Source: Planctomycetia bacterium (lineage in GTDB: Bacteria; Planctomycetota; Phycisphaerae; UBA1845; UTPLA1). Taken from it: 64,000 nucleotides of DNA. Made by a program: the position numbers and the translations under genes. The stretch covers positions 2,278,470-2,342,469 of the forward strand of contig CP054187.1 of NCBI GenBank assembly GCA_015200345.1, in the 5' to 3' direction. The notes beneath the pieces are model-generated. The model saw nothing but the letters and a program-made list of their open reading frames with translations. It was not told where the DNA came from and searched no databases. Below, piece by piece: positions 1 through 64,000 of the stretch. How positions within the stretch are numbered: position 1 is the first letter of the stretch; each line of letters begins with the position of its first letter.

Positions 1-1
1 C

Positions 2-301
2 AGCGACGGCGACGGCGTGCCTGACTCGCTCGACGGCTGCCCGAACGATGCCAACAAGACGGCGCCGGGAACATGCGGTTGCGGAACGCCGGACACCGAC
101 ACGGACGGCGACGGGACGGCCGACTGCAACGACGGCTGCCCGAACGACCCCAACCTGACCACGCCGAACGCCTGCGGGGCGTGTGGCGGCCTGTGCGGCG
201 TCGGCATGGCGGTCTCGGTGCCGTTGACGCTTTGTGGCCTGCACCGCATGCGGCGCAGCGATCGTCGGCGGCGCGCGCCGGGCAGCGCGCCGACCCGCTG
301 A
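2..301 (+). CDS. C-terminal end of a thrombospondin type 3 repeat surface protein (5' truncated)
   Basis: The frame is open from the window edge, so only the last 99 residues are seen. They contain acidic calcium-binding repeats of the thrombospondin type 3 kind (SDGDGVPD, DTDTDGDGTADC) alternating with cysteine-containing segments (CPNDPN). The tail is a Cys/Gly motif (CGACGGLCGVGM), a short hydrophobic stretch (VSVPLTLCGL) and an Arg-rich end (HRMRRSDRRRR). That order, small motif then membrane segment then basic cluster, resembles C-terminal protein-sorting signals such as PEP-CTERM or MYXO-CTERM, but I do not recognise the exact family. Type 3 repeats are known extracellular calcium-binding spacers. 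A cell-surface role is inferred. The N-terminal domains that would define the function lie outside the window. Confidence 0.75.
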   Translation, partial: SDGDGVPDSLDGCPNDANKTAPGTCGCGTPDTDTDGDGTADCNDGCPNDPNLTTPNACGACGGLCGVGMAVSVPLTLCGLHRMRRSDRRRRAPGSAPTR

Positions 302-515
302 CGCCGCGCGGCGGGCGGCAGCATGTGTTTCGTCAGCCGGAAGGCAGGCATTGGCGCAACACCGCCGGCCTGATGCCGATGGGCTTCTTGATGTTCCGCT
401 TGACGCGCAAAAGGAGACCCTGGGCCGCAGCGCAGGATTCGCCCGCAACCCAGGTGGTGATGCGTCGCTGTCACCACCGGGTTGCTTGGCGGCCTGGCAC
501 TGAAGCAATTGACCA

Positions 516-588
516 TGAGAGCGCTGGGGCTCGAACCCAGGACCCGCGGCTTAAAAGGCCGCTGCTCTACCGACTGAGCTACGCTCTC
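516..588 (-). tRNA. tRNA-Lys (anticodon UUU)
   Basis: Read on the minus strand, a 7-bp acceptor stem (GAGAGCG with CGCTCTC) encloses a D arm (GCTC..GAGC), a 5-bp anticodon stem (GCGGC/GCCGC) with loop CTTTTAA, and a T arm with TTCGAGC between CTGGG and CCCAG. The anticodon is TTT, so the tRNA decodes lysine. The discriminator base is A. The CCA end is not encoded, because TGG follows. It lies downstream of ygfZ on the same strand. Confidence 0.95.
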
Positions 589-613
589 GAAGCTTCCCAA
601 TTTTAGCTTGCAT

Positions 614-643
614 GGGCCGATCTGTTAAGGATCGCATCGGCCC
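614..643. other. Intergenic hairpin between ygfZ and tRNA-Lys
   Basis: An 8-bp perfect inverted repeat (GGGCCGAT / ATCGGCCC) surrounds a 14-base loop in the gap between the end of ygfZ and the tRNA gene. No T-run follows on either strand, so a classical intrinsic terminator is not supported. It could be an RNA-processing or attenuation structure. The rest of 302-515 and 591-732 holds nothing I can identify. Confidence 0.35.
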
Positions 644-732
644 GGCGTTTAAGCAGCCCGATGCACTACTTGAGCTAATGCCGAAGGAGATCCGCCGCTC
701 GCGTGGTGGCGGTGGCGAGCCGCGCACCGTGT

Positions 733-1740
733 TTACGTTGGTTTCGCGGGCAGCGAGACAATCTCCGCGTTTGCTTCACCCGTTGCCCCGCGGACCACGA
801 GTGCCGTGCCGGGCGTGGTGTGAGCCGATTTCACATAACCAAGTGCCAGCGGCGCGGCGAGGGTTTCGCTCCAGCACGCGCTTGTCACGTTGCCGATCTC
901 GATCCCTTCGCGCGCGATGGCCGCGCCGCGCGGCGGAGGCGAATCGGCTTCGACCACAAGGCCGACGAGTTTTCGTGCGAGAACGTTGTGGGCGCGCATA
1001 CGCTCGATGACTTCCTGTCCCAGGTAGCACCCCTTGTGATAGCTGATGCCCTGCTCGATGCGGCCGGTCTCGGGCGGGACGACGGTCTCGTCGATATCCT
1101 GGACCGATGCCGGGATGCCGGCCTCAATTCGGAGAATCTCCGCCGCGTCGCGACCGATTTCGACCAGCCCGAGTTCCGTCGCGAGCGATTGCGCGGCCCC
1201 GGCGGCCTCGGTTGCGCCGGCGCCCATTAAATAGACATCCGCAGCGGCAAGACCAAGAAAATCGTTTCGAGCAACCCGCCCCGCCACACTGCGGATCGTT
1301 GCCGCGGCGTGCTGCCATTGCGCCATGGCAGCCAGGTTTCCGCAGCCGATCCGAGCGGCGAACGGCGCGGCCGCCGGCCCGATGGCGGCGAACCGGACGG
1401 CGTCTTCGCGCCGGGTCAGCGTGACGTCCTCCGTGATGATGTAGCGTTCCAGATGCTTGTGCGCGAGGTCCAGCCAGTGGCGATCGAGGTCGAGCCAGAT
1501 GCGGTCGTCGAGCATCAGGAGCCCCGCGTCAAAAACACAGCGGCCCTTGACGTTTGTCGCAAAGGTGTAGTTGCCCTCGCCGGGCGAGAGCGTATTGACC
1601 GTGTTGGTGACGAGGTTGTGCAGCCACGCGGCGCGGTCGCGGCCGGTGATCTCAATCACCGCGCGGTCCGCACGCATGAGCAACCCGCCGCGTTCGCGCG
1701 CAGCGTGGACCTGTGCCTGGATCTCGGGGGAGTTCACCAT
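733..1740 (-). CDS. ygfZ: Folate-binding YgfZ/GcvT-like protein (Fe-S cluster maintenance)
   Basis: This 335-residue protein belongs to the YgfZ/CAF17 branch of the GcvT superfamily. Those proteins bind folate and support assembly or repair of certain Fe-S enzymes, such as the tRNA methylthiotransferase MiaB in E. coli. The diagnostic motif KGCYLGQEVIERM is present in the second half with its conserved cysteine, followed by the C-terminal beta-barrel segment. The length matches the family (about 325 aa). The start is ATG at 1740, preceded six bases upstream by a TACAAT -10 box, with no room for a ribosome binding site, so the message may be leaderless. Several likely Fe-S proteins in the window (IspH, the YdeP-type oxidoreductase) could be clients, but that is inference. 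Confidence 0.9.
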   Translation of the reverse strand: MVNSPEIQAQVHAARERGGLLMRADRAVIEITGRDRAAWLHNLVTNTVNTLSPGEGNYTFATNVKGRCVFDAGLLMLDDRIWLDLDRHWLDLAHKHLERYIITEDVTLTRREDAVRFAAIGPAAAPFAARIGCGNLAAMAQWQHAAATIRSVAGRVARNDFLGLAAADVYLMGAGATEAAGAAQSLATELGLVEIGRDAAEILRIEAGIPASVQDIDETVVPPETGRIEQGISYHKGCYLGQEVIERMRAHNVLARKLVGLVVEADSPPPRGAAIAREGIEIGNVTSACWSETLAAPLALGYVKSAHTTPGTALVVRGATGEANAEIVSLPAKPT

Positions 1741-1746
1741 GCGGGT

Positions 1747-1752
1747 ATTGTA
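1747..1752 (-). promoter_or_regulatory. -10 box of ygfZ, leaderless arrangement
   Basis: TACAAT on the minus strand ends six bases before the ATG of ygfZ, placing the expected transcription start on or next to the start codon. No convincing -35 hexamer is visible at 16-18 bp spacing. Confidence 0.4.
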
Positions 1753-1846
1753 GTGTTTGCGAACGGTGGCGCGGGCCGATGCGGGGCGGCGCGTTCGTGT
1801 GGTCAGGCGCGCTCCGGACCGTCTCCGGTGAGAAAAGGGCGGCCGG

Positions 1847-2821
1847 TTACTGCCCGCCGCCCCCGGAGCGCGGTTCAGAAGACTCGGCCGGCGGGACGGG
1901 CAGTTCCTCGCGCGGGGCGGCGGTGTCGCGCCGCGCTTCGGCGGCGACGGTTCGCGCTCGCGGTTCCTGCGCGCGAATGTGGCTAAAGTCCTCGTCGGAA
2001 AGCTGCTCGATGCGCGTCGCGGCGAATTTCTGGTTCGAGACGTTGCCGTTTTCCTGGAGATCGATCACCTGGTGATAGAGCGGCAGGGCATTCGAGCGAT
2101 CGTGCCTGCGGAAATCGAGCACGACGGCCAACTGAAAGCGGACCGGGTGCGGCGTGTTCGGATCGAGGGCCAAGGCCCAGCGGTAATAGCGGATCGCCAG
2201 CTCGTCGTCGGGGTCGTCCTCGCGCAGGTACTCTTTGTAGATCTCCGCGATGTAGAAGGCGCAATCGTCAACTTTGTCGGAGGTGGGGTATTCACGAATC
2301 ACGCGCTTGAACATCTCCATCGCCTGACGCGCCTTGTCCTTCACGTGCGGCAGCGCGCCGGCAAGCGGAATCAGCCCCACCTCTTTTCGAATCTTGAGCG
2401 CATCGTTGTACAGCGCGTCGGCGGCGGGGATCGTGTCTTTGGGTTCAACGCGCACGGCGGTTTGTTCGGGCGTCTCCTGCGTCAGATAGGGGTAGACTTC
2501 CACTTTTTCGGTGAGATCGCGCTGTCGACGCGCCCAGTTAGCGCGGACTGCATCACCGCCGGCGAGGAAGGCGCGCTCCAGTTCGACAAGCTGTTGCAGA
2601 TAGGCGGCGCGCCGCGCCATCATCTCTTCGACGATGTCAGGAATGTGACCTGATGAAACACGCGGACCGCTGGTCGGCGCGTCCATCTCCACGGGGTCGG
2701 GCGGCGTGACGTCCACCACCTTGTAGTCGTGCTTGCGGTCGTAGCCTTCGCAGCCCCAGATACCGGGCAGGGCGAAAATCGAAGCGAGCGCGAAGAGTTG
2801 AAGCGTCTGGCGGCGGGACAT
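1847..2821 (-). CDS. Lipoprotein with TPR-like repeats, function unknown
   Basis: The protein has 324 residues. The N-terminus is a lipoprotein signal peptide with a hydrophobic core ending in a lipobox-like LPGIWGC, so Cys-24 should be lipidated and the protein anchored to a membrane. The mature part is largely helical. Residues of about 165-270 form two or three TPR-like helix pairs (AMEMFKRVIREYPTSDK, AIRYYRWALALDPNTPHP, ALPLYHQVIDLQENG). Such modules usually scaffold envelope assembly complexes. The C-terminus is charged and low-complexity (Arg, Ala, Pro, Glu). The ATG at 2821 is well placed behind a GGGAGGAAA ribosome binding site. It is divergent from the DUF1573 gene. I cannot name a specific family. 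Confidence 0.8.
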   Translation of the reverse strand: MSRRQTLQLFALASIFALPGIWGCEGYDRKHDYKVVDVTPPDPVEMDAPTSGPRVSSGHIPDIVEEMMARRAAYLQQLVELERAFLAGGDAVRANWARRQRDLTEKVEVYPYLTQETPEQTAVRVEPKDTIPAADALYNDALKIRKEVGLIPLAGALPHVKDKARQAMEMFKRVIREYPTSDKVDDCAFYIAEIYKEYLREDDPDDELAIRYYRWALALDPNTPHPVRFQLAVVLDFRRHDRSNALPLYHQVIDLQENGNVSNQKFAATRIEQLSDEDFSHIRAQEPRARTVAAEARRDTAAPREELPVPPAESSEPRSGGGGQ

Positions 2822-3054
2822 GGGCTTTCCTCCCTGATTCGGCGGCGGCCCCCATCGAATGGCGGTACAGGCCGCGCGGGTCCTTCGGATTGCGAATTCC
2901 GGTCGGTATTGGACCGCCGCGCGGCAACCTGGTCAAGCAGGAACCGGCGGAGCGGGGCACCGCCATCTTTTGGCGGGAACGATGGTTACGGGGTTGCGGG
3001 TGCTGTACGAATCAGTGGTTTACGGCCGCGTTACACGTGCCGCAGGGCTGGATG

Positions 3055-3063
3055 TGATATAGT
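3055..3063 (+). promoter_or_regulatory. Extended -10 promoter of the DUF1573 gene
   Basis: TGATATAGT fits an extended -10 element (TGnTATAnT) about 60 bases before the ATG at 3123. No good -35 is visible, as is common with extended -10 promoters. The 300-bp divergent gap 2822-3122 otherwise holds only the ribosome binding sites of its two flanking genes. Confidence 0.4.
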
Positions 3064-3122
3064 TGGCAATTTACCGCCCGCCGGCGCGGACGGAATCTTA
3101 AGATTCGATTCAGGAAACACCT

Positions 3123-4367
3123 ATGAACAAGGCAGCGTGGATCAGCGTACGGGCGGCCCTCGTCTTGAGTTTGGTTGTGAATTTTGGTTTTGGGCAGCCG
3201 CCAACGAATGTCGAACCGGGCCAGAAGAAGCAGCAGGATGGTGGGGCGGCGGAAGCCAAAGAGGCGGCGAAGCGGATCAGTGTCCATGGTGGCGCCCCCA
3301 AGCAGAAGATAGCACCGCAGCCCTCCGAGCCGACCGTCGTACTCAAGCCCGGCGAGGTTCCCGCGATCAAGTTCGACACGCCGACGTTTAATTTCGGCCG
3401 GGTGCGTGCGGGCACGGACGTGACCCACGATTTTTGGTTCACCAACACCGGAACCGGTCCGCTGGAGCTGCTGTCGGTACGTCCGAGTTGCGGTTGCACG
3501 ACGAGCGGTCAGTACGATCGTGTGGTGCAGCCGGGTCAGAGCGGCAAGATACCGATCAAGTTGAGCACGGGTCACGGTGCAGGGCCGATGACCAAGTCGA
3601 TATCGGTTCAGACGAATGTTCCGGGCGAGGGCGCGACGGTGACGCTGCAGGTGACCGGGACGCTGTGGCAGGTGGTGCAGGCGGTTCCTACAAACGTCAA
3701 TTACAGCAGCCTGCGCGCGTCAGGCCTGACCGAGGAGCAGTTGACCAAGAAGGTCATCATCACAAACAACGATCAGGCGCCGATGAAGCCGAGCGAGCCG
3801 AAGGTGTCGGGCGGGCCGTTCAAGGCGTCGCTGAAGACGTTGACGGAAGGCAAGGAGTATGAGCTGACGGTCGTTGCGCAGCAGCCGTTGTCCAAGGGGA
3901 GCAACACGGCGTCGATTCAGATAGCGACGGGCAATGCCGAGATACCGATGCTGAACATCCCGGTGAGTCTGTATGTGATGTCGGACGTGGAGATTTCGCC
4001 CGCGCAGTTGCAGATTCCGCCGACGGCGACGATTCTGAAGCCGCTGGATCGCATGTTCTTCGTGCGGAACTACACCGATAAGCCGATCCAAGTCAAAGAA
4101 GTCACGACCACGAATCCGGCGATCAAGACGCAGTTGACCGAGCTTCAGGCCGGGACGGCATGGCGACTGACCGTGACGTTGCCGGAGCAGTACACCGCGG
4201 CGGCCGGCGAGCGCATGGTCCTCAAGACGGACAGCCCGACGGTGCCGGAGCTGATCGTGCCATTCATGCAGTCGTCGCCGACGATCGCGACGGGCACCCC
4301 GGCCAAGCAGGCGCCCCGGCCGGCGGGCGTCGGTGTTACAAACATGTCGGAGAATCCGCGGGAGTAA
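3123..4367 (+). CDS. Exported DUF1573 domain protein
   Basis: This 414-residue protein starts with a signal peptide (MNKAAWISVRAALVLSLVVN) at an ATG preceded by AGGAAACACCT. After a Lys/Gln-rich linker, residues of about 85-185 form a DUF1573 module: FNFGRVRAGTDVTHDFWFTN followed by the typical LLSVRPSCGCTTS cysteine pair. DUF1573 is an immunoglobulin-like beta-sandwich related to ASPM/SPD-2/Hydin domains and is very common in exported planctomycete and Bacteroidetes proteins. The remaining 220 residues look like two further beta-sandwich repeats without the cysteines. The role is unknown, with periplasmic or surface binding most likely. It converges on nupC, with only 14 bp between the stop codons. 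Confidence 0.85.
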   Translation: MNKAAWISVRAALVLSLVVNFGFGQPPTNVEPGQKKQQDGGAAEAKEAAKRISVHGGAPKQKIAPQPSEPTVVLKPGEVPAIKFDTPTFNFGRVRAGTDVTHDFWFTNTGTGPLELLSVRPSCGCTTSGQYDRVVQPGQSGKIPIKLSTGHGAGPMTKSISVQTNVPGEGATVTLQVTGTLWQVVQAVPTNVNYSSLRASGLTEEQLTKKVIITNNDQAPMKPSEPKVSGGPFKASLKTLTEGKEYELTVVAQQPLSKGSNTASIQIATGNAEIPMLNIPVSLYVMSDVEISPAQLQIPPTATILKPLDRMFFVRNYTDKPIQVKEVTTTNPAIKTQLTELQAGTAWRLTVTLPEQYTAAAGERMVLKTDSPTVPELIVPFMQSSPTIATGTPAKQAPRPAGVGVTNMSENPRE

Positions 4368-4381
4368 GCCGGTTTCCGCCG

Positions 4382-5668
4382 TCAGAGGATCGCGCCGGCG
4401 ATCGCACCAGTCATCCAGCAGGCCATGGCGCCGGCGAGCATCGCGCGTGGCCCGAGCGTCAGCAGGTCTGCTCGGCGGCTCGGCGCGAGGCTGCCGATGC
4501 CGCCGACTTGAATGCCGATCGAGCTGAAGTTGGCAAACCCGCAGAGGGAGTAGATCGCGATGAGTCGCGAACGCTCGGCCAGCGCGCCGGCGTCGGACAG
4601 CTCCGCGAGCCGGCCGTAGGCGATCATCTCATTTGTTGCCATCGATTTGGCGAGCAGCGCGCCGACGGTCCGCGCATCGTCGGCGTGGACGCCATTGAGC
4701 CATGCGACCGGCGCAAAGAGCAGACCCAGCAAGGCGTCGAGATTCAGTTTTTCGATTCCGACGGCGCGGAGGGCCTCGGCGATCGGCGCGGGGCGGCCCG
4801 CTTTTTCAAGACAGATGTCCAAAATCGAGATCAGGGCAATGAAGGCGATCAGCATGGCCAGTACGTTGATGGCCAGCTTGATGCCTTCGGCCGCGCCGTG
4901 GGTGGCGGCATCGAGCAGGCCGCGCGTATGAATCGGGGCTGCCGGCAGGGTTCGTTCCAGGTCGCGTGCGGCGTCTCCGGACGGTGGCACCATGATTTTA
5001 GCGAAAACAAATGCCGCGGGCGCGGACATGAGCGAGGCGGTCATGAGATGCCGCGCGACGGCGAGGCGCGCGGCGGCATCGTCGTGTCCAAGCATGTCGA
5101 CGTAAACCGCCATGACGCCCGCCGCAACCGTTGCGAAGCCGCCGGTCATCAGGGCCATCAACTCCGAACGCGACATGGTGTCAAGATAGGGCCGCACCAG
5201 CAGCGGCGCCTCGGTCTGGCCGAAGAAGACGTTGGCCGCGCCGGAGAGGCTTTCCGGGCCGGAGAGGCGCAGCAGCCGCGACATGATCCAGGCCATGGCC
5301 ACGACAACGCGTTGAAGAATGCCGTAGTGATAACCAATCGCCGACAGGGTTGAGACGACGATGATGGTGGAGAGAATCTTGATTCCGGCGACGGCCTTCC
5401 AGGTGACCGATGCGTTGTTTCCGGCGAGCGGGCCAAAGACAAATGCGGCGCCTTCGTCGGCGCCGCGCAGAACGGCGGTGACGAGGTGTGCCATGGCGTC
5501 AAAGATCGCGCGTCCCGTCTCGGTCCGCAGGACAAACAAGGCCAGGAGCCACTGAAGGGCCAGGCCGCCAAGGACGGTGCGGACGGGAAACCTCCGCCGG
5601 TCGGTCGAGAGGATCCAGGCGACCGCCAGGAGCGTCGCAATTCCAAGCAGGCCGCGGGCAGCATTCAT
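4382..5668 (-). CDS. nupC: Concentrative nucleoside transporter, NupC/CNT family
   Basis: This 428-residue polytopic membrane protein has about eight to ten hydrophobic segments. The family couples nucleoside uptake to a Na+ or H+ gradient. Recognisable CNT motifs are the conserved NEMIAYG region and the C-terminal GFANFSSIGIQVGG in the last third. The length is typical (about 400 aa). Its ATG overlaps the stop codon of the thymidine kinase gene by four bases (ATGA), so the two are probably translationally coupled: the transporter imports deoxynucleosides and the kinase traps thymidine as dTMP. Substrate range and coupling ion cannot be read from the sequence. Confidence 0.9.
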   Translation of the reverse strand: MNAARGLLGIATLLAVAWILSTDRRRFPVRTVLGGLALQWLLALFVLRTETGRAIFDAMAHLVTAVLRGADEGAAFVFGPLAGNNASVTWKAVAGIKILSTIIVVSTLSAIGYHYGILQRVVVAMAWIMSRLLRLSGPESLSGAANVFFGQTEAPLLVRPYLDTMSRSELMALMTGGFATVAAGVMAVYVDMLGHDDAAARLAVARHLMTASLMSAPAAFVFAKIMVPPSGDAARDLERTLPAAPIHTRGLLDAATHGAAEGIKLAINVLAMLIAFIALISILDICLEKAGRPAPIAEALRAVGIEKLNLDALLGLLFAPVAWLNGVHADDARTVGALLAKSMATNEMIAYGRLAELSDAGALAERSRLIAIYSLCGFANFSSIGIQVGGIGSLAPSRRADLLTLGPRAMLAGAMACWMTGAIAGAIL

Positions 5669-6246
5669 TCGCGAACTTCCGGCGGGCCGGGAAGCGGTGT
5701 GAAGTGCGCCCGGCAGCGCGGTTCATAATCATCCAGCCCGCCAACCATGTGCAAGGTGTTCACCGGCGTCAGGCGCTGGGTATAGGGCGCGGGATTGCCA
5801 CATACGCGGCACGGCGCCTGGCAGACGATCTCCTCGTCGCAGCGGTCAACTAGGTCCGGCATCGGTTCGAACGGCCGGCCCCATGCGTCGTGCGTGATTC
5901 CGGCGACGAGCACCACCTTGCCGCGCCGCAATAACTCCTCGGCGACCGGCACGAGCGCGCGTTTGAAAAACTGGCCTTCGTCGATGGCCACGACATCGAT
6001 CTCGGCGACGCGATCGAGAATGGTCGCGGCGTCGGGCACGGGTTGAGCGTCGAAGCGGTCCTGCCGGTGGGTAACGAGGTGCGTGGGGTCGTATCGGCAG
6101 TCAATGGCGTGCTTGAACGCTCGAACGCGCAGGCCGTCCGCAATCGCCTGGCGCAAGAGGGCAATCATGCGCTCGGTTTTTCCGCCGAACATGGAGCCGT
6201 GAATGACGATGAGGCGCGGCGGGTGATGGATCGTGGAATCGCTCAC
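5665..6246 (-). CDS. tdk: Thymidine kinase (type II)
   Basis: The enzyme phosphorylates thymidine to dTMP in the pyrimidine salvage pathway. Visible features are the P-loop (VIHGSMFGGKTERM), the Walker B/lasso region (VVAIDEGQFF) and a zinc-binding set (CQAPCRVC plus a later YEPRC). I chose the GTG at 6246, which gives 193 residues, the usual size. The frame is open to an upstream GTG at 6369, but that 41-residue extension would be encoded by two copies of an 18-bp palindrome (giving SIARAI twice) and has no counterpart in the family. The 3' end is coupled by ATGA to nupC. The gene follows the large uvrA gene on the same strand after 129 bp. Confidence 0.9.
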   Translation of the reverse strand: MSDSTIHHPPRLIVIHGSMFGGKTERMIALLRQAIADGLRVRAFKHAIDCRYDPTHLVTHRQDRFDAQPVPDAATILDRVAEIDVVAIDEGQFFKRALVPVAEELLRRGKVVLVAGITHDAWGRPFEPMPDLVDRCDEEIVCQAPCRVCGNPAPYTQRLTPVNTLHMVGGLDDYEPRCRAHFTPLPGPPEVRE

Positions 6247-6308
6247 GCGGCAGATTGTGGCGGAATAGCGCTCGTTGGCAAGCCTCGAAAAATCGCCGCA
6301 CCATGAGC

Positions 6309-6326
6309 CGATTGCGCGAGCAATCG
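6309..6326. repeat. 18-bp palindrome, copy 1 (CGATTGC-N4-GCAATCG)
   Basis: A perfect palindrome with 7-bp arms and central GCGA, in the gap between uvrA and tdk. It is one of four related copies seen between 6.3 and 10.6 kb. Confidence 0.7.
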
Positions 6327-6347
6327 AAGCCAAGGCGCCAGCCCGTT

Positions 6348-6365
6348 CGATTGCACGCGCAATCG
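6348..6365. repeat. 18-bp palindrome, copy 2
   Basis: The same perfect 7-bp arms as copy 1, with central ACGC. It is 21 bp from copy 1 and about 10 bp after the uvrA stop codon, so the pair may form tandem stem-loops at the 3' end of the uvrA message, as REP elements do. Confidence 0.7.
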
Positions 6366-6375
6366 ACACCTGGAG

Positions 6376-9300
6376 TTACATTGCCGCTGCAGCGGCGGAC
6401 TCCTTCAATACCGCCGTGAATTGCTTTGCGTCGATTTCGGAAATCGAGCGGAACCAGAATGTGACCGTCGCGCCGCTGCTGCCGGCGCGGTTCAGTTCTT
6501 GTTTGAACCCCAGTTTCTCTACTTGTGTTGGAGTGAACCGTCCGACCGGTGGGTGCAGGTCCACGCGCAGCGCATCGCCCTGGTGGGTGATGACCTTGCC
6601 GACGCGCGACCCGTTCAGCGAGAACTCGACGAACACCTTGCCCGACCAATCGACCACCACGCCGGGCATTATTTTTGTCACCAAACCGACCAGTGCCGCG
6701 AGGTCGGCAGGCTTCCAGTTTTTTGTCTGGCCGTGCGGCACCTGGCGCTGCGAGAGGTGCCATGCGCGGCCGTCGGTTTTCCATGGCTGCGCCCCGCCCT
6801 CCTTGTTCGCCATGCTCGCGACGCACTGGAGGTAGGCTTTCAGACCCTTGCGGATGAATAGATCGAACGCGCGAGTCGAGATTTCTTTCTTGTCGTGAAT
6901 CTGCACGCGCACCTGATCGAAACCTTCCACGGCAGGGCGCACGTGAACACGCGGCTCTGATGAATACGCGTGGATGTCATCGCGCTCGTTCAAGGTCAGC
7001 AGGCCAAGTTCGCGGTTCAGCGTTCGATCGTTAAACGTCCCGCTCGGCACCCGGAAGAGGCAATCCACCATCCAGCGGCCGCCGGTGAGCGCGTGCAGGA
7101 ACCACGGCACGGCGGATTGGGGGACGCCGGCGGGCGCCTGGGCGACGATTTCGACCCGCGCGCGGTCGTTCCAGTCGGTTGGTTGCAGACGATCCTTGCC
7201 GAACTTCTCGATTTGCGCGACCAGATGCTCCAGCGCCGCGCCCTCCCAATCGACCGGCTTGCCGTCGCGGCCGAGTCGATCGCGGGTATGCCATTTTTTT
7301 CCGTCGCGCTCCCACGGCATGCGCACGGGATCGGCATCGGGCGGCGCGGCGATGCGCTCCTCGGCGGGGTGCGCGGCACGCGCCGGCGGCCGGTACACCT
7401 CGCGCACGGCGCGCGGCCCGGCATCGAGCACGGGCCGGAGCAATCGGCCGGTGTGCGACGCCGCGACCTGTGCGATGGATTCCGGCGTGCCCGCGGCGAC
7501 GATTCGTCCGCCCTCGTCGCCCGCCTCGGGTCCGAGGTCGATCACCCAGTCGGCGGTTTTGACGACGTCGAGGTTGTGCTCGATACAGACAACGGTATTT
7601 CCAAGGTCCACGAGGCGGTGCAACACGTCGAGCAGTTTCCGCAGGTCTTCAAAATGCAGGCCGGTCGTCGGTTCGTCGAGGACGTACATCGTCTTGCCGG
7701 TGCTGGGTCGGGCGAGTTCGGCGGCGAGTTTCACGCGCTGCGCCTCCCCCCCCGAGAGCGTCGGCGCGCTCTGGCCGAGCGGCAGGTATCCCAGCCCGAC
7801 GTCGTCGAGCGTTTTGAGCAGGCGCACGAGTCGCGGAACGTTGGCGAAGTATTCCATCGCCTGCGCGACCGTCATGTTCAACACGTCGGAGATGTTCTTG
7901 CCCTTGTATCTCACTTCGAGCGTGTCGCGCTGGTAGCGCGTGCCGCCGCAGGTCTCGCAGGTGACCCACACGTCGGGAAGAAAGTGCATCTCATGGCAGA
8001 CTTGGCCTTGGCCTTCGCAGTCGTCGCAGCGGCCTCCGGATCGGTTGAAGGAGAAGCGATTGGCGGTGTATCCGCGGACCTTCGCATCGGGCAGACGGGC
8101 AAAAAGCTCGCGCACGAGATCGAAGATGCCGCAGTAGGTCGCGGGGTTGGAGAGGGGCGACTCGCCGATCGGGTCCTGGTCGACGCTGATGATTTTGTCG
8201 ATGTGGTCGACGCCTTCGATGCGGTCGTGTGCGCCCGCTGTGAGTCGGGCGCGGTGCAGGCGAGCCGCCAGCGCGGGGAGTAATATCTCCGTCACGAGGG
8301 ATGATTTACCCGAGCCGGATACGCCCGTGACGCAGACGAAGCGCGAGAGGGGGATGTCCGCGGTGATGTTCTTCAGGTTGTGATGCCGCGCGCCGGCGAT
8401 GCGAAGGAGGTGGGGAGCCGGGGCGTGTTGTCCCGACAGGGGGGGATCCTGCATGGTCGCATGCGCGATCGGTGCAGCGGAATCGACTGCTAGCGCGATC
8501 GGCCCCTTTGTGCGGCGGCGACCGCGTTGGGGTGCGTCGATTGGCTGGCCGTCGTCATCGATCAGCACGCGCGTCGGTTCCGGCGCGCTGGCTTGATTGC
8601 CCGGCGTATCCCGGCGTTGATCGCGCGAGCGATCGAACTTCACGGGCGACACCACACGCCGGTTCGTCGGCACGGCGATGGCAGCGGTTCCGGCGAGGTA
8701 TCGCGCCGTGTACGATTCGATTTCTTCCGTGCCGGTGCCGCGCGATCGGGCTGCATGACGCAGCTGCCCGGGCGCGCCCTGTGCGACGATGCGCCCGCCG
8801 CCCGCGCCGGCATCGGGTCCGAAGTCCAGAATGTGATCCGCCGAATCCATGACTTCGCGGTCGTGTTCCACCATCAGCAGGGTGTTGCCCAGATCGCGCA
8901 GTTTGTGCAGCGCCGCGACCAGGCGCTGGTTGTCGCGCGGGTGCAGGCCGATCGTCGGTTCGTCGAGGACATACAGCACGCCCGCGAGGCCGCTGCCGAT
9001 TTGCGACGCGAGTCGAATGCGCTGGGATTCGCCGCCGGAAAGCGTCGGTGCGGCGCGACCCAGCGACAGATAGCCCAGTCCGACATCAAGCAGGAACTGC
9101 AACCGCGCGCGAATCTCGTGCAGCAATTCGCCGGCGATCGACGTCTCGCGCCGCGCGAGCTTGAGCGTGTGGAAGAACTCCGCGGCCCGCGCGATCGTCA
9201 TGCCACAGACGTCGACGATCGTGCGATCACCCAGGCGGGTCGCCGCAGGCTGCGGCGCGATGCGCCCGCCTTCGCACGCGAGACACGGCACGTCGGTGAC

Positions 9301-11727
9301 CAGCTCCTGCAAGCGCGTGCGGTACTGCCAACTGACGCGCGTCGCCTCATCAATCGCCGGGAAGAAACCCTTCCACTGGAAGCGCAAACCGGGCTGTTTC
9401 GGGTCGAGCGCGATCCACCGATCGCCGAGACCGAACAACAGCGTGTGACGCTGTTCGGGGGTCAGCACGGCAGCCGGGGCGTCAGCGCTCGCGCCGATCT
9501 CCCGCGCGAGCGCGCGGATCATCGCCGTGAGCAACGGCCGATCGCGCGCCTGCTCCCATCCGGCAATCGCGCCGTCGAGCAGGCCGGCATCGGATCGCAC
9601 GATCACGCGGTCGGCGCTCGTGCCGCGCTGCACGCCCAGGCCTTCGCATCGCGGGCACCAGCCGAGGCGGGCGTTGAAGCTGTAGTGGTGCGGGGTGAGT
9701 TCGTCGTAGCTGCGGCCGCATTGGTTGCAGGAGAGATGCTGCGAGAAGCGCGTCGCTGCGCCGGCTGGCGCTTCCGCGGCGTCGTTCGCGCGATCGTGCA
9801 GGTCGACCACGAGCATTACCCCGTTTCCGAGCGAGAGGCAGTGTTCGATGGAGTCGGCGATTCGACTGCGCGAGCCGGGATTCACGACGATGCGGTCCAC
9901 GACAAGTTCGACGGCGTGTTTGCGCCGTGCGTCAATGGACGGGAGCGGTTCGAGCGGCGTGATAACGCCGTTGATTCGCGCGCGGGTGTAGCCCTGTGCG
10001 GCGCAGCGGTTGAGCAGCGCCTGCCACGTTTCGCCCGGCGACGGTTCGACCGGAGCGCAGAGCATCAGCCTGGTTCCGCGGGGTCGCGCGAGCACGCGTT
10101 CGATGATTTCGTCGGATGTCTGCGTGCCGATGGGGACGCGGCAGTCGGGGCAGTGCGGCGTGCCGATCCGCGCCCAGAGCACGCGCATGTAATCGTAGAT
10201 TTCGGTGACGGTGCCGACGGTGGAACGCGGGCTTTTGCTGGCGGCTTTTTGCTCGATGGCGATGGCGGGCGACAGGCCGTGGATGTGATCGACGCGCGGC
10301 TTTTGCAGTTGCCCGAGGAATTGTCGTGCGTAGGCGGAGAGCGATTCGACGTAGCGACGCTGGCCTTCGGCGTAGACGGTGTCGATGGCAAAGGAGGACT
10401 TGCCCGAGCCGGAGACGCCGGAGCAGACGGTCAGCTTTCCACGCGGGATATCGACGGTGACGTCTTTCAGGTTATGTTCGCGCGCCCCGACGACGCGAAT
10501 GACATTCGCGGCGGCAGATTCGTGCGCCAAGGAGCCGGTTGCGCGAGCAATCGACGAACTCCGCGCCGGTGAATCCGATCGCCCGCCACGGCGGATCTGC
10601 GGCTTGCGCAATCGGCTCTTTGAAGCGATGCCGAGAATTTCCGCCAGCGCCTGCCCGGTGTACGACGCGGCGACCCGCGCGACCTCTTCCGGCGTGCCCT
10701 CGGCGATGATCCGCCCGCCCGCCTCGCCGCCCTCGGGGCCGAGGTCGATCACCCAGTCGGCGGTCTTGATGACATCGAGGTTGTGCTCGATGACGATCAC
10801 CGTGTTGCCGGCGTCGACGAATCCGTGCAGCACCGTGAGAAGGCGACGAATGTCTTCAAAGTGAAGCCCCGTTGTCGGCTCGTCGAGCAGGTAGAGCGTG
10901 CGGCCGGTCGATTTCTTCACCAGCTCGCGGGCGAGCTTGATTCGCTGCGCCTCACCGCCCGACAGCGTCGTACTGGATTGGCCGAGCTTGAGGTAGTCCA
11001 GGCCGACGTCGTGCAGGGTTTTCAGCATCGCATGGACCTTCGGGATCGCCGCGAAATGCTCCATCGCCTGCTGCACGTCCATGTCCAGCACGTCGAAGAT
11101 GCTCTTGCCCTTGAAGTGAATCTGAAGCGTCTCGTGGTTGAATCGGCGGCCGTTGCACACGGGGCAATCGGCCCAGACATCGGCGAGAAAGTCCATCTCG
11201 ATGCGAGTCGCGCCGTTGCCTTCGCAGGCTTCGCAGCGTCCGCCGCCCTCGGTGCTGCTGACGTTGAAGGAGAACCGGCCGGGTGCGTAGCCGCGCACCT
11301 TGCTGTCGGGCAACAGGGCGTAGAGCGCGCGGATTTCGTCGAACAGCTTGATGTACGTCGCCGGATTGGAACGCGGCGTGCGGCCGATGGGCGACTGGTC
11401 GATGTCGATGACCTTGTCGAGGTGTTCGGCGCCGTCGATGGCGTCGTGCGCGCCGGGCCTGGCCGTCTCGGCGCCGTTGAGGTCGCGCGCGAGCCGTTGT
11501 CGGAGAATGTCGTTCACCAGCGATGATTTTCCACTGCCGGAGACGCCGGTGACGGCGACGAATCGTCCGAGGGGAATGGCGGCGTCGATGTTCTTGAGAT
11601 TGTTGTGCCGCGCGCCGCGGACGATGAGCCAATTCTGGACCGCAACCGCGTTCGAACCGCCTGCACTGGCCATGAGCGTGCGCGCCGCGCGCGAACTTTT
11701 TGGAGGATGCTCAAGTGGGTCGCTCAT
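6376..11727 (-). CDS. uvrA: Tandem UvrA protein: UvrA C-half, complete second UvrA, and novel C-terminal tail
   Basis: This 1783-residue protein acts in DNA damage recognition for nucleotide excision repair. In order: residues of about 30-380 are a UvrA C-terminal ATPase half (GVSGSGKSSLV, zinc pairs GRCEAC and CPVC, signature TLSGGEAQRIKLA); about 415-1010 are a second N-terminal half (GVSGSGKSSFA, zinc module CNQCGRSY..CPRCEGLG, signature TLSGGESQRIRLA); about 1065-1430 are a second C-half (GVSGSGKSSLV, GRCDDC, CETC, TLSGGEAQRVKLA); about 1477-1783 are an unrecognised tail. All ATPase motifs are intact. The matching first N-half is the separate upstream gene, whose stop overlaps this ATG by ATGA, so translation is probably coupled. 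The normal length is about 940 aa. Chlamydia has a fused tandem UvrA of about 1790 aa (from memory). The inter-domain linkers carry copies of an 18-bp palindrome. Confidence 0.92.
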   Translation of the reverse strand: MSDPLEHPPKSSRAARTLMASAGGSNAVAVQNWLIVRGARHNNLKNIDAAIPLGRFVAVTGVSGSGKSSLVNDILRQRLARDLNGAETARPGAHDAIDGAEHLDKVIDIDQSPIGRTPRSNPATYIKLFDEIRALYALLPDSKVRGYAPGRFSFNVSSTEGGGRCEACEGNGATRIEMDFLADVWADCPVCNGRRFNHETLQIHFKGKSIFDVLDMDVQQAMEHFAAIPKVHAMLKTLHDVGLDYLKLGQSSTTLSGGEAQRIKLARELVKKSTGRTLYLLDEPTTGLHFEDIRRLLTVLHGFVDAGNTVIVIEHNLDVIKTADWVIDLGPEGGEAGGRIIAEGTPEEVARVAASYTGQALAEILGIASKSRLRKPQIRRGGRSDSPARSSSIARATGSLAHESAAANVIRVVGAREHNLKDVTVDIPRGKLTVCSGVSGSGKSSFAIDTVYAEGQRRYVESLSAYARQFLGQLQKPRVDHIHGLSPAIAIEQKAASKSPRSTVGTVTEIYDYMRVLWARIGTPHCPDCRVPIGTQTSDEIIERVLARPRGTRLMLCAPVEPSPGETWQALLNRCAAQGYTRARINGVITPLEPLPSIDARRKHAVELVVDRIVVNPGSRSRIADSIEHCLSLGNGVMLVVDLHDRANDAAEAPAGAATRFSQHLSCNQCGRSYDELTPHHYSFNARLGWCPRCEGLGVQRGTSADRVIVRSDAGLLDGAIAGWEQARDRPLLTAMIRALAREIGASADAPAAVLTPEQRHTLLFGLGDRWIALDPKQPGLRFQWKGFFPAIDEATRVSWQYRTRLQELVTDVPCLACEGGRIAPQPAATRLGDRTIVDVCGMTIARAAEFFHTLKLARRETSIAGELLHEIRARLQFLLDVGLGYLSLGRAAPTLSGGESQRIRLASQIGSGLAGVLYVLDEPTIGLHPRDNQRLVAALHKLRDLGNTLLMVEHDREVMDSADHILDFGPDAGAGGGRIVAQGAPGQLRHAARSRGTGTEEIESYTARYLAGTAAIAVPTNRRVVSPVKFDRSRDQRRDTPGNQASAPEPTRVLIDDDGQPIDAPQRGRRRTKGPIALAVDSAAPIAHATMQDPPLSGQHAPAPHLLRIAGARHHNLKNITADIPLSRFVCVTGVSGSGKSSLVTEILLPALAARLHRARLTAGAHDRIEGVDHIDKIISVDQDPIGESPLSNPATYCGIFDLVRELFARLPDAKVRGYTANRFSFNRSGGRCDDCEGQGQVCHEMHFLPDVWVTCETCGGTRYQRDTLEVRYKGKNISDVLNMTVAQAMEYFANVPRLVRLLKTLDDVGLGYLPLGQSAPTLSGGEAQRVKLAAELARPSTGKTMYVLDEPTTGLHFEDLRKLLDVLHRLVDLGNTVVCIEHNLDVVKTADWVIDLGPEAGDEGGRIVAAGTPESIAQVAASHTGRLLRPVLDAGPRAVREVYRPPARAAHPAEERIAAPPDADPVRMPWERDGKKWHTRDRLGRDGKPVDWEGAALEHLVAQIEKFGKDRLQPTDWNDRARVEIVAQAPAGVPQSAVPWFLHALTGGRWMVDCLFRVPSGTFNDRTLNRELGLLTLNERDDIHAYSSEPRVHVRPAVEGFDQVRVQIHDKKEISTRAFDLFIRKGLKAYLQCVASMANKEGGAQPWKTDGRAWHLSQRQVPHGQTKNWKPADLAALVGLVTKIMPGVVVDWSGKVFVEFSLNGSRVGKVITHQGDALRVDLHPPVGRFTPTQVEKLGFKQELNRAGSSGATVTFWFRSISEIDAKQFTAVLKESAAAAAM
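8618..8635. repeat. 18-bp palindrome, copy 3 (within uvrA linker)
   Basis: It differs from copy 1 at three positions. Two of them (T to C at position 5, A to G at position 14) are compensatory, keeping the stem paired, and the third leaves a T-G wobble. It lies in the coding sequence for the linker between the second N-half and second C-half of the large UvrA. Confidence 0.55.
10536..10553. repeat. 18-bp palindrome, copy 4 (within uvrA linker)
   Basis: One change from copy 1 (A to G at position 3), leaving a G-T wobble in the stem. It encodes SIARATG in the linker between the first C-half and the second N-half of the large UvrA. Confidence 0.6.
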
Positions 11728-13694
11728 TTCGCGCTCGATCCTGCGGTGCGACCCGTCCGTTTCGGCGTGATGCGCGTGACTGGCCGGCGATGTTTGGGTA
11801 CTTCAATCTCGCGCTTGCCCGACAGGTACTGCCCCGTCAGGGATTTGTCGCAATTCAACACCGCGTCAAAATCACCTTCCACCACGATGTGCCCGCCGCG
11901 GACGCCGGGGCCGGGGCCGAAGTCCACGACGTAATCCGCCGCGCGCATCGTGTCTTCGTCGTGTTCGACGACGATCACCGTGTTGCCCATGTCACGCAGG
12001 GCCAGCAGGCTTTCCAGCAGTTTCTGATTATCGCGGTGGTGCAGACCAATCGAAGGCTCGTCGAGAATGTACAGCACGCCGGCCAGGCCGGAACCGATCT
12101 GGCCCGCGAGGCGAATGCGCTGCAATTCGCCGCCCGAGAGCGTCGGCGCGGTTCGATCCAGGCTCAAGTAATCCAGCCCGACGTTGAGCAGAAAATCCAT
12201 CCGCGCGCGAAGCTCCTTCAGCACTTCCCCTGCGACGATCTTCTGCACCGGCGAGAGCGCCAAGTCGTCGAGCATCGCCCGCGCCCGCGCGACGGGCAGT
12301 CCGCAGAACTCCGCGAGATTGGGTCCCTTCCCATTGCTCGATGCCGTGCCGAGGGCCTTGCTGTTAACCGGCAGCCGCACCGCGCGAGCCTGCGCATTCA
12401 ATCGCGCTCCGGCGCAATCGGGGCAGGGTCCGCGGCGCATGTATTTCTCGTAGTAGTCACGGACGAACGTTGCTTTGGCCTTGCGATGCTTCTCGCGCAA
12501 TTCTTCCAGCACGCCGTCAAAGGTTCCGCCGTGTTTCCAGATGCCGCCGGACCATTTCCATTCGAACGTCAGGTGCCGATTGCCGGTGCCATGGAGCAGC
12601 GCCTCCCGCGCCTTGGGCGGCAGCTTGTTCCACGGCAGGTTGATATCGAATCCCACCGCGCGGGCAACGGCTTCGTAGATGTGCCGCCGCCATTTGCCGA
12701 TCTTGGTGCGCATCGGTTCGATGCACGGCGCGAAAAAGTTTTTCGACGGATCGGGCACGAGCAGGTCGGGATCGAAGTCCAGCAGTTCCCCCAAGCCGTC
12801 GCACTTCATGCACATGCCCGTCGGCGAATTAAAGGAAAACAATTGCGGCGTAAGCGTCTCGAAGGAAATGCCGCAGCGCGTGCAGGCGGAGCTGGACGAG
12901 AACACTTTTTCGCCCGAGGACGTTCTGCGGGCGCCCGCTTGCGCGTCTCCGGCGTCCGGCGCGACGATGAGCGATCCTTTGCCGAGGCGCAGGGCGCTCT
13001 CCACCGCTTCGGCCATGCGCGAACGATTGTCCGGTGAAATCACCAGTCGATCGACGACGACTTCAATGTCGTGGCGGCGATTTTTCTCCAGTGCCAGATC
13101 ATCGGTCAACATCACGATGCGGCCGTCCACCCGCGCGCGGACGTAACCGGCGCGGACGAGGTCTTCGAAGAGATCGCGAAACTCGCCTTTCTGGGCACGG
13201 GCCTGGGGCGCGAGGATGAGCGCGCGCACGCCGCCCCTGGCATCGTCTGCGCTGCGAACAAAAGAATCGAGCATGCCCGCGACGATCTGCTCGCGCGATT
13301 GCGCCGAGATGGGCCGGCCGCATTGCGTGCAGTGCTGCATACCGATGCGAGCGAAGAGCACACGGAGAAAATCGTGAATCGCCGTGATGGTGGCGACGGT
13401 GGAACGCGGGTTCCAGCCGGTGGTCTTCTGCTGAATGGCGATGGCGGGGGAGAGGCCGGCGATGAGATCGCAATCGGGCTTTTGCATTTGGCCCATGAAT
13501 TGCCGCGCGTACGATGAGAGCGATTCGATGTAGCGCCGTTGGCCCTCGGCGTAGAGCGTGTCGAACGCGAGCGACGATTTTCCGCTGCCCGAGACGCCTG
13601 TAAAGACAATCAGCTTATTGCGCGGGAGCGCGAGGCAGACCTCGCGCAGGTTGTGCACGCGGGCGTTCTTGATGTCGATGGTGGCGGGTTCCAC
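11724..13694 (-). CDS. uvrA: UvrA N-terminal half as a separate protein
   Basis: This 656-residue protein covers exactly the first ATPase half of UvrA and then stops. It has a Walker A (GVSGSGKSSLAFDTLYAEGQ), the signature-linked segment SLSSYARQFMGQMQKP, the UvrB-binding insertion (KGEFRDLFEDLVRAGYVRARVDG split around residue 190), the zinc module CTRCGISF..CMKCDGLG, the ABC signature TLSGGELQRIRLAG and Walker B LDEPSIGLH. Alone it has no C-half, so it should act with the 1783-residue partner whose ATG overlaps this TGA. The GTG start at 13694 gives MEPATIDIKNARVHNL, which aligns with known UvrA N-termini, with GAGGGG about 11 bases upstream. A consensus-like promoter precedes it. The split could be genuine or a fixed frameshift in a formerly fused gene. 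The boundary falls in a linker, which favours a functional split. Confidence 0.92.
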   Translation of the reverse strand: MEPATIDIKNARVHNLREVCLALPRNKLIVFTGVSGSGKSSLAFDTLYAEGQRRYIESLSSYARQFMGQMQKPDCDLIAGLSPAIAIQQKTTGWNPRSTVATITAIHDFLRVLFARIGMQHCTQCGRPISAQSREQIVAGMLDSFVRSADDARGGVRALILAPQARAQKGEFRDLFEDLVRAGYVRARVDGRIVMLTDDLALEKNRRHDIEVVVDRLVISPDNRSRMAEAVESALRLGKGSLIVAPDAGDAQAGARRTSSGEKVFSSSSACTRCGISFETLTPQLFSFNSPTGMCMKCDGLGELLDFDPDLLVPDPSKNFFAPCIEPMRTKIGKWRRHIYEAVARAVGFDINLPWNKLPPKAREALLHGTGNRHLTFEWKWSGGIWKHGGTFDGVLEELREKHRKAKATFVRDYYEKYMRRGPCPDCAGARLNAQARAVRLPVNSKALGTASSNGKGPNLAEFCGLPVARARAMLDDLALSPVQKIVAGEVLKELRARMDFLLNVGLDYLSLDRTAPTLSGGELQRIRLAGQIGSGLAGVLYILDEPSIGLHHRDNQKLLESLLALRDMGNTVIVVEHDEDTMRAADYVVDFGPGPGVRGGHIVVEGDFDAVLNCDKSLTGQYLSGKREIEVPKHRRPVTRITPKRTGRTAGSSAK

Positions 13695-13720
13695 GGCGAG
13701 GCGATCCCCTCATCGGGGCG

Positions 13721-13749
13721 ATTGTAGCCGCGTGCGCATTGCTTGTCAG
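13721..13749 (-). promoter_or_regulatory. Promoter of the uvrA pair
   Basis: On the minus strand, CTGACA, a 17-bp spacer and TACAAT form a strong housekeeping-sigma promoter. The expected transcription start is about 20 bases before the GTG of uvrA. No LexA-type box was identified in the 126-bp gap. Confidence 0.65.
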
Positions 13750-13820
13750 AGGACGGAATGAAGAGTCCGCGGGTGGAAGCGTCGCCGCGGCATTCCATTG
13801 CGCAAAAGGCCCCGGTGTAT

Positions 13821-14747
13821 TCAGGCCGTCCGGGCGGTTCGTCGCGGGCGCGAAACGTGCTCGAGCATTTCCACCTTAAGCTGGCGGATTTTCTCGTCGT
13901 CGTAGAGCCAGCGGGGGTAACTGCGCGTCGGCTCGCTGACCTTGGCCGCAGTGACCAGCAGGCGCGTGTGCAGGCATGGCTCGGCAAGGCCGGTCTCGGC
14001 GCGCAAATCGGCGACCAGACGCTTGAAGAGCCGCCGCCGCCACCAGCTTCCGCCCAGCGCCGGTCCTGGCACGACCGATGTGATCGTTTCGACGCGCCAG
14101 CCGGTGCCGTTGAGCAGTTCCTCGATCTCCTGCGGAGCGTAGCGTCGCCAGGCGGATTCGGGGCCGTGTTCGATCCGCGTGCTTTGCGGCGCGCCGCGCA
14201 GGAGCGCATGCGTCGCCTGAAGGCTGACGGGATTCTCGGCGATGAGCACGAGTCTGCCGCGCGGCTGAACGACGCGATTTAATTCATAAAACACGAATTC
14301 CGGATCGTCGCGCAAGGCTTCAATCCGGCCGAGGTGAACGACCAGTCCAAAGGCGTGGTCGTCGATCGGAAGGGCATCGGTCTCCAAGTCTTGTTCGATG
14401 AGCGTGAAGGGGTAGGAGGCGTCGGAGTTCGGGTGCGGCCGGGCGCGGCGGAGGCGGCGTTTGGCGCGGCAGGTCGGTGGGGCGACGCAGGTCACATCTT
14501 TCCAGCCGAGCTTGCCGGCGAGATAGGGCACCTCCGCCCCGGTGGAGCCAATTATCAGGCATTTGTCGCAATCCCCGGTCGCCGCCGGGAGGCCTGACAG
14601 GGCTTCGTGGAGTTCGGCTGCGCGTTGGAGCAATCGCCGCGATTCGCCCTCGGCGTCGTGCGGCGCGGCGAGGTCGTCTTCGGAAACAAGCCAGTGGAGT
14701 GTTTCGCGCATCGCGCGCGAGACGCGAACCGGAGGGGAATCAAGCAT
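13821..14747 (-). CDS. Class I SAM-dependent methyltransferase, substrate unknown
   Basis: The 308-residue protein has a Rossmann-like methyltransferase core. The motif I position carries CLIIGSTGAEVPYLAGKLG at about residues 63-82, an acidic motif II region carries DALPIDDHAFGLVVHLGRIE, and a post-core segment (VVQPRGRLVLIAENP) matches the beta-strand after helix D of type-11 methyltransferases. An N-terminal helical extension of about 60 residues and a basic C-terminus are extra. The ATG at 14747 is preferred over the in-frame TTG two codons upstream. No clear ribosome binding site is visible. Neighbours give no substrate: it sits between the uvrA promoter and a lipoprotein gene. Lipid or quinone-type small molecules are plausible, but there is no evidence to choose. 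Confidence 0.75.
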   Translation of the reverse strand: MLDSPPVRVSRAMRETLHWLVSEDDLAAPHDAEGESRRLLQRAAELHEALSGLPAATGDCDKCLIIGSTGAEVPYLAGKLGWKDVTCVAPPTCRAKRRLRRARPHPNSDASYPFTLIEQDLETDALPIDDHAFGLVVHLGRIEALRDDPEFVFYELNRVVQPRGRLVLIAENPVSLQATHALLRGAPQSTRIEHGPESAWRRYAPQEIEELLNGTGWRVETITSVVPGPALGGSWWRRRLFKRLVADLRAETGLAEPCLHTRLLVTAAKVSEPTRSYPRWLYDDEKIRQLKVEMLEHVSRPRRTARTA

Positions 14748-14917
14748 GGGCAAAGGGTCCGTTCAATGCGGCGCGGCGACGCCGGGCACTACATGAATCG
14801 GATGTTGCGCGGACTTCGGGTGAGTCCGTTGCGCCGCGCGGGGCGATTTCGCGCAGAATTGGCCGACGCCGCGCGGGTCATGCCGGGTTTTCCTGGAATT
14901 GAGAGAAAGCGACGCGC

Positions 14918-15859
14918 TTAGGGCTGCGTGATGCCTGCGAACTCAATGTCGCCGCCTTCGACCAATGCTTCGATGCGCCCGCCGCCGCCGTTCAGCTCGG
15001 CGGTAAGCAGGCCGGCGGCCGTGGCGATGTTGGAGACGGCGAAGCCGTTCAGGTTGGCGGAGACGGCGCCGCCGTCGGCCACCAGTTTCAGCGCCGCGCC
15101 AAATCCCTGTTGCACGAGAACGCGCGCGTTGCCGCCGGCGGTTCGCGCGAGAACCTGTGCGCCGATCGACGGCATCGCCCGAATCGAAACATCCGCATTC
15201 GAGGTGACTGCGTCCACGTTCCCGCGCGCGCCGCGAATCTCCACCGGGTGGTTTGTTGTCTTCGCGACGATGTTACCGGCTGCGTCGGTCACGAGAATCG
15301 CGCCGTCGGCCGTGGCGATCTCAACGTTGGCCGCGAGGCGGAGGATCTCCACCGGACCGCTGGTCAGGTAGATTTCCGTTCCCGCGCCGCGCGGCACGGT
15401 CAGTTTCACGTCAAAGGCAACATCCTTCGGCTGCAACCCCTGGGAGATAATCGACGTGACGTTCAGCCGTGCGCTGTCCACGAACGATCGCTCGGCGCGA
15501 AGCTCCGTGGCAATCAGATGGTTTTCTAAATCATTCTTGCCGAGCCAGCCGGCCGTGATGATCTCCGTGACTTGCAGCGTTGCTTCGTCAGTGCCGCTGT
15601 CTACCTGCTCGATCACCAGCCGGGCCGTATGCAGCTCGACGCGAATGGTCCGAACGCCGGTGAAGTCGAGGGTGCGTGTGGATCGTTCGATGTTCGGCTG
15701 GCGCGGGTCAATTCCATCAACGTTTGGAAGTGGCGCGGGATTCTCCGATCCGCCCAGTCCGGGCAGCGGGACGAAGCCGCATCCCACTGCGAGGCAAAAC
15801 AGTATCGAGACAGATCCAAGTTTCGGTAACGCGAGCCGAACCGATTGGTAGGCAACCAC
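14918..15859 (-). CDS. DUF4097-like beta-helix lipoprotein
   Basis: The protein has 313 residues with a signal peptide ending in a lipobox-like LAVGCGF, so it is probably a membrane-anchored lipoprotein. The mature part is a run of short beta repeats (for example VEIRGARGNVDAVTSNADVS, IEALVEGGDIEFAGI) typical of DUF4097/DUF4098 putative adhesin domains, which fold as a beta-helix. The GTG start at 15859 is supported by AAGGAG six bases upstream. It is divergent from the HtrA-type protease gene, so an envelope role is reasonable. No catalytic residues are recognisable. Confidence 0.75.
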   Translation of the reverse strand: MVAYQSVRLALPKLGSVSILFCLAVGCGFVPLPGLGGSENPAPLPNVDGIDPRQPNIERSTRTLDFTGVRTIRVELHTARLVIEQVDSGTDEATLQVTEIITAGWLGKNDLENHLIATELRAERSFVDSARLNVTSIISQGLQPKDVAFDVKLTVPRGAGTEIYLTSGPVEILRLAANVEIATADGAILVTDAAGNIVAKTTNHPVEIRGARGNVDAVTSNADVSIRAMPSIGAQVLARTAGGNARVLVQQGFGAALKLVADGGAVSANLNGFAVSNIATAAGLLTAELNGGGGRIEALVEGGDIEFAGITQP

Positions 15860-15971
15860 GGGCTGCTCCTTTTGTCGGATGGTGGATTTCCGTGGTGGGT
15901 TTATCGGTCAAACGGGGGGTTGACTTGGCCTTGTCCTGCGGCATGACACCGGGCGGCCGCCGTGAGTTTCG

Positions 15972-17228
15972 ATGACGGCAGTCCCGGCCGAATCGTCCGA
16001 TAGTGTGGCGCAAGCTTCCCTATTATCATTCTCTGGTATGAGCGTGATGGATACCCCGTCCGGTTTTGAAGAACGGCCCGCCCTGCGCGTGCAGAAGCGT
16101 CAGTCCTTGCTGGTCGGCATTCTCGTGGGTCTCACGGCCGGCTATTTGGTCGTCGGGCAGCTGCGCGCGTATCTCGAAACGCGCAACACCGGCCCTCGCG
16201 CCATCACGCCTCGCGGTGATCTCGCGGCCGACGAGAAGACATCGGTCGAGCTGTTCGCCAACGCGTCGCCGTCGGTTGTTTATGTGCAGAGCGTGCAGCT
16301 TGTCGAACGGCGGCGCGGGCTTTTCACGCGCGAGGTTTTTGAAATCCCCGAGGGCACCGGCACGGGGTTCATCTGGGATGAACTCGGTCACATCGTGACG
16401 AACTTCCACGTCGTCGAGCCGGGGATGCGGCGAAACACGGAATTGAAGGTCATACTCGCCGACCGTTCATCGTGGGATGCCAAGGTCGTCGGCGTCGAGC
16501 CGGATCGTGATCTGGCCGTGCTGAAGATCGATGCGCCGGCGGCCCGATTGCGTCCCATACCCGTTGGGACGTCCGGCGATTTGCAGGTCGGCCAGAAGGT
16601 GTTCGCCATCGGTAATCCGTTCGGCTTTGACCAGACCTTGACGACCGGGATCGTGAGCGCGACGGGGCGAACGATCACCGCGCGAAATGGTCGCACGATA
16701 GAGGGCGTCATTCAGACGGATGCGGCCATCAATCCCGGCAACTCGGGCGGTCCGTTGTTGGACAGCGCGGGGCGATTGATCGGTGTGAACACGATGATCT
16801 ACAGCCCCAGCGGCGCGAGCGTCGGCATCGGCTTTGCCGTGCCGGTCGATATCGTGAACGAGATCGTTCCGCAGTTGATTCGACACGGGCGCGTCGTGCG
16901 TCCGCTGCTGGGCATCGAGGTGGTCGACGCCGGCATCGCGCGGCAGCTGGGCGTGACGCGGGGCGTATTGATCGGCGGCGTGGCGGAGGGGGGCGGCGCC
17001 GAGCGGGCCGGGCTGGAGGGGACCTACCGCCTCGGCGACGGTTCCATCGTGCTGGGGGATGTGATTGTCGGCATTGACGATCGCGAGATCAATGACTACA
17101 ACGATTTGCGGAACGTACTGGACAGCAAGCGCGCGGGCGACACGGTGAAAGTCACCGTGGTGCGCGACGGCCGCGTGCGCACGGCGCAGGTCAAGCTTAC
17201 CAGTTCGGTCGACGGATCAGACGAGTAA
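15972..17228 (+). CDS. HtrA/Deg-family serine protease with PDZ domain, membrane anchored
   Basis: This 418-residue protein is an envelope quality-control protease. One transmembrane segment (SLLVGILVGLTAGYLVVG) lies near the N-terminus. The trypsin-like domain shows the catalytic triad: His in ITNFHVVEPG-like context (NFHVVE), Asp in RDLAVLKI and Ser in NPGNSGGPLL. One PDZ domain follows (about residues 310-410, LLGIEVVDAG to VVRDGRVRTAQV). The frame opens at ATG 15972, but ATG 16038 (MSVMDTPSGF) is also plausible because a TATTAT -10 box ends 11 bases before it. The shorter form keeps the membrane anchor. One PDZ makes it DegS/HhoA-like rather than DegP-like. Substrates are unknown. Confidence 0.9.
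   Translation: MTAVPAESSDSVAQASLLSFSGMSVMDTPSGFEERPALRVQKRQSLLVGILVGLTAGYLVVGQLRAYLETRNTGPRAITPRGDLAADEKTSVELFANASPSVVYVQSVQLVERRRGLFTREVFEIPEGTGTGFIWDELGHIVTNFHVVEPGMRRNTELKVILADRSSWDAKVVGVEPDRDLAVLKIDAPAARLRPIPVGTSGDLQVGQKVFAIGNPFGFDQTLTTGIVSATGRTITARNGRTIEGVIQTDAAINPGNSGGPLLDSAGRLIGVNTMIYSPSGASVGIGFAVPVDIVNEIVPQLIRHGRVVRPLLGIEVVDAGIARQLGVTRGVLIGGVAEGGGAERAGLEGTYRLGDGSIVLGDVIVGIDDREINDYNDLRNVLDSKRAGDTVKVTVVRDGRVRTAQVKLTSSVDGSDE
16021..16026 (+). promoter_or_regulatory. Possible -10 box internal to the 5' end of the HtrA gene
   Basis: TATTAT lies 11 bases before the in-frame ATG at 16038 and supports that codon as the true start, with a leader of only a few bases. No matching -35 is seen. 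Confidence 0.3.
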
Positions 17229-17261
17229 AGAGGTTGCGTCGCGTCGAAATGGCGGCACAGG

Positions 17262-19511
17262 CTAACACGCCTTCAGCGGATCGGCGGAGTGTGTTCGCAC
17301 GACGCGCTCGATCGTGAGCGGCACGCGATCCGCCGCGGCGGGTTCGATGGTAACCCATACGGACTTGAACGCCGGCGTCTTCGATCGCGGATCCACGCGC
17401 GGCGGCACGAGCACGTTCGCCTCGGGAAAGTACATCAGACAGTTGCCCTCGCGAATCTCAAACGGCCGCACGCGCAGGCCCGCCATCTCGCCGGCTTGGC
17501 TGCGAACGGTGACGAGCTGGTCGTTCGCGAGCCCGCGTCGTTCCAGGTCGCGGGCGTGCAGCAGGATGACGTCGCGGCGCTCCTGCCCGCGGTACAGGTC
17601 TTCGTCTTCATAGACGACTGTATTGAACTGCCCTTCGGATCGCACGGTCATCAATCGCAGCGCGCCGGGCGATGGGGGGGACGGGTCGGGCAGCGGCGTC
17701 GCGTGGAACCTCGCCTTGCCGTCGGAGGTGGGAAAGATCGGCCGGTGCTGCGTGCGCCCGGCGATGTGAAACTCGGCCTTGGTCGCGCCGATGGTCTTTA
17801 ATTCCTCGAATCCCGGGACGATCTTCGCAATGGCGGCTCGGATGGATTCGTGCGATTGCATCTCGCGCCAGTCGACGGGGCCGTCTTCGCCCAGCACGGC
17901 GAGCGCCAGGTCGGCCACAATCGCCACTTCGCTGCGCGGGCCTTCGTGTCGCACGGGGCCTCCGTCGCTCAATCGCACATAATTGAACATCGACTCCTGC
18001 GTCGTGGGTTGCGGTTCCTCGTCGCGCGCCAGCACCGGCAGCACGATGGTTTCCTTTCCACGGCCCCACACGTGCCCCAGGTTCAGCGTCGTGTTGAGGT
18101 GGACGACCAACCCGAGCCGGCCCATCGCGCGCCGGGCGAACGCCGAACCGGGATTCGCCGCGAACAGATTGCCGCCGAGGCACACGCCCACGTCCATCTC
18201 ACCGGCGTCGGCCGCTTCCATGCACTGCATCGTGTCACGGCCCGGCCACGCCGGCAGCGCGACGCCGAAGTGCCGCTGCAAGCGCTCGAAGACCGCCTCT
18301 TTCAGCGCAGGCGTCACGCCCATCGAGCCGACGCCTTGCACGTTGCTGTGCCCGCGAATCGGCAACAGGCCCGCGTGTGGCCGGCCGACCATGCCGCGCA
18401 GCAGCGCGAGATTCACGATTGCATGGATGTTCTGCACGCCGTGCTCGTGATGCGTGATGCCCATGGTCCAGCCGAAGACCGTCGCGCGCGATCGCGCGTA
18501 GCGCTCGGCGATGCGCTCGATCATCGGCCGCGCCACGCCGCTGCGCTGTTCGATTTCCTCCCACGGCAGCGCACGAATGCCGATCTCCCATTCGCTTGCG
18601 CCGACCGTCGCCGTGTCGATGAACGCGCGATCGGCCGCGCCTCGTTCCAGAACGGCCTTTGCGATTCCGCAGAGCAGCGCGATGTCCCCGCCGATGTGCG
18701 GCTGGACATACAAGCTCGCGATGCGCGAGCCGAACAGCAGGCTGCGCACGTCGGACGGCACGCGGAAGTTCACCAGTCCCGGTTCGATGACGGGATTGAT
18801 CACAATCACGTCGCCGCTGCGCCGGCGGAGCTGCATGAGCGTGCGCATCAGGCGCGGGTGGTTCGATGCCGGGTTGCCGCCGATGAGAAAGAACAGGTCG
18901 GCGTGTTCGAGGTCGTCCAGCGTGATCGTGGCTGTGCCGCTGCCGATGGCGTCATACAGTGCGACGCCGCTGGCCTGGTGACAGTAATACGAGCAATTGT
19001 TGACGTGATTCGTGCCGTACAGCCGGGCAAAAAGCTGCAACAGAAACGCGGCTTCGTTCGAAGATCGACCGCTCATGTAGAAGAACGTGCGGCACGGGTC
19101 AGTTGCCTTCAATCGCTGCGCGATGCGCGATATCGCATCATTCCAGTCGATCGGCTGGTAATGCGTCGCGCCGGGTGCGGCGTAGAGAGGCTGCACGATG
19201 CGACCGGCGGCTTCCAGCTCGCGTGAGGTGAGCAACTCCAATTGGTCGAAGCTGTATCGCTCGAAGAATTCGCGGCGCAGGCCGTCCTGCATGTCCGCCG
19301 CCATCGCCTGGAGCGATTTTTTGCAGATTTCCGGCCAGTGCCCCGCCTCGTTGCGCATGCCGCCGAGCTGGCCGCCCATGCCCAGCGCGCAGGTCTTGCA
19401 GGCGTTCTTTGATCGCACGCTTTGCCATGCGCGGCGCCAGCCCACGCGCTGTGCGACGCGCAGCGCATACGCAATCGCCTGCCAGCCGCCGCCGCTGCGA
19501 ACCTTGGCCAT
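17262..19511 (-). CDS. FdhF/YdeP-type molybdopterin oxidoreductase
   Basis: This 749-residue protein resembles the formate dehydrogenase alpha-subunit-like YdeP family (about 760 aa), cytoplasmic enzymes with a bis-MGD molybdenum cofactor and unproven substrates. The N-terminus has a CKTC pair and a third cysteine (EICKKS) for an Fe-S cluster. I see only three cysteines there, where classical formate dehydrogenases use four. Family stretches include FFYMSGRSSNEAAFLLQLF, NNCSYYCHQASG and FLIGGNPASNHPRLM, and the C-terminal dinucleotide-binding domain is present (VTVRSQAGEMAGLRVRPF). There is no Tat signal, so it is cytoplasmic. The ATG at 19511 has GAGGATCAGGGG just upstream. A candidate promoter overlaps the end of the upstream ettA gene. 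No fdhD-like or electron-transfer partner gene is adjacent. Confidence 0.88.
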   Translation of the reverse strand: MAKVRSGGGWQAIAYALRVAQRVGWRRAWQSVRSKNACKTCALGMGGQLGGMRNEAGHWPEICKKSLQAMAADMQDGLRREFFERYSFDQLELLTSRELEAAGRIVQPLYAAPGATHYQPIDWNDAISRIAQRLKATDPCRTFFYMSGRSSNEAAFLLQLFARLYGTNHVNNCSYYCHQASGVALYDAIGSGTATITLDDLEHADLFFLIGGNPASNHPRLMRTLMQLRRRSGDVIVINPVIEPGLVNFRVPSDVRSLLFGSRIASLYVQPHIGGDIALLCGIAKAVLERGAADRAFIDTATVGASEWEIGIRALPWEEIEQRSGVARPMIERIAERYARSRATVFGWTMGITHHEHGVQNIHAIVNLALLRGMVGRPHAGLLPIRGHSNVQGVGSMGVTPALKEAVFERLQRHFGVALPAWPGRDTMQCMEAADAGEMDVGVCLGGNLFAANPGSAFARRAMGRLGLVVHLNTTLNLGHVWGRGKETIVLPVLARDEEPQPTTQESMFNYVRLSDGGPVRHEGPRSEVAIVADLALAVLGEDGPVDWREMQSHESIRAAIAKIVPGFEELKTIGATKAEFHIAGRTQHRPIFPTSDGKARFHATPLPDPSPPSPGALRLMTVRSEGQFNTVVYEDEDLYRGQERRDVILLHARDLERRGLANDQLVTVRSQAGEMAGLRVRPFEIREGNCLMYFPEANVLVPPRVDPRSKTPAFKSVWVTIEPAAADRVPLTIERVVRTHSADPLKAC

Positions 19512-19538
19512 ACCCCTGATCCTCGTGAAGCGGCGATG

Positions 19539-19568
19539 ATTGTACCCGACGGGCGGTTACAGTTTCAG
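19539..19568 (-). promoter_or_regulatory. Candidate promoter of the YdeP-type oxidoreductase
   Basis: CTGAAA, an 18-bp spacer and TACAAT on the minus strand. The -10 box ends 27 bases before the ATG at 19511 and the -35 box lies inside the last codons of ettA. Confidence 0.4.
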
Positions 19569-21239
19569 CTCGCGGTATTTGACACGATGCGGTCGATCCG
19601 CGGCTTCGCCCATCCGTGCCCGCCGGTCGGCTTCGTACGCCGTGTAGTTGCCGTCGAACCAGTGCACGACGCTGTCGCCCTCGAAGGCGAGAATGTGCGT
19701 TGCTACGCGGTCGAGGAACCAGCGGTCGTGGCTGATGATCAGCGCGCAGCCGGCGAACGCCTCGAGCGCTTCTTCCAACGCGCGCATCGTGTTCACGTCG
19801 AGGTCGTTGGTCGGCTCGTCGAGCAGGATGACGTTCGCGCCCTGTCGCAGCATGCGCGCGAGGTGAACGCGGTTTCGCTCGCCGCCCGACAACGTGTCGA
19901 CCAATTGTTGTTGATCCGTTCCCGTAAAGCCGAATCGCCCGACGTAGGCCCGGCTGTTCACGCGCTGCGAGCCGAGGGCGATCAGTTCATCACCCCCGGA
20001 AATGGCCTCCCAGACGGTTTGACCGCTCTTGAGGGAGTCGCGGCTTTGCTCGACGTAAGCGAGCTTCACGCTCTCGCCGATCTCGATCGTGCCGGCGTCG
20101 GGTTTCTCCAGCCCGGTGATCATTCGAAAGAGGGTGGTCTTGCCAGCACCGTTGCCGCCGATGATGCCGACGATCGCGCCGGGCGGAATGGAGAACGACA
20201 CGTCCTGCATCAGCAGTTGCCGGCCGTATGCCTTGGTCAGGCCGTTCGCCTCGATGACGCGATCGCCCAGCCGCGGGCCGGGCGGAATGTAGATTTCAAT
20301 TTCTTTCAATTTCTCGCCGGCGTCCTGCGCGAGAAGCTGATCGTATGCCTTGATGCGTGCCTTGCTCTTGGCCTGGCGCGCCTGGGGCGAGCGGCGAATC
20401 CACTCCAGCTCGCGCTGCAATGCCCGCTGCCGCGCGGACTCGGTTTTCTCCTCGACCTTGAGTCTCGCGTCTTTTTGCTCCAACCACGACGAGTAATTGC
20501 CCTTCCAGGGGATGCCCCGGCCGCGGTCCAATTCCAGGATCCATCCCGCCACGTTGTCGAGGAAATATCGATCGTGCGTTACCGCGATGACCGTGCCCGC
20601 GTAGCGTTGCAGATGCAACTCCAGCCAGCCGACTGATTCGGCGTCGAGGTGGTTCGTTGGTTCGTCGAGCAGCAGTACATCCGGCTCGCGCAGCAGCAAT
20701 CGACACAGCGCCACGCGCCGCCGTTCGCCGCCCGACAGGACCTTCACCGGCTTGTCACCGTCCGGGCAGCGAAGCGCGTCCATCGCGACCTCCAACTGCG
20801 TTTCCAGTTCCCACGCGTTCAGGGCATCGAGCCGCTCCTGCACGCGGCCCTGGTCCTCCAGCAGCTTCGTCATCTCGTCATCGGTGAGATTCTCGCCGAG
20901 CCGTTCGTTGATGCGCTCGAACTCCTTCAGCAGGTCGATGGATTCCTGTTTGCCCTGTTCGACCGCCTGACGCACGGTGAGGGTGTCGTCCAGTTGCGGC
21001 TCCTGTTCGAGGAAGCCGACGGTGAATCCCGGCTGAAGTGAAATTTGCCCTTCGTAGTCCTTGTCGACGCCGGCGAGGATGCGCAGCAGCGTGCTCTTGC
21101 CAGAGCCGTTCAGGCCGAGCACGCCGATCTTCGCGCCGTAGAAATAGGACAAGTAGATGTCCTTGAGAATCTGCTTCTTCTCGTGGCGCTTGCTCACGCC
21201 GATCATCGAATAAATGATTTTGTACGCTTCTTCCGCCAT
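19557..21239 (-). CDS. ettA: Energy-dependent translational throttle protein EttA (ABC-F ATPase)
   Basis: This 560-residue ABC-F protein binds the ribosomal E site and gates translation in response to the ATP/ADP ratio. Two ATPase domains are visible: GLNGSGKST with LSGGERRRVAL and DEPTNHLD, then GGNGAGKTT with LSGGERNRVHLA and DEPTNDLD. The inter-domain linker is charged, and the arm segment typical of EttA lies in the first domain. The length agrees with E. coli EttA (555 aa). I chose ATG 21239 (MAEEAYKIIYSM); the frame extends nine codons to a TTG that is less likely. It follows the antiporter gene by 33 bp on the same strand. Confidence 0.93.
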   Translation of the reverse strand: MAEEAYKIIYSMIGVSKRHEKKQILKDIYLSYFYGAKIGVLGLNGSGKSTLLRILAGVDKDYEGQISLQPGFTVGFLEQEPQLDDTLTVRQAVEQGKQESIDLLKEFERINERLGENLTDDEMTKLLEDQGRVQERLDALNAWELETQLEVAMDALRCPDGDKPVKVLSGGERRRVALCRLLLREPDVLLLDEPTNHLDAESVGWLELHLQRYAGTVIAVTHDRYFLDNVAGWILELDRGRGIPWKGNYSSWLEQKDARLKVEEKTESARQRALQRELEWIRRSPQARQAKSKARIKAYDQLLAQDAGEKLKEIEIYIPPGPRLGDRVIEANGLTKAYGRQLLMQDVSFSIPPGAIVGIIGGNGAGKTTLFRMITGLEKPDAGTIEIGESVKLAYVEQSRDSLKSGQTVWEAISGGDELIALGSQRVNSRAYVGRFGFTGTDQQQLVDTLSGGERNRVHLARMLRQGANVILLDEPTNDLDVNTMRALEEALEAFAGCALIISHDRWFLDRVATHILAFEGDSVVHWFDGNYTAYEADRRARMGEAADRPHRVKYRELKL

Positions 21240-21272
21240 GAGTCCTGGCTTGCTCCTGTGTTTCAATCGTTT

Positions 21273-23345
21273 TCAGCTTGCGTCCACGCTGCCTTTGCGC
21301 ACGATCAACATCGAACACGGGCAGTCGGCGGCGATGCGCTCGGCCTTCCAGCCGAACACGTGCGACTCGAGGCCCCACTTTTCGGCCACGCCGATCAGCA
21401 CGAGGTCGTGCGAGGCGGCCTCGCGAATGACCGCGTCAATCGGTGAATCATCCTCCACCATTCGGAACGTTACAGGGGTCGGTTGCGTGGGATCGGCAAA
21501 TACTTTATCCACCGCGCCGTGCGCGCCCAGCGGTGGGGCGTTGCGCCGGGTCCGGGGCGTGACGTGCAGCACCGTCACGACGGCTCCGGCGCTGCGAGCC
21601 AGCCGCCGCGCCAACTCAAGCGCCAACCGATCATGCGTGCCGCCGAGGAACGGAACCAGTACACGGCCCGCCGTCGTGAACCCGCGATCGACGAAGACAC
21701 CGATATCACACGCGGCACGCGACATGACCTTGTGAACGGTTCCGCCCAGCAGGGTCTGACCGAAGATCGGCCGGTGAAACCCCATGAGTAAAAAGTCCGC
21801 CTGCCGCGCCGCCGCGACCCCCACGATGTCGGTCGCGACATCCGTCGTGACCAGCGAGAGCGGTTCCAATTCGATCCCCGCCTCGTTCGCCGCCGCAGCG
21901 AGGGGGGCCACCGCGGAATCTTCCTCTTCGTCCTCGCGGTCGGCCGCGCTGCGGTAGGCGTCCCGGTCAACGGCCGGCTTGAGATGCAGCGCGATCAGCT
22001 TGCCGGCGCTGCCGGCGATTTGCCACCCGAGTCGCAACAAGCCCGTTGCCGAGTCGGGTCGCGCGATGGACACCAGCAGGCTCCACGGGCGATCGGCCGT
22101 AGGCACGACCACCGGCCGCTCGCGAAAGAGCCGGTCGGGATAGACCCAGCTCAAGACCGGCGTGGTCAGCGCGGTGGTCACCAGGGCCATGATGACCATC
22201 ATGGCGAAGACGACGTCGGAGATGACGCCCAGTTCGCGGCCGATGTTGAGAATGACCAGCTCCATCAGCCCGCGCGTGTTCATGAGAATTCCGATGGCGG
22301 AGGACTCGCGCCAGCTCAATCCGCAGACGCGCGCCGCGATGGACGCGCCGCCGATTTTTCCAGCGCAGGCGGCGAGCACGATGAGGGCGGTATCGATCCA
22401 AAGGCGGCCGGAACTCAACAGCCCGATTTGCGTTTGAAGCCCCGCAAAGGCGAAGAAGATCGGAAGGAGGAAGACGACGGTGATGTCTTCGAGCCGTTCC
22501 GTCAGGTCTCGGACAAATGCCGAGCCTTTGGGCATGATCACGCCGACAATGAACGCGCCGAACAAGGCATGAATCCCGATGGCCTCCGTCGCCAGCGCGG
22601 ATGCGACAATCAGGAGCATGACCAGTCCGAACGCACCCTGCGAGAGTCGCCCGCGAAGTTTGTAATAAGCCTCAAGCCGGCCCATCAACGGGCGACCGAC
22701 CCAGAACATGATCAGGACATAACCGGTAGCCAGAATGGCCGTCAGCCCGGCGCTGTGCAGCCCGCTGGCCCGGCAGATCGCCACGACAAAGGCCAACATG
22801 CACCATGCGATGACGTCATTCATCGCGGCACACACGATTGCCAGCGCGCCAACGCTGGTTCGGTGGAGGTTCCGCTCGGTTAGAATCCGCGCCAGCACCG
22901 GAAACGCCGTCACGCTCATCGCCGCGCCGATGAACAGGCTCACGGTTGCGAGCTGCATTGCGGGGGGATCGCCAAACAGCCGCGGATACAGGTAACCGGT
23001 CAGTGCCGCGCCCAGGGCAAAGGGGAGCAGAATGCTCAAGGCTCCGATGCCGATCGCCGCGCGGCCTTGCTTTTGCAGGAGTCGCGGATCAAGGTCCACG
23101 CCGATCAGGAAGAGAAACAGCACGACGCCGACCTGGCTAAGAATATGCAGATACGTCAGCGATGCGAGCGGGAACACGGCTGCCCATGTGCCGGGCGCCA
23201 GCAAACCAAACACGCTCGGCCCCAGGACGATGCCTGCGACCATCTCGCCGACGACCTGCGGCTGCCCCAGGCGCGCAAAGAGCCGGCCCATCAGGCGCGA
23301 TGCGACGAGGATAATCCCAAGTTGCCAGAGAAACGTCAGAAACAC
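21273..23345 (-). CDS. CPA2-type cation/proton antiporter with C-terminal UspA domains
   Basis: This 690-residue integral membrane protein has roughly twelve transmembrane segments in residues 1-400, with family motifs such as GQPQVVGEMVAGIVLGPS and FLFLIGVDLDP, as in KefB/NapA-type Na+(K+)/H+ exchangers. Residues of about 425-690 are soluble and contain two universal-stress-protein-like units (WSLLVSIARPDSATG to GVFVDRGF, and GRVLVPFLGGTHDRLALELA to CSMLIVRKG). These could bind a nucleotide and regulate transport; TrkA-N domains, usual in Kef systems, are absent. The start is a GTG at 23345, with a GACAAT box six bases upstream, so it may be leaderless. Ion selectivity is not decidable from sequence. 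Confidence 0.88.
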   Translation of the reverse strand: MFLTFLWQLGIILVASRLMGRLFARLGQPQVVGEMVAGIVLGPSVFGLLAPGTWAAVFPLASLTYLHILSQVGVVLFLFLIGVDLDPRLLQKQGRAAIGIGALSILLPFALGAALTGYLYPRLFGDPPAMQLATVSLFIGAAMSVTAFPVLARILTERNLHRTSVGALAIVCAAMNDVIAWCMLAFVVAICRASGLHSAGLTAILATGYVLIMFWVGRPLMGRLEAYYKLRGRLSQGAFGLVMLLIVASALATEAIGIHALFGAFIVGVIMPKGSAFVRDLTERLEDITVVFLLPIFFAFAGLQTQIGLLSSGRLWIDTALIVLAACAGKIGGASIAARVCGLSWRESSAIGILMNTRGLMELVILNIGRELGVISDVVFAMMVIMALVTTALTTPVLSWVYPDRLFRERPVVVPTADRPWSLLVSIARPDSATGLLRLGWQIAGSAGKLIALHLKPAVDRDAYRSAADREDEEEDSAVAPLAAAANEAGIELEPLSLVTTDVATDIVGVAAARQADFLLMGFHRPIFGQTLLGGTVHKVMSRAACDIGVFVDRGFTTAGRVLVPFLGGTHDRLALELARRLARSAGAVVTVLHVTPRTRRNAPPLGAHGAVDKVFADPTQPTPVTFRMVEDDSPIDAVIREAASHDLVLIGVAEKWGLESHVFGWKAERIAADCPCSMLIVRKGSVDAS

Positions 23346-23646
23346 AGGTCGATTGTCCCGCCGCGCAGGGCGGCTCCGCGCCAGAGGCTCTTCACGCCTG
23401 CTCTTGAACGCGGCAACTTAAGGCAACTTGCCACCTGTGCCAACGTAAACCGGCCTACCGGGGGACGTTTCACAAGTCCGGCGCGCATCGCAGGCGGCGC
23501 GTGAATTCGTCGACGGGCTTTGGTGTTCGAAGCGCCATGGGCGATCAAGCTCGCCGGCGAAGCGAGCGCATCGCATCGCCTCAACGCGCCACCGTTGCGT
23601 CGTTCAGCCCGTCCGCCGCTTCGTCGTCTCGGCGATTAAGCGGTAC
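23346..23646. other. Intergenic region with no recognised gene
   Basis: These 301 bp between the tricorn protease and antiporter genes contain the GACAAT box of the antiporter (23352-23357) and a small GC-rich hairpin near 23550-23568 (GCTCGC/GCGAGC). I see no conserved open frame or RNA. Confidence 0.4.
23352..23357 (-). promoter_or_regulatory. -10 box of the antiporter gene, leaderless arrangement
   Basis: GACAAT on the minus strand ends exactly six bases before the GTG start, the same spacing as at ygfZ. No clear -35 is present. Confidence 0.3.
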
Positions 23647-26600
23647 TTACTTGTCTTCCTCGCGAATTCCCATTCCGCTTCGATCGGGGTATTTCGGCCG
23701 TTGCGGCGGGCGATAGGGATTGCGCTGCAATTCGCCGAGCATGTGCGCGATGGCCGCGTCGAGCTGCGGGTCGCCGCCGTCGACCATCATCGCCGGATCA
23801 TCCACGACTTCCATGTCGGGATCGACGCCGTGACCTTCGATGCCCCAGGTGCCGTCCTTCTTGTAGTATCCGAAGGTCGGCACGGTCGTGAACGCGCCGT
23901 CGATCAGGCCCGGATTGCCCGAGATGCCGATCAACCCGCCCCAGGTGCGCATGCCGATCAGCTTGCCCAGCCCGGACTGACGGAAGTATGCCGGGAACGC
24001 GTCACCGCCCGATCCGGCCAAGCCGTTGATCAGCATGCATTTCGGCCCCTGGTGGCTGTCCGGCGGCCACGGCCAATCGTGCCCGTCGCGCCGCGCCCAG
24101 TAATTGGTGATCGGCCGATTGAGCAGCTCGATGAAGCGCGTGGGAATCTGCCCGCCGCCGTTCCATCGTTCGTCGATGATCAGCGCCGCCTTGTCCACCT
24201 GGCCGTAGAATTGGCGGAACAGATCGTTCTGGCCATCGACGCCGGTGTTCGGGACGTAAATGTATCCAACCTTGCCGTCGGTTTTCTCTGCGACGTATGC
24301 GCGATTGCGCTCGATCCACGCGCGGTAGCGCAGGTTGCTCTCGTCGGAGAGCAACTTCACGACCACGTCGCGCGCCTTGTCGTCCATCGCCGGTTTGTCG
24401 CTCACCGTCAGCGTCACCGTCTGGTCGGCCAGCCCCTGGAAGCTTGCCCACGGATCGCGCGTCGCATCCACCGGCGCCCGGTTCACCGCCAGCAGGTAGT
24501 CGCCGACCTTCACATCGACGCCCGGCTGACTCAACGGCCCGCGTGCGTCGCTGTCCCACGGCGCGCCCTCGTAGATCTTCGAGATGCGATAGGCCGGCGC
24601 GCCGGGCAGCGGACCCGTATACAACTCAAAATCGCAGCCCAGCATGCCGACCGACACGCTGGGCTGGCCTTCCAGATCGCCGCCGCCGTAGTAGGTGTGC
24701 CCGGCGTTCAGCTCGGAGATCATCTCGGCCGCCACAAAGCCGACGTCTTCACGGCTCGCGCAGTCATCCAGCATCGTTGCGTACTGCTTATAGATCGCTT
24801 CCCAGTCGACGCCGTGCATGTGCGGGTCGTAGAAATAATCCCGCTGGAGCCGCCAGACCTCGGTGAGAATCTGCTTCCACTCCTCGCGCGGCGAGACCAT
24901 TGAACCCATACCGGCGGTAGAGATCGTCTTGTCCAGCTTCTGGTCCTTCGCGGCGTCGACGATCGCCATCTTGTTGTCCTTGCGGACGAGCAATTTCTTG
25001 CCATCGGACGAGATCGCAAAGAAGGCCGCGCCAGCCAGCACCGTGTTCTCTTCTTTCTTTTCGTCCGCCAGATCAAAAATGCGGATGGACGGCTCCGTCT
25101 CGGCGCCACGGCCCGCGAGGCGCGAGAAGATCAGCTTGCCGTCGTGCGCCACGGCAAGATTGCCGAAGCCGCCGTGCTTGATTTCCAACTGCACGGCGCG
25201 GCGCTCGAAATCTTCCAGCTCAATGATGACCGGCTTTTTCTCGTCCTTCTTCTCCCCGGGTTGCGAGGCCGGCTCGCTGGTGGCCGCGGACGCAGGCTGC
25301 GATTCCGCGGCGGCGCTGGTCGTCGCCTGACTCGAGGCGGGCTGGCTCGTCGCCGGCTGGGTGGTGGCCGGTTCTTCGTCGCTCTTGGGCGCGAACGGCA
25401 GCTTCACGTCCTTGCGCAGCGGCACGACGTACAGCAGGGCCGTTTCGTTGTACACAAAAGTCGTACCGAGGTCTTCGTAGCGCGGGCTGCTCCAGGCGCG
25501 GTTGCTGGCAAAGTAGAGAAAGTCCCCTGCGCGGTCGAAGGTCGGCGCCCAGTCGTTGAACATGCCCGAGGTAACCTGGTGCACCTTGCCCGAGGCCATC
25601 TCGTACAGGTAAATCGCCGACTGGCGGTTCAGGCCGCTCTTCGGGTAGGCGATCCAGCCGGAATCACGGCTCCAGCTCAATCGCGGGGCATTGGCCCACG
25701 GATCGGTGTCGATTACCTTTGTCTCTTTCTTCTCCACGTCGCACAGCAGGACGTTTCCGGCCTTGTCGGTAAAGGCGATGTGCTTCGAATCGGGCGACCA
25801 GGTGGGCGTGTAATAAAACGTCTTGCTTCCCCTGGTCAGTTGTTCCGGCTCGCCCTTTTCGTCCGCCGAGCGCCGATAAAGCTCGTACTCGCCCGTTGCG
25901 TCGGAGAAGTAAGCGATCCACTTGCCGTCCGGGCTCCACATCGGATCGCGGTCGAACACGCCGCTGCTGCGCGTCAGGTTTCTCGGCGAGCCGTGCTCGG
26001 CCGGCAGCGTCCAGATGTCGCCCCGCGCCTCGACGACGGCACGTTTGCCGGTCGCCGAAATGTCCAGCGCCGGCATGTTGCCCGCGACGTCCACGCGCCG
26101 CGGACGCAGCTTCGGCCGATCGCCCGGGATTGTGACCGACACGACCTTGTCGGATTTCGCGCCGAGGTTGAACAGGCGAAGCTCCGCGCCTACCTGGAAG
26201 ACGATTTCGCCTTCTCCGTTGGCCCCCGGACCGTTCGACGCCCACTTGATGTCGAAGTCCTTGTAGTGCGTGTGCTGCTGTGTGCGGCCGTTTGTCGTGT
26301 CATACGACCAGATGTTCTGGCGATGCTCCGGCCCCGCGTCGCTTAGATAGTAGACGATCTGCCCCTGCCACATCGGCTGGGTGTCGGTGCCCTCCCACGT
26401 TGTCATCTGCTTCGATTGTTTCGTCTTCAGGTTGAACAGCCAGATGTCGGTGGCCATGCCGCCGCGGTAGCGCTTCCACGTGCGGAAGTCGGTCGTGTGC
26501 GGCGTATAGGCCAGCCACTCGCCATCGGCACTGATCGCCGCCGTCGCGCCATAAGGCACAGGCAGTTTCACGGGCAATCCGCCCGCCGCGTCCACCGTGA

Positions 26601-27075
26601 AAAGCTGCATCTGTCTCCGCAGCCCGGCCAAGCCGTTTGTATAGAAAAGCAGCCGGTCGCCGGTCGCGCCTTCGGCGACGAGGCCCGCGTGCGCCGCCGG
26701 AACCCAGTCGCACATCGTCTCGCCGTCGGGGTGATGCGTGATGCGCTTCGGCGGACCGCCCTCGACCGGCACGACGTATAAATCTCTATTGCCGTCGTAA
26801 TTCCCGACGAAGGCGATGTGCGCGCCGTCGGGGCTGAACCGCGGGAACAGCTCCGTCCCCGGCGGACTGGCCAGCGGCGCCGCCATGCCTCCCTCGCGCG
26901 AGACGACCCAGATGTCATTCGCGTACACGAACGCGATCTTGTCGCGGCTCACGTCGGGGTAGCGCAGCATCCCGCCATGCGGCCGGATTTGTGCCGCCGC
27001 CGACAGGGCGAAGCAAAAGACGAACAGGACTGGGCAACAGAAATGTAACGCGCGGGAAACTACCGAACGGTGCAT
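23647..27075 (-). CDS. Secreted tricorn-type protease (PD40 propeller + PDZ + S41 peptidase)
   Basis: This 1142-residue protein cleaves peptides to short oligomers in its archaeal homologue. The order is a signal peptide (MHRSVVSRALHFCCPVLFVF, cut near SAAAQ), WD40-like PD40 beta-propeller repeats (about residues 30-590, such as PRFSPDGAHIAFVG and PMWSPDGKWIAYFSD), a low-complexity Thr/Gln/Ser/Ala linker (about 565-640), a second propeller-type segment, the C1 helical domain with the catalytic His (DPHMHGVDW), a PDZ domain, and the S41 core with the nucleophile in GSGGDAFPAYFR. The ATG at 27075 is chosen because GAGGAGA lies five bases upstream and it begins the signal peptide. An upstream in-frame start at 27183 lacks both. 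Unlike archaeal cytoplasmic tricorn, this one should be exported. Confidence 0.92.
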   Translation of the reverse strand: MHRSVVSRALHFCCPVLFVFCFALSAAAQIRPHGGMLRYPDVSRDKIAFVYANDIWVVSREGGMAAPLASPPGTELFPRFSPDGAHIAFVGNYDGNRDLYVVPVEGGPPKRITHHPDGETMCDWVPAAHAGLVAEGATGDRLLFYTNGLAGLRRQMQLFTVDAAGGLPVKLPVPYGATAAISADGEWLAYTPHTTDFRTWKRYRGGMATDIWLFNLKTKQSKQMTTWEGTDTQPMWQGQIVYYLSDAGPEHRQNIWSYDTTNGRTQQHTHYKDFDIKWASNGPGANGEGEIVFQVGAELRLFNLGAKSDKVVSVTIPGDRPKLRPRRVDVAGNMPALDISATGKRAVVEARGDIWTLPAEHGSPRNLTRSSGVFDRDPMWSPDGKWIAYFSDATGEYELYRRSADEKGEPEQLTRGSKTFYYTPTWSPDSKHIAFTDKAGNVLLCDVEKKETKVIDTDPWANAPRLSWSRDSGWIAYPKSGLNRQSAIYLYEMASGKVHQVTSGMFNDWAPTFDRAGDFLYFASNRAWSSPRYEDLGTTFVYNETALLYVVPLRKDVKLPFAPKSDEEPATTQPATSQPASSQATTSAAAESQPASAATSEPASQPGEKKDEKKPVIIELEDFERRAVQLEIKHGGFGNLAVAHDGKLIFSRLAGRGAETEPSIRIFDLADEKKEENTVLAGAAFFAISSDGKKLLVRKDNKMAIVDAAKDQKLDKTISTAGMGSMVSPREEWKQILTEVWRLQRDYFYDPHMHGVDWEAIYKQYATMLDDCASREDVGFVAAEMISELNAGHTYYGGGDLEGQPSVSVGMLGCDFELYTGPLPGAPAYRISKIYEGAPWDSDARGPLSQPGVDVKVGDYLLAVNRAPVDATRDPWASFQGLADQTVTLTVSDKPAMDDKARDVVVKLLSDESNLRYRAWIERNRAYVAEKTDGKVGYIYVPNTGVDGQNDLFRQFYGQVDKAALIIDERWNGGGQIPTRFIELLNRPITNYWARRDGHDWPWPPDSHQGPKCMLINGLAGSGGDAFPAYFRQSGLGKLIGMRTWGGLIGISGNPGLIDGAFTTVPTFGYYKKDGTWGIEGHGVDPDMEVVDDPAMMVDGGDPQLDAAIAHMLGELQRNPYRPPQRPKYPDRSGMGIREEDK

Positions 27076-27199
27076 CGATTCTCCTCGAGTAGAACGGTCG
27101 CCGCCCAAAGCATAACCGCTCTTACTCGATTCGAGCAGGCTGATCGCGCCGGCTCCGGCGAGGGCCGCCTCACGGGGGATCAATTCCCGAGTGCGGCCT

Positions 27200-28135
27200 T
27201 CAGACGTGCATCAGCTCCTCGTGTTGCGACCTCCGCTCACGCGGCAGGATCGGCTTGTCGGCGGGCTTGACAGGGATCGTCGCTTTCGCGAAGCGCCGGC
27301 GAAGCCGCCGACCGGCCCACAATAGGAACCCCGCACCGATGACGCCCGCATCTAACACGACCATGCAGGTGTATTTCGGGTAGGTGTACCAGAGCGGCCG
27401 CACGGGGAGATAGGGTCCGTTCTCGCCCCAGATGGCGACCAGCGCCTTGTAGGCCGGCCAGCGCAGCGCGCCCAGCCACTTGTAATTGAAGTAATAGGCG
27501 TAATCGAAATTGTACAGGTCGTAGGGAAGGGGCACGGTGTATTCCTTGCCGTTGGGTCCCCACCCGTAGGCGAAGCCGGTGACCGCGTTGCGCACGAACA
27601 AGTCGCGGTCCTTGTGCAACTCCTTGAGCGTCGCCGGTCTGCCGTCTTCGTGCTGATAGATGACGCCGTTGGTAGGGCCGACGATTCCATGCGTGCCGGC
27701 GTAGTCGACCTCGATCACACTGTGAAGGCCGAGCAGATTGGCATCGTGCTGGACGACCATTCGCGAGCTGATCCCGTGTGCGGCGAGCAGCGCCATGAAG
27801 GCGCGGCTGTTGGACTGGCAGGGGCCGAGGTGGTGCGTGCCATATTCCAGGATTGGTCTCGGGCCGATCCGGAACGGATTGTAGAGATAATTCAGCCGGA
27901 CCCAGAAGGGAAAGTGTTCGACTTCTTCTCGCGTCGGATGGTAGATCTCATCACGCACATAGCGTGACACGGCGCGGACGACTTCAACGTCGGGTGTGCC
28001 GGGCGGGGCAATCTTGAATGCGATGTCGCGGATGAAAGCGCTGTCCGCCTGCGCACTGAAATAAAGCGCCGCATTGGCCAACAGGACCAGCGCGACGAAG
28101 CAAGCCGGTTTGCTCCAGCGTCTCGAACGATTCAC
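27200..28135 (-). CDS. Membrane-anchored transglutaminase-like protein
   Basis: The 311-residue protein has an N-terminal signal anchor (ACFVALVLLANAALYFSA), a transglutaminase-like fold and a C-terminal transmembrane helix (VLDAGVIGAGFLLWAG) with a basic tail. The likely nucleophile is the Cys of HHLGPCQSNSRAFMALLAAHG, followed by His in GLHSVIEVDYAG. The third residue (Asp or Asn) may be in HGIVGPTNG. Related bacterial domains act as cysteine peptidases or amidases in the envelope. I chose GTG 28135, which starts directly at the basic part of the signal anchor. An in-frame ATG at 28210 lies inside a candidate -10 box and would add a non-signal-like leader. It lies upstream of the tricorn protease on the same strand. 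Confidence 0.7.
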   Translation of the reverse strand: MNRSRRWSKPACFVALVLLANAALYFSAQADSAFIRDIAFKIAPPGTPDVEVVRAVSRYVRDEIYHPTREEVEHFPFWVRLNYLYNPFRIGPRPILEYGTHHLGPCQSNSRAFMALLAAHGISSRMVVQHDANLLGLHSVIEVDYAGTHGIVGPTNGVIYQHEDGRPATLKELHKDRDLFVRNAVTGFAYGWGPNGKEYTVPLPYDLYNFDYAYYFNYKWLGALRWPAYKALVAIWGENGPYLPVRPLWYTYPKYTCMVVLDAGVIGAGFLLWAGRRLRRRFAKATIPVKPADKPILPRERRSQHEELMHV

Positions 28136-28208
28136 ACTCTCTACCCAAACCCTGTCGAGCGGCGTGCCGTAGGCGCTGGCACACGGCGCGAAATCCACGA
28201 CACCTTGC

Positions 28209-28236
28209 ATTCTAACGCGAAACGCAGGGTTCCCAA
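28209..28236 (-). promoter_or_regulatory. Candidate promoter of the transglutaminase-like gene
   Basis: TTGGGA, a 16-bp spacer and TAGAAT on the minus strand. The -10 box overlaps the ATG at 28210, arguing that translation starts downstream at GTG 28135. Confidence 0.4.
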
Positions 28237-28412
28237 CCGGAATGCAGAAAATATTCTGGGGTGGAAGGTCACGGGCGTCCGGCGCGATCTCGTGCGTGGG
28301 TATGAGTCCGCACAGTGGCCGATTTCCGAGCAGGAACGGTACAAATCATGACGTTTTCGGGCCTTCCTGCGGCCCCGCCGTTGCGAGGAAAATTGGACCT
28401 ACCGGCAGCATT

Positions 28413-29873
28413 TTAGCGACCTTTGTTGTCGGCAATGCCGCCCGTTCCGAGAAGCCAAGTCAGCATGGCGTTAGCGAAAATTTGATTGCCCCGCTCGTTG
28501 AAGTGCATGTCGCTCGGCCAGCGCGTGGATTCGCCGGCCTCGTTGGCGCGGATCAACGCTTCCCCAAGATCGACGTAGCCCAAGGACTCGTCCCGGCAAA
28601 GGGTCTCGAGCCGGGCCGACAGGGGGGCATCCGCGCGATCAAAATATTTACATATATCTACTATAACCAGTTTCGCGCCGCCTTTGTCCGCCGCGCGACC
28701 CAGTGCGGTCAGGATACGCAGGTTCAGTTCCAAGGCCTCGCCAGGCACGCTTACCTCGCGCCGTGCGACGCGCTGCCGCCTTTGCTGAAGCTGTACAAGC
28801 CCTTCGTAAGCTGGAACCAGGACACGCGTGAGCAGAAACGAACGACGGGCTTTTGGCTTGATCCGGTGTCCGCCGAAAGGGCCTTCGATCAGGGCGCGCT
28901 GTAAATCGACAAACCGCTCATAGTCGGCGGGGGGATGCAACGCCAGCCCGGCCCCCTCCAGTGAAAACGTCGGACGAATCCAAAGCCGTTCCTGTTCGCG
29001 GCCTGGAAACGCACCACCTTCGTAGGCCGTCACCGTCCGCACCATGTGAAATCCCGCGACCAGGACAAATACATAATCCGGCTGATAGCGCCGGGCGTGA
29101 TGCTCCCACGTCATCAAACATTGCCCCACGCCGTAATTCGACACGCCGAAATTGAGGACTTCGTATTGTCGGACACCGCCGGCGGGGGATTCGACGCCGG
29201 CAGACTTTCCGTTTAACGCACGCTCCAGCATCTGCCCGGCCGTCTGCTCCCATGGCACCTGCATTGCTTCAACCATCGAATCACCAAGCAGCGCGATTCG
29301 CGTCACGCCTGCGGGCTTCGACTCGACCCACTCACGATCCCGAAAGCCCTGCGAATTGAACTTCATCGGGACGCTGAAATCGATGGCGTACCACTCGTGT
29401 CCGCCCCAGGTCAGCTCCATGCCCGGCACATGAATCCAGCCCAAATCGCGATCCGGCTGAAGAAAGAGCACATCGTGTGCAGGACGGCTGCCTGCGTAGA
29501 GTTGTCCGCCGATCTCCGTGCACACGGCGCCCAGGATGCCCGCCGCGGCTATCGGCGCCAGGGCGAAGAGTGCTCGGCGGCCGAACCGCGCCAGCAGCAG
29601 ACCCACAAACAGCACCGTTGCGCCGACCGTGCACAGGATGACAAAATAAGGAAGCGACCAGCGGCCAAGAATCCACCCCCCGCTCGAGCGGCGCATCGCC
29701 AGCGGTATCACGGCCAGGGCGGTTGCGAGCAGCGCGTAGGCATACCCCTTCGTGGGACTGCGCGGCGTTGGCCGATGGATCGGCGCGGCCAGTCCAGGGG
29801 AAGGGACCGGAGCTGTTGCGGGGCCGCTGGTTGCGGTTGGATTGCCGTAATCAGGCGGCAGCGCGGTACTCAT
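28413..29873 (-). CDS. Membrane protein with SGNH/GDSL-hydrolase-like domain
   Basis: The 486-residue protein starts with a Pro/Thr/Ala-rich segment and three transmembrane helices (residues of about 43-150). The extracytoplasmic part carries SGNH motifs: block I RIALLGDSMVEAMQVPW with the catalytic Ser, an Asn-containing NFGVSNYGVGQC, and a C-terminal SDMHFNERGNQIFA with the Asp/His pair. This arrangement resembles AlgX/AlgJ or acyl-ester hydrolases that add or remove acyl groups on polysaccharides or lipids. The ATG at 29873 is chosen. The frame stays open further upstream through the divergent STAS gene, but without coding character. The substrate is unknown. Confidence 0.75.
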   Translation of the reverse strand: MSTALPPDYGNPTATSGPATAPVPSPGLAAPIHRPTPRSPTKGYAYALLATALAVIPLAMRRSSGGWILGRWSLPYFVILCTVGATVLFVGLLLARFGRRALFALAPIAAAGILGAVCTEIGGQLYAGSRPAHDVLFLQPDRDLGWIHVPGMELTWGGHEWYAIDFSVPMKFNSQGFRDREWVESKPAGVTRIALLGDSMVEAMQVPWEQTAGQMLERALNGKSAGVESPAGGVRQYEVLNFGVSNYGVGQCLMTWEHHARRYQPDYVFVLVAGFHMVRTVTAYEGGAFPGREQERLWIRPTFSLEGAGLALHPPADYERFVDLQRALIEGPFGGHRIKPKARRSFLLTRVLVPAYEGLVQLQQRRQRVARREVSVPGEALELNLRILTALGRAADKGGAKLVIVDICKYFDRADAPLSARLETLCRDESLGYVDLGEALIRANEAGESTRWPSDMHFNERGNQIFANAMLTWLLGTGGIADNKGR

Positions 29874-30014
29874 ACTGGTTAGCCTATTCGCTGTTGCCTG
29901 CTTTGGCGAACCCGGCGACGCGTCGCAGAAAAGAACGGGGCCTGGAAGCGGAATCCGCAGTTCATGTGGCATCGCGCGTGTGCGGGAAGGTCTTCGAGCC
30001 GGGAGGCTGGCAGC

Positions 30015-30353
30015 GTGAGCGGGCTTCAATGTCAGGTGCGGCGTCACGACAAGGGATTCGTGGCGCGGTTGAAGGGAACGTTCGGCTCCGTGGAGACGGA
30101 CACGCTGGACAAGGAGTTGGTTCCGGCGCTGGGGGCCGCGCCGGGTCGAATCATCCTCGATCTGTCCGGGCTGGAGATGCTCGGCAGCGCCGGGGTGGGG
30201 GCGATGCTCAAGCTGCGCCGCAAGGTGGACGAAGCCGGCGGCAAGCTCGTGCTGGCCGACGCGCCGGAGAACATCATGAAGATTCTCGAGTTCTCCGAAT
30301 TGCACCGCGTGTTCACGACCGCGTTGACGGTCGACAGCGCGATGCACGATTAG
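30015..30353 (+). CDS. STAS-domain anti-anti-sigma factor-like protein
   Basis: The 112-residue protein is a single STAS domain, as in SpoIIAA/RsbV. Those proteins bind anti-sigma kinases and are switched by phosphorylation of one Ser or Thr. The core motif IILDLSGLEMLGSAGVGAML contains the expected phosphosite serine (GSAG). The GTG start at 30015 is chosen because GGGAGG sits nine bases upstream; the open frame begins earlier at 29964 without a ribosome binding site. No anti-sigma kinase or sigma gene is adjacent, so partners must be encoded elsewhere. It is divergent from the SGNH protein gene. Confidence 0.85.
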   Translation: MSGLQCQVRRHDKGFVARLKGTFGSVETDTLDKELVPALGAAPGRIILDLSGLEMLGSAGVGAMLKLRRKVDEAGGKLVLADAPENIMKILEFSELHRVFTTALTVDSAMHD

Positions 30354-30411
30354 CGCGGCGGGTGTTGGAGTGCGGCCCGCGGAAGCGCAAAGACCGAGCG
30401 AACCCCATGCC

Positions 30412-31449
30412 TCATGGTCGCGGCCCGGTCTTAACCGCCTGCCAGCCGTAATCAAAATACTGATGTAGAAATGTACCGTCGGCCCGCACGTCGATGATGC
30501 CGAAGCCTTCCTCGACGCCGCGGTACGATCCCTTCCACCAGCCGGCGCAGACCGCACCGTCGTTGATGAAGGTGATTCCGTTCAGCTCGCACCGGTCGCG
30601 CTCGTGAATGTGCCCCGACAGGCACAACTGAACGTTGCGCGTCAGGTAGAGCGGCAGGCGCTTGGGCCCATCGGTGCAGACGAGCGAGTTTTGCAGCTTC
30701 CAGTGGATGCCGTCGATCAACTGTTCGTGGCCGTAGGGCGTCGCGGTGACCGTCGGGATGTGCTCGCAAAGGATGATCGGCGTGGCCGGGTCGGTCGCAG
30801 CGAATTCGGCCTTGAGCCAGTCGAATTGTTCATCGTCAAGCCGGCCCTCGTAGGGGTAGCGGGTCGTGCCGCCGGGCTGGAGATTGTCGAGACAGAAGAA
30901 CCGCCAGCCTTTGTGCGAAAAAGTGTGCCACGTTCGAGGCAGCCCCAGCTCGTCGCCATACAGCGCCTTGCCGTAGCCGGCGGCGTCGGGTTTGAGGCCG
31001 CTCTTTTCCGACCAGCCGAGGATGTCATGGTTGCCGATGGTGTGATACACGGGCAGGTCGGTGTGGTCGTCGAGGATTTTCTTGAAGAGCGCGAACTGCG
31101 CGTGGGCCTTTTCGCGGTCGACCTCCAGCGCGTCCCAGATGAGATCGCCGCCGGTGAGAATGAAATCGGGCCGGGGTTTGAGATTGTTGGCGGCTTTCAG
31201 CGCGGCGGCGAAGCCCTGGTCGCCGCGCCGCTCGGTGGTGACGTGGATGTCAGTGAAGTGGACAAACCGAAACGCCTGCGGTCGGGAGGCGGTGGCGCTC
31301 CCTCGCGGTGCACCGGTTTGATCGCCGTTTCCCCCCGCGCCGGTCAATTCCATCGCCCGCGCGATCGGTGCGAACGGATCAAGCGCGGCGGTCGCAGCAC
31401 CGGCGACGGCGGTCTTCAGTAAATCGCGTCGAGTTGGCTTCTGTGGCAT
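30412..31449 (-). CDS. Tat-exported calcineurin-like metallophosphoesterase
   Basis: This 345-residue protein has a twin-arginine signal (PTRRDLLKTAVAGAATAA), so it is probably exported folded. All metallophosphoesterase motifs are present in order: DIH in VHFTDIHVT, GGDLIWD, GNHD in TIGNHDILGW, the distal His in CEHIP, and GHIHERD. These bind a two-metal centre that hydrolyses phosphomono- or diesters. The length and motif spacing suggest a single-domain enzyme. The substrate is not predictable. It follows the NYN gene by only 21 bp on the same strand and converges on the STAS gene. Confidence 0.88.
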   Translation of the reverse strand: MPQKPTRRDLLKTAVAGAATAALDPFAPIARAMELTGAGGNGDQTGAPRGSATASRPQAFRFVHFTDIHVTTERRGDQGFAAALKAANNLKPRPDFILTGGDLIWDALEVDREKAHAQFALFKKILDDHTDLPVYHTIGNHDILGWSEKSGLKPDAAGYGKALYGDELGLPRTWHTFSHKGWRFFCLDNLQPGGTTRYPYEGRLDDEQFDWLKAEFAATDPATPIILCEHIPTVTATPYGHEQLIDGIHWKLQNSLVCTDGPKRLPLYLTRNVQLCLSGHIHERDRCELNGITFINDGAVCAGWWKGSYRGVEEGFGIIDVRADGTFLHQYFDYGWQAVKTGPRP

Positions 31450-31470
31450 CCGATGGTTCCAGCTATTTTG

Positions 31471-32097
31471 TTACCACGCTGACGGCTTGGTGATTGTTCC
31501 GCCGTGGCCGTCAGGCAACGTGACCGGGAACTGGCAACGCGGCAACAAAGCCAAAGGAAACGTCCTGTTCTTATCCGCCGCCGAACGTAGTTCTACGGCC
31601 GCGCCGCGTGCAGCATTTCGAGTCGGCACATAGACAATGAGTTGCTTTTTGGGGAACCGAAGCTTGGTGAAATTCAGCGCGGGTACTAGGTCCGAGTCTC
31701 CGCTGATGACGACAAAGCGATCCGCAGCGTCTTGGTATGCGTCATCGACCAAATGGACGGCGATGCTCACGTCGGTGCGTTTTTCTTCCGCTGCTACGTA
31801 TCGCCTTGGGCCGCTGTATGTACAAGATGCTACTCGGCAGGTCAGATTCTTGTTTTTGAACTTGCCGAGAACGATATGAACCTTCGGGCATGTTGCTAGG
31901 GCCCGTAAGTAAACCAACTGGTTGGCTTGTGTAGGTCCGCTCACGATGGCCGTAAAATACTTGATGGTTTGGATATCGTCGTCCTGGCGCAATCGCTCGC
32001 ACAACCTCTGAATGTTCAGCCATTTGTCCGTTGTTCCTCGGACCGCGCCATAGTAAAAATTGAAACCGTCAATGTAGATGATGCTTCGGCGACCCAT
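31471..32097 (-). CDS. NYN-domain (LabA/PIN-like) putative ribonuclease
   Basis: This 208-residue protein has a NYN domain of the PIN-like nuclease fold: IIYIDGFNFYYG at the N-terminus with the first acidic residue, a middle EKRTDVSIAVHLVDDA, and VVISGDSDLVPAL with the remaining aspartates. Members cleave RNA or take part in RNA surveillance. ATG 32097 is chosen; an in-frame start at 32157 would read through a terminator hairpin. Base composition is visibly less GC-rich than in its neighbours, with mixed third positions, suggesting a different origin. It sits between the ruvB terminator and the phosphoesterase gene. Such genes often travel with mobile or defence islands, but no partner is visible here. 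Confidence 0.85.
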   Translation of the reverse strand: MGRRSIIYIDGFNFYYGAVRGTTDKWLNIQRLCERLRQDDDIQTIKYFTAIVSGPTQANQLVYLRALATCPKVHIVLGKFKNKNLTCRVASCTYSGPRRYVAAEEKRTDVSIAVHLVDDAYQDAADRFVVISGDSDLVPALNFTKLRFPKKQLIVYVPTRNAARGAAVELRSAADKNRTFPLALLPRCQFPVTLPDGHGGTITKPSAW

Positions 32098-32126
32098 GAC
32101 ACATACGAGGATAATGCCGGCAGCCC

Positions 32127-32154
32127 AAAAAAACAGGCAGCCATGTAGGCTGCC
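32127..32154 (-). terminator. Intrinsic terminator after the ruv genes
   Basis: On the minus strand, a perfect 7-bp stem GGCAGCC/GGCTGCC with loop TACAT is followed by TG and a run of seven T. It lies 135 bp after the ruvB stop codon and just before the NYN gene, so it should end the long ispH-to-ruvB transcription block. The surrounding gap 32158-32288 is AT-richer than average. Confidence 0.8.
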
Positions 32155-32288
32155 CAACCGGCGTGTAGCCGGGGAGTCGTTTGTAATCCTGCTGGATCAT
32201 ACACCGCGTTCTCGATTTGTCAAGTCGATCCATTCATGGCCATCAATCCAATATGCAGGATGCGCCCGGGACGCACCCTGCGACGGCC

Positions 32289-33356
32289 TCACGCATCAAA
32301 CAACGGCGCGGTTTCGTTCGATGCAGCCCCCGATGCGATCTGCGCCGGCGTGTACGGCCGTTTCAGGTGCAGGCAGGCGGCCTGCGTCGCGCAGCGGCCC
32401 TGGCGCGTGCGCGTGACGAAGCCGATCTGGAGCAGAAACGGCTCGACCACGTCTTCCAGCGTGTCACGATCCTGTCCCATCGTGGCGGCGAGGGCCTCGA
32501 TTCCGGCCGGGCCGCACTTGTAAACGTCGATCAGCGCCGCCAGAAACGCCCGGTCGAGCTTGTCCAGCCCCAGCTCGTCGATCTCCTCGATGGCCAGGGC
32601 CTGTTGCACGACGGCCGCGCTTAACTTTCCATTGGCCCGCACCTGCGCATAGTCGCGCGCCCGGCGCAGCAGGCGATTGGCCACGCGCGGCGTGCCGCGC
32701 GAGCGCGCCGCCAGCGCCGCCAGCGCGCCGGGCTCGGCCGGTGCATCCAGCTTCTCGGCCGAGCGGCGGAGAATCTCCACCAAATCGTCCGCCGAGTAAA
32801 AGTCGAGGTGATAGCGCAGGCCGAAGCGATCGCGCAGCGCCGCGGAGAGCATCCCGGCGCGGGTCGTCGCGCCGATGAGCGTGAACCGCTTGAGTTGAAA
32901 GTTCACGGTGCGCCCGCCGAGGCCTCCCTCGATGGTGTAATCGACGCGGAAGTCCTCCATCGCGGGATAGAGAAATTCTTCGACAACCGTGTTCAGCCGG
33001 TGAATCTCGTCGATGAACAGCACGTCGCCCTCGTCGAGGTTGGTGAGCGTGCTCATCAGTTCGCCCTGGCGCGTGATGGCCGGGCCGCTGGTGACGCGGA
33101 TGCGATCGGCGACGCCCATCTCCTCGGAGATGACGTGGGCAAGAGTGGTCTTGCCCAGGCCGGGTGGGCCATCGAGCAGGACGTGTTCGAGCGGTTCGCG
33201 ACGCTTCGTCGCGGCGGCGAGGGCGATGCGAAGTTGCTCGATCACCTGGCGCTGGCCGATGCACTCGTCGAGCCGGCGTGGGCGAAGCGCCCAATTGACC
33301 GTCTCCTCGCGGGCGTCGTCGGCAGCTTCGGCGGAGATGATTCGTTCGCGCGGCAT
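32289..33356 (-). CDS. ruvB: Holliday junction branch migration ATPase RuvB
   Basis: This 355-residue AAA+ motor drives branch migration at Holliday junctions with RuvA. Visible motifs are Walker A (DGPPGLGKTTLA), Walker B (LFIDEIHRL), sensor I (IGATTRAGML), arginine-finger region (RDRFGLRYHL) and the C-terminal winged-helix DNA-binding domain (GLDKLDRAFLAALIDVY, FLLQIGFVTRTRQGR). The length is typical. ATG at 33356. It is the last gene of the ruvC-ruvA-ruvB run, 93 bp after ruvA. That gap holds a stem-loop, and the terminator lies downstream. Confidence 0.97.
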   Translation of the reverse strand: MPRERIISAEAADDAREETVNWALRPRRLDECIGQRQVIEQLRIALAAATKRREPLEHVLLDGPPGLGKTTLAHVISEEMGVADRIRVTSGPAITRQGELMSTLTNLDEGDVLFIDEIHRLNTVVEEFLYPAMEDFRVDYTIEGGLGGRTVNFQLKRFTLIGATTRAGMLSAALRDRFGLRYHLDFYSADDLVEILRRSAEKLDAPAEPGALAALAARSRGTPRVANRLLRRARDYAQVRANGKLSAAVVQQALAIEEIDELGLDKLDRAFLAALIDVYKCGPAGIEALAATMGQDRDTLEDVVEPFLLQIGFVTRTRQGRCATQAACLHLKRPYTPAQIASGAASNETAPLFDA

Positions 33357-33417
33357 GGGGAAAGCGTAACACGAAACAGGTATTCGGTGAACGGTTCGCC
33401 GGGCTTTCGGCCAAGCG

Positions 33418-33440
33418 CTCTCTCTGCGAGGGAGAGAGAG
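33418..33440. other. Stem-loop in the ruvA-ruvB gap
   Basis: An 8-bp inverted repeat of CT/AG character (CTCTCTCT / AGAGAGAG) with a 7-base loop. No T-run follows, so it is more likely an mRNA stability or processing element than a terminator. It is compositionally similar to the hairpins in the repeat at 61281-61400. Confidence 0.45.
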
Positions 33441-33449
33441 GACGGCGCG

Positions 33450-34082
33450 TCAGCGTTCCGCGCCGGCACGGATGCGATAGGCGGCTTTGACCCATTCGTC
33501 CGGCGTGGCGATGTCGCCGTGAAGCTGCGCGGCGCGGGCGATCCACCGCTCGGCGTCGGCACGGCTGTCGCCCCAGGCGACGATGATTTCGATCGCGTCG
33601 CGCTGCGGCGGTGTGAACGGGCCTTGTGCCGCCGGGGGCACGGTGCCGGCGGCGAGCGCGTGCTCGCGCAGCTTGCCGCGCAGTTCGGCGATGATCTGCT
33701 CGGCCATGCGCTTGCCGATGCCGGGCAAGCGTGCCAGTGATGCGGCATCGCCCGACTCAATGTACGCGGCGATCTGCGCGGCGGGGGCTGCCAGCGCACG
33801 AAGCGCCTTGCGCACGCCGACGCCCTTGACGGTGATAAGCTGGCGGAAAAACGCGCGGTCCTCGGCGTGCAGGAAGCCGATCATGCGCGGCGTCAGGTTT
33901 CCCCCGGCTGCGTTGCCTTCGAGGTATTCCAGCGTGTGAAGCTGAATCGATTCGCCGCGCGACGCGGCCAGTTCCGGCAGGGCATAGGCCGGCACCAGCA
34001 CCTCGCGGGCGAGACCGTCTTGCTCGAGGACGACGGACTCGTCGTTGGCGTCGGTGAGTGTGCCGCGCAGTTTGACGATCAT
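33450..34082 (-). CDS. ruvA: Holliday junction DNA-binding protein RuvA
   Basis: This 210-residue protein forms the tetramer that holds the four-way junction and loads RuvB. The N-terminal OB fold begins MIVKLRGTLTDANDESVVLE. Two helix-hairpin-helix segments follow (FFRQLITVKGVGVRKALRAL and LARLPGIGKRMAEQIIAEL). The C-terminal RuvB-binding helices are present after a flexible linker. The start is six bases after the ruvC stop. Confidence 0.95.
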   Translation of the reverse strand: MIVKLRGTLTDANDESVVLEQDGLAREVLVPAYALPELAASRGESIQLHTLEYLEGNAAGGNLTPRMIGFLHAEDRAFFRQLITVKGVGVRKALRALAAPAAQIAAYIESGDAASLARLPGIGKRMAEQIIAELRGKLREHALAAGTVPPAAQGPFTPPQRDAIEIIVAWGDSRADAERWIARAAQLHGDIATPDEWVKAAYRIRAGAER

Positions 34083-34088
34083 GTCCGG

Positions 34089-34739
34089 TCAGACTCCTGT
34101 CGCGTGGCGCTTGCCGCGGTCTCGGCTGGTCGCCGCGATCGTTGGGCGCGTCTTTGACGCGCGGCCTTCGTCTCGCAGCGGGTCGTTCATCGCGGCGCAC
34201 CACGCAATGGCCATCGCGTCGGCGATGTCGGCCGGTTCGGGCAGCCGGCGAAGCCTGAACGTGGACGCGATCGCGCGTTGCATCTGAATCTTGCTCGCGT
34301 GGCCGTTGCCGGTGAGTGTCTTTTTGACGGCTGTTGCGGGGAGGCTGGCGACCGAGAGACCGCGGCGAGCGGCGGCGAGCAGGATCGCGCCGCGCGCATG
34401 GCCCATCAGAATCGCGGTGCGCGGGTGCTTGTAGTGCGCGTAAAGCTCCTCGACGGCGACGAGGCACACCGCGTGTTCCGCCAGAATCTCACGGATGCCT
34501 GCGTCGATTTCAGCCAGGCGCTCGGCGAGCGGCCGGTCTGCGGCGGTGCGAATGACCCCCGCATCGACGACGCGCGGCGCGAACGAGCCGGGCGATGCCG
34601 CGAGAATCGCGTAGCCGGTGCAATTCAGACCGGGATCGACACCGAGGAACAGCCGGGGCGTTCCGATGGGCGAACCGCGTCCGAGCGGCGCGGCGGCGCG
34701 CCGGGCACGGGGCCGCGCGGCGGTCATTCGAGTCGCCAT
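34089..34739 (-). CDS. ruvC: Crossover junction endodeoxyribonuclease RuvC
   Basis: This 216-residue enzyme nicks Holliday junctions symmetrically. It has the RNase H-like fold with the catalytic acids in FLGVDPGLNCTGYAI, VAVEELYAHYKHP and DIADAMAIAWCA. An unusual basic, Ala/Arg-rich N-terminal extension of about 28 residues precedes the usual start region, and a short basic tail follows the core. The usual length is about 175 aa. The gene begins 16 bp inside the end of cysS, so the two are probably translationally coupled. Confidence 0.95.
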   Translation of the reverse strand: MATRMTAARPRARRAAAPLGRGSPIGTPRLFLGVDPGLNCTGYAILAASPGSFAPRVVDAGVIRTAADRPLAERLAEIDAGIREILAEHAVCLVAVEELYAHYKHPRTAILMGHARGAILLAAARRGLSVASLPATAVKKTLTGNGHASKIQMQRAIASTFRLRRLPEPADIADAMAIAWCAAMNDPLRDEGRASKTRPTIAATSRDRGKRHATGV

Positions 34740-36232
34740 AGGGTTCCGTCCGGTCGATCTTCGAGCGTGATGCCCAGGGCCGTCAGTTGATTGCGCACAT
34801 GGTCGGCGATTTGAAACTGTTTGGCCTGCCGCGCCTGATTGCGCACCTCGATCAGCAGCTCGACCAATTTGGCCGTCTTGTCGTCGCCGACGGACTTGGC
34901 GGCCGGGGGCTGCTCGAACAGACCGAGCAATCGGCCGAGCGTGATGAAGGTCCCCGCAGCGGCGATGGCGATGCCGCGAGCGGATTTGTCTTTGTTTGTC
35001 TCCAGCCGCGTCGCGTCGAGAAAGCGATTGATCAGGCCGGCCATGTCGAACAGAACGCCGATCGCGCCGGCGGTGTTGAAGTCATCGTCCATGGCTTCGA
35101 GGAAGCGGATGCGCGCCTGGAGCAGGTCGTCGATGAGCGCGAGCGACGGTCCTTGCAGCGCCGGCTCGTTGAGACGATCGATGCCGCCTGCTGGCTGATA
35201 GGGGTCGTGTTCGGTCGCGCGGCGCAGTCGCTCGAGGAGGCGATAGAACGTGGACAGACCGGTGCGAGCGGCTTCGAGCGTCGCATCGGAGAAATCAATC
35301 GGCGAGCGGTACTGCGATTGGAGAATGAGCAAGCGCAGCAGCTCCGGCGGGTGCTGCTTGAGCAGGTTTACCAGTTGCAGCGACGCCATGACCTTCTCGA
35401 ACTCGGGATCGCTCTTGGAGATTTTTTTGGTGTTGAAACGCGTCAGGCCGTGGTGCAGCCAGAAGCGCGCGAAGGGTTTGCACGTCGCGGATTCGGCCTG
35501 CGCGATTTCGTTTTCATGATGCGGGAACTTGAGGTCCATGCCGCCGCCGTGAATGTCGAACGTCTCACCGAGGTATTTCATCGCCATGGCGGAGCATTCG
35601 ATGTGCCAGCCCGGGCGGCCCTTGCCCCAGGGCGAGTCGTATTTCACGTCGTCGGGTTCTTCGGGCTTGGCGGCTTTCCACAGGGCGAAATCGCCGGGGT
35701 TGCGTTTGCCGCCGCGGACGAGTCCTTCGCGCGTGCCGGCGTGCTGCTCTTCGGCCTTGCGGCGCGATAGCTTGCCGTAGTCGGCGTCCTTGCTCACGTC
35801 GAAATACACGTCGCCCTCGACGACGTAAGCGGCGCCCCTGGCGATGAGTTGTTCAATGTGCGCGATGATCTCGGCGATGTGCTCGCTGGCGCGGGGCATG
35901 TGATCGATCGCGCGGACGCCGAGCGTGTTCAGCACTTCCACGTATTGCTGCTCGAGGCTGCGGGCCAGTTGCATGACGGTCGTGCCCTGCTGGGCGGCCT
36001 GGGCGATGAGCTTGTCCTCCACGTCGGTGACGTTGACCACCCAGGTGACCTTGTAACCCTTGTAGGTGAGATAGCGTTTGATGACATCGAAGATGACGGG
36101 GCCGACGGCGTGGCCGATGTGCGCGGGTTTGTAGACCGTTGGGCCGCACAGGTAGATGCTGACGAAGCCGGGGATGACCGGCTCGAAAAGCTCCTTCTCG
36201 CCGGAGAGCGTGTTGTAGACACGTAGCGTCAT
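34724..36232 (-). CDS. cysS: Cysteinyl-tRNA synthetase
   Basis: This 502-residue class I synthetase charges tRNA-Cys. Motifs are the zinc-site start YLCGPTVYKPAHIGH (with the HIGH equivalent HIGH at its end), the second zinc ligands in CSAMAMKYLG and FPHHENEIAQ, HGGGMDLKF, and the catalytic loop KISKSDPEF replacing KMSKS. A C-terminal anticodon-binding helical domain follows. The length is slightly above the usual 460. ATG at 36232, 128 bp after ispF. The 3' end overlaps ruvC. Confidence 0.96.
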   Translation of the reverse strand: MTLRVYNTLSGEKELFEPVIPGFVSIYLCGPTVYKPAHIGHAVGPVIFDVIKRYLTYKGYKVTWVVNVTDVEDKLIAQAAQQGTTVMQLARSLEQQYVEVLNTLGVRAIDHMPRASEHIAEIIAHIEQLIARGAAYVVEGDVYFDVSKDADYGKLSRRKAEEQHAGTREGLVRGGKRNPGDFALWKAAKPEEPDDVKYDSPWGKGRPGWHIECSAMAMKYLGETFDIHGGGMDLKFPHHENEIAQAESATCKPFARFWLHHGLTRFNTKKISKSDPEFEKVMASLQLVNLLKQHPPELLRLLILQSQYRSPIDFSDATLEAARTGLSTFYRLLERLRRATEHDPYQPAGGIDRLNEPALQGPSLALIDDLLQARIRFLEAMDDDFNTAGAIGVLFDMAGLINRFLDATRLETNKDKSARGIAIAAAGTFITLGRLLGLFEQPPAAKSVGDDKTAKLVELLIEVRNQARQAKQFQIADHVRNQLTALGITLEDRPDGTLWRLE

Positions 36233-36360
36233 GTGGCGTGTGTTCTCGTTTTGTTCCAGCGTGGCCGCCGGGGGCCGCGGCCATGCCGCCTGTTGTCGGC
36301 CGTTCCGCCCGCCGGACAGCGGGGTACAGGATAACGAGGCGGCGCAATGCGTGGAAGCGC

Positions 36361-36861
36361 TTACGCGCCGGCGCGGCGCGTCATGCCGACCACGCAGATG
36401 CAGCCCATTGCATCGCCGCGACCGATGGCGTCGAGGCCTTCGTTTGTCTTCGCTTTGATGGCGACGCGCTCCTCGGGGATGCCAAGCAGCGCGGCGACGT
36501 TTGCGCGAAGCACAGCCTTATGCGGCGAGAGCCTGGGCCGCTCGGCGTGCAGGACAACATCGACGTTGACCGGCGCGAATCCCTTCGCGGCGGCGGCGGT
36601 GAGGGCGTGCGCGAGGAATCGCGTGCTGTCCGCAGCGGCGTTCGTCGGGTCGGTGTCGGGGAAGTGTTCGCCGATATCAGGCAGGCCGGCCGCACCGAGG
36701 ATGGCGTCGGTGATGGCGTGGAGGACGAGGTCGGCGTCGCTGTGGCCGACGAGGTGCTGGTCAATGGGCAGCTTGAGACCGCCGAGTGTGAGCGGGCCGC
36801 CCGGCGCGAGGCGGTGCAAATCGGTGCCGATGCCGACGCGATGAATGACGGGATCGCTCAT
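36361..36861 (-). CDS. ispF: 2-C-methyl-D-erythritol 2,4-cyclodiphosphate synthase
   Basis: This 166-residue enzyme forms MEcPP in the MEP isoprenoid pathway. It carries the metal ligands GIGTDLHRL and GHSDADLVLHAITDAIL, the DIGEHFPDTDP loop and the C-terminal IKAKTNEGLDAIGRGDA. The length is typical. Its ATG overlaps the dapF stop by four bases. With ispH 17 kb upstream on the same strand, two MEP-pathway enzymes frame the lipid synthase genes. Confidence 0.96.
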   Translation of the reverse strand: MSDPVIHRVGIGTDLHRLAPGGPLTLGGLKLPIDQHLVGHSDADLVLHAITDAILGAAGLPDIGEHFPDTDPTNAAADSTRFLAHALTAAAAKGFAPVNVDVVLHAERPRLSPHKAVLRANVAALLGIPEERVAIKAKTNEGLDAIGRGDAMGCICVVGMTRRAGA

Positions 36862-37865
36862 GGCGTCGTGTCCTCCAAATCGTTCCAGACGCCGCTGAAG
36901 ACTTCGACAGCCGGCCCGGTCTTGAATACGTGGCCGTGAATATTGACGCCTGGATTGGATTCATCGCTCGCGTCCGAACCGGGCCAGTCATGGCCCGGAA
37001 ATGCAGACGGGCGATCCGCCGCACGGCTGTGGCGGCTCGGACTTGTCGCGCTATCGCGCAACCATTCGATCTCCAGATCGCCGCCGGGCAGATGAAGCAG
37101 TGCCGTGGTGTCGAGGCGATCTTCCAGCACGCCGGCGACGAGGACGGCGCAGGCGCCGGTGCCGCAGGCCTGCGTGATGCCGCTGCCGCGCTCCCAGGTG
37201 CGCATGATGGCTTCGCGCCGCGAGAGGAGCTGTGCGAAGTGCGCGTTAACGCGATTGGGAAAAGCCGCGTGCCGTTCAATGAGCGGGCCGATGTGCGTGA
37301 GATCAACCGCGGCGACATCCTCGACAAAGAAGACCGCATGCGGATTGCCCATCGAGACGCAGGTCATGGTGAGGCGCTGCTCACCGACTTGCAGCGGTTG
37401 TTGGATGCAGCACTCGCCCGGCGCGGCCACGGGAATGTCGCGCGGGTTGAGAATCGGCGGACCCATGTCCACGCGCACGCGCTCAACGCGACCGCCGCGC
37501 AGAAAACAAGTCGTCTCCAGCACGCCGCGGTCGGTCTCGATGCAGATCGTTCGCGCGTCGCCGCCGCCTTGTTCCCGCCCCGCCAAGCCGTGCTCGATGG
37601 CGTACTTCGCAACGCAGCGGATGCCGTTGCCGCACATTTCGCCGCGCGAACCGTCGGCGTTGTACATTTCCATGCGCACATCGGCGGCAACACCAGGCCT
37701 CGGCGGGCCGATCAGAATGAGACCGTCCGAACCGATGCCGCGATGGCGGTCGCTCACGGCGCGCGCCAGCGGCGCGTGCCGCTCGACGGGGATCGGATGA
37801 CGGAACGCGTCTACGTATACGTAGTCGTTTCCGAGGCCGTGCATCTTGGTGAAGGGGATCGTCAT
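36858..37865 (-). CDS. dapF: Diaminopimelate epimerase with an extra insertion
   Basis: This 335-residue enzyme converts LL- to meso-diaminopimelate for lysine and peptidoglycan synthesis. Both catalytic cysteines are present (SRGEMCGNGIRC and TQACGTGACAV), as are the N-terminal FTKMHGLGNDYVYVD and C-terminal GHVFKTGPAVEVFSG. Between LEIEWLRDS and GHVFKTG there is an insertion of roughly 40 residues rich in Ser, Pro, Asp and His, which explains the excess over the usual 275. ATG 37865 is chosen over an upstream open extension into the pfaC gap. The presence of DapF argues for DAP-type peptidoglycan or at least lysine synthesis by this route. Confidence 0.95.
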   Translation of the reverse strand: MTIPFTKMHGLGNDYVYVDAFRHPIPVERHAPLARAVSDRHRGIGSDGLILIGPPRPGVAADVRMEMYNADGSRGEMCGNGIRCVAKYAIEHGLAGREQGGGDARTICIETDRGVLETTCFLRGGRVERVRVDMGPPILNPRDIPVAAPGECCIQQPLQVGEQRLTMTCVSMGNPHAVFFVEDVAAVDLTHIGPLIERHAAFPNRVNAHFAQLLSRREAIMRTWERGSGITQACGTGACAVLVAGVLEDRLDTTALLHLPGGDLEIEWLRDSATSPSRHSRAADRPSAFPGHDWPGSDASDESNPGVNIHGHVFKTGPAVEVFSGVWNDLEDTTP

Positions 37866-37960
37866 CTTGTCGTTGTGGTCAGAATCGCAAACCCGCAACC
37901 TGGCTGCCAGACGCCGCGACCAGGCCATCCGAGCTGGTTCAAGCCGCGCATGGCCCTTCA

Positions 37961-40900
37961 CTACATCGGCACGGCACGAATGCCGAAGTGCTTCATCTCG
38001 TAGATGATAATCCCGTCCACGCTCAAAAACCCGTCGGCCACAAGCAGCGGCGCGGGGCCGTTCTCGCGGCGGGTGATGGCGGCGGTGACTTCGACGTGCT
38101 TGTTTCGCGGGATGATCTGGCCGCGATATTGCCATTCGTGGGGCAGGCCGATGGCGATGGATTCGAAGCGATGGGTGTGAGCCAGCTCCGGCCAGCGATC
38201 GCGGGCATATACTTTGAGCAATTGCAGGAAGGATTCCAGCCCCAGCGAGCCGGGCCAGACCGGATCCTGGTAAAAGTGAGCCTTGAAGAACCATGCCGAA
38301 GGATCGACCGTCGTCGAGCCTGCGACATAGCCCAGACCGTGCGGTCCGCCATCGAGCAGCAGGGCATCGATGCGGTCGATCATGCGAAAAGCGCGGCCGG
38401 GCAGTGCGAGGCCTTCGCCGAGATCGCCACGAGTCTTGACCGCATCATCCGGCGTGAAGGGCGGATCATCGGGGAGATCAAACGGCGCGCGGCCGGCGGC
38501 GAGTTGTGCCGCGGTGGGAATGAATCGTCGCGCGGCGGCGTCGCGGATGCCGACCTGCTGTGCGAGCGCTGCGGCCGAGAAGAAGCCAAACGACGTATCG
38601 CCGGAGTAAATCAACTCATCGCCACGGCGCATCTCGAAATCGAATTTCTGAATAATCATGCCGCCGGCGCGGGAGACGCTGGTCATGCGCACGCGCGTCG
38701 TGAGCGTGGCCGGCTCTGCTAAAACCTCCATGTGCTGCACCGCGCGGCCGCCGAGATTGCGGAAGCTCAAATCGACATCGCTGGTCAGTGCGGATCCGCA
38801 ATAGGCGGCAAGCCAGCCGCAGGGTTGCAAAGCGATTTCGAGCAGCACGGCGAAGGGCATCGCGCGTTGTCGATTTGCTGCGACGTACCATGCGCCGGGT
38901 TGCGGCGCAGCGTCGTCCGCGATGGGCACATCGTACTCGGCCGTGATCCAGCCGCCCGGCTCCAGGACCCACGGCGGCGGCTCGATGTCGACGATGCGAT
39001 CAAGAAAGTGATACGGCGGTCCCGGCAGGCGTGCGATGCGTCGCTTTGAATCGAAGACGGCGTACGGCTCGCCGAATGCGTCCGAGGGTTTGCCGATGGC
39101 GAAAGCGAGGATGCGATCGGTGTCGTAGATCGCGGCGCGGCGACGCGGTTTCGCGATTGGAGTCGACGGATTGCGGTCCGTCGGTTTTGAGGACGGCGCG
39201 CGCTTCAAGGTCGGCGCCACGCGTGATCGCTCCCACGTCGATTCAATTCGCTTGCGCGAAAGGCCCGTGACCTGCAACGACATGTTATCCATGCGCACGA
39301 TGCGTTTTTCGTCAGCATACAGGAGCGCATCGGCGAGCACGTACGGTGTCTGCGCGCCGTCGGCCTCGGCGCGATAGCCGATCTCTTTGACATGCAATTC
39401 GTATCGCACGGTTCGCGTTCTCGGCGTGACGGGACCGCGACATCGCAGGGCGCTGGCGATGCCGGGAATCGGCTCGTAGCAGACGCCGTCGCGCTCGCCG
39501 ACCCAGCCGAGCCGCAGCAGGAAAAACCGCAGCGTGTGCACGCAGCATTCGTACATCAGCGTGCCGGGCATGACCAGGTCATCCACAAAGTGGCACGTCA
39601 GATACCAATCGTCGGGCTGCACGTCGGCCTCGGCGATGACGAGACCCAACCCAAAGCGCCCGCCGCACAGATCGAGCGTCGTTACGCGATGAATGAGCGT
39701 CATGCGCCCGTCGGGCAGTCGCAGTGGATCGCGGAGCGACAGCGAATCAAACGGCGCGCCGAAACAACCGGCCAGATCGCCGCGCCGCAGTGCTTCGAGT
39801 TGCGCGTCGCCGAACGACTGCGGCGCCTCTTGCGACACGAGCGGGGCAAAGCCGCCGGCGACGCGGCCGCCCGACGGTGCTTTGTCTTCTGCGGTCAACA
39901 CAATGCCGTGCGAGTTTTCGATCTCCTGCGCCGTGAAGAAACCGGCGCAGCCGTCGCGCATGGTGAGAACGGTCTGCCCGTCAATCGTGCCGTCGAACCG
40001 GAAGAAGAACAGATACGTCTCGCCCTGGCGGACGAAGCGATCGATGGTGATGTCGTAACGGATCGTCTCGCCGGGCCGAGGCAGGCCACGGTGAAAGGTG
40101 ACCGTCGCGTCGAGCAGGCGATACGCGCGAACGCCCTTCGCTACGAAATCAATGCCGAGGTAGCCGGAGAGAAAGAGATCGGCCTGGCCTGCTTCGACGG
40201 TGATGCTGATCGGTGCGCGATCGCCGTCGAGGTACCACGCGCCGGGCAACACATCGTGCTCGGTGACAACGCGGCCGTGCGTGAGCGAGCCTTTCTCGCC
40301 TTCGATTTCGAGGATTCGGTCGACGAGCATGAGCGGCTCGTCGGGCAGGCGCACGCGGACGGGGTAGGTGTCGACGACGGCGAACTCGGGGCCGAGGACG
40401 TTCGCGGCGCGGCCGACGGCGAATTCAAGACACTTGGCGCGATCCAGCAGCGGAGGCGGCGTGCTTGTCGCTGCTGCGTCCGTCGGGGAGCGCCACGCCG
40501 CGGTCGAAACGGAAGACGGTCCCTGCTCGTCGCGAAGTTGCGAAGAACCAGCGAGCAGACGCGCATAGTCGTCCATGGCGGTGCGCGAGAATCGCAGAAA
40601 GGTCTCGTGCGCTTGCGACGCGGCATGGGTCACGTCGCGATGGGACGCGATCAACCCCGCATCGCACGGCGCGGAAAACGACGACGCCCTCTCACGGGTT
40701 TCCGCGGTCGCGACCAGGGCCGGCGCGGCGAGACGGCGAGCCGTCGGCAATCGCGGCTTGCCCAGCCGTACGCCGACCGGAACGCGAACCGTCGTGTCAG
40801 GGCGAGACGTGACCGACTCGATTCGTTGCCGATGGATTGGGGCGCCGTCTGATTCAAACAATGGCCTGAAGTCAATCGGCACGCCCTCCGTGTAAAGCGA

Positions 40901-43900
40901 CGCCAGCAGGTGAATGAACTCGCCGACTTCGTCCTCGCCGCGCGGCACGGCCGACCGCGCCCAGTGGGGTCGATCGGCCAGTGTGCGGCCGATCATCCGC
41001 GTGCAGGAGGCCAGCGGACCGATTTCGATGAATCGGCGCACGCCGTCGGACCAGGCTCGTTCAATGAGCGCGGGAAAGTCGAAGCCTGCCATCGCTTGGC
41101 GCGTGATGGATTCGGCGGCGCTGGCACGCGTCACTTCGTACGGCGCGGCCGCCGCCGCGCTGTAAAAGCGCACGCCGGCCGGTGGAGTTGCGTCAAGCAA
41201 ATGAATATCGCGATACGCCTGCTCGACCGATTTCGCCGCGTCGCAATGCACCGCCGGCACGCCGGCCAGCGCGACCCCGCGGCAGCGAAGTGCCTTCATC
41301 GCGGCATCCACGTCCGGGCGCAGGCCGCCAATGACGCACTCGTCGGGCGTGTTGACGATCAGCAGTCGCGCACGGAGCGGCCGGCCCTCGCGCTCGGATT
41401 CGACCAGCGCCTTGCGCACGGCGTCGGCAGATCGCGGCACAACGACCGCGCGCCAGTCGATTTCCAGGTCACCCGGCAGCCCCCAACTTCGGCGCAGGGC
41501 GTCATAGGGCGGGCCTAACTCCGAACCAAACAGTGGCGACGCCGACATCCGGCGAAGCATCTCATCGGGCGTTCGCCATGCGCGCGAGGCAAAGAGGCCG
41601 ACCGATTCGCCGAGGCTGTAGCCGATGACGGCGCGAGGGCGAACCCCGAAGGCCGCCAGCAGATCCGTGACCGCCATGCCGAAGCCGACCTGTCCGAAGA
41701 TCGGACGGCGCAGATCGGCGGAGATCTTACGCTCGAATTCCCGCTGCGCGGCGTCGTCGGAGAAACGCCACGGCGCGAACCAGTCGATCATCATTAGCGA
41801 GGCGGCGCGCTGGGAATCGCGCTCCAGAGCGGCGAGCGCCGACGGGAACGCGTTAAGCAACGCGCTGCCCATGCCGAGGTAGTGATTGCCGGAACCGGGA
41901 TAGACGAACGCGATATCGCTCGCGCGGCGATGTGCGGCGGGTGCGTAATAAACGCCATCGCGCCCGTCGAGCGCGGCGTCGGCATCGCGCGACAGCGCAG
42001 CCCGAGCGGCGTCGACCGCCCGGTGAATCGCCGGTGCATCCGAGGCGACCAAGGCGAGCCTTCGAATGTCGTCGGTCACGGAGATCGGCTTGGCGCGCGC
42101 AGCGGGGTCTGTGCGAGCGAACCATTGACGGGCGGCAAGATGCACATCGTTCCCGGCTTGCGCCGCGATCTGCGCCAGCTCGTCCAGTTGCGCGAGAAGT
42201 TCCGTCGCCGAAGCAGCGCACAGGCCGAAGATCGCCGGCGCGATCGTGCAAATCGGCCGAGGCGCGGTCGCCGCGTACTCCGGTCGGACAGGCTCTTCCA
42301 GCAAAATCGCGATGGATTCCCCGAGCGGCGACGAGGCCGAAGCGAGCGCGCGGCGAGGGCCTTCCGCACGATCGTGCGACCAATGAATCGGCCGCGCCAG
42401 GCAGCGCGAAGGATCGGCGAGATTGAGCGAGCCGGATGGAAGGGTCTTGTGGTGCAGCGCCAGCGCGGCACGAACGAGTGAGGCCATGCCCGTGGCAGCG
42501 CCGGCGGCACCGTGCGCGGCGCTCACGCTCCACGCGCCGCGCGGGCTGAAGCCTGCGGCTCGTTGGGCGGGCCAGGTACCCTGGGCGCGCGCGGAGGAAA
42601 ATTCGGTCAACAATGCGTAAACACGATCGCCGTCTCGCTCGGCATCGTCCAGGCGCTTGAGCACGACGGTTGCCGCGCCTTCGGCTACTGGCTTCGGGTC
42701 TTCACTGGTATCACGCCGTGATTGCGTCGTCGCCCAGGCGGCGCGCACGTCGCCGGCCAGATCGACGGCTCCCGCGACTGCGGCATCAATTTCGCCGCGC
42801 TGCAACATTCGCGCGGCGATCTCCACCGCTCGCAGGCCCGACGCTTCCTCGCATGAGACCGCAAAGCACGGCCCCCCAAACTGGAACTCCCGCGCAATGC
42901 GGCTGGCGATCATGCCACCCAGCGCGCCGACGGTTCGCGGCGCGTTTAACGCCGGACCGGTGGCGTTGCGCAGCTCGTCCAGCCACGATTCGAGCTGCTC
43001 TTCATCCAGCGTTAGCCCCAGGGCCTCCGCCCAGCGGCGCACCTGCCCCGCGAGCCACCAGCGCAGGTGAAAGTTCGTGGTCTCGAAATCCAGCGCCATG
43101 CCGACCAGCGCCGCCGTGCGAGGTCGGCGGCCGCGCATCGGCATCTTCGCATCGGCCAGCGCGGCGGCGACGGATTCAAGCATGACGAGCTGCTGCGGCA
43201 GAATCTCGGGCAACTCCGCCGGCGGAATGTGGTAACGCTTGATGGAAATATCGAGGTCGCGCAGGTAAGCGCCGCGCGCGGCCGATCGCGCAAGCCCTTC
43301 GCGAACAAGGTGGTCGAGATAATCTTCCACGCCGCGCCAGCGATTGGGCGGTCGCGTCCGCGCGGTCGCATCGCGTGCTGCTGGATCGTCTAAGAACATC
43401 GCGCGGGTGAATGCGTCGAGGGATTCGCACCGCCCGAATCGCGCGTCCATACCGACGATGGCAACGGGCGGTTCAATCGCAGGCGTCGCGGCGATTGACC
43501 CGGCGAGAACCGGAGCGGCCTCGACGACGTCTTCCTCGATCAGCACATGCGCGTTAATGCCGCCGAAGCCGAAGGCGCTGACGGCCGCGCGACGCGGCGT
43601 CGGTTCCGCGCGGCGATTCCAAGGCTCGGGCGCGGCGAGCACGCGAAACGGCGAATCGGCAAGCGGGCTGTTCGGCGAGGCGCGCGTGAAGTTCGCAGAA
43701 GGCGGCAGCACGCCCTCGCGCATCGCGAGCAGCACCTTGATCAGCCCGGCCGCTCCGGCCGCAGTCAGCAAATGCCCGACGTTGGACTTGACCGATCCGA
43801 TCGGCACGGGCGCTTGCGACCCCGGCACATCGGCCCACAGCGTGCGCAGCGACGCCAGCTCGACGGCATCCCCCGCGGGCGTGCCGGTTCCGTGGCACTC

Positions 43901-44890
43901 AACAAGGTCAAGATCCGCCGGCGACCAGCCCGCCTGCTCGTAAGCAGCGCGCATCGCGCGAAGCTGCCCCTCGCTGTCGGGCGCGAGCAGGCTGCCGCCG
44001 ATATCGTTGGACAGGCCGATCCCGCGAATGACGGCGTAGATGCGGTCGCCGTCGCGACGGGCGTCGTTCAGCCGCTTCAACAGGACGATCCCCGCGCCTT
44101 CGCCGACGACCAGCCCATCGGCGGATTCATCGAACGGCGCGCAACGTCCGCTTGCCGACAACGCCCGCAATTGCGAGAAGCCCATCTGCGTATAGAGGCA
44201 TTCGGGGCGCGACACGCCGCCGGCCAACATCGCGTCGGCGCGCCCGGACGCCAGTTCCTCGCACGCGAGCTTGAGCGCATATAGCGACGACGCGCAGGCC
44301 GCATCGAGCGTGTAGGCACAACCACCCAGGCCGAGGGCTTCACCCAGCAGCGCGGCGGGCAGGCCGACGGCGGCGGCGTTCAATGGGTGCGGCGATTCGC
44401 TCGATGGAATCACCGTGTCCGCGGCGCGCCCGAGGACGCTTTGTGCGAACGCCCGGCCGATGATTTCGCGCGTGATGGCCGACGCGCCGTCGGTGGGCAG
44501 GGCGATGGCGGCGAGGATCACGCCAGTGCGTGCGCGATCGACTGGTCGGCTGGCCGGCGCGGCGTCCTCCAGTGCGTCGCGGCCCGCATGCAGCACGAAG
44601 TGGTAGAGCGGATCAAGTCGCTCCAGCGCTTCGCGCAGGTCGGGAGCAAGCGTCAGCCCGCGCGGATCAAGGCGAAAATTCTCGACGTAACACGCGCGAA
44701 GCGAATAGACTTTGTCGGGCGCGGGTCCGTCGGCCAGGGCATCCTTCGGATCGAGAATCCATCGACCGGGCGGCACCTCGCGCGCGGCATCGGTGCGCTG
44801 CACGATGTTGCGCCAGAAATCGGCGAGCGACGCCGCGCCGGGGAAGACGCCGCCGATGCCGACAATTGCAATCGGGACCGAAGCACTCAT
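37961..44890 (-). CDS. pfaC: PUFA synthase-like megasynthase subunit PfaC (KS-CLF-AT-DH-DH)
   Basis: This 2309-residue protein is part of an iterative secondary-lipid synthase. In order: a ketosynthase (about 1-455; Cys-199 in LDAACASS, His-333 in ECHGTGT, His-373 in NVGHLL); a chain-length-factor-like second KS (about 475-870) whose active-site Cys position is Glu (VSCEEASG); an acyltransferase (about 990-1340; FVYPGSGNHYLGMG and GYSLGES); and two FabA-type dehydratase didomains (about 1500-1860 and 1940-2300), four hotdog folds in all, with catalytic His in CHFVDDLVMPG and AHFYQDPVWPG. In Shewanella PfaC the AT is not fused. The fused KS-CLF-AT-DH-DH order recalls myxobacterial Pfa3, but no acylglycerol-phosphate acyltransferase follows here. 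It starts 21 bp after pfaA. Confidence 0.93.
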   Translation of the reverse strand: MSASVPIAIVGIGGVFPGAASLADFWRNIVQRTDAAREVPPGRWILDPKDALADGPAPDKVYSLRACYVENFRLDPRGLTLAPDLREALERLDPLYHFVLHAGRDALEDAAPASRPVDRARTGVILAAIALPTDGASAITREIIGRAFAQSVLGRAADTVIPSSESPHPLNAAAVGLPAALLGEALGLGGCAYTLDAACASSLYALKLACEELASGRADAMLAGGVSRPECLYTQMGFSQLRALSASGRCAPFDESADGLVVGEGAGIVLLKRLNDARRDGDRIYAVIRGIGLSNDIGGSLLAPDSEGQLRAMRAAYEQAGWSPADLDLVECHGTGTPAGDAVELASLRTLWADVPGSQAPVPIGSVKSNVGHLLTAAGAAGLIKVLLAMREGVLPPSANFTRASPNSPLADSPFRVLAAPEPWNRRAEPTPRRAAVSAFGFGGINAHVLIEEDVVEAAPVLAGSIAATPAIEPPVAIVGMDARFGRCESLDAFTRAMFLDDPAARDATARTRPPNRWRGVEDYLDHLVREGLARSAARGAYLRDLDISIKRYHIPPAELPEILPQQLVMLESVAAALADAKMPMRGRRPRTAALVGMALDFETTNFHLRWWLAGQVRRWAEALGLTLDEEQLESWLDELRNATGPALNAPRTVGALGGMIASRIAREFQFGGPCFAVSCEEASGLRAVEIAARMLQRGEIDAAVAGAVDLAGDVRAAWATTQSRRDTSEDPKPVAEGAATVVLKRLDDAERDGDRVYALLTEFSSARAQGTWPAQRAAGFSPRGAWSVSAAHGAAGAATGMASLVRAALALHHKTLPSGSLNLADPSRCLARPIHWSHDRAEGPRRALASASSPLGESIAILLEEPVRPEYAATAPRPICTIAPAIFGLCAASATELLAQLDELAQIAAQAGNDVHLAARQWFARTDPAARAKPISVTDDIRRLALVASDAPAIHRAVDAARAALSRDADAALDGRDGVYYAPAAHRRASDIAFVYPGSGNHYLGMGSALLNAFPSALAALERDSQRAASLMMIDWFAPWRFSDDAAQREFERKISADLRRPIFGQVGFGMAVTDLLAAFGVRPRAVIGYSLGESVGLFASRAWRTPDEMLRRMSASPLFGSELGPPYDALRRSWGLPGDLEIDWRAVVVPRSADAVRKALVESEREGRPLRARLLIVNTPDECVIGGLRPDVDAAMKALRCRGVALAGVPAVHCDAAKSVEQAYRDIHLLDATPPAGVRFYSAAAAAPYEVTRASAAESITRQAMAGFDFPALIERAWSDGVRRFIEIGPLASCTRMIGRTLADRPHWARSAVPRGEDEVGEFIHLLASLYTEGVPIDFRPLFESDGAPIHRQRIESVTSRPDTTVRVPVGVRLGKPRLPTARRLAAPALVATAETRERASSFSAPCDAGLIASHRDVTHAASQAHETFLRFSRTAMDDYARLLAGSSQLRDEQGPSSVSTAAWRSPTDAAATSTPPPLLDRAKCLEFAVGRAANVLGPEFAVVDTYPVRVRLPDEPLMLVDRILEIEGEKGSLTHGRVVTEHDVLPGAWYLDGDRAPISITVEAGQADLFLSGYLGIDFVAKGVRAYRLLDATVTFHRGLPRPGETIRYDITIDRFVRQGETYLFFFRFDGTIDGQTVLTMRDGCAGFFTAQEIENSHGIVLTAEDKAPSGGRVAGGFAPLVSQEAPQSFGDAQLEALRRGDLAGCFGAPFDSLSLRDPLRLPDGRMTLIHRVTTLDLCGGRFGLGLVIAEADVQPDDWYLTCHFVDDLVMPGTLMYECCVHTLRFFLLRLGWVGERDGVCYEPIPGIASALRCRGPVTPRTRTVRYELHVKEIGYRAEADGAQTPYVLADALLYADEKRIVRMDNMSLQVTGLSRKRIESTWERSRVAPTLKRAPSSKPTDRNPSTPIAKPRRRAAIYDTDRILAFAIGKPSDAFGEPYAVFDSKRRIARLPGPPYHFLDRIVDIEPPPWVLEPGGWITAEYDVPIADDAAPQPGAWYVAANRQRAMPFAVLLEIALQPCGWLAAYCGSALTSDVDLSFRNLGGRAVQHMEVLAEPATLTTRVRMTSVSRAGGMIIQKFDFEMRRGDELIYSGDTSFGFFSAAALAQQVGIRDAAARRFIPTAAQLAAGRAPFDLPDDPPFTPDDAVKTRGDLGEGLALPGRAFRMIDRIDALLLDGGPHGLGYVAGSTTVDPSAWFFKAHFYQDPVWPGSLGLESFLQLLKVYARDRWPELAHTHRFESIAIGLPHEWQYRGQIIPRNKHVEVTAAITRRENGPAPLLVADGFLSVDGIIIYEMKHFGIRAVPM

Positions 44891-44911
44891 GGTTTCGTCA
44901 TCGAGGCCGGA

Positions 44912-47900
44912 TCAGACCGTCAGGCCGATCGGTGATTGTTTGCGGAACGCGGCGGACAGGCCGGCGTCGACGGTGCACTGATAGCCGTCGATCCGCGCGA
45001 CGATCGTGCCGTGGTGGTCGCTGAAAACGAAGTCGGCGGTGACGCGGGCGCGAGACGACTCGGTCACACGCAGGGTCACGCGAACGCCATCGCGGGGGAA
45101 TCGCGCGTGATACTGGCGATACGCGGCCAGCCCGCTTGGCAGCGACAGCGCGGACAACTCCTCGTGGCACCAGAGAATCGCCAGTTGAAACGCGGCGTCG
45201 ATCGCCAGCGGGTCGGTGAGCCATTCACCGCGAATCGGCTGGGCCATCCACTCGCGCGCGTTTGGGGCGGTCCGCACGTCGGCGACCAGGCCGCGTGGCG
45301 AGATGCCGGAGATCGCCTGTATCGCGCGGAAATGCTCGCCGTGGAAAAGGACCTTTCCATAGGCCGCGTCGATCGCCAGCGAGAACGGGCGTTCGGAAAG
45401 AGTCTCGATTGTGGCGCGATCGTCGCTGGCCGGCGCCGGCCGGGCGCTGGCCAGCACGGCCTGGGCGCGGGCGTGCAGAATTTCGCGGTCGCCTCGGCCG
45501 ATGGAGCGCATCTCAACCGGCACGACAAATTCGCCGCCGCGCTTCGTCGGCGCGCCGGTCAGCCAGTGCAACGTGCGGGCACCGCCGTCCAGCACGACGC
45601 CGCGAAGAATACGAAAATCTTCAATTCCCCCCAGCACGAGGCCGGGGTTGGCGTGAATGGCCGCCTGGCCCAGCCATTCCATCGTGACGGCGGCCGGCAG
45701 GACCGGATGCCCATCGAGCAGGTGCGAGCGGAGGAACGGATGGCTCTCGATGTCGATGCGGCGATTAAACGCGGGACGCATGTCGGCGTCGGTGGCGTCC
45801 GCCGCGCGTCGTGTCTGCGCCGGCATTTCGAAGCCGTCGCCGAGAATGACTTCCACGGCATCGGTCGGACCGATGCATTCGCGCACCATGGCCCGCGCGC
45901 CGGCGTCGAGCGGAATCAGCGACACGCCGCGCTGGGCGAAGGCGCGCTTGAGGCCCTCGTTGACCATGCCGCCGTCCCACGGGCCCCAGTTGATCGCGCA
46001 GACGCCGGCATGCGGCAGGCGCGCGGCGAGCCGGCGGGCGACCTTGTTCAGCACTTCATTGGCGGCGGCGTAGTCGGCCTGACCGGCGTTGCCGAATCGA
46101 CCCGCGACGGACGAGAAGAGAATGATCTGCCGCAGTTCGTTCGTATCCAGCGCACCGAGCAGCGACGCCAGCCCGCGCACCTTGGTGTCATACACGCGGG
46201 CGAACTGTTCGTCGGTCTTGTCCTCCATGCGACGATCTTCCAGCACGCCCGCGGCGTGAATCAACCCGCGAATCGGCCCCCACTCACGCCGTATGCGCTC
46301 GATCAAGGCACGGGTCGCCGCGGCGTCGCGCACATCGACCGACTCGTATCGCACGCGCGCCCCGGCTGCGATGAGGCGGGCGAGCGTGGTCCGAATCTCG
46401 CGCTGCGCCAGGTGATGCTCATACGCGGCGCGCAGCTCGCGCGGCCCGACGCGCTGACCGGCGAACGCGTTCGTCGCGATGGCCTGCTTGATCGACGCCT
46501 CGTCGCTTAATCCGTGCAGCCAGGCCGGCTCATCCGTCGGAACAGGCGAGCGCCCCAGGAGCACCAGTGCCGGTTGCACGGCCAGCGCGAGCGCTTCGGC
46601 CGCCGCCGCGGTGACCCCGCGCGCTCCGCCGCTGATCACGACCACGTCGCCGGGGTGCAGCGAGGGCTTTGCCTCCATTGCCGGCGCATCGGCGAGTTCA
46701 GGCACAACGCGCCCCGCAGCCGACAGACCGACCTCGATTTCATCGCCGCACCGCAGCTCCGTCGCCAGGGCGTCGGCGGCCGCGTCGGCCTCCAAGTCTG
46801 GCGCGATGTCAATCGCGCGACACCAAACGCCGGGCCATTCATGCGCTGCCGTCTTGAGGATGCCCGCCAAGCCTGCCTGCGCCGCGTCGAAGTCGCCGCC
46901 GGTCAGGCCGAACCGGCCGTCCATTCGCGTAACGCACGCGAGCAAGGCGCCTCCCTCCTTCACGGCGGCCTGGAGCGCGGGCGCGGCACGACGAACGAGC
47001 GCAAAGAGATTTCGCGTGGCTTGCTCGGTCTCGCTGCACCAGAGCGGCGCGCCGGGATGGGTCGGAGGAAGCGTGAGAATCAGCGCGGACGGGTTCGCGG
47101 GCCATGCTGCGGCCGCCGAATCGTCGGGAGTACTCGAAACAACGTGAGCGGCGAAACCGTCCGAGCGAAGCCGGTCGGCAAGGCGATCCGCCAGCTCGTC
47201 GCCTGCGCCAACAATCCAGATCGTCGCGCCGTTCGGCACGCGCCAGGCGCGATCGGCGGGCGCGGAGGACTCCCGCGCGACTAGGACGCGACGCCGAAGT
47301 CGCACCGGATCAGCCGCGCTCGGCGCGGCTTCAGCACGCGGCGCTGCCGGTTGAGTGACTTCACGCGATCCGGCTTGTTGCGTCGAGGATGCGTTCGCAA
47401 TGCCGCCCCCCTGCGAGGCGAAATAATCGACGATCTGCGCCAGCGTGCGAAGGCTGCCCATGTACTCGGGTTTGACCGAGGCGACATCGGGCAGGCGACC
47501 CTCGACCGCCGCGAGGATTTCGACCCGTTTGATCGAGTCGATTCCGAGATCGGCTTCCAGGTCCATGCCGAGATCGAGCATGTCGCGCGGGTAGCCGGTG
47601 AGCTGCGCCACGACGTCGAGCAGGACGGTCGAAAAGACGGACGTCGTTGATGAGTCCGGCTCGTCGGAAGCGGGCGAGGCTGACGAGCTTGCCGCGGCGT
47701 CGTGGGCGGTCGCCGGCGTGGTCGGCCGGCTCGGCTCGCTCCTGACCGATGAATCGCCTGCGGGCGCGTTCAGGCTCGACTCCACGAACGCGAGAATCTC
47801 GCGCAGCGTGCGGATGCCGCCCATGTATTCCGGCTTGATGCCGCCGAACGCCGGGATGCGCTCCTCGATGGCCGCGACGATCTCCACGCGCTTGATCGAG

Positions 47901-50900
47901 TCGATGCCGAGGTCGGCCTCGATGTCCATGTCCAGCTCGATCATGTCGCGCGGGTATCCGGTTTTTTCGCAGACGACCTCCAGCACGACATTCTCATGGG
48001 ACGCAGACGCGGTGGGGGCCGCCGCGGTCCGCGCGAGCGTCGAAATTGGTTGGGCCACGGGCGCGATCGGTGCGGCAGCGGGGCCGGGTGCGGTGGGCGT
48101 GGCCGGCGCGACGGGCGGCGGAAGATGCGAACCGGTCGTCATGGGAACAGCCTGTGCGGAGCTGTTGGTTGGCGTCGCCGCGCGAGCGATCGACAGCGCG
48201 AGCGATGGAGCCGGAGGCGATGGTGGCGGTGCGTTCATTGGCGTGGCCGACGGCGCGCCGGCGAGAAGTCGACCGTGCGTTTCAAGGAGTTGCACAAACG
48301 CGCGGTGGGCTTGTTCCTGCCCTTCGAGGAATCGCTGGTGTGCCGCGGCGGTTTGCTGTTGCAGCGCCTGCATGGCTTGCAACCCCTCGCGAAGCAAGTG
48401 CGCCGCGTCTGAAGCTGGGGCCGCAGGTGCATGATGGCGCTGCGCGGTCGGCGCGGCGGAATGAAAATGCTCGTTCATGGTTGTCTCGATCTTCTTTGTA
48501 TTCGGTGCAACGGGCGATGCCGCTGCGGCTGCGGGTATTGATCGTGCCGGTATGGTCGGCGTCGGTGAAGGCGTCGGCGTTCGCGGCGCGGCGGATGACG
48601 CGAGTGGACTAAGTTGCGTGGGCGCGGCGGCGGCGGCCGATGGTTTCGACGGCGAACGCGCGGAGCCTTGATCGGATTCGGTCTTTCGTGGTGCGCGGTA
48701 ATTCGCGCCGGTCAGCGGGATGATCATGCGCGGCGTACGCGGCTCGGGCGTTTCGCGTTCCCATTTCGTCAGGTCAACACGGCGGCCCTGCGCGGCCAGC
48801 TGCGCCAGAACACAGGCGAGATGAAACATTCCGTCGCGGCCGGTCGGCGCATCCATCGCCAATCGCGTGTGCGGTCGATCGCCGAGCGTCGCCTGGACCA
48901 GGCCAGACAAGACCTGCTTCGGTCCGACTTCGACAAAGGTATCAACGCCGGCGTCGGTCAGCCCTCGCACCACGGCGATGAAATCGACCGGCGACGTAAG
49001 CTGCTCTCCCAGCACGGCCCGCGCCGCTGCTCCGGCGGGGTACAACGCACCCGTTGCACCGGCCAGCACCGGCACGCGCCCCGCCGCGAACGCAACGGCT
49101 TCCAGTGCCTGCCGAAAGGGTGCCGCAGCCGATTGCATGAGTGGGCTGTGAAACGCGCCGGAAACTTCCAGTGCTTTCGTCGCCCAGCCTCGCGCCTTGC
49201 ACGCCTGGGCCGCCGCGGCCACGGATTCACGCGCGCCGGAAAGCACCGCCTGCGCCGGCGCATTGCGATTCGCCAGCACCACATCCAATCGCTCGGCTTC
49301 GATGAGCGATGCGATCTCGTTGACGGGTGCTTTCACCGCAAGCATCGCGCCGCGCCCGCCGTCGCCCGCGGCCATCAGCCGACCGCGCAACCGGGCGAGC
49401 CGATGCATCGTTGCTTCGTCGTAGCGACCGGCGACGCACAGCGCGACCAATTCGCCGAAGCTGTGGCCCGCGAGCAGATCGGGCGCAACGCCGTACCGCT
49501 CCAGCACGCGCGCCATGCCGAGCGAGACGGCCCCCAGCGCGGGCTGGGCATGCTCGGTCTGGTTCAGCTCGCGTGCGGCGGCCGACTTCGCGGCGTCGTC
49601 CAGCGGCCCGCGCGGGTAAATCAGATCACTGATGCGCGGGTCAGATTCATCGGCTGCGGCCTCCGCCGACTCCAGCGATGCGATCAACTCGGGAAACGTG
49701 CATGCCAGATCGCGCCCCATGCCGAGATGCTGACTGCCCTGACCGGGGAACAGGAACGCCAGCTTGCCGACGGGTCGCCCCGTGCCATGCCAAAACGTCG
49801 CAGGCCGCTTGTGCGGCGCACGCCGGCCGGAATCACGGCCTTCGCCGAGATCGATCCGCAGGCGAGCGTCGTTCAATAGCGCAGCGAGATCGTCGCCGGT
49901 CTCCAGGACCATCGTCAGGCGATGCGCGTGCTCGTGGGAGAAAGCCTTGCGTGAACGTCCGGCGAGGTGTGCGATCCACGCGGGTGACGAGCGGCCGGCG
50001 CGCACGTGCTTCGACCAATCCTCCAATTGTTCGCGCAGTCCGGCGGGTGATTCGCTCGACAGCGCGATGATCTGCGCCGAGCCGTCCCACGCCGGTTCGG
50101 CCAGTGCGCCGGGCGCGGCTTCCAGCAACGCGTGAAAATTGCTGCCGCCGAAGCCGAACGAGCTGACGCCCGCGCGGCGCGGACGGCCACGCCGAGCCAC
50201 CCACGGGCGCAATTCGGTGTTGATATAAAAAGGACTTGTGTCGATATCCAGCTTCGGATTGGGCCGGGCGACCTTGATCGTCGGCGGAAGTGCGCGGTGA
50301 TGGATCGCCAGGGCCGCCTTGATCAGCCCCGCTGCGCCGGCCGCCGCTTTTGTATGGCCGATCTGCGACTTCACCGAGCCGACGGCGCACCAGCGCGCGT
50401 CGGCGTCGCTTGCCGCCTCGCGATACACGCCCGACAGCGCGTCGAACTCGACCGCGTCGCCGACTTTCGTGCCCGTGCCGTGGGCTTCGATCAACTCAAC
50501 GTCGTGCGGCGCAAGCCCGGCAATCTTGTACGCATTGCGCAGCGCCCGGGCCTGGCCGGCGGCGTGCGGGGCGTAAATGCTCTGCGAGCGGCCGTCACTG
50601 GATGTGCCGATGCCGCGGATGACGGCATAGATTCGATCGCCGTCACGCTGGGCGTCGGGCAGGCGCTTCAGCACGAGCATGCCGATCCCCTCGCCGAGGA
50701 CCGTGCCATCGGCGTCGTCGGCGAAGGGCCGCGCGTCGCCCGTCGGCGAAAGCGCCGGCGTCTTGCTGAAGCACATATACATGAAAATATCGTTCAGGGT
50801 ATCGACGCCGCCGGTGAGCGCCAGATCACAGCGCCCCGTGGCCAGCTCCATCATGGCGAGGTGCGCGGCGCTCAACGAGCTGGCGCAGGCTGCATCGACC

Positions 50901-51523
50901 ACGCAGTTTGTCCCGCGCAAATTAAGACGATTGGCGATTCTACCGGCCACCACGTTGCCCAACAGGCCGGGGAACGAATTCTCCTGCCAGCTCACGTACG
51001 CGTCGGAAATTTTCGCCAGCGCCGCCTCAGCCTGATCGGCCGGCACGCCCGCCTCGGCCAGCGCTCGCCGCCAGATCGGATGACCCAGCCGCGCGCCCAG
51101 CGGCAGCGCCAACTCCTGCAAGCCGGTTACGCCGAGAATGACGCTCGCCCGCTCGCGATTGAACTCGCGCGACTCGCCGTAGCCCGCGTCCTCCAACGCC
51201 GCCTTCGCAACGACGAGGCTCAACAGTTGCGACGTGTCGGTCGCTTCGAGAATCGTCGGCGGGATGCCGAACTCTGTCGGGTCGAACTCCGTCGGCGAGA
51301 GAAACCCTCCGCGCCCGCAATACGTAAAGTCCGGCCGCTTCGGATCCGGGTCGACGTAGTCGGCGATGGACCAGTGGGTCGGCGGCGTCGGCGTGATCGC
51401 GTCGTCTCCGCGGCGCAGCAGCCGCCAATAGGCGCGGATGTCCGCCGACTTGGGGAACATGCAACCCATGCCAATGATGGCGATGGGCTGGGAGGGTTTG
51501 TCCGACGTTCGCACGCTGTTCAT
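44912..51523 (-). CDS. pfaA: PUFA synthase-like megasynthase subunit PfaA (KS-AT-ACP-ACP-KR-DH)
   Basis: This 2203-residue protein has, in order: a ketosynthase (about 12-470; Cys-213 in VDAACASS, His-348 in EAHGTGT, His-390 in IGHTKAA); an acyltransferase (about 588-900; FLFPGQGSQ, GHSFGE); a Pro/Ala linker with a Gln-rich coiled-coil-like helix (about 1040-1090); two nearly identical acyl carrier domains with phosphopantetheine serines at about 1209 and 1330 in DLGIDSIKRVEI; a ketoreductase (about 1430-1890; VVISGGARGVTAA, FSSVAGRFGNAGQADYAAAN); and a PS-DH domain (about 1905-2190; SHPFLRSHLLDG, DPLAIDAAFQL). The core order matches PfaA of PUFA and other secondary-lipid synthases, but two ACPs is fewer than the five to nine usual in EPA/DHA synthases. 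A TATAAT box lies 111 bp upstream. Confidence 0.94.
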   Translation of the reverse strand: MNSVRTSDKPSQPIAIIGMGCMFPKSADIRAYWRLLRRGDDAITPTPPTHWSIADYVDPDPKRPDFTYCGRGGFLSPTEFDPTEFGIPPTILEATDTSQLLSLVVAKAALEDAGYGESREFNRERASVILGVTGLQELALPLGARLGHPIWRRALAEAGVPADQAEAALAKISDAYVSWQENSFPGLLGNVVAGRIANRLNLRGTNCVVDAACASSLSAAHLAMMELATGRCDLALTGGVDTLNDIFMYMCFSKTPALSPTGDARPFADDADGTVLGEGIGMLVLKRLPDAQRDGDRIYAVIRGIGTSSDGRSQSIYAPHAAGQARALRNAYKIAGLAPHDVELIEAHGTGTKVGDAVEFDALSGVYREAASDADARWCAVGSVKSQIGHTKAAAGAAGLIKAALAIHHRALPPTIKVARPNPKLDIDTSPFYINTELRPWVARRGRPRRAGVSSFGFGGSNFHALLEAAPGALAEPAWDGSAQIIALSSESPAGLREQLEDWSKHVRAGRSSPAWIAHLAGRSRKAFSHEHAHRLTMVLETGDDLAALLNDARLRIDLGEGRDSGRRAPHKRPATFWHGTGRPVGKLAFLFPGQGSQHLGMGRDLACTFPELIASLESAEAAADESDPRISDLIYPRGPLDDAAKSAAARELNQTEHAQPALGAVSLGMARVLERYGVAPDLLAGHSFGELVALCVAGRYDEATMHRLARLRGRLMAAGDGGRGAMLAVKAPVNEIASLIEAERLDVVLANRNAPAQAVLSGARESVAAAAQACKARGWATKALEVSGAFHSPLMQSAAAPFRQALEAVAFAAGRVPVLAGATGALYPAGAAARAVLGEQLTSPVDFIAVVRGLTDAGVDTFVEVGPKQVLSGLVQATLGDRPHTRLAMDAPTGRDGMFHLACVLAQLAAQGRRVDLTKWERETPEPRTPRMIIPLTGANYRAPRKTESDQGSARSPSKPSAAAAAPTQLSPLASSAAPRTPTPSPTPTIPARSIPAAAAASPVAPNTKKIETTMNEHFHSAAPTAQRHHAPAAPASDAAHLLREGLQAMQALQQQTAAAHQRFLEGQEQAHRAFVQLLETHGRLLAGAPSATPMNAPPPSPPAPSLALSIARAATPTNSSAQAVPMTTGSHLPPPVAPATPTAPGPAAAPIAPVAQPISTLARTAAAPTASASHENVVLEVVCEKTGYPRDMIELDMDIEADLGIDSIKRVEIVAAIEERIPAFGGIKPEYMGGIRTLREILAFVESSLNAPAGDSSVRSEPSRPTTPATAHDAAASSSASPASDEPDSSTTSVFSTVLLDVVAQLTGYPRDMLDLGMDLEADLGIDSIKRVEILAAVEGRLPDVASVKPEYMGSLRTLAQIVDYFASQGGGIANASSTQQAGSREVTQPAAPRAEAAPSAADPVRLRRRVLVARESSAPADRAWRVPNGATIWIVGAGDELADRLADRLRSDGFAAHVVSSTPDDSAAAAWPANPSALILTLPPTHPGAPLWCSETEQATRNLFALVRRAAPALQAAVKEGGALLACVTRMDGRFGLTGGDFDAAQAGLAGILKTAAHEWPGVWCRAIDIAPDLEADAAADALATELRCGDEIEVGLSAAGRVVPELADAPAMEAKPSLHPGDVVVISGGARGVTAAAAEALALAVQPALVLLGRSPVPTDEPAWLHGLSDEASIKQAIATNAFAGQRVGPRELRAAYEHHLAQREIRTTLARLIAAGARVRYESVDVRDAAATRALIERIRREWGPIRGLIHAAGVLEDRRMEDKTDEQFARVYDTKVRGLASLLGALDTNELRQIILFSSVAGRFGNAGQADYAAANEVLNKVARRLAARLPHAGVCAINWGPWDGGMVNEGLKRAFAQRGVSLIPLDAGARAMVRECIGPTDAVEVILGDGFEMPAQTRRAADATDADMRPAFNRRIDIESHPFLRSHLLDGHPVLPAAVTMEWLGQAAIHANPGLVLGGIEDFRILRGVVLDGGARTLHWLTGAPTKRGGEFVVPVEMRSIGRGDREILHARAQAVLASARPAPASDDRATIETLSERPFSLAIDAAYGKVLFHGEHFRAIQAISGISPRGLVADVRTAPNAREWMAQPIRGEWLTDPLAIDAAFQLAILWCHEELSALSLPSGLAAYRQYHARFPRDGVRVTLRVTESSRARVTADFVFSDHHGTIVARIDGYQCTVDAGLSAAFRKQSPIGLTV

Positions 51524-51769
51524 TCAGGGGTCCGACTTCGGAAAGTGCGTAAAGTGCCTGGCCGATCCGGGCAGGTCTTTTGTGAAAGGGGGAAGTATAA
51601 GGGAAAGCACGCCCGGACTGTATCGGATGCCGTCATTATAAAACATTGAGAAGAACAAGCTTATGGCTGCGGACAGAATTGGAAGGCGCGAATTGCCAAC
51701 AGCGAAATGACCGGTATTCGAGCGTTCTCGCCGTCAAGGGAGCTTTCGCAAGATGCTCCTCGCACGTCG
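51524..51769. other. pfaD-pfaA intergenic region
   Basis: This 246-bp gap is less GC-rich than its surroundings and contains a perfect TATAAT. No open frame with coding character or RNA gene is visible. Confidence 0.5.
51635..51640 (-). promoter_or_regulatory. -10 box upstream of pfaA
   Basis: A perfect TATAAT on the minus strand in a local AT-rich patch, with no strong -35 at the usual spacing. It would give a leader of about 105 bases and let pfaA-pfaC be transcribed separately from ispH-pfaD. Confidence 0.45.
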
Positions 51770-53800
51770 TTATTCAGCCAGAATTCCCTGCACGTCCGCC
51801 AGTTCCATCGGCTCGAAGCGCCCCAGGTCCGGCGCGATCTCCACGCCCTGCGCCCGCAGCCAGTTCACGCGCGTCAGCACCGCCGCGCCCAGCATCAAGT
51901 TCATTGCCACGGCCACCACGGTTCGATTCTGCCAGCGCTCAAGGCACGAGCCACGCGCCCATTCGTTGAACGCGCCCATGGCCGGGCCGCACCAGATCTG
52001 GTAGTCCGCCTTGCGCGTCGGCTCGCCGGCGTTCGCCCATTTTGACGCTTGTCCAAGATAAGACCGGAAGACCAGGGCCATGCGATGCTTGGGGTCGGCC
52101 TCGGCGCGAGCGATCTGCGACGGGTCGCGCTTCTCGAAGAACGCGCGGGTCTGATCCCACGCCTGTTCGAGCGAGCAGCGGAAGAAGTCCCGCTCCAGCG
52201 CCGTGCGATGCGCCGCGGGCAGCGAATCGAGGCTTTCGTATTGACGATACAAATCGTAAAGCCTGCGGGCGCGCATGGCGAACATCGTGCCGAACTTCAA
52301 AACCTGCACCTTCACGCCCATCTCGAACATGTCGGCCGCCGGAGCCATCGTCACGTCGGCCTGCGACGCCTTCGCCAGCATCTCGCGCACCGCATCGGAC
52401 GTGCCCGCCTCGACGCACGCCTGATTGACCGAGCCGGTCAGCACGAAGGCCGCGCCCATCGCGAAGGCCGCCGCCGCCGCCGCGGGCGTGCCGATGCCGC
52501 CGGCCGCGCCGAGGCGCAGCGATCGGTCGTATTCAAACTCGGCCTGCAACTCGTCACGCAGGGCCATCATCGTCGGCAGAAGCGCAAGCGACGGACGGTT
52601 ATCCGTGTGCCCGCCCGAGTCAGCCTCGACAATGAGGTCTTGCGCCACGGGAATGCGCATCGCCCATTGGGCTTGCTCGGCGGTGATATCGCCGGACGCA
52701 ACGAGTTTGTTGAGCATGGCTTCGGGCGGGGGCGAGAGAAACTTCCGAGCGACTTCCACGCGCGAGACCTTTCCCAGCACGCGGTTCGGACAAATCACAC
52801 GGCCTTCCGCGTCGCGCGCGATGCCGCTGACCCGGTAGCGCACCAGTGGGAGTGTGAGATCGAGGTAGGCCGACGCATCGACGACGCGCACACCGCGTTT
52901 CAGGTAGAGATCGACCACGGCGGCTTCGAGGTCCGGCTCGCTCGGGCTGTGGATGAGATTGAAGCCAAACGGTCGACCGGGTAGCACTGCTTGCACGTGG
53001 TCGATGGCGCGGGCGACGCGGTCGACGCTCAATCCGGCCGCGCCGAAGAAGCCCATCATTCCGGCGCGTCCCATCGCTTCAACGAGTTCGACCGAGGCGA
53101 TGCCGTTGGCCATTGCGCCGGCGAGGTAGGCGTATTCCAATCCGTAGTCATGCCGGAACGAGGGATCGCCCAGCATTGAAGGGTGCAGCGCCGGAGCAAG
53201 GGCAAAAAGCGGCAGGACCTGTTCGCCGGCGCTCGATGTGGAATCAATCGGCACGGTCGTGCCGAGTGTGCAGACACCGTCCACCGCGAGCGCGATGCGC
53301 TCGCCGTGCACCACCACGGCGATCGGCGAGTTGACTCGGCGCAGGGCCTGACGCACGTCATGCGGCTCCCACACCGGTTGCCTGCCGGACGATCGCCACC
53401 AACCGCGCACGAGCGGCGCGGCGGCGGAGCACGGTTCGCGAATCGGCTTGGACGCGGGCTTGGCCGGTGCCGATTCGTCGAGTGGTGTGACGGCATCGGG
53501 CGCCTCGGAAGCGACACCGTGCGGCATGGCAGCGGCTTGCGGAGGCCATGAAGCGTTCCCATCGCGCAGCGGCAGCGCCCGCGCCGCGCGCACGCCCAGA
53601 TCTATCAGTACGTTGGCCCCGGCGAAGATCGTCCCCAGCGCCAGCCGCGCGCCGGATCGCGCCGTGTTCGCCGCCGCCGACAACGCATCACGACTTGTGT
53701 CGATAACGCCCGAGGCCATGGAAGACACCAAGCCGCTGCCGCTCGACGGTTCGCGCCGCACGGGGGAGACCTGCTCATGGGATTGGTCAGGATTGCCCAT
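51770..53800 (-). CDS. pfaD: PfaD-type enoyl reductase with N-terminal extension
   Basis: This 676-residue protein is the trans-acting FMN enoyl reductase of PUFA and trans-AT polyketide systems. The TIM-barrel core runs from about residue 150, with YGLEYAYLAGAMANGIASVE, FGFNLIHSPSEPDLEAAVVD, IVEADSGGHTDNRP and LGAAGGIGTPAAAAAAFAMG. The C-terminal part (RKADYQIWCGPAMGAFNEW) is diagnostic for the family. The usual length is about 540 residues. Here an N-terminal extension of roughly 130 residues includes an Ala/Ser-rich amphipathic stretch (TSRDALSAAANTARSGARLA) of unknown role. ATG at 53800, 23 bp after ispH. It should reduce enoyl intermediates carried on the PfaA ACPs. Confidence 0.93.
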   Translation of the reverse strand: MGNPDQSHEQVSPVRREPSSGSGLVSSMASGVIDTSRDALSAAANTARSGARLALGTIFAGANVLIDLGVRAARALPLRDGNASWPPQAAAMPHGVASEAPDAVTPLDESAPAKPASKPIREPCSAAAPLVRGWWRSSGRQPVWEPHDVRQALRRVNSPIAVVVHGERIALAVDGVCTLGTTVPIDSTSSAGEQVLPLFALAPALHPSMLGDPSFRHDYGLEYAYLAGAMANGIASVELVEAMGRAGMMGFFGAAGLSVDRVARAIDHVQAVLPGRPFGFNLIHSPSEPDLEAAVVDLYLKRGVRVVDASAYLDLTLPLVRYRVSGIARDAEGRVICPNRVLGKVSRVEVARKFLSPPPEAMLNKLVASGDITAEQAQWAMRIPVAQDLIVEADSGGHTDNRPSLALLPTMMALRDELQAEFEYDRSLRLGAAGGIGTPAAAAAAFAMGAAFVLTGSVNQACVEAGTSDAVREMLAKASQADVTMAPAADMFEMGVKVQVLKFGTMFAMRARRLYDLYRQYESLDSLPAAHRTALERDFFRCSLEQAWDQTRAFFEKRDPSQIARAEADPKHRMALVFRSYLGQASKWANAGEPTRKADYQIWCGPAMGAFNEWARGSCLERWQNRTVVAVAMNLMLGAAVLTRVNWLRAQGVEIAPDLGRFEPMELADVQGILAE

Positions 53801-53823
53801 CGCTTTGCGATTCTACCGGCAAG

Positions 53824-54804
53824 TCACCCGCCGAGCACCTTCAGCGAGACGCCGCGCTTCTGCTCCACGGCTTCCCGCAATTGCGGCGGGATCTGAAAGA
53901 CCGTGTCTTCCTCGGCCGTCGTGCAAAGCTCGACCCCGCCGGCCCCCAGCGACGCCAGCCGATCCAGCACGCCGCGCACGACCGATTCGGGCGTGCTGGC
54001 CCCCGCCGTGACGCCGACAAGTGTCGCGTTTGTGACCCAGGCCGGGTCGATCTGGTTCGCCCCGTCAATCAGGAAGCCGCGCACGCCCCGCGCCGCGCCG
54101 ACCTCCACCAGCCGCGCCGCGTTGCTGCTGTTGCGCGAGCCGACGACCAGCAGCAGGTCCATCCCGCGGCGGGCCATCTCCTTCACCGCGTCCTGCCGGT
54201 TCTGGGTCGCGTAGCAGATGTCGTCGGTCGGCGGAAGTTCCAGGCTTGGAAATCGCGCGCGCAGGGCATTCAGCACGCCGGCCGTATCGTCCACGCCGAG
54301 CGTCGTCTGGGTGAGTACCATGAGTTTGTCGTGCGGCGGAAACTCGACCGTTCGGGCGTGCGCTTCGTTCTCGACAAGTGTAATCTTCCCCGGCGCTTCG
54401 CCCATCGTGCCGATCACCTCGTCGTGCCCGGCGTGGCCGATCAGCGCGATGTGATAGCCCTGCCGCACAAAGCGATGAACTTCCAGGTGCACCTTCGTGA
54501 CCAGCGGGCAGGTCGCGTCGATCAGCCGCAGACCGCGCGATCGCGCTTCGTCGAATACGCTCGGCGCGACGCCGTGCGCCGAAAGAATGGCGACCGCGCC
54601 GACCGGCGCTTCGGACAATTCCTCGATGAACACGGCCCCCTTGCCGCGCAGATCGGCGACGACGTGGCTGTTGTGCACGATCTCCCGCCTCACATAGACC
54701 GGCGGGCCGAACGCCTCCAGCGCCAGATCGACGATCTTCACCGCGCGATCGACGCCGGCACAGAACCCGCGGGGATTGGCAAGGAGGACGTTCATCGATT
54801 GCAT
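53824..54804 (-). CDS. ispH: 4-hydroxy-3-methylbut-2-enyl diphosphate reductase
   Basis: This 326-residue 4Fe-4S enzyme catalyses the last MEP-pathway step, making IPP and DMAPP. The three cluster cysteines are seen in NPRGFCAGVDRA, LIDATCPLVTKVH and DDICYATQNRQ. The active-site loop SRNSSNAARLVE and GVTAGASTPE are also present. Two ATG codons are possible. ATG 54795 (MNVLLANPRGF) fits the family better, and a TATCAT box just upstream of 54804 would put transcription start between the two. It precedes pfaD by 23 bp on the same strand. Confidence 0.96.
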   Translation of the reverse strand: MQSMNVLLANPRGFCAGVDRAVKIVDLALEAFGPPVYVRREIVHNSHVVADLRGKGAVFIEELSEAPVGAVAILSAHGVAPSVFDEARSRGLRLIDATCPLVTKVHLEVHRFVRQGYHIALIGHAGHDEVIGTMGEAPGKITLVENEAHARTVEFPPHDKLMVLTQTTLGVDDTAGVLNALRARFPSLELPPTDDICYATQNRQDAVKEMARRGMDLLLVVGSRNSSNAARLVEVGAARGVRGFLIDGANQIDPAWVTNATLVGVTAGASTPESVVRGVLDRLASLGAGGVELCTTAEEDTVFQIPPQLREAVEQKRGVSLKVLGG

Positions 54805-54862
54805 AATGATAGCTTGCGACGGCGTTGAAGCCGATGGCGTGCAATCCGTCTGCTTCGTGTAT

Positions 54863-56593
54863 TCACGATGCCGCCAGTTCCTCCCGCGCTCCGGCGATCA
54901 GCGGCCCGATCGCTTCCGCGGAAAAATCGAACTTCACCCCCGCCGCGGCGAACAACTCCGGCAGCGGTCGGCGGCCGCCCAGGGCCAGGCCCCGTTGGTA
55001 GGATTTGACCGCTCCGGCGTAGTCCCGCCGCGAGTTGAAATAGACCCCCAGCGCCCCGAGCTGCGCGATGCCGTATTCGACGTAATAGAACGGCACGGTG
55101 AACGGGTGATTCTTGCGATGCCAGCTCGTCGCCAGCGCGTCCTCCATGCCGCCGTAATCGACCCAGTGATTGAATCGCCTGTTCAGCGCGGTCCAGGCCG
55201 CACGGCGTTCTTCGCGTGTGTGCATCGGGTGGGTGTAGACCCAGTGCTGGAACAGGTCGATCGTACTCATCCACGGAAAGAAACGCACGATATTGCTTAG
55301 GTTGTCCAAGTGCGCCCGCTTCGCGTCGGCCGGCGAGTAAAACTCCGTCAGGTGCGGTGCGGCCAGAAGCTCCATCCCCATCGACGCGACCTCGGCGAAC
55401 TCAATCGGAGGCTGCCGCAGCGCCGTCATCGGCTCGTCGCGCACCGCGAACACATGAAACGCATGCCCCCCCTCGTGCAGCATCGTCTGCACGTCGTCCT
55501 GCGTGCCCACCGCGTTCATGAAAATGAACGGCAAACGACGGCCTTCGAACGCCGTCATGTACCCGCCAGGCGCTTTTCCCTTGCGGCTTTCCAGATCGAG
55601 CAGGCCGCCCTCAATCATCTGCGCAAACTGCTTTTCAAACACGTCGCCGACGCGCGCGAAGATTCTTCCGCATCCCGCGATTAACTCCGCCGCGCCATGA
55701 AACGGCGCCAGGGGTTCGCGCCCTTGCGGGTCCACGTCCATATCCCACGGCCGAAGGGTATCCAGACCCAATTGCCGCTTGCGCTGCTCGGCCAATTGCT
55801 GCGCCGCGGGCACGACAAGCTTTTCCACGCTGGTGGCGAACGCCTCGCAATCCGCCGGCGTGTAGTCGAACCGCTCCCAGTCTCGAAACGCGTATTCGCG
55901 GTAGTCCTTCAGCCCCTTGTTCACCGCCATCTGATGTCGGATGCGCACCATGTCGTCGAAGATCTGCTCGATCTCGTCGCGCCGGCTGGTCCAGCAGGCG
56001 GTGATCTTCTCCCACGCCTCCCGGCGTACCGACCGATCCGGCGACTCCAGCAGCTTGCTCATTTCTTCGAGCGTCTGCTCGCGGCCGTCGTGCTGCACGG
56101 ACATCCCGCCGACGATCTTCTGGTACTGCTGGGAGAGCTTGTCATCCTCGGTCGCCAGCGGGACGTTTCGCTCGTCGAACAAATCCACTCGCGTCCGAAG
56201 CTGTTTCAACCAGACTTCGAATCGCTCCGGCGGCAGATCGCGCGCATGCTCGCAAGCCAGCACCTTGCGTTCCAGCGTGTTCGTCCAGACCTTAACCTGC
56301 GGCGCGACGTTCTCCACAAACTCCAAGTAGCGCTTTTCAATGGTAGTGTCGTCTGTATGGCATGTCATCGCCACGTATCGCGTCGAGCCTTCCTCGTCGA
56401 GCCATGCATCCAATTCCGACCAGTCCGCCAGAAAGGCCTCGAGCGCCGCGCGGCTGCCCAGGACGCGGCCTTCCAGATCGCGGTAGTACGGTTCGATCAC
56501 CGCTACGTCTCCGAGGACGGCATCGGCCGCAACAAAGCGGCGTGGGTAATCACACGTCGTGGGCGAGGTCGTCGGTGAGGTTGAGCCAGCCAT
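54863..56593 (-). CDS. pepF: M3 family oligoendopeptidase (PepF-like)
   Basis: This 576-residue zinc metallopeptidase degrades oligopeptides. The zincin motif is MLHEGGHAFHVF with the third ligand region EFAEVASMGMELL downstream, as in the M3B (PepF) family. The N-terminal half is the long helical lid typical of M3 enzymes. There is no signal peptide, so it is cytoplasmic. The ATG at 56593 has AAAGGA eight bases upstream. It lies 58 bp upstream of ispH on the same strand and could be cotranscribed. Confidence 0.9.
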   Translation of the reverse strand: MAGSTSPTTSPTTCDYPRRFVAADAVLGDVAVIEPYYRDLEGRVLGSRAALEAFLADWSELDAWLDEEGSTRYVAMTCHTDDTTIEKRYLEFVENVAPQVKVWTNTLERKVLACEHARDLPPERFEVWLKQLRTRVDLFDERNVPLATEDDKLSQQYQKIVGGMSVQHDGREQTLEEMSKLLESPDRSVRREAWEKITACWTSRRDEIEQIFDDMVRIRHQMAVNKGLKDYREYAFRDWERFDYTPADCEAFATSVEKLVVPAAQQLAEQRKRQLGLDTLRPWDMDVDPQGREPLAPFHGAAELIAGCGRIFARVGDVFEKQFAQMIEGGLLDLESRKGKAPGGYMTAFEGRRLPFIFMNAVGTQDDVQTMLHEGGHAFHVFAVRDEPMTALRQPPIEFAEVASMGMELLAAPHLTEFYSPADAKRAHLDNLSNIVRFFPWMSTIDLFQHWVYTHPMHTREERRAAWTALNRRFNHWVDYGGMEDALATSWHRKNHPFTVPFYYVEYGIAQLGALGVYFNSRRDYAGAVKSYQRGLALGGRRPLPELFAAAGVKFDFSAEAIGPLIAGAREELAAS

Positions 56594-56943
56594 GAAGCAA
56601 TCCTTTCCAGGAGCCTGTTGCGATCGAGCGCAGCGTGCGTAATGGTATCGTCGCGCACGCGGCCCGGCCCGGTTCGAGTGATTACGAACGCAATTCTCTA
56701 CGGAGTAAAAAAGGCGTGCGGCACCCTGTTGGTATTGGCGCGGTCAAAGGGTGCCGCAGCGAGTGGAAGACGATTAGTTGTTCTCCCCATCGGTCAGCAC
56801 GAGGCCGATCGATGAGAAGCGGTTAACTCATTCTACGCAGCGAACAGGTGTGGTGGCGGGGATATGAAATTCTGTTGCCCGCAAACGTCACCGGCCGCTA
56901 CGTCATCACAATAACATCATATCCTACAGAAGGTTAGCAGTCA
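56594..56943. other. Intergenic stretch with an inverted repeat
   Basis: There is no convincing gene. A 10-bp perfect inverted repeat is listed separately. From about 56830 to 56945 the sequence becomes clearly AT-rich, ending in AGAAGG before a small open frame. Confidence 0.45.
56717..56758. repeat. 10-bp perfect inverted repeat
   Basis: Arms TGCGGCACCC and GGGTGCCGCA with a 22-base loop, preceded by a run of A. The plus-strand copy has no T-run after it. Read on the minus strand, the structure is followed closely by a T-run (from AAAAAA at about 56707-56712), so it may act as a terminator in that direction. Confidence 0.45.
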
Positions 56944-57132
56944 ATGAAAAGTTCGCGAATTCGAGCCATAGCCGAGAGAATTTTAAAGGAAGGCCCGGTC
57001 GCACTTGATCGCTCCGCGAAAACGAGCCAAATGGGGCGTGAGTTCGATGCTGTTAACTGCCCAAAGGACGCCGCAGCCGAGATCAGTGTAACGAGGATTG
57101 AAAGGGCTACAGATTTTTGGGCGGCGGCTTGA
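56944..57132 (+). CDS. Possible small hypothetical protein
   Basis: A 62-residue open frame starts at ATG behind AGAAGG (10-base spacing) and an AT-rich stretch. The predicted product begins MKSSRIRAIAERILKEG and is charged, with one likely helix and no recognised motif. Its 3' end overlaps by 26 bp the end of the convergent zincin-like gene. Codon use does not settle whether it is real. Confidence 0.25.
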   Translation: MKSSRIRAIAERILKEGPVALDRSAKTSQMGREFDAVNCPKDAAAEISVTRIERATDFWAAA

Positions 57133-57787
57133 GCCGATTTCGGATTGCGGGGCGGGCGGCAAGGATCGGTTGGGCGGCCGCTTCGTTTACCCTTGGCCGG
57201 CGGGCGGCAGCGCGATGGGCGGCGGCGACAAAGCCGTCCAAATCCTGAAAATCCCACTCGTTTCGCGCCACGGGGACGGCATGGGAATCCAGGACGACCA
57301 ATCCGTGGTGGTCCACGAGCGCTCGCGCGGCGAACCGGTCGCAGCGGGCCTCTTTCTGCCGAGTGTTGCGCCGAGCCTGGCGAACCAGCCAGTGATACAA
57401 CTCGTGCATGAACACAAACAGCACCAACTGGTAGGGGTCTTGGACGACAATGCTGTAAATCTCCCGCCACCACCGGCCGCGACTGGACCGTGCCCGGGCA
57501 AGGTAGGTTTTCAACGGGTACGGGTAGCTCACGTGCCGCCCGACATTCACGTAGATTCGCCCGGTCTTATAGAAGCACGTACCTGAAAAATCCGAGGAGC
57601 GGCTGTTGCGAATCGTTACATCCAGCCCGTGGAGCGGCCATTCGCCGGCCGCCTCGCGGATCATTTTCAGGAGCCGGTCGGTATCGAGTGCTGTCAGATT
57701 GCGAAACCGCACGAAGTCATACTCCTGTTCGATTGCCGGCATCGGGATGAGGGGTTCGCCCACCCCCCGGTTACGTCCGCGAACCAT
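57107..57787 (-). CDS. Minimal zincin-like metallopeptidase, family unknown
   Basis: This 226-residue soluble protein carries an HExxH zinc motif in FVFMHELYHWLVRQARR, followed by EARCDRFAARALVDHHG, which may supply a third ligand. Before it lie beta-strand-like segments (CFYKTGRIYVNVGRHVSYP). The arrangement recalls SprT-like or IrrE/ImmA-like zincins, but I cannot assign it. There is no signal peptide. ATG 57787 gives the full length and ATG 57742 is an alternative; neither has a good ribosome binding site. The gene is isolated, between an AT-rich gap and a divergent lipoprotein gene. Confidence 0.65.
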   Translation of the reverse strand: MVRGRNRGVGEPLIPMPAIEQEYDFVRFRNLTALDTDRLLKMIREAAGEWPLHGLDVTIRNSRSSDFSGTCFYKTGRIYVNVGRHVSYPYPLKTYLARARSSRGRWWREIYSIVVQDPYQLVLFVFMHELYHWLVRQARRNTRQKEARCDRFAARALVDHHGLVVLDSHAVPVARNEWDFQDLDGFVAAAHRAAARRPRVNEAAAQPILAARPAIRNRLKPPPKNL

Positions 57788-58191
57788 CGAACGTAAATGT
57801 CCATCGGCCGAGCAGATAGGCCGGCTGGAGCGCGTGTTTATGTGGTCTTGCGGTTGCCGGCTGATAGTCGTTGCATCAATCGGCCTCCCCCCATAATCAA
57901 GGCGATGCCCAGGCGCAGCGGTGTGCTACTGGAACTGGAGGTTTTAGGACATACCCGAACCTTCGTATTGATCGGATGTTTCGTCGTTGCTTCCGCCCCG
58001 GTCAGGCGGTAAAATCCAGCGAGAGACAGCCGGGTTGCTACCGGGGACCGGCCGTCTCGACCTACCCCGCCGTTCCGTGCCGGACATGGCGGCGGATGCA
58101 ACACGGCGCGAAGCGTTTCAACCATTGGTGGATTGCGGTCGTGCCCCCGCCTCGCGGAACCCCCAGGCAGCCTTGTAAGGGAGGCCCTTTC
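57788..58191. other. Intergenic region upstream of a lipoprotein gene
   Basis: This 404-bp divergent gap contains a GGGAGG ribosome binding site just before ATG 58192 and several GC-rich short inverted repeats. No conserved open frame, promoter of good match or RNA gene is recognised. Confidence 0.4.
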
Positions 58192-59112
58192 ATGAGGACT
58201 CGATTCGATCACGTTCTGAACCCGCGCGGCGTGGTGGCGCTGGGTCTGATGGCGGCGTTCATCGCCGTGGGTTGCGGCGGCAACATCAGTCCGTTCTTGT
58301 CGGCCCAGTTCGCGCAGACATTTCTGAACCTTCCCGATCGCAATCAGGGAACGCCGACCACGACACCGGATAACACCACGCCGGACACCGCGATCACGTC
58401 GGTGTGCGCGCTGGATGCGGCCAATAGAAATATACAAATTGCGCTGGTGAATCAAGCGCAGCAGCCGGTGTCGTTCGCGATCACGCTGGCGGTGTCGGCG
58501 GGTCCGGGCGGCTTTGTGTGCGATGCCGAGTTGCCGAATTATCTCAACGCCGGGTACGTCGATGCCCTGATTCCGGGACAGACGGTCCTGGTGGTCGGCT
58601 GCGACACGGTGCCGCTGCTCTCGGGCACGCGGATTCTGGTTCGGCGTTACGGCATCAACGAGCTGGGCAGCCCGTCGCTCGTGGCCGCGGCGCCGGGTGC
58701 CGAGACGACGCGCACCCTGCTGACTGCGACCGGCAGCCCGTTGATTCCGCTGCCGGAACTGATCATCTTTGGGGATGCGGATCCCAATTTCATCTGCACG
58801 GGCGCGAACCTCTGCACCCAGCGCGGGTTTGTCTATACCAATCCGTCGGGCATTCCGGTCGGCAAATCCGCCGAGGTCATTCGCATTCAGGGCACGCTCT
58901 GTGCGCAGGGCTTCGGCACGGCACCGGAGTGGCGGCTGGACAAAACACCCTTCAACAACGCCGTGCAGCCCTTCCAGTATGCCGCAGGCGGCACGATCGT
59001 CGCGACGGTTCTGGATCGTTCGGGCGACGCCGCGAGCAACCAGCGCAATCAAGTCGTCTGGCTCGTCACCAACGAAAACGGTGACACGATTCACCTTCCC
59101 GATCCGGGTTGA
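58192..59112 (+). CDS. Hypothetical lipoprotein
   Basis: The 306-residue protein has a lipoprotein signal (GLMAAFIAVGCGG) after a short basic N-terminus. A Thr/Pro/Asn-rich spacer (GTPTTTPDNTTPDT) leads to a beta-rich domain (about residues 65-300), with cysteines at several positions (for example GGFVCDAE, VVGCDTVPLL, FICTGANLCTQRGF). No family is recognised. The ATG at 58192 is chosen because GGGAGG lies eight bases upstream; the frame continues upstream without coding features. An intrinsic terminator follows. Confidence 0.75.
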   Translation: MRTRFDHVLNPRGVVALGLMAAFIAVGCGGNISPFLSAQFAQTFLNLPDRNQGTPTTTPDNTTPDTAITSVCALDAANRNIQIALVNQAQQPVSFAITLAVSAGPGGFVCDAELPNYLNAGYVDALIPGQTVLVVGCDTVPLLSGTRILVRRYGINELGSPSLVAAAPGAETTRTLLTATGSPLIPLPELIIFGDADPNFICTGANLCTQRGFVYTNPSGIPVGKSAEVIRIQGTLCAQGFGTAPEWRLDKTPFNNAVQPFQYAAGGTIVATVLDRSGDAASNQRNQVVWLVTNENGDTIHLPDPG

Positions 59113-59174
59113 TTTTTCGCAACACAACGCAACCCATCGGCCGGTCCGCTGCGTCCGCGTGATTCTTTATCAGA

Positions 59175-59209
59175 CCGCGCGGCTGCGCTGTCGGCTGCGC
59201 GGATTTTTT
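59175..59209 (+). terminator. Intrinsic terminator after the lipoprotein gene
   Basis: CCGCGCGGC pairs with GCTGCGCGG (one G-T) around a 10-base loop, followed by A and six T. It lies 62 bp after the stop at 59112. The rest of 59113-59335 holds nothing recognised. Confidence 0.75.
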
Positions 59210-59335
59210 GGGTGCAACAACGCGTCCAGCCGGGTAACGTATGCATCGCACGGACGCACGCGTGATTCATCGCCTTCGGGTTCGCATCACGCCACGGAAC
59301 GGACTCCACCCCGTCGCCGGTTGGAGTTCTGTTCC

Positions 59336-59638
59336 ATGCTGGGATACGTGCTGGCCTATCGTCCTCTCACCCTTGACGGAAGCCTTGTCACCTCCGCGGG
59401 TCGGCGGTTCTTCTTCACCGCCGGGCCGAATGACACGGTGCTTCGCGGCGGAGACTGGGTTCACTTTGAGCCGCTGCCCGGTGCGGCGACGCCGGATGCG
59501 CACCACAGTGGAACGTCGACGTTCGCGCGAATCATCGCACGGGCGGATCACGTGGCGTCGTTGTGTGTTTCATCCGGCGACGCGGCGGCCCTGCTCGCTG
59601 CACTGGCCGGGGAATCGCTCTTGGAGCGGCCCGCTTGA
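59336..59638 (+). CDS. Small protein, possibly OB-fold/cold-shock-like
   Basis: The product is 100 residues. The N-terminal half (GYVLAYRPLT, LVTSAGRRFFFTAG, LRGGDWVHFEPLPG) has the spacing of a cold-shock/OB-fold domain: a G-x-V strand, an aromatic-rich RFFF strand where CSPs have the RNP2-like motif, and a G-D-x-V-x-F strand. Identity to true CSPs is low and the loop between strands is altered, so nucleic-acid binding is only a suggestion. The C-terminal half is Ala-rich and helical. ATG 59336 has TTGGAG 11 bases upstream. It follows a terminator, so it has its own transcript or shares one with the gene after it, 90 bp downstream. Confidence 0.6.
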   Translation: MLGYVLAYRPLTLDGSLVTSAGRRFFFTAGPNDTVLRGGDWVHFEPLPGAATPDAHHSGTSTFARIIARADHVASLCVSSGDAAALLAALAGESLLERPA

Positions 59639-59728
59639 GGGGCCTGGCTTGGGGACGCTATACTTTGCCCCCGAACGGGTGCCGGGGGCAGTCAGCCCGA
59701 CCGGCAACCCCCTTCAGGAGCAGCGGCC

Positions 59729-60652
59729 ATGCCACGCATGTTTCGTTCAGCCCGATTGCTTCAATCCAGGTTTCCGTGGGTCGCGGTCTTGGCGCTGATC
59801 GCAGGCGCCGGATGTTCCCAGGCGGGTGGCGACAGCGCGATGCGCGACGTAATCATGGTGGGCACGACCAAGGCCGACCCGTTCGGCATTCCGGCCGAAT
59901 ACCGGGCGCTGCACGCCGGCATGGAGGAGGCGCTGGGTCGGCCGGTACGTTTCAATCCGCAGCCCGGTGGCGAGGCGATCGCCCAGCAACTGACGATGGG
60001 CGACATGAAGTTTGCCATATTGACCGCCCAGGAATACGCCTCAATCCCCGATGCATCGCATTTGAGATTGCTGGCCAGCGCCGTAAACGAGATGGGTCGG
60101 ACGTCGCGCAAGGGGCTGCTGATCGCGCGCGCGAGTGACCAGCGATTCAAATCGGTGGCGGATTGCGCCGCGAAGCGATTTGCGTTCGGGACGTACAAGG
60201 ACTTGCTGACGGACTACGCGGCGCGAAAGGCGCTGGAGCGTGGCGGGGTGCCGATGAATAAATTGCTCCCCGAGTTGCTGCCGCCGCCGTTCTGCTGGGA
60301 GCAGCGGTTGTATGTTCAGAACGACGCGGCCGTGAAGATCGCGCTGGATCTGACGGTGAATGCCGGCGTGGTCGACGAGACCGTCTTCAACAAGCTGCCA
60401 TCGACCGGAGGGAATCCGATCAGCGGCCCGTCGAAGGATCAGTTCAAGGTGATCGGCGAGACCGATCCGGTCCCGGAAATGGTGATCGTGGCGGGGCCCG
60501 GCGCGGCCGAGGACGACGTGAAGAAGTTGACGGACTATTTGCTGAATCGCACGGCGGAGAATGAGGCGATTTGCAAGCAATTAATGGTGAAGGGCTTTGC
60601 CCCGGCGAATCGCTCCGAGTATGACGCATTGAAGGCGATGATGCCGCGTTGA
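59729..60652 (+). CDS. PhnD-like periplasmic binding lipoprotein
   Basis: This 307-residue protein has a lipoprotein signal with AGAGCS and a type II periplasmic-binding fold of the phosphate/phosphonate (PhnD/PtxB) family. Recognisable segments are IMVGTTKADPFGI, the ligand-region FAILTAQEYASI, FAFGTYKDLLTDYAARKAL and VNAGVVDETVFNKL. Such proteins deliver phosphonates, phosphite or related anions to ABC transporters. No permease or ATPase gene is adjacent, so it may instead be a sensor or use a distant transporter. ATG 59729 has CAGGAG nine bases upstream. bioY follows 42 bp downstream. Confidence 0.8.
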   Translation: MPRMFRSARLLQSRFPWVAVLALIAGAGCSQAGGDSAMRDVIMVGTTKADPFGIPAEYRALHAGMEEALGRPVRFNPQPGGEAIAQQLTMGDMKFAILTAQEYASIPDASHLRLLASAVNEMGRTSRKGLLIARASDQRFKSVADCAAKRFAFGTYKDLLTDYAARKALERGGVPMNKLLPELLPPPFCWEQRLYVQNDAAVKIALDLTVNAGVVDETVFNKLPSTGGNPISGPSKDQFKVIGETDPVPEMVIVAGPGAAEDDVKKLTDYLLNRTAENEAICKQLMVKGFAPANRSEYDALKAMMPR

Positions 60653-60694
60653 CGGATACGCGCCCCGGGGATGGAATTCAATCGAGGAATCGCA

Positions 60695-61276
60695 ATGACG
60701 CACGCCCCGCTTGCTGACAGGTTGTTCTTCGCCGGTGCCCGGCGCCGCTCCCTGGCCGCCGACCTCGCGTTGGTGGTTGCGGGATCGATGCTGGTGGCAC
60801 TTTGTGCGAAGGTGCAACTCCCGATGTGGCCGGCCCCGATGACGCTCCAGCCGTTCGCGGTGTTGCTGGTGGGCGCGGCACTGGGGATGCGGCGCGGCGC
60901 GGCGGCGCTGGCGGTTTATCTGTTGGAAGGCGCCGCGGGCTTGCCGGTGTTCGCCGGTCCGGTCGCGGGGATCACCTACTTCGCCGGTCCGTCGGCCGGC
61001 TATTTGTTTGCGTTTCCGGTCGCGGCGGCCGTGGTGGGAGCGCTCTGCGAATTGGGCATGGGCCGGCGAATCGCCACGGCTGCCATGGCGATGGCAGTCG
61101 GTCAGGTGATTATCCTGTGCGGCGGATTCCTTTGGCTGGCGTTTCAGGTCGGCATCAGCGCCGCGTTCTTCGAAGGCGTGCTGAAGTTCCTTCCGGGCGA
61201 TGTGCTCAAGATCGCTCTCGCGGCCTTGGCGCTGCCGTGGGCCTGGCGGCAGATTGATGGCAAGCCGTCAGTCTAG
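60695..61276 (+). CDS. bioY: Biotin transporter S-component BioY
   Basis: This 193-residue membrane protein with about six transmembrane segments is the substrate-binding unit of an ECF-type biotin importer. The family signature QLPMWPAPMTLQPFAVL is present, with LEGAAGLPVFAGP and AGPSAGYLFAFP following. The length is typical. ATG 60695 is chosen for its GAGG seven bases upstream; ATG 60671 is in frame but has no spacing for a ribosome binding site. No bioM/bioN genes are in the window. BioY can work alone or with a shared ECF module. Confidence 0.92.
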   Translation: MTHAPLADRLFFAGARRRSLAADLALVVAGSMLVALCAKVQLPMWPAPMTLQPFAVLLVGAALGMRRGAAALAVYLLEGAAGLPVFAGPVAGITYFAGPSAGYLFAFPVAAAVVGALCELGMGRRIATAAMAMAVGQVIILCGGFLWLAFQVGISAAFFEGVLKFLPGDVLKIALAALALPWAWRQIDGKPSV

Positions 61277-61280
61277 AACT

Positions 61281-61400
61281 GGTTTCAAAACTCCTCTCCC
61301 TGTTGGGGGAGAGGTTGGGTGAGGGGGAAAAGTAGTTCAAACGAAAGGATTCACCCTCACCCCGACCCGCTCCCTGAAAGGGAGAGGGGATTGTGAAACA
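61281..61400. repeat. 120-bp MITE-like nested inverted repeat
   Basis: The element is bounded by GGTTTCA and TGAAAC. Its two arms of about 48 bases are imperfect reverse complements around a central spacer of about 22 bases. Each arm also folds alone into a hairpin (CTCTCCC/GGGGGAGAG on the left, CTCCCT/AGGGAG on the right) next to a GTGAGGG/CACCCTCAC pair. There is no open frame inside. Similar CCCTCTCCC-type elements are scattered in many bacterial genomes. The remainder of the gap to 61532 holds nothing recognised. Confidence 0.75.
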
Positions 61401-61532
61401 GCTTGTAGTGCTGTCAGCAGGGTGAGTTGCAGCGCGGCCGCGAAAGAACGCGCCAGGTCGTCGCGGCATGAAGGCCGCGGCGCACAACATGAAGCAGTGA
61501 TGCCTGGAACCCTCCAGGACGGTCTGTCTGCC

Positions 61533-63458
61533 TTATTTCGATCCCAGCAGGTCCGCCGTGAAGAGCGCCGTGTCGCCTTCAAGTGTGCCCGTGGCGTAAT
61601 CGGCACAGACGGCGTTGTCGGTCTTGAGCGGTGAGCCGAGCTTGGCGCGAACAAACCCCGCGATGTCGGCGCCGGTCACGAAGCCGTCGTTGTCGATGTC
61701 GCCCAACAAGGCGCACGGGCAGCCGAGGGTGAACTGCGTGACGGCCTCGGTGAAGGGCGTTTCGTCGGCCTGAAAATTCCGCGCCTTGATGCGCAGGGTG
61801 TATTCGGTGCAGGGCGTCAGGCCGGTGAGGTTGACGCTGGTAGCTCCCGCGCCGGTGATCCAGGCGTTGGCGCCGCTGCCGTCGGGCGGGGTCAGTTCGT
61901 AATAGAATCCTGTCTGGATGAAGCCGACGTTGGTGAAGGTGCCGAGGGCCTGCACGGTCATGGACGTTTGCGTCACGTTGGAGAATGAGACGCCGGTCGG
62001 GGTCTGAATCGGCATGGCGGCGGTGAGGGTGGAGCTGTTCGCGGTGACGTTGGGCGAGGGGGCGTTGCTGTCGCGCGCGCGGACGACGTAGTTATAAACC
62101 GAGTTCGGCGTGAGATTGATGTTCGAGAAGTCGCGATCGGTGGTCCATCCGCTGTCCTGTCCGCCGCCCGCGCCGCTGACGTAGTCAAAGAAGTACTGCA
62201 CCGGCGGCGAGCCGCTATCGGTCGCCTCGGCGGCCTGCATCACGACGGTTGTCGTACTTGTGGGCGTCGGCGGGATGGTGAAGAACATCGGATTGGGCTC
62301 CGGCGAGTCGAGGTCGTCGTCGCAGACGCCCTGGGGATTGGCCAGCGCGTTTTGCAGGCCGGAGTGCTGGATCGCCGTGCCCTGGTTCGACCCGCCGCCG
62401 GTTGTGCAACCGGCGTGCGTGTGGATGCCGATCGCCAGGCCGGTGGACTCGTCGATGACGGGTGAACCCGAGTTGCCCCCCGTCGTGTCCGTCGCGTAAC
62501 GCACGGTGTTGCCGGAGAGCGAGACGTACGGCCCGACGTGCGTCTTTTGCACGTAGTTCCAAGTCGGCGAGACCGGCGCGGAGACACCGCCGTAGCCAGT
62601 GATGCGGATGTCCTGGCCGGAGACGGGCGGAGCGAATGGCGCGAGGATGAAGTAATCCCCTTGCGCCTGGGCCGGGGTCAAATCGGTATTGGAGTTCTTA
62701 AAGCAGCCGAAATAGCACCAGTCGTTGCCAACGCCGCCGTTCTGCGACTGAACGGAGGCAGGGTCGATGGGGTACTGATCCTGCGGCGGCGGGTTGACCG
62801 TCGAGCCGCCCGAGGTGGACAGCGGCACGTTGAACTGCATGACCTGAAGCGAAGCCCCCGCACAGTGCCCGGCTGTAAGCAGACACTTGTTTTCATCATT
62901 GAAGAGCCAGGCCGTGCAGGTGACGGGCATGGCGCGGCCGACGCGCGGATCGTTGGACAGCACGCGGTCATCGACGGTGCCACAAATGCTGCGTTCGTTG
63001 GCGTCTTCTTCGAATACCGGCTCTCCGGCGATGGTCTCGCGAATGACGATGCGATTCTCACCGGTTCGCGGGGTGGCGAAGAGTTCGATGCGCACGGCAT
63101 CGCCGTTGAAATAGGCGCTGGTGTTCTGCCATTGCCGGACGTGCGAGGCGTACAGGATCTGGAAGTAACCGTCGAGCAGCGAGGTGATAACCAGGAACGA
63201 CCCGGTTCCGTCGGCTTCATTGCCCGCTAGCCGCACCTCGTCAAATTTGAGCCGGATCCATGAGGCATCGGGGACGCGAATGGTTTCCGCAAAGACGGCG
63301 TCGTTGGAACGACCGATATTCTCCACTGGGCCGGAGTCGATCGGCGTGGGGGCCAATCGACTGGGGATTTCACGAGGCTGGGCGAATGCGGAAGGCAGCC
63401 CTGCGAACAGCACGAGGACGGTCGGACACAGGAATCGAGCAGGTCGGAATGCATTCAT
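61533..63458 (-). CDS. Secreted trypsin-like protease with fibronectin-like and dockerin-type domains
   Basis: This 641-residue exported protein has a signal peptide (PTVLVLFAGLPSAFAQ), an N-terminal beta domain (about 30-150), a trypsin-fold peptidase (about 155-390) with the catalytic His in LLTAGHCAG and Ser in TTGGNSGSPV, and several cysteines probably in disulfides. One or two fibronectin type III-like modules follow (about 405-580, for example YNYVVRARDSNAP and YTLRIKARNF), and a C-terminal dockerin type I-like calcium module is present (GDIDNDGFVTGADIAGFVRA). Such dockerin-like ends are widespread in planctomycete exoproteins without classical cellulosomes. Substrate and target are unknown. 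Confidence 0.88.
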   Translation of the reverse strand: MNAFRPARFLCPTVLVLFAGLPSAFAQPREIPSRLAPTPIDSGPVENIGRSNDAVFAETIRVPDASWIRLKFDEVRLAGNEADGTGSFLVITSLLDGYFQILYASHVRQWQNTSAYFNGDAVRIELFATPRTGENRIVIRETIAGEPVFEEDANERSICGTVDDRVLSNDPRVGRAMPVTCTAWLFNDENKCLLTAGHCAGASLQVMQFNVPLSTSGGSTVNPPPQDQYPIDPASVQSQNGGVGNDWCYFGCFKNSNTDLTPAQAQGDYFILAPFAPPVSGQDIRITGYGGVSAPVSPTWNYVQKTHVGPYVSLSGNTVRYATDTTGGNSGSPVIDESTGLAIGIHTHAGCTTGGGSNQGTAIQHSGLQNALANPQGVCDDDLDSPEPNPMFFTIPPTPTSTTTVVMQAAEATDSGSPPVQYFFDYVSGAGGGQDSGWTTDRDFSNINLTPNSVYNYVVRARDSNAPSPNVTANSSTLTAAMPIQTPTGVSFSNVTQTSMTVQALGTFTNVGFIQTGFYYELTPPDGSGANAWITGAGATSVNLTGLTPCTEYTLRIKARNFQADETPFTEAVTQFTLGCPCALLGDIDNDGFVTGADIAGFVRAKLGSPLKTDNAVCADYATGTLEGDTALFTADLLGSK

Positions 63459-63561
63459 GACGGTCTATTTTAAGCACGCAAGGATGCAGGATGAAAGCGA
63501 AAACGGCGGAATTTGCCGATGCTTGATTGCTTTCGGTCGATTCGCGCGCCGACTCGCGGGT

Positions 63562-64000
63562 ATGGCGGACCGAATTTGGTGGCGCAGGTGTGTGCGCGCA
63601 AACGCCCGATGGATTATGGGGTTTGCCGCGGGGGTGTTTCTGTGCGGCTGCAATCGGCCGGGTGCGATCGACGTGGACCTGACCAGCCATCCCGTGCGAT
63701 TTCTGATTGACCACCAGGGCTGGCCGCGGCCGTTCGTGTGCCCGCGTGTGACGGAGTTCGCCGTAGCAAGCGATGAAGACGGGGCGGTGTGGCAGTTGGC
63801 GGCGGAATCGGCCGAAGGGATCCCCGCGCGGGAGTTGGCGATTGTCTATGGTGAGTTGCCGCGTGGGTTTGTGCAGATCGTGCCGACCAGCGGGCGTCCG
63901 CCGCGGCTGATGGAAGGGCGGACGTACTACGTCGCGGCGGGTGGACCGAAATCAGTCTATCGCATTGTGTTCGCGCTGCCGCTGGAGCGGGGGATGCCGC
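63562..64000 (+). CDS. Lipoprotein, function unknown (3' truncated by window end)
   Basis: The frame is open from ATG 63562 to the window end, giving 146 residues so far. A basic N-terminus (MADRIWWRRCVRANARW) leads to a hydrophobic stretch and a lipobox-like FLCGCN, so it is probably a membrane-anchored lipoprotein. The mature part begins DVDLTSHPVRFLIDHQGWPR and looks beta-rich. No family is recognised. It is divergent from the trypsin-like protease gene. Confidence 0.6.
   Translation, partial: MADRIWWRRCVRANARWIMGFAAGVFLCGCNRPGAIDVDLTSHPVRFLIDHQGWPRPFVCPRVTEFAVASDEDGAVWQLAAESAEGIPARELAIVYGELPRGFVQIVPTSGRPPRLMEGRTYYVAAGGPKSVYRIVFALPLERGMP

Follow-up and report, generated by a model that had tools for sequence, protein, structure and literature searches.

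Type I Pfa synthases, the pfaBC-fusion class of Shulse and Allen 2011, are known from Geobacter spp., Pelobacter, Desulfuromonas and Gemmata obscuriglobus (PMC3098273). They have been proposed as feeders of the Ole pathway, and G. bemidjiensis makes the 31:9 hydrocarbon (PMC3098273). In Shewanella, OleA accepts 16:4 chains from Pfa ACPs (PMC6463001), and members of the Planctomycetes have been reported to contain 31:8 and 31:9 hydrocarbons (PMC2649909). Pfa is not the sole source of 31:9, since Desulfotalea psychrophila makes this compound although its genome showed no PUFA pathway of the polyketide type (PMC2649909).

The pfa cluster treated here lies in a 64-kb stretch of DNA (the window) from the planctomycete UTPLA1. 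Judged by its predicted proteins, it has all the parts of a Type I (pfaBC-fusion) secondary-lipid synthase and is an ordinary member of that class. Our main reading, to which we assign a probability of roughly 80%, is that OleABCD would join its chains head to head, giving a long hydrocarbon with many double bonds, like hentriacontanonaene (31:9).

The synthase core

Three unbroken frames, all on the minus strand, make up the cluster:

51770..53800, minus strand: pfaD, 676 aa, FMN enoyl reductase of PUFA synthase (TIGR02814, 664 bits, cut-off 449)
44912..51523, minus strand: pfaA, 2203 aa, KS-AT-ACP-ACP-KR-DH (TIGR02813, 1549 bits, cut-off 1010; Pfam domains)
50114..51490, minus strand: PfaA ketosynthase, residues 12-470, with the Cys in DAACASS, EAHGTGT and SVKSQIGH all there
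48872..49765, minus strand: PfaA malonyl-type acyltransferase, residues 587-884 (GHSFGE, GAFHSP)
47489..47989, minus strand: PfaA tandem ACP pair, DLGIDSIK at 1204 and 1325
45974..46642, minus strand: PfaA ketoreductase, residues 1628-1850 (domain match)
44972..45784, minus strand: PfaA PKS-type dehydratase, residues 1914-2184 (PF14765, PF21089)
37961..44890, minus strand: pfaC (pfaBC fusion), 2309 aa, KS-CLF-AT-DH-DH
43523..44890, minus strand: PfaC ketosynthase, residues 6-456; KS and CLF together match 6riw, the KS-CLF structure of ORF10 (440 bits)
42251..43468, minus strand: PfaC chain length factor (CLF), a KS-like region without the HGTGT motif
40853..41923, minus strand: PfaB-like acyltransferase within PfaC, residues 990-1346 (TIGR02816 (PfaB) match, below cut-off)
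37994..40393, minus strand: two FabA-like double-hotdog dehydratases in PfaC (H-x3-D-x3-PG; His/Asp at 1767/1771 and 2205/2209)

By sequence, PfaA, PfaC and PfaD together carry every catalytic domain for iterative anaerobic polyunsaturated acyl synthesis on the two PfaA ACPs, and PfaD matches the PDB PfaD 6lkc with 590 bits. The preliminary description had taken pfaD, PfaA and PfaC with these domain orders as a complete core, and the intact frames and domain matches bear it out. Its proposal that PfaB function is fused into PfaC likewise stands: the nearest solved structure to the PfaC acyltransferase is Shewanella PfaB 9ry8 (104 bits; the next, 42), and its GYSLGES motif has a Tyr preceding the catalytic Ser, like bacterial PfaB (motif comparison: PMC12895367). 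A free-standing pfaB was not found, the acyltransferase sitting inside PfaC. The terminal acyltransferase is missing, as had been noted; a Pfam scan of PfaC for AGPAT found no Acyltransferase domain, and the last FabA domain stops at residue 2299 of 2309. An AGPAT acting in trans as the outlet was considered and set aside: two AGPAT-family genes occur elsewhere in the genome, neither linked to pfa, and one of them is part of an MFS-acyltransferase fusion.

The architecture had been called unusual. It is the pfaBC-fusion type already published for Gemmata and Geobacter (PMC3098273); across the species genomes scanned it proved widespread, occurring in at least 8 phyla. In the PfaD tree the host protein belongs to a clade of 44 rows (96/95) that also contains Geobacter and planctomycete clusters; PfaD of the Shewanella EPA and thraustochytrid DHA synthases falls outside it. 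A KS phylogeny against EPA and DHA types had been suggested as a check; in a quick tree covering the PfaC KS, the same grouping emerged, outside the EPA/DHA synthases. These trees were built without the 2011 member sequences of G. bemidjiensis and G. obscuriglobus, and the Moritella sequence sits on a long branch of the KS tree, so no weight is put on its exact position. PDB sequences served as the Type A/B references, replacing gammaproteobacterial clusters; a TIGR02816 search of the Gammaproteobacteria sample gave two weak matches in very long frames and no free-standing PfaB. The likeness to myxobacterial Pfa3 claimed earlier holds only in part; of the relatives found, the closest are Type I clusters from Geobacter, planctomycetes and other groups.

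Both tree positions, together with a PfaC that lacks AGPAT, argue against a phospholipid fate, in which PUFA would be made for membrane phospholipids as in EPA/DHA synthases and ole would act on ordinary FASII chains. We consider this improbable, although Shewanella Pfa supplies EPA for phospholipids as well as the precursor of 31:9 (PMC6463001), and the two unlinked AGPAT-family genes are in keeping with it.

Flanking genes and charging of the ACPs

The cluster is set between housekeeping genes:

53824..54804, minus strand: ispH (LytB), adjoining pfaD in loci L145 and L142 too
36858..38294, minus strand: dapF, followed by ispF, cysS, ruvC, ruvA and ruvB, in the same order in L145

The pfaC frame overlaps the dapF ORF call (36858-38294), which is judged over-long; the true dapF start probably lies downstream of pfaC. 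Recent horizontal transfer into the host species was rejected because pfaD is present in 7 of the 9 sampled genomes of the host family and the order ispH-pfaDAC-dapF-ispF-cysS-ruvCAB is common to L145. The same neighbourhood bears on another reading, in which the cluster has a dedicated product of its own (a specialised lipid or a hybrid) with no connection to ole, such as an hgl-like glycolipid alkyl chain or a PKS hybrid. Pfa-like synthases are indeed described as working in heterocyst glycolipid formation and in pathways to hybrid natural products (PMC3098273; PMC13291983), but no glycosyltransferase, NRPS or modular PKS stands alongside, the neighbours ispH, dapF, ispF, cysS and ruvCAB are kept in L145, and both FabA-like dehydratases, intact in host PfaC, are absent from the hgl cluster. 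Such a product is therefore very unlikely.

As described earlier, there is no thioesterase in the ten neighbouring genes scanned and no phosphopantetheinyl transferase (PPTase) within the window. A PF01648 search of the genome returned AcpS at 1.249 Mb as its sole match. No dedicated Sfp-type PPTase was found; the HetI-like PPTase of the pfa-ole cluster L171 matched nothing in the genome when used as a query, a search that had no positive control. Taken at face value, these results would favour a silent or inactive cluster, its ACPs never turned to the holo form. This is highly doubtful, as the three genes are intact and their order is conserved in the family. Moreover, another PKS of the genome, at 1.59 Mb, bears a PPTase-like tail, a weak match to the AcpT model (E 2.4e-6), and either this tail or AcpS may charge the Pfa ACPs.

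Ole genes and their association with pfa

The same genome encodes oleA at 2.547 Mb and oleBCD at 2.638 Mb, pfa-to-ole distances being about 308 kb and 217 kb; oleB, oleC and oleD lie together at 5441-9127 of locus L058. The preliminary description was confined to the window and therefore missed this probable outlet. OleA has OleA structures as its best PDB match (3row/3s21; 220 bits vs 74 for FabH types), scores 463 bits with NF006720 and contains the motifs NACL, HQVG and GNIG. OleC exceeds the cut-off of NF006754 (717 bits vs 478); its match to the olefin beta-lactone synthetase model NF045786 (637 bits) and that of OleD to NF042422 (382 bits) fall below the strict NCBIfam equivalog cut-offs of 900 and 580, respectively. 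OleB is haloalkane-dehalogenase-like, with an HDWGG motif.

In related loci the two gene sets are physically joined. Counting only loci with enough 3′ sequence, oleA lies directly 3′ of pfaC in 57 of 72, and the commonest array is pfaD-pfaA-pfaC-oleA-oleB-oleC-oleD. Eight planctomycete loci (L088, L089, L097, L098, L099, L101, L102 and L104) have a contiguous pfaD-pfaA-pfaC-oleA-oleB-oleC-(oleD) run. Locus L142, with ispH-pfaDAC-oleA together and oleC elsewhere, is an intermediate state between joined and dispersed pfa/ole. In the host lineage, the pfa and ole genes appear to have been separated, though contiguous in most relatives.

Co-occurrence extends beyond adjacency. With kinship not fully corrected, OleC is found in 31/32 pfaD-positive and 43/167 pfaD-negative genomes of the phylum sample, and in 18/19 and 8/179, respectively, of the class sample. 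Within single families, one genome has both pfaD and OleC and the remainder neither (10 in f15, 5 in f46). One member of the host's family (G234) has pfaD and no OleC above cut-off. The dependence is one-way: many genomes have ole alone, few have pfa alone. If ole is the outlet of pfa, ole without pfa is to be expected and pfa without ole hardly ever, and the counts agree. The phospholipid fate can draw on some of these same facts, as the many planctomycetes with OleC and no pfa imply that OleC can use other chains, and ole is dispersed away from pfa in the host; against it, pfa is nearly always accompanied by ole, in a single gene array in most relatives.

A predicted route to a polyunsaturated hydrocarbon

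Under the favoured head-to-head reading, the KS and KS-CLF would elongate using malonyl units supplied by the PfaA acyltransferase, with cis double bonds kept through the combined action of the ketoreductase, the dehydratase/isomerases and the PfaD enoyl reductase; the fused PfaB-like acyltransferase would carry out late long-chain acyl transfer. OleA would then take the finished acyl chain straight from the Pfa ACP and condense two such chains head to head; OleD would reduce the product, OleC would close a beta-lactone and OleB would decarboxylate it. The outcome would be a membrane alkene of the 31:9 kind, long-chained and polyunsaturated. Points that weigh against this reading are the distance between pfa and ole in the host, the pfaD-bearing G234 with no OleC above cut-off, the Desulfotalea example and the failure to find a dedicated Sfp-type PPTase in the genome. 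A variant of low probability is that in the host family a Pfa with two ACPs, no ole genes beside it and no PPTase of its own makes a chain differing from 16:4 in length or unsaturation, yielding an undescribed hydrocarbon or free lipid. UTPLA1 PfaA has 2 ACPs, compared with 1-6 in relatives and 2-4 in Geobacter.

The product had been left open, with an envelope lipid suggested. A probable class of product is indicated by oleA and oleBCD. Because these are in the genome and adjoin pfaDAC in most relatives, a hydrocarbon is favoured over an envelope phospholipid. A cluster of "unknown product" thereby becomes a direct prediction: Phycisphaerae-type planctomycetes would make a polyunsaturated hydrocarbon that depends on both Pfa and Ole. 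Occurrence of the pfaDAC-oleABCD array in at least 8 phyla puts the 2011 idea of Type I Pfa feeding Ole on much firmer ground and would explain why 31:9 hydrocarbons have been reported in planctomycetes; that pfa depends on ole, and not the reverse, is itself testable.

Comparison with known systems

Type A/B EPA/DHA synthases (Shewanella, Moritella) share all catalytic domains with the host, PfaD resembling 6lkc, KS-CLF resembling 6riw (ORF10) and the acyltransferase resembling PfaB 9ry8, but the host lacks a free-standing pfaB and falls outside them in the trees. The myxobacterial Pfa1-Pfa2-Pfa3 systems (Aetherobacter, Minicystis) are alike in their order of ER, PfaA-like protein and KS-CLF-AT-DH-DH, and in having no PPTase linked to the cluster; unlike Pfa3, host PfaC has no C-terminal AGPAT, and no test grouped the host with the myxobacterial type. 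Shewanella pfa plus oleABCD (PMC6463001) offers the same Pfa-plus-Ole logic, with OleA, OleB, OleC and OleD all encoded; its Pfa is Type A, with a separate pfaB, and also makes EPA, whereas host PfaB is fused. The Type I synthases agree with the host in the pfaBC fusion, separate PfaD, planctomycete occurrence, ole co-occurrence and the position of PfaD and PfaC KS near Geobacter, and differ in that the host ole genes sit at two other genome sites.

The synthase core and its accessory supply

Three intact genes on the minus strand form the PUFA-synthase-like core, and family models and motifs agree with the domains that a preliminary description had assigned to them.

51770-53800, minus strand: pfaD, intact (TIGR02814, 664 bits, over the cut-off)
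44912-51523, minus strand: pfaA, intact (TIGR02813, 1549 bits, over the cut-off)
37961-44890, minus strand: pfaC, intact (KS, CLF, PfaB-type AT and FabA-like dehydratase units by family models)

KS, AT, ACP and DH motifs occupy the expected positions in PfaA and PfaC, the CLF being a second KS-like region of the latter. The nearest solved structures are PUFA-synthase proteins in every case: PfaD 6lkc for PfaD, the ORF10 KS-CLF 6riw of the Moritella DHA cluster for PfaC, and PfaB 9ry8 for the AT inside PfaC. This AT carries the motif GYSLGES, with a tyrosine directly before the nucleophilic serine, a residue described as conserved and critical in bacterial PfaB and replaced by histidine in PfaA (PMC12895367). 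The proposed fusion of PfaB function into PfaC is thereby upheld, as are two reported absences: a domain search of PfaC returned no AGPAT, and a profile search of the 64-kb window returned no PPTase. The window's PfaD bears an N-terminal extension of ~180 aa (53260-53800; 676 aa versus about 550 in many relatives); frames from the same family span 653-719 aa, and translation may begin at a later codon.

Genome-wide, a profile search found one AcpS, and a search with the HetI-like enzyme of Sumerlaeota locus L171 found no separate Sfp-type PPTase. At that locus (L171:16812-22260), pfaD-pfaA-pfaC-oleA-oleB-oleC-oleD is directly followed by the HetI-like phosphopantetheinyl transferase gene. Besides AcpS, the only candidate PPTase, judged from sequence, is a weak PPTase-like C-terminal tail at 1.59 Mb on a second iterative type I PKS (KS-AT-ACP-KR-DH; G000:C1, about 1.587-1.594 Mb; L054:3722-10249 and 3313-3798, both minus strand), which adjoins a 4HBT_2 thioesterase and resembles enediyne-type PKSs in layout. 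Elsewhere in the genome, L055:8421-12066 encodes an ACP and a FabZ-like protein together with two neighbouring FabF-like ketosynthases that may form a type II KS/CLF pair.

Association with the Ole pathway

The 3.88-Mb, single-contig genome encodes the head-to-head hydrocarbon pathway outside the window.

About 2.547 Mb: OleA-type thiolase (220 bits to OleA structures 3row and 3s21)
About 2.638 Mb: oleB-oleC-oleD run, from the genome search

For this OleA, FabH proteins score far below the OleA structures. OleC exceeds the NF006754 cut-off (717 versus 478 bits); olefin-pathway models are among the best matches of OleC and OleD, yet these fall under those models' strict cut-offs.

In relatives the two systems are frequently contiguous. 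Eight planctomycete loci (L088, L089, L097, L098, L099, L101, L102 and L104) carry pfaD-pfaA-pfaC-oleA-oleB-oleC-(oleD) on one strand, and among the matches listed oleA comes next after pfaC, mostly fewer than 200 bases away, in 57 of the 72 loci from wider relatives whose sequence continues for 1.5 kb or more past pfaC. For four pfa-ole loci (L137, L144, L167 and L181), the source MAGs bear the names Bordetella parapertussis, Candidatus Kuenenia stuttgartiensis or Akkermansia muciniphila; the names seem to be labelling errors and are no evidence for those species.

Co-occurrence follows the same pattern. With both proteins counted over cut-off, OleC is present in 31 of 32 PfaD genomes versus 43 of 167 without PfaD in an even phylum sample of 199 genomes (Fisher 8e-15, which ignores relatedness), and in 18 of 19 versus 8 of 179 in a class sample of 198, relatedness again being ignored. 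The association repeats inside families: both genes in one genome and neither in ten (f15), both in one and neither in five (f46). Pfa is rare without Ole while Ole is common without Pfa, as expected if Ole is Pfa's outlet. The sole sampled genomes with PfaD and no OleC over cut-off, G072 and G234, are useful test cases for whether Pfa can work without Ole.

Within the window's order, linkage is relaxed. pfaD and oleC lie ~17 kb apart in some families (G292, G334). Phycisphaerales UBA1845 locus L142 reads ispH-pfaD-pfaA-pfaC-oleA, with oleC on a separate contig; its genome, G386, gives an OleC match identical to that of G370, also of this order, and the two appear to be one genome. At L145 and L180, which apparently belong to the same family as the window (G387, the genome of L145, shares its OleC match with G310), ispH-pfaDAC runs directly into dapF-ispF-cysS-ruvC-ruvA-ruvB, as in the window, and the pfa loci contain no ole genes. 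The simplest reading is that oleBCD linkage was lost first and oleA linkage later, a direction that is inferred. The matches to these genomes also suggest a planctomycete of the class Phycisphaerae (UBA1845 lineage) as the probable source of the window.

Phylogeny and predicted product

In a careful 70-row PfaD tree, the window falls in a 44-row clade (96/95) with Geobacter and planctomycete clusters, separate from the branch of Shewanella EPA and thraustochytrid DHA PfaD. A quick PfaC-KS tree agrees; the 6riw KS falls outside, but on a long branch that is not relied on. Placement of the KS domains with a known product, which the preliminary description held would count against it, is closely approached through the Geobacter grouping: Geobacter bemidjiensis, itself absent from the trees, produces a 31:9 hydrocarbon (PMC3098273).

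The demonstrated part of the mechanism consists of the catalytic domains and motifs, all the Ole enzymes, synteny and co-occurrence. From the protein families, chain extension would be malonyl-dependent with cis double bonds retained, and the PfaB-like AT fused in PfaC would handle late acyl intermediates. The ACP may then hand the chain directly to OleA, a route suggested by co-expression experiments in Shewanella (PMC6463001), whereupon OleD, OleC and OleB would yield an alkene. On these grounds together, the predicted product is a long polyunsaturated hydrocarbon like 31:9, a compound reported from members of the Planctomycetes (PMC2649909). The product had been called unknown; its likely class, hidden by the limits of the region then described, can now be named. 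Chain length and double-bond number are beyond sequence reading.

Comparison with known synthases

When 84,980 species genomes were scanned, PfaC relatives appeared at no fewer than 80 loci, labelled, among the matches listed, Planctomycetota, Thermodesulfobacteriota, Myxococcota, Pseudomonadota, Elusimicrobiota, Gemmatimonadota, Verrucomicrobiota and Sumerlaeota. Relatives carry one to six ACPs, most frequently two. Since only 2 of 87 relatives with a checkable C-terminus extend far past the last matched PfaC residue, members of this group as a rule lack an AGPAT. At planctomycete loci L087:2934-10610 and L100:8082-15467, PfaC runs ~700 aa past the point where its match to that of the window ends, and the two PfaD proteins do not group within the main Type I clade.

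The cross-phylum pfaDAC-oleABCD array is a more useful result than the window's cluster itself. The architecture, earlier deemed unusual, occurs under at least eight phylum labels and was published in 2011 as Type I, the pfaBC-fusion layout of Geobacter, Pelobacter, Desulfuromonas and the planctomycete Gemmata obscuriglobus (Shulse and Allen, 2011; PMC3098273); the cluster is a complete, well-formed representative of this already known synthase type.
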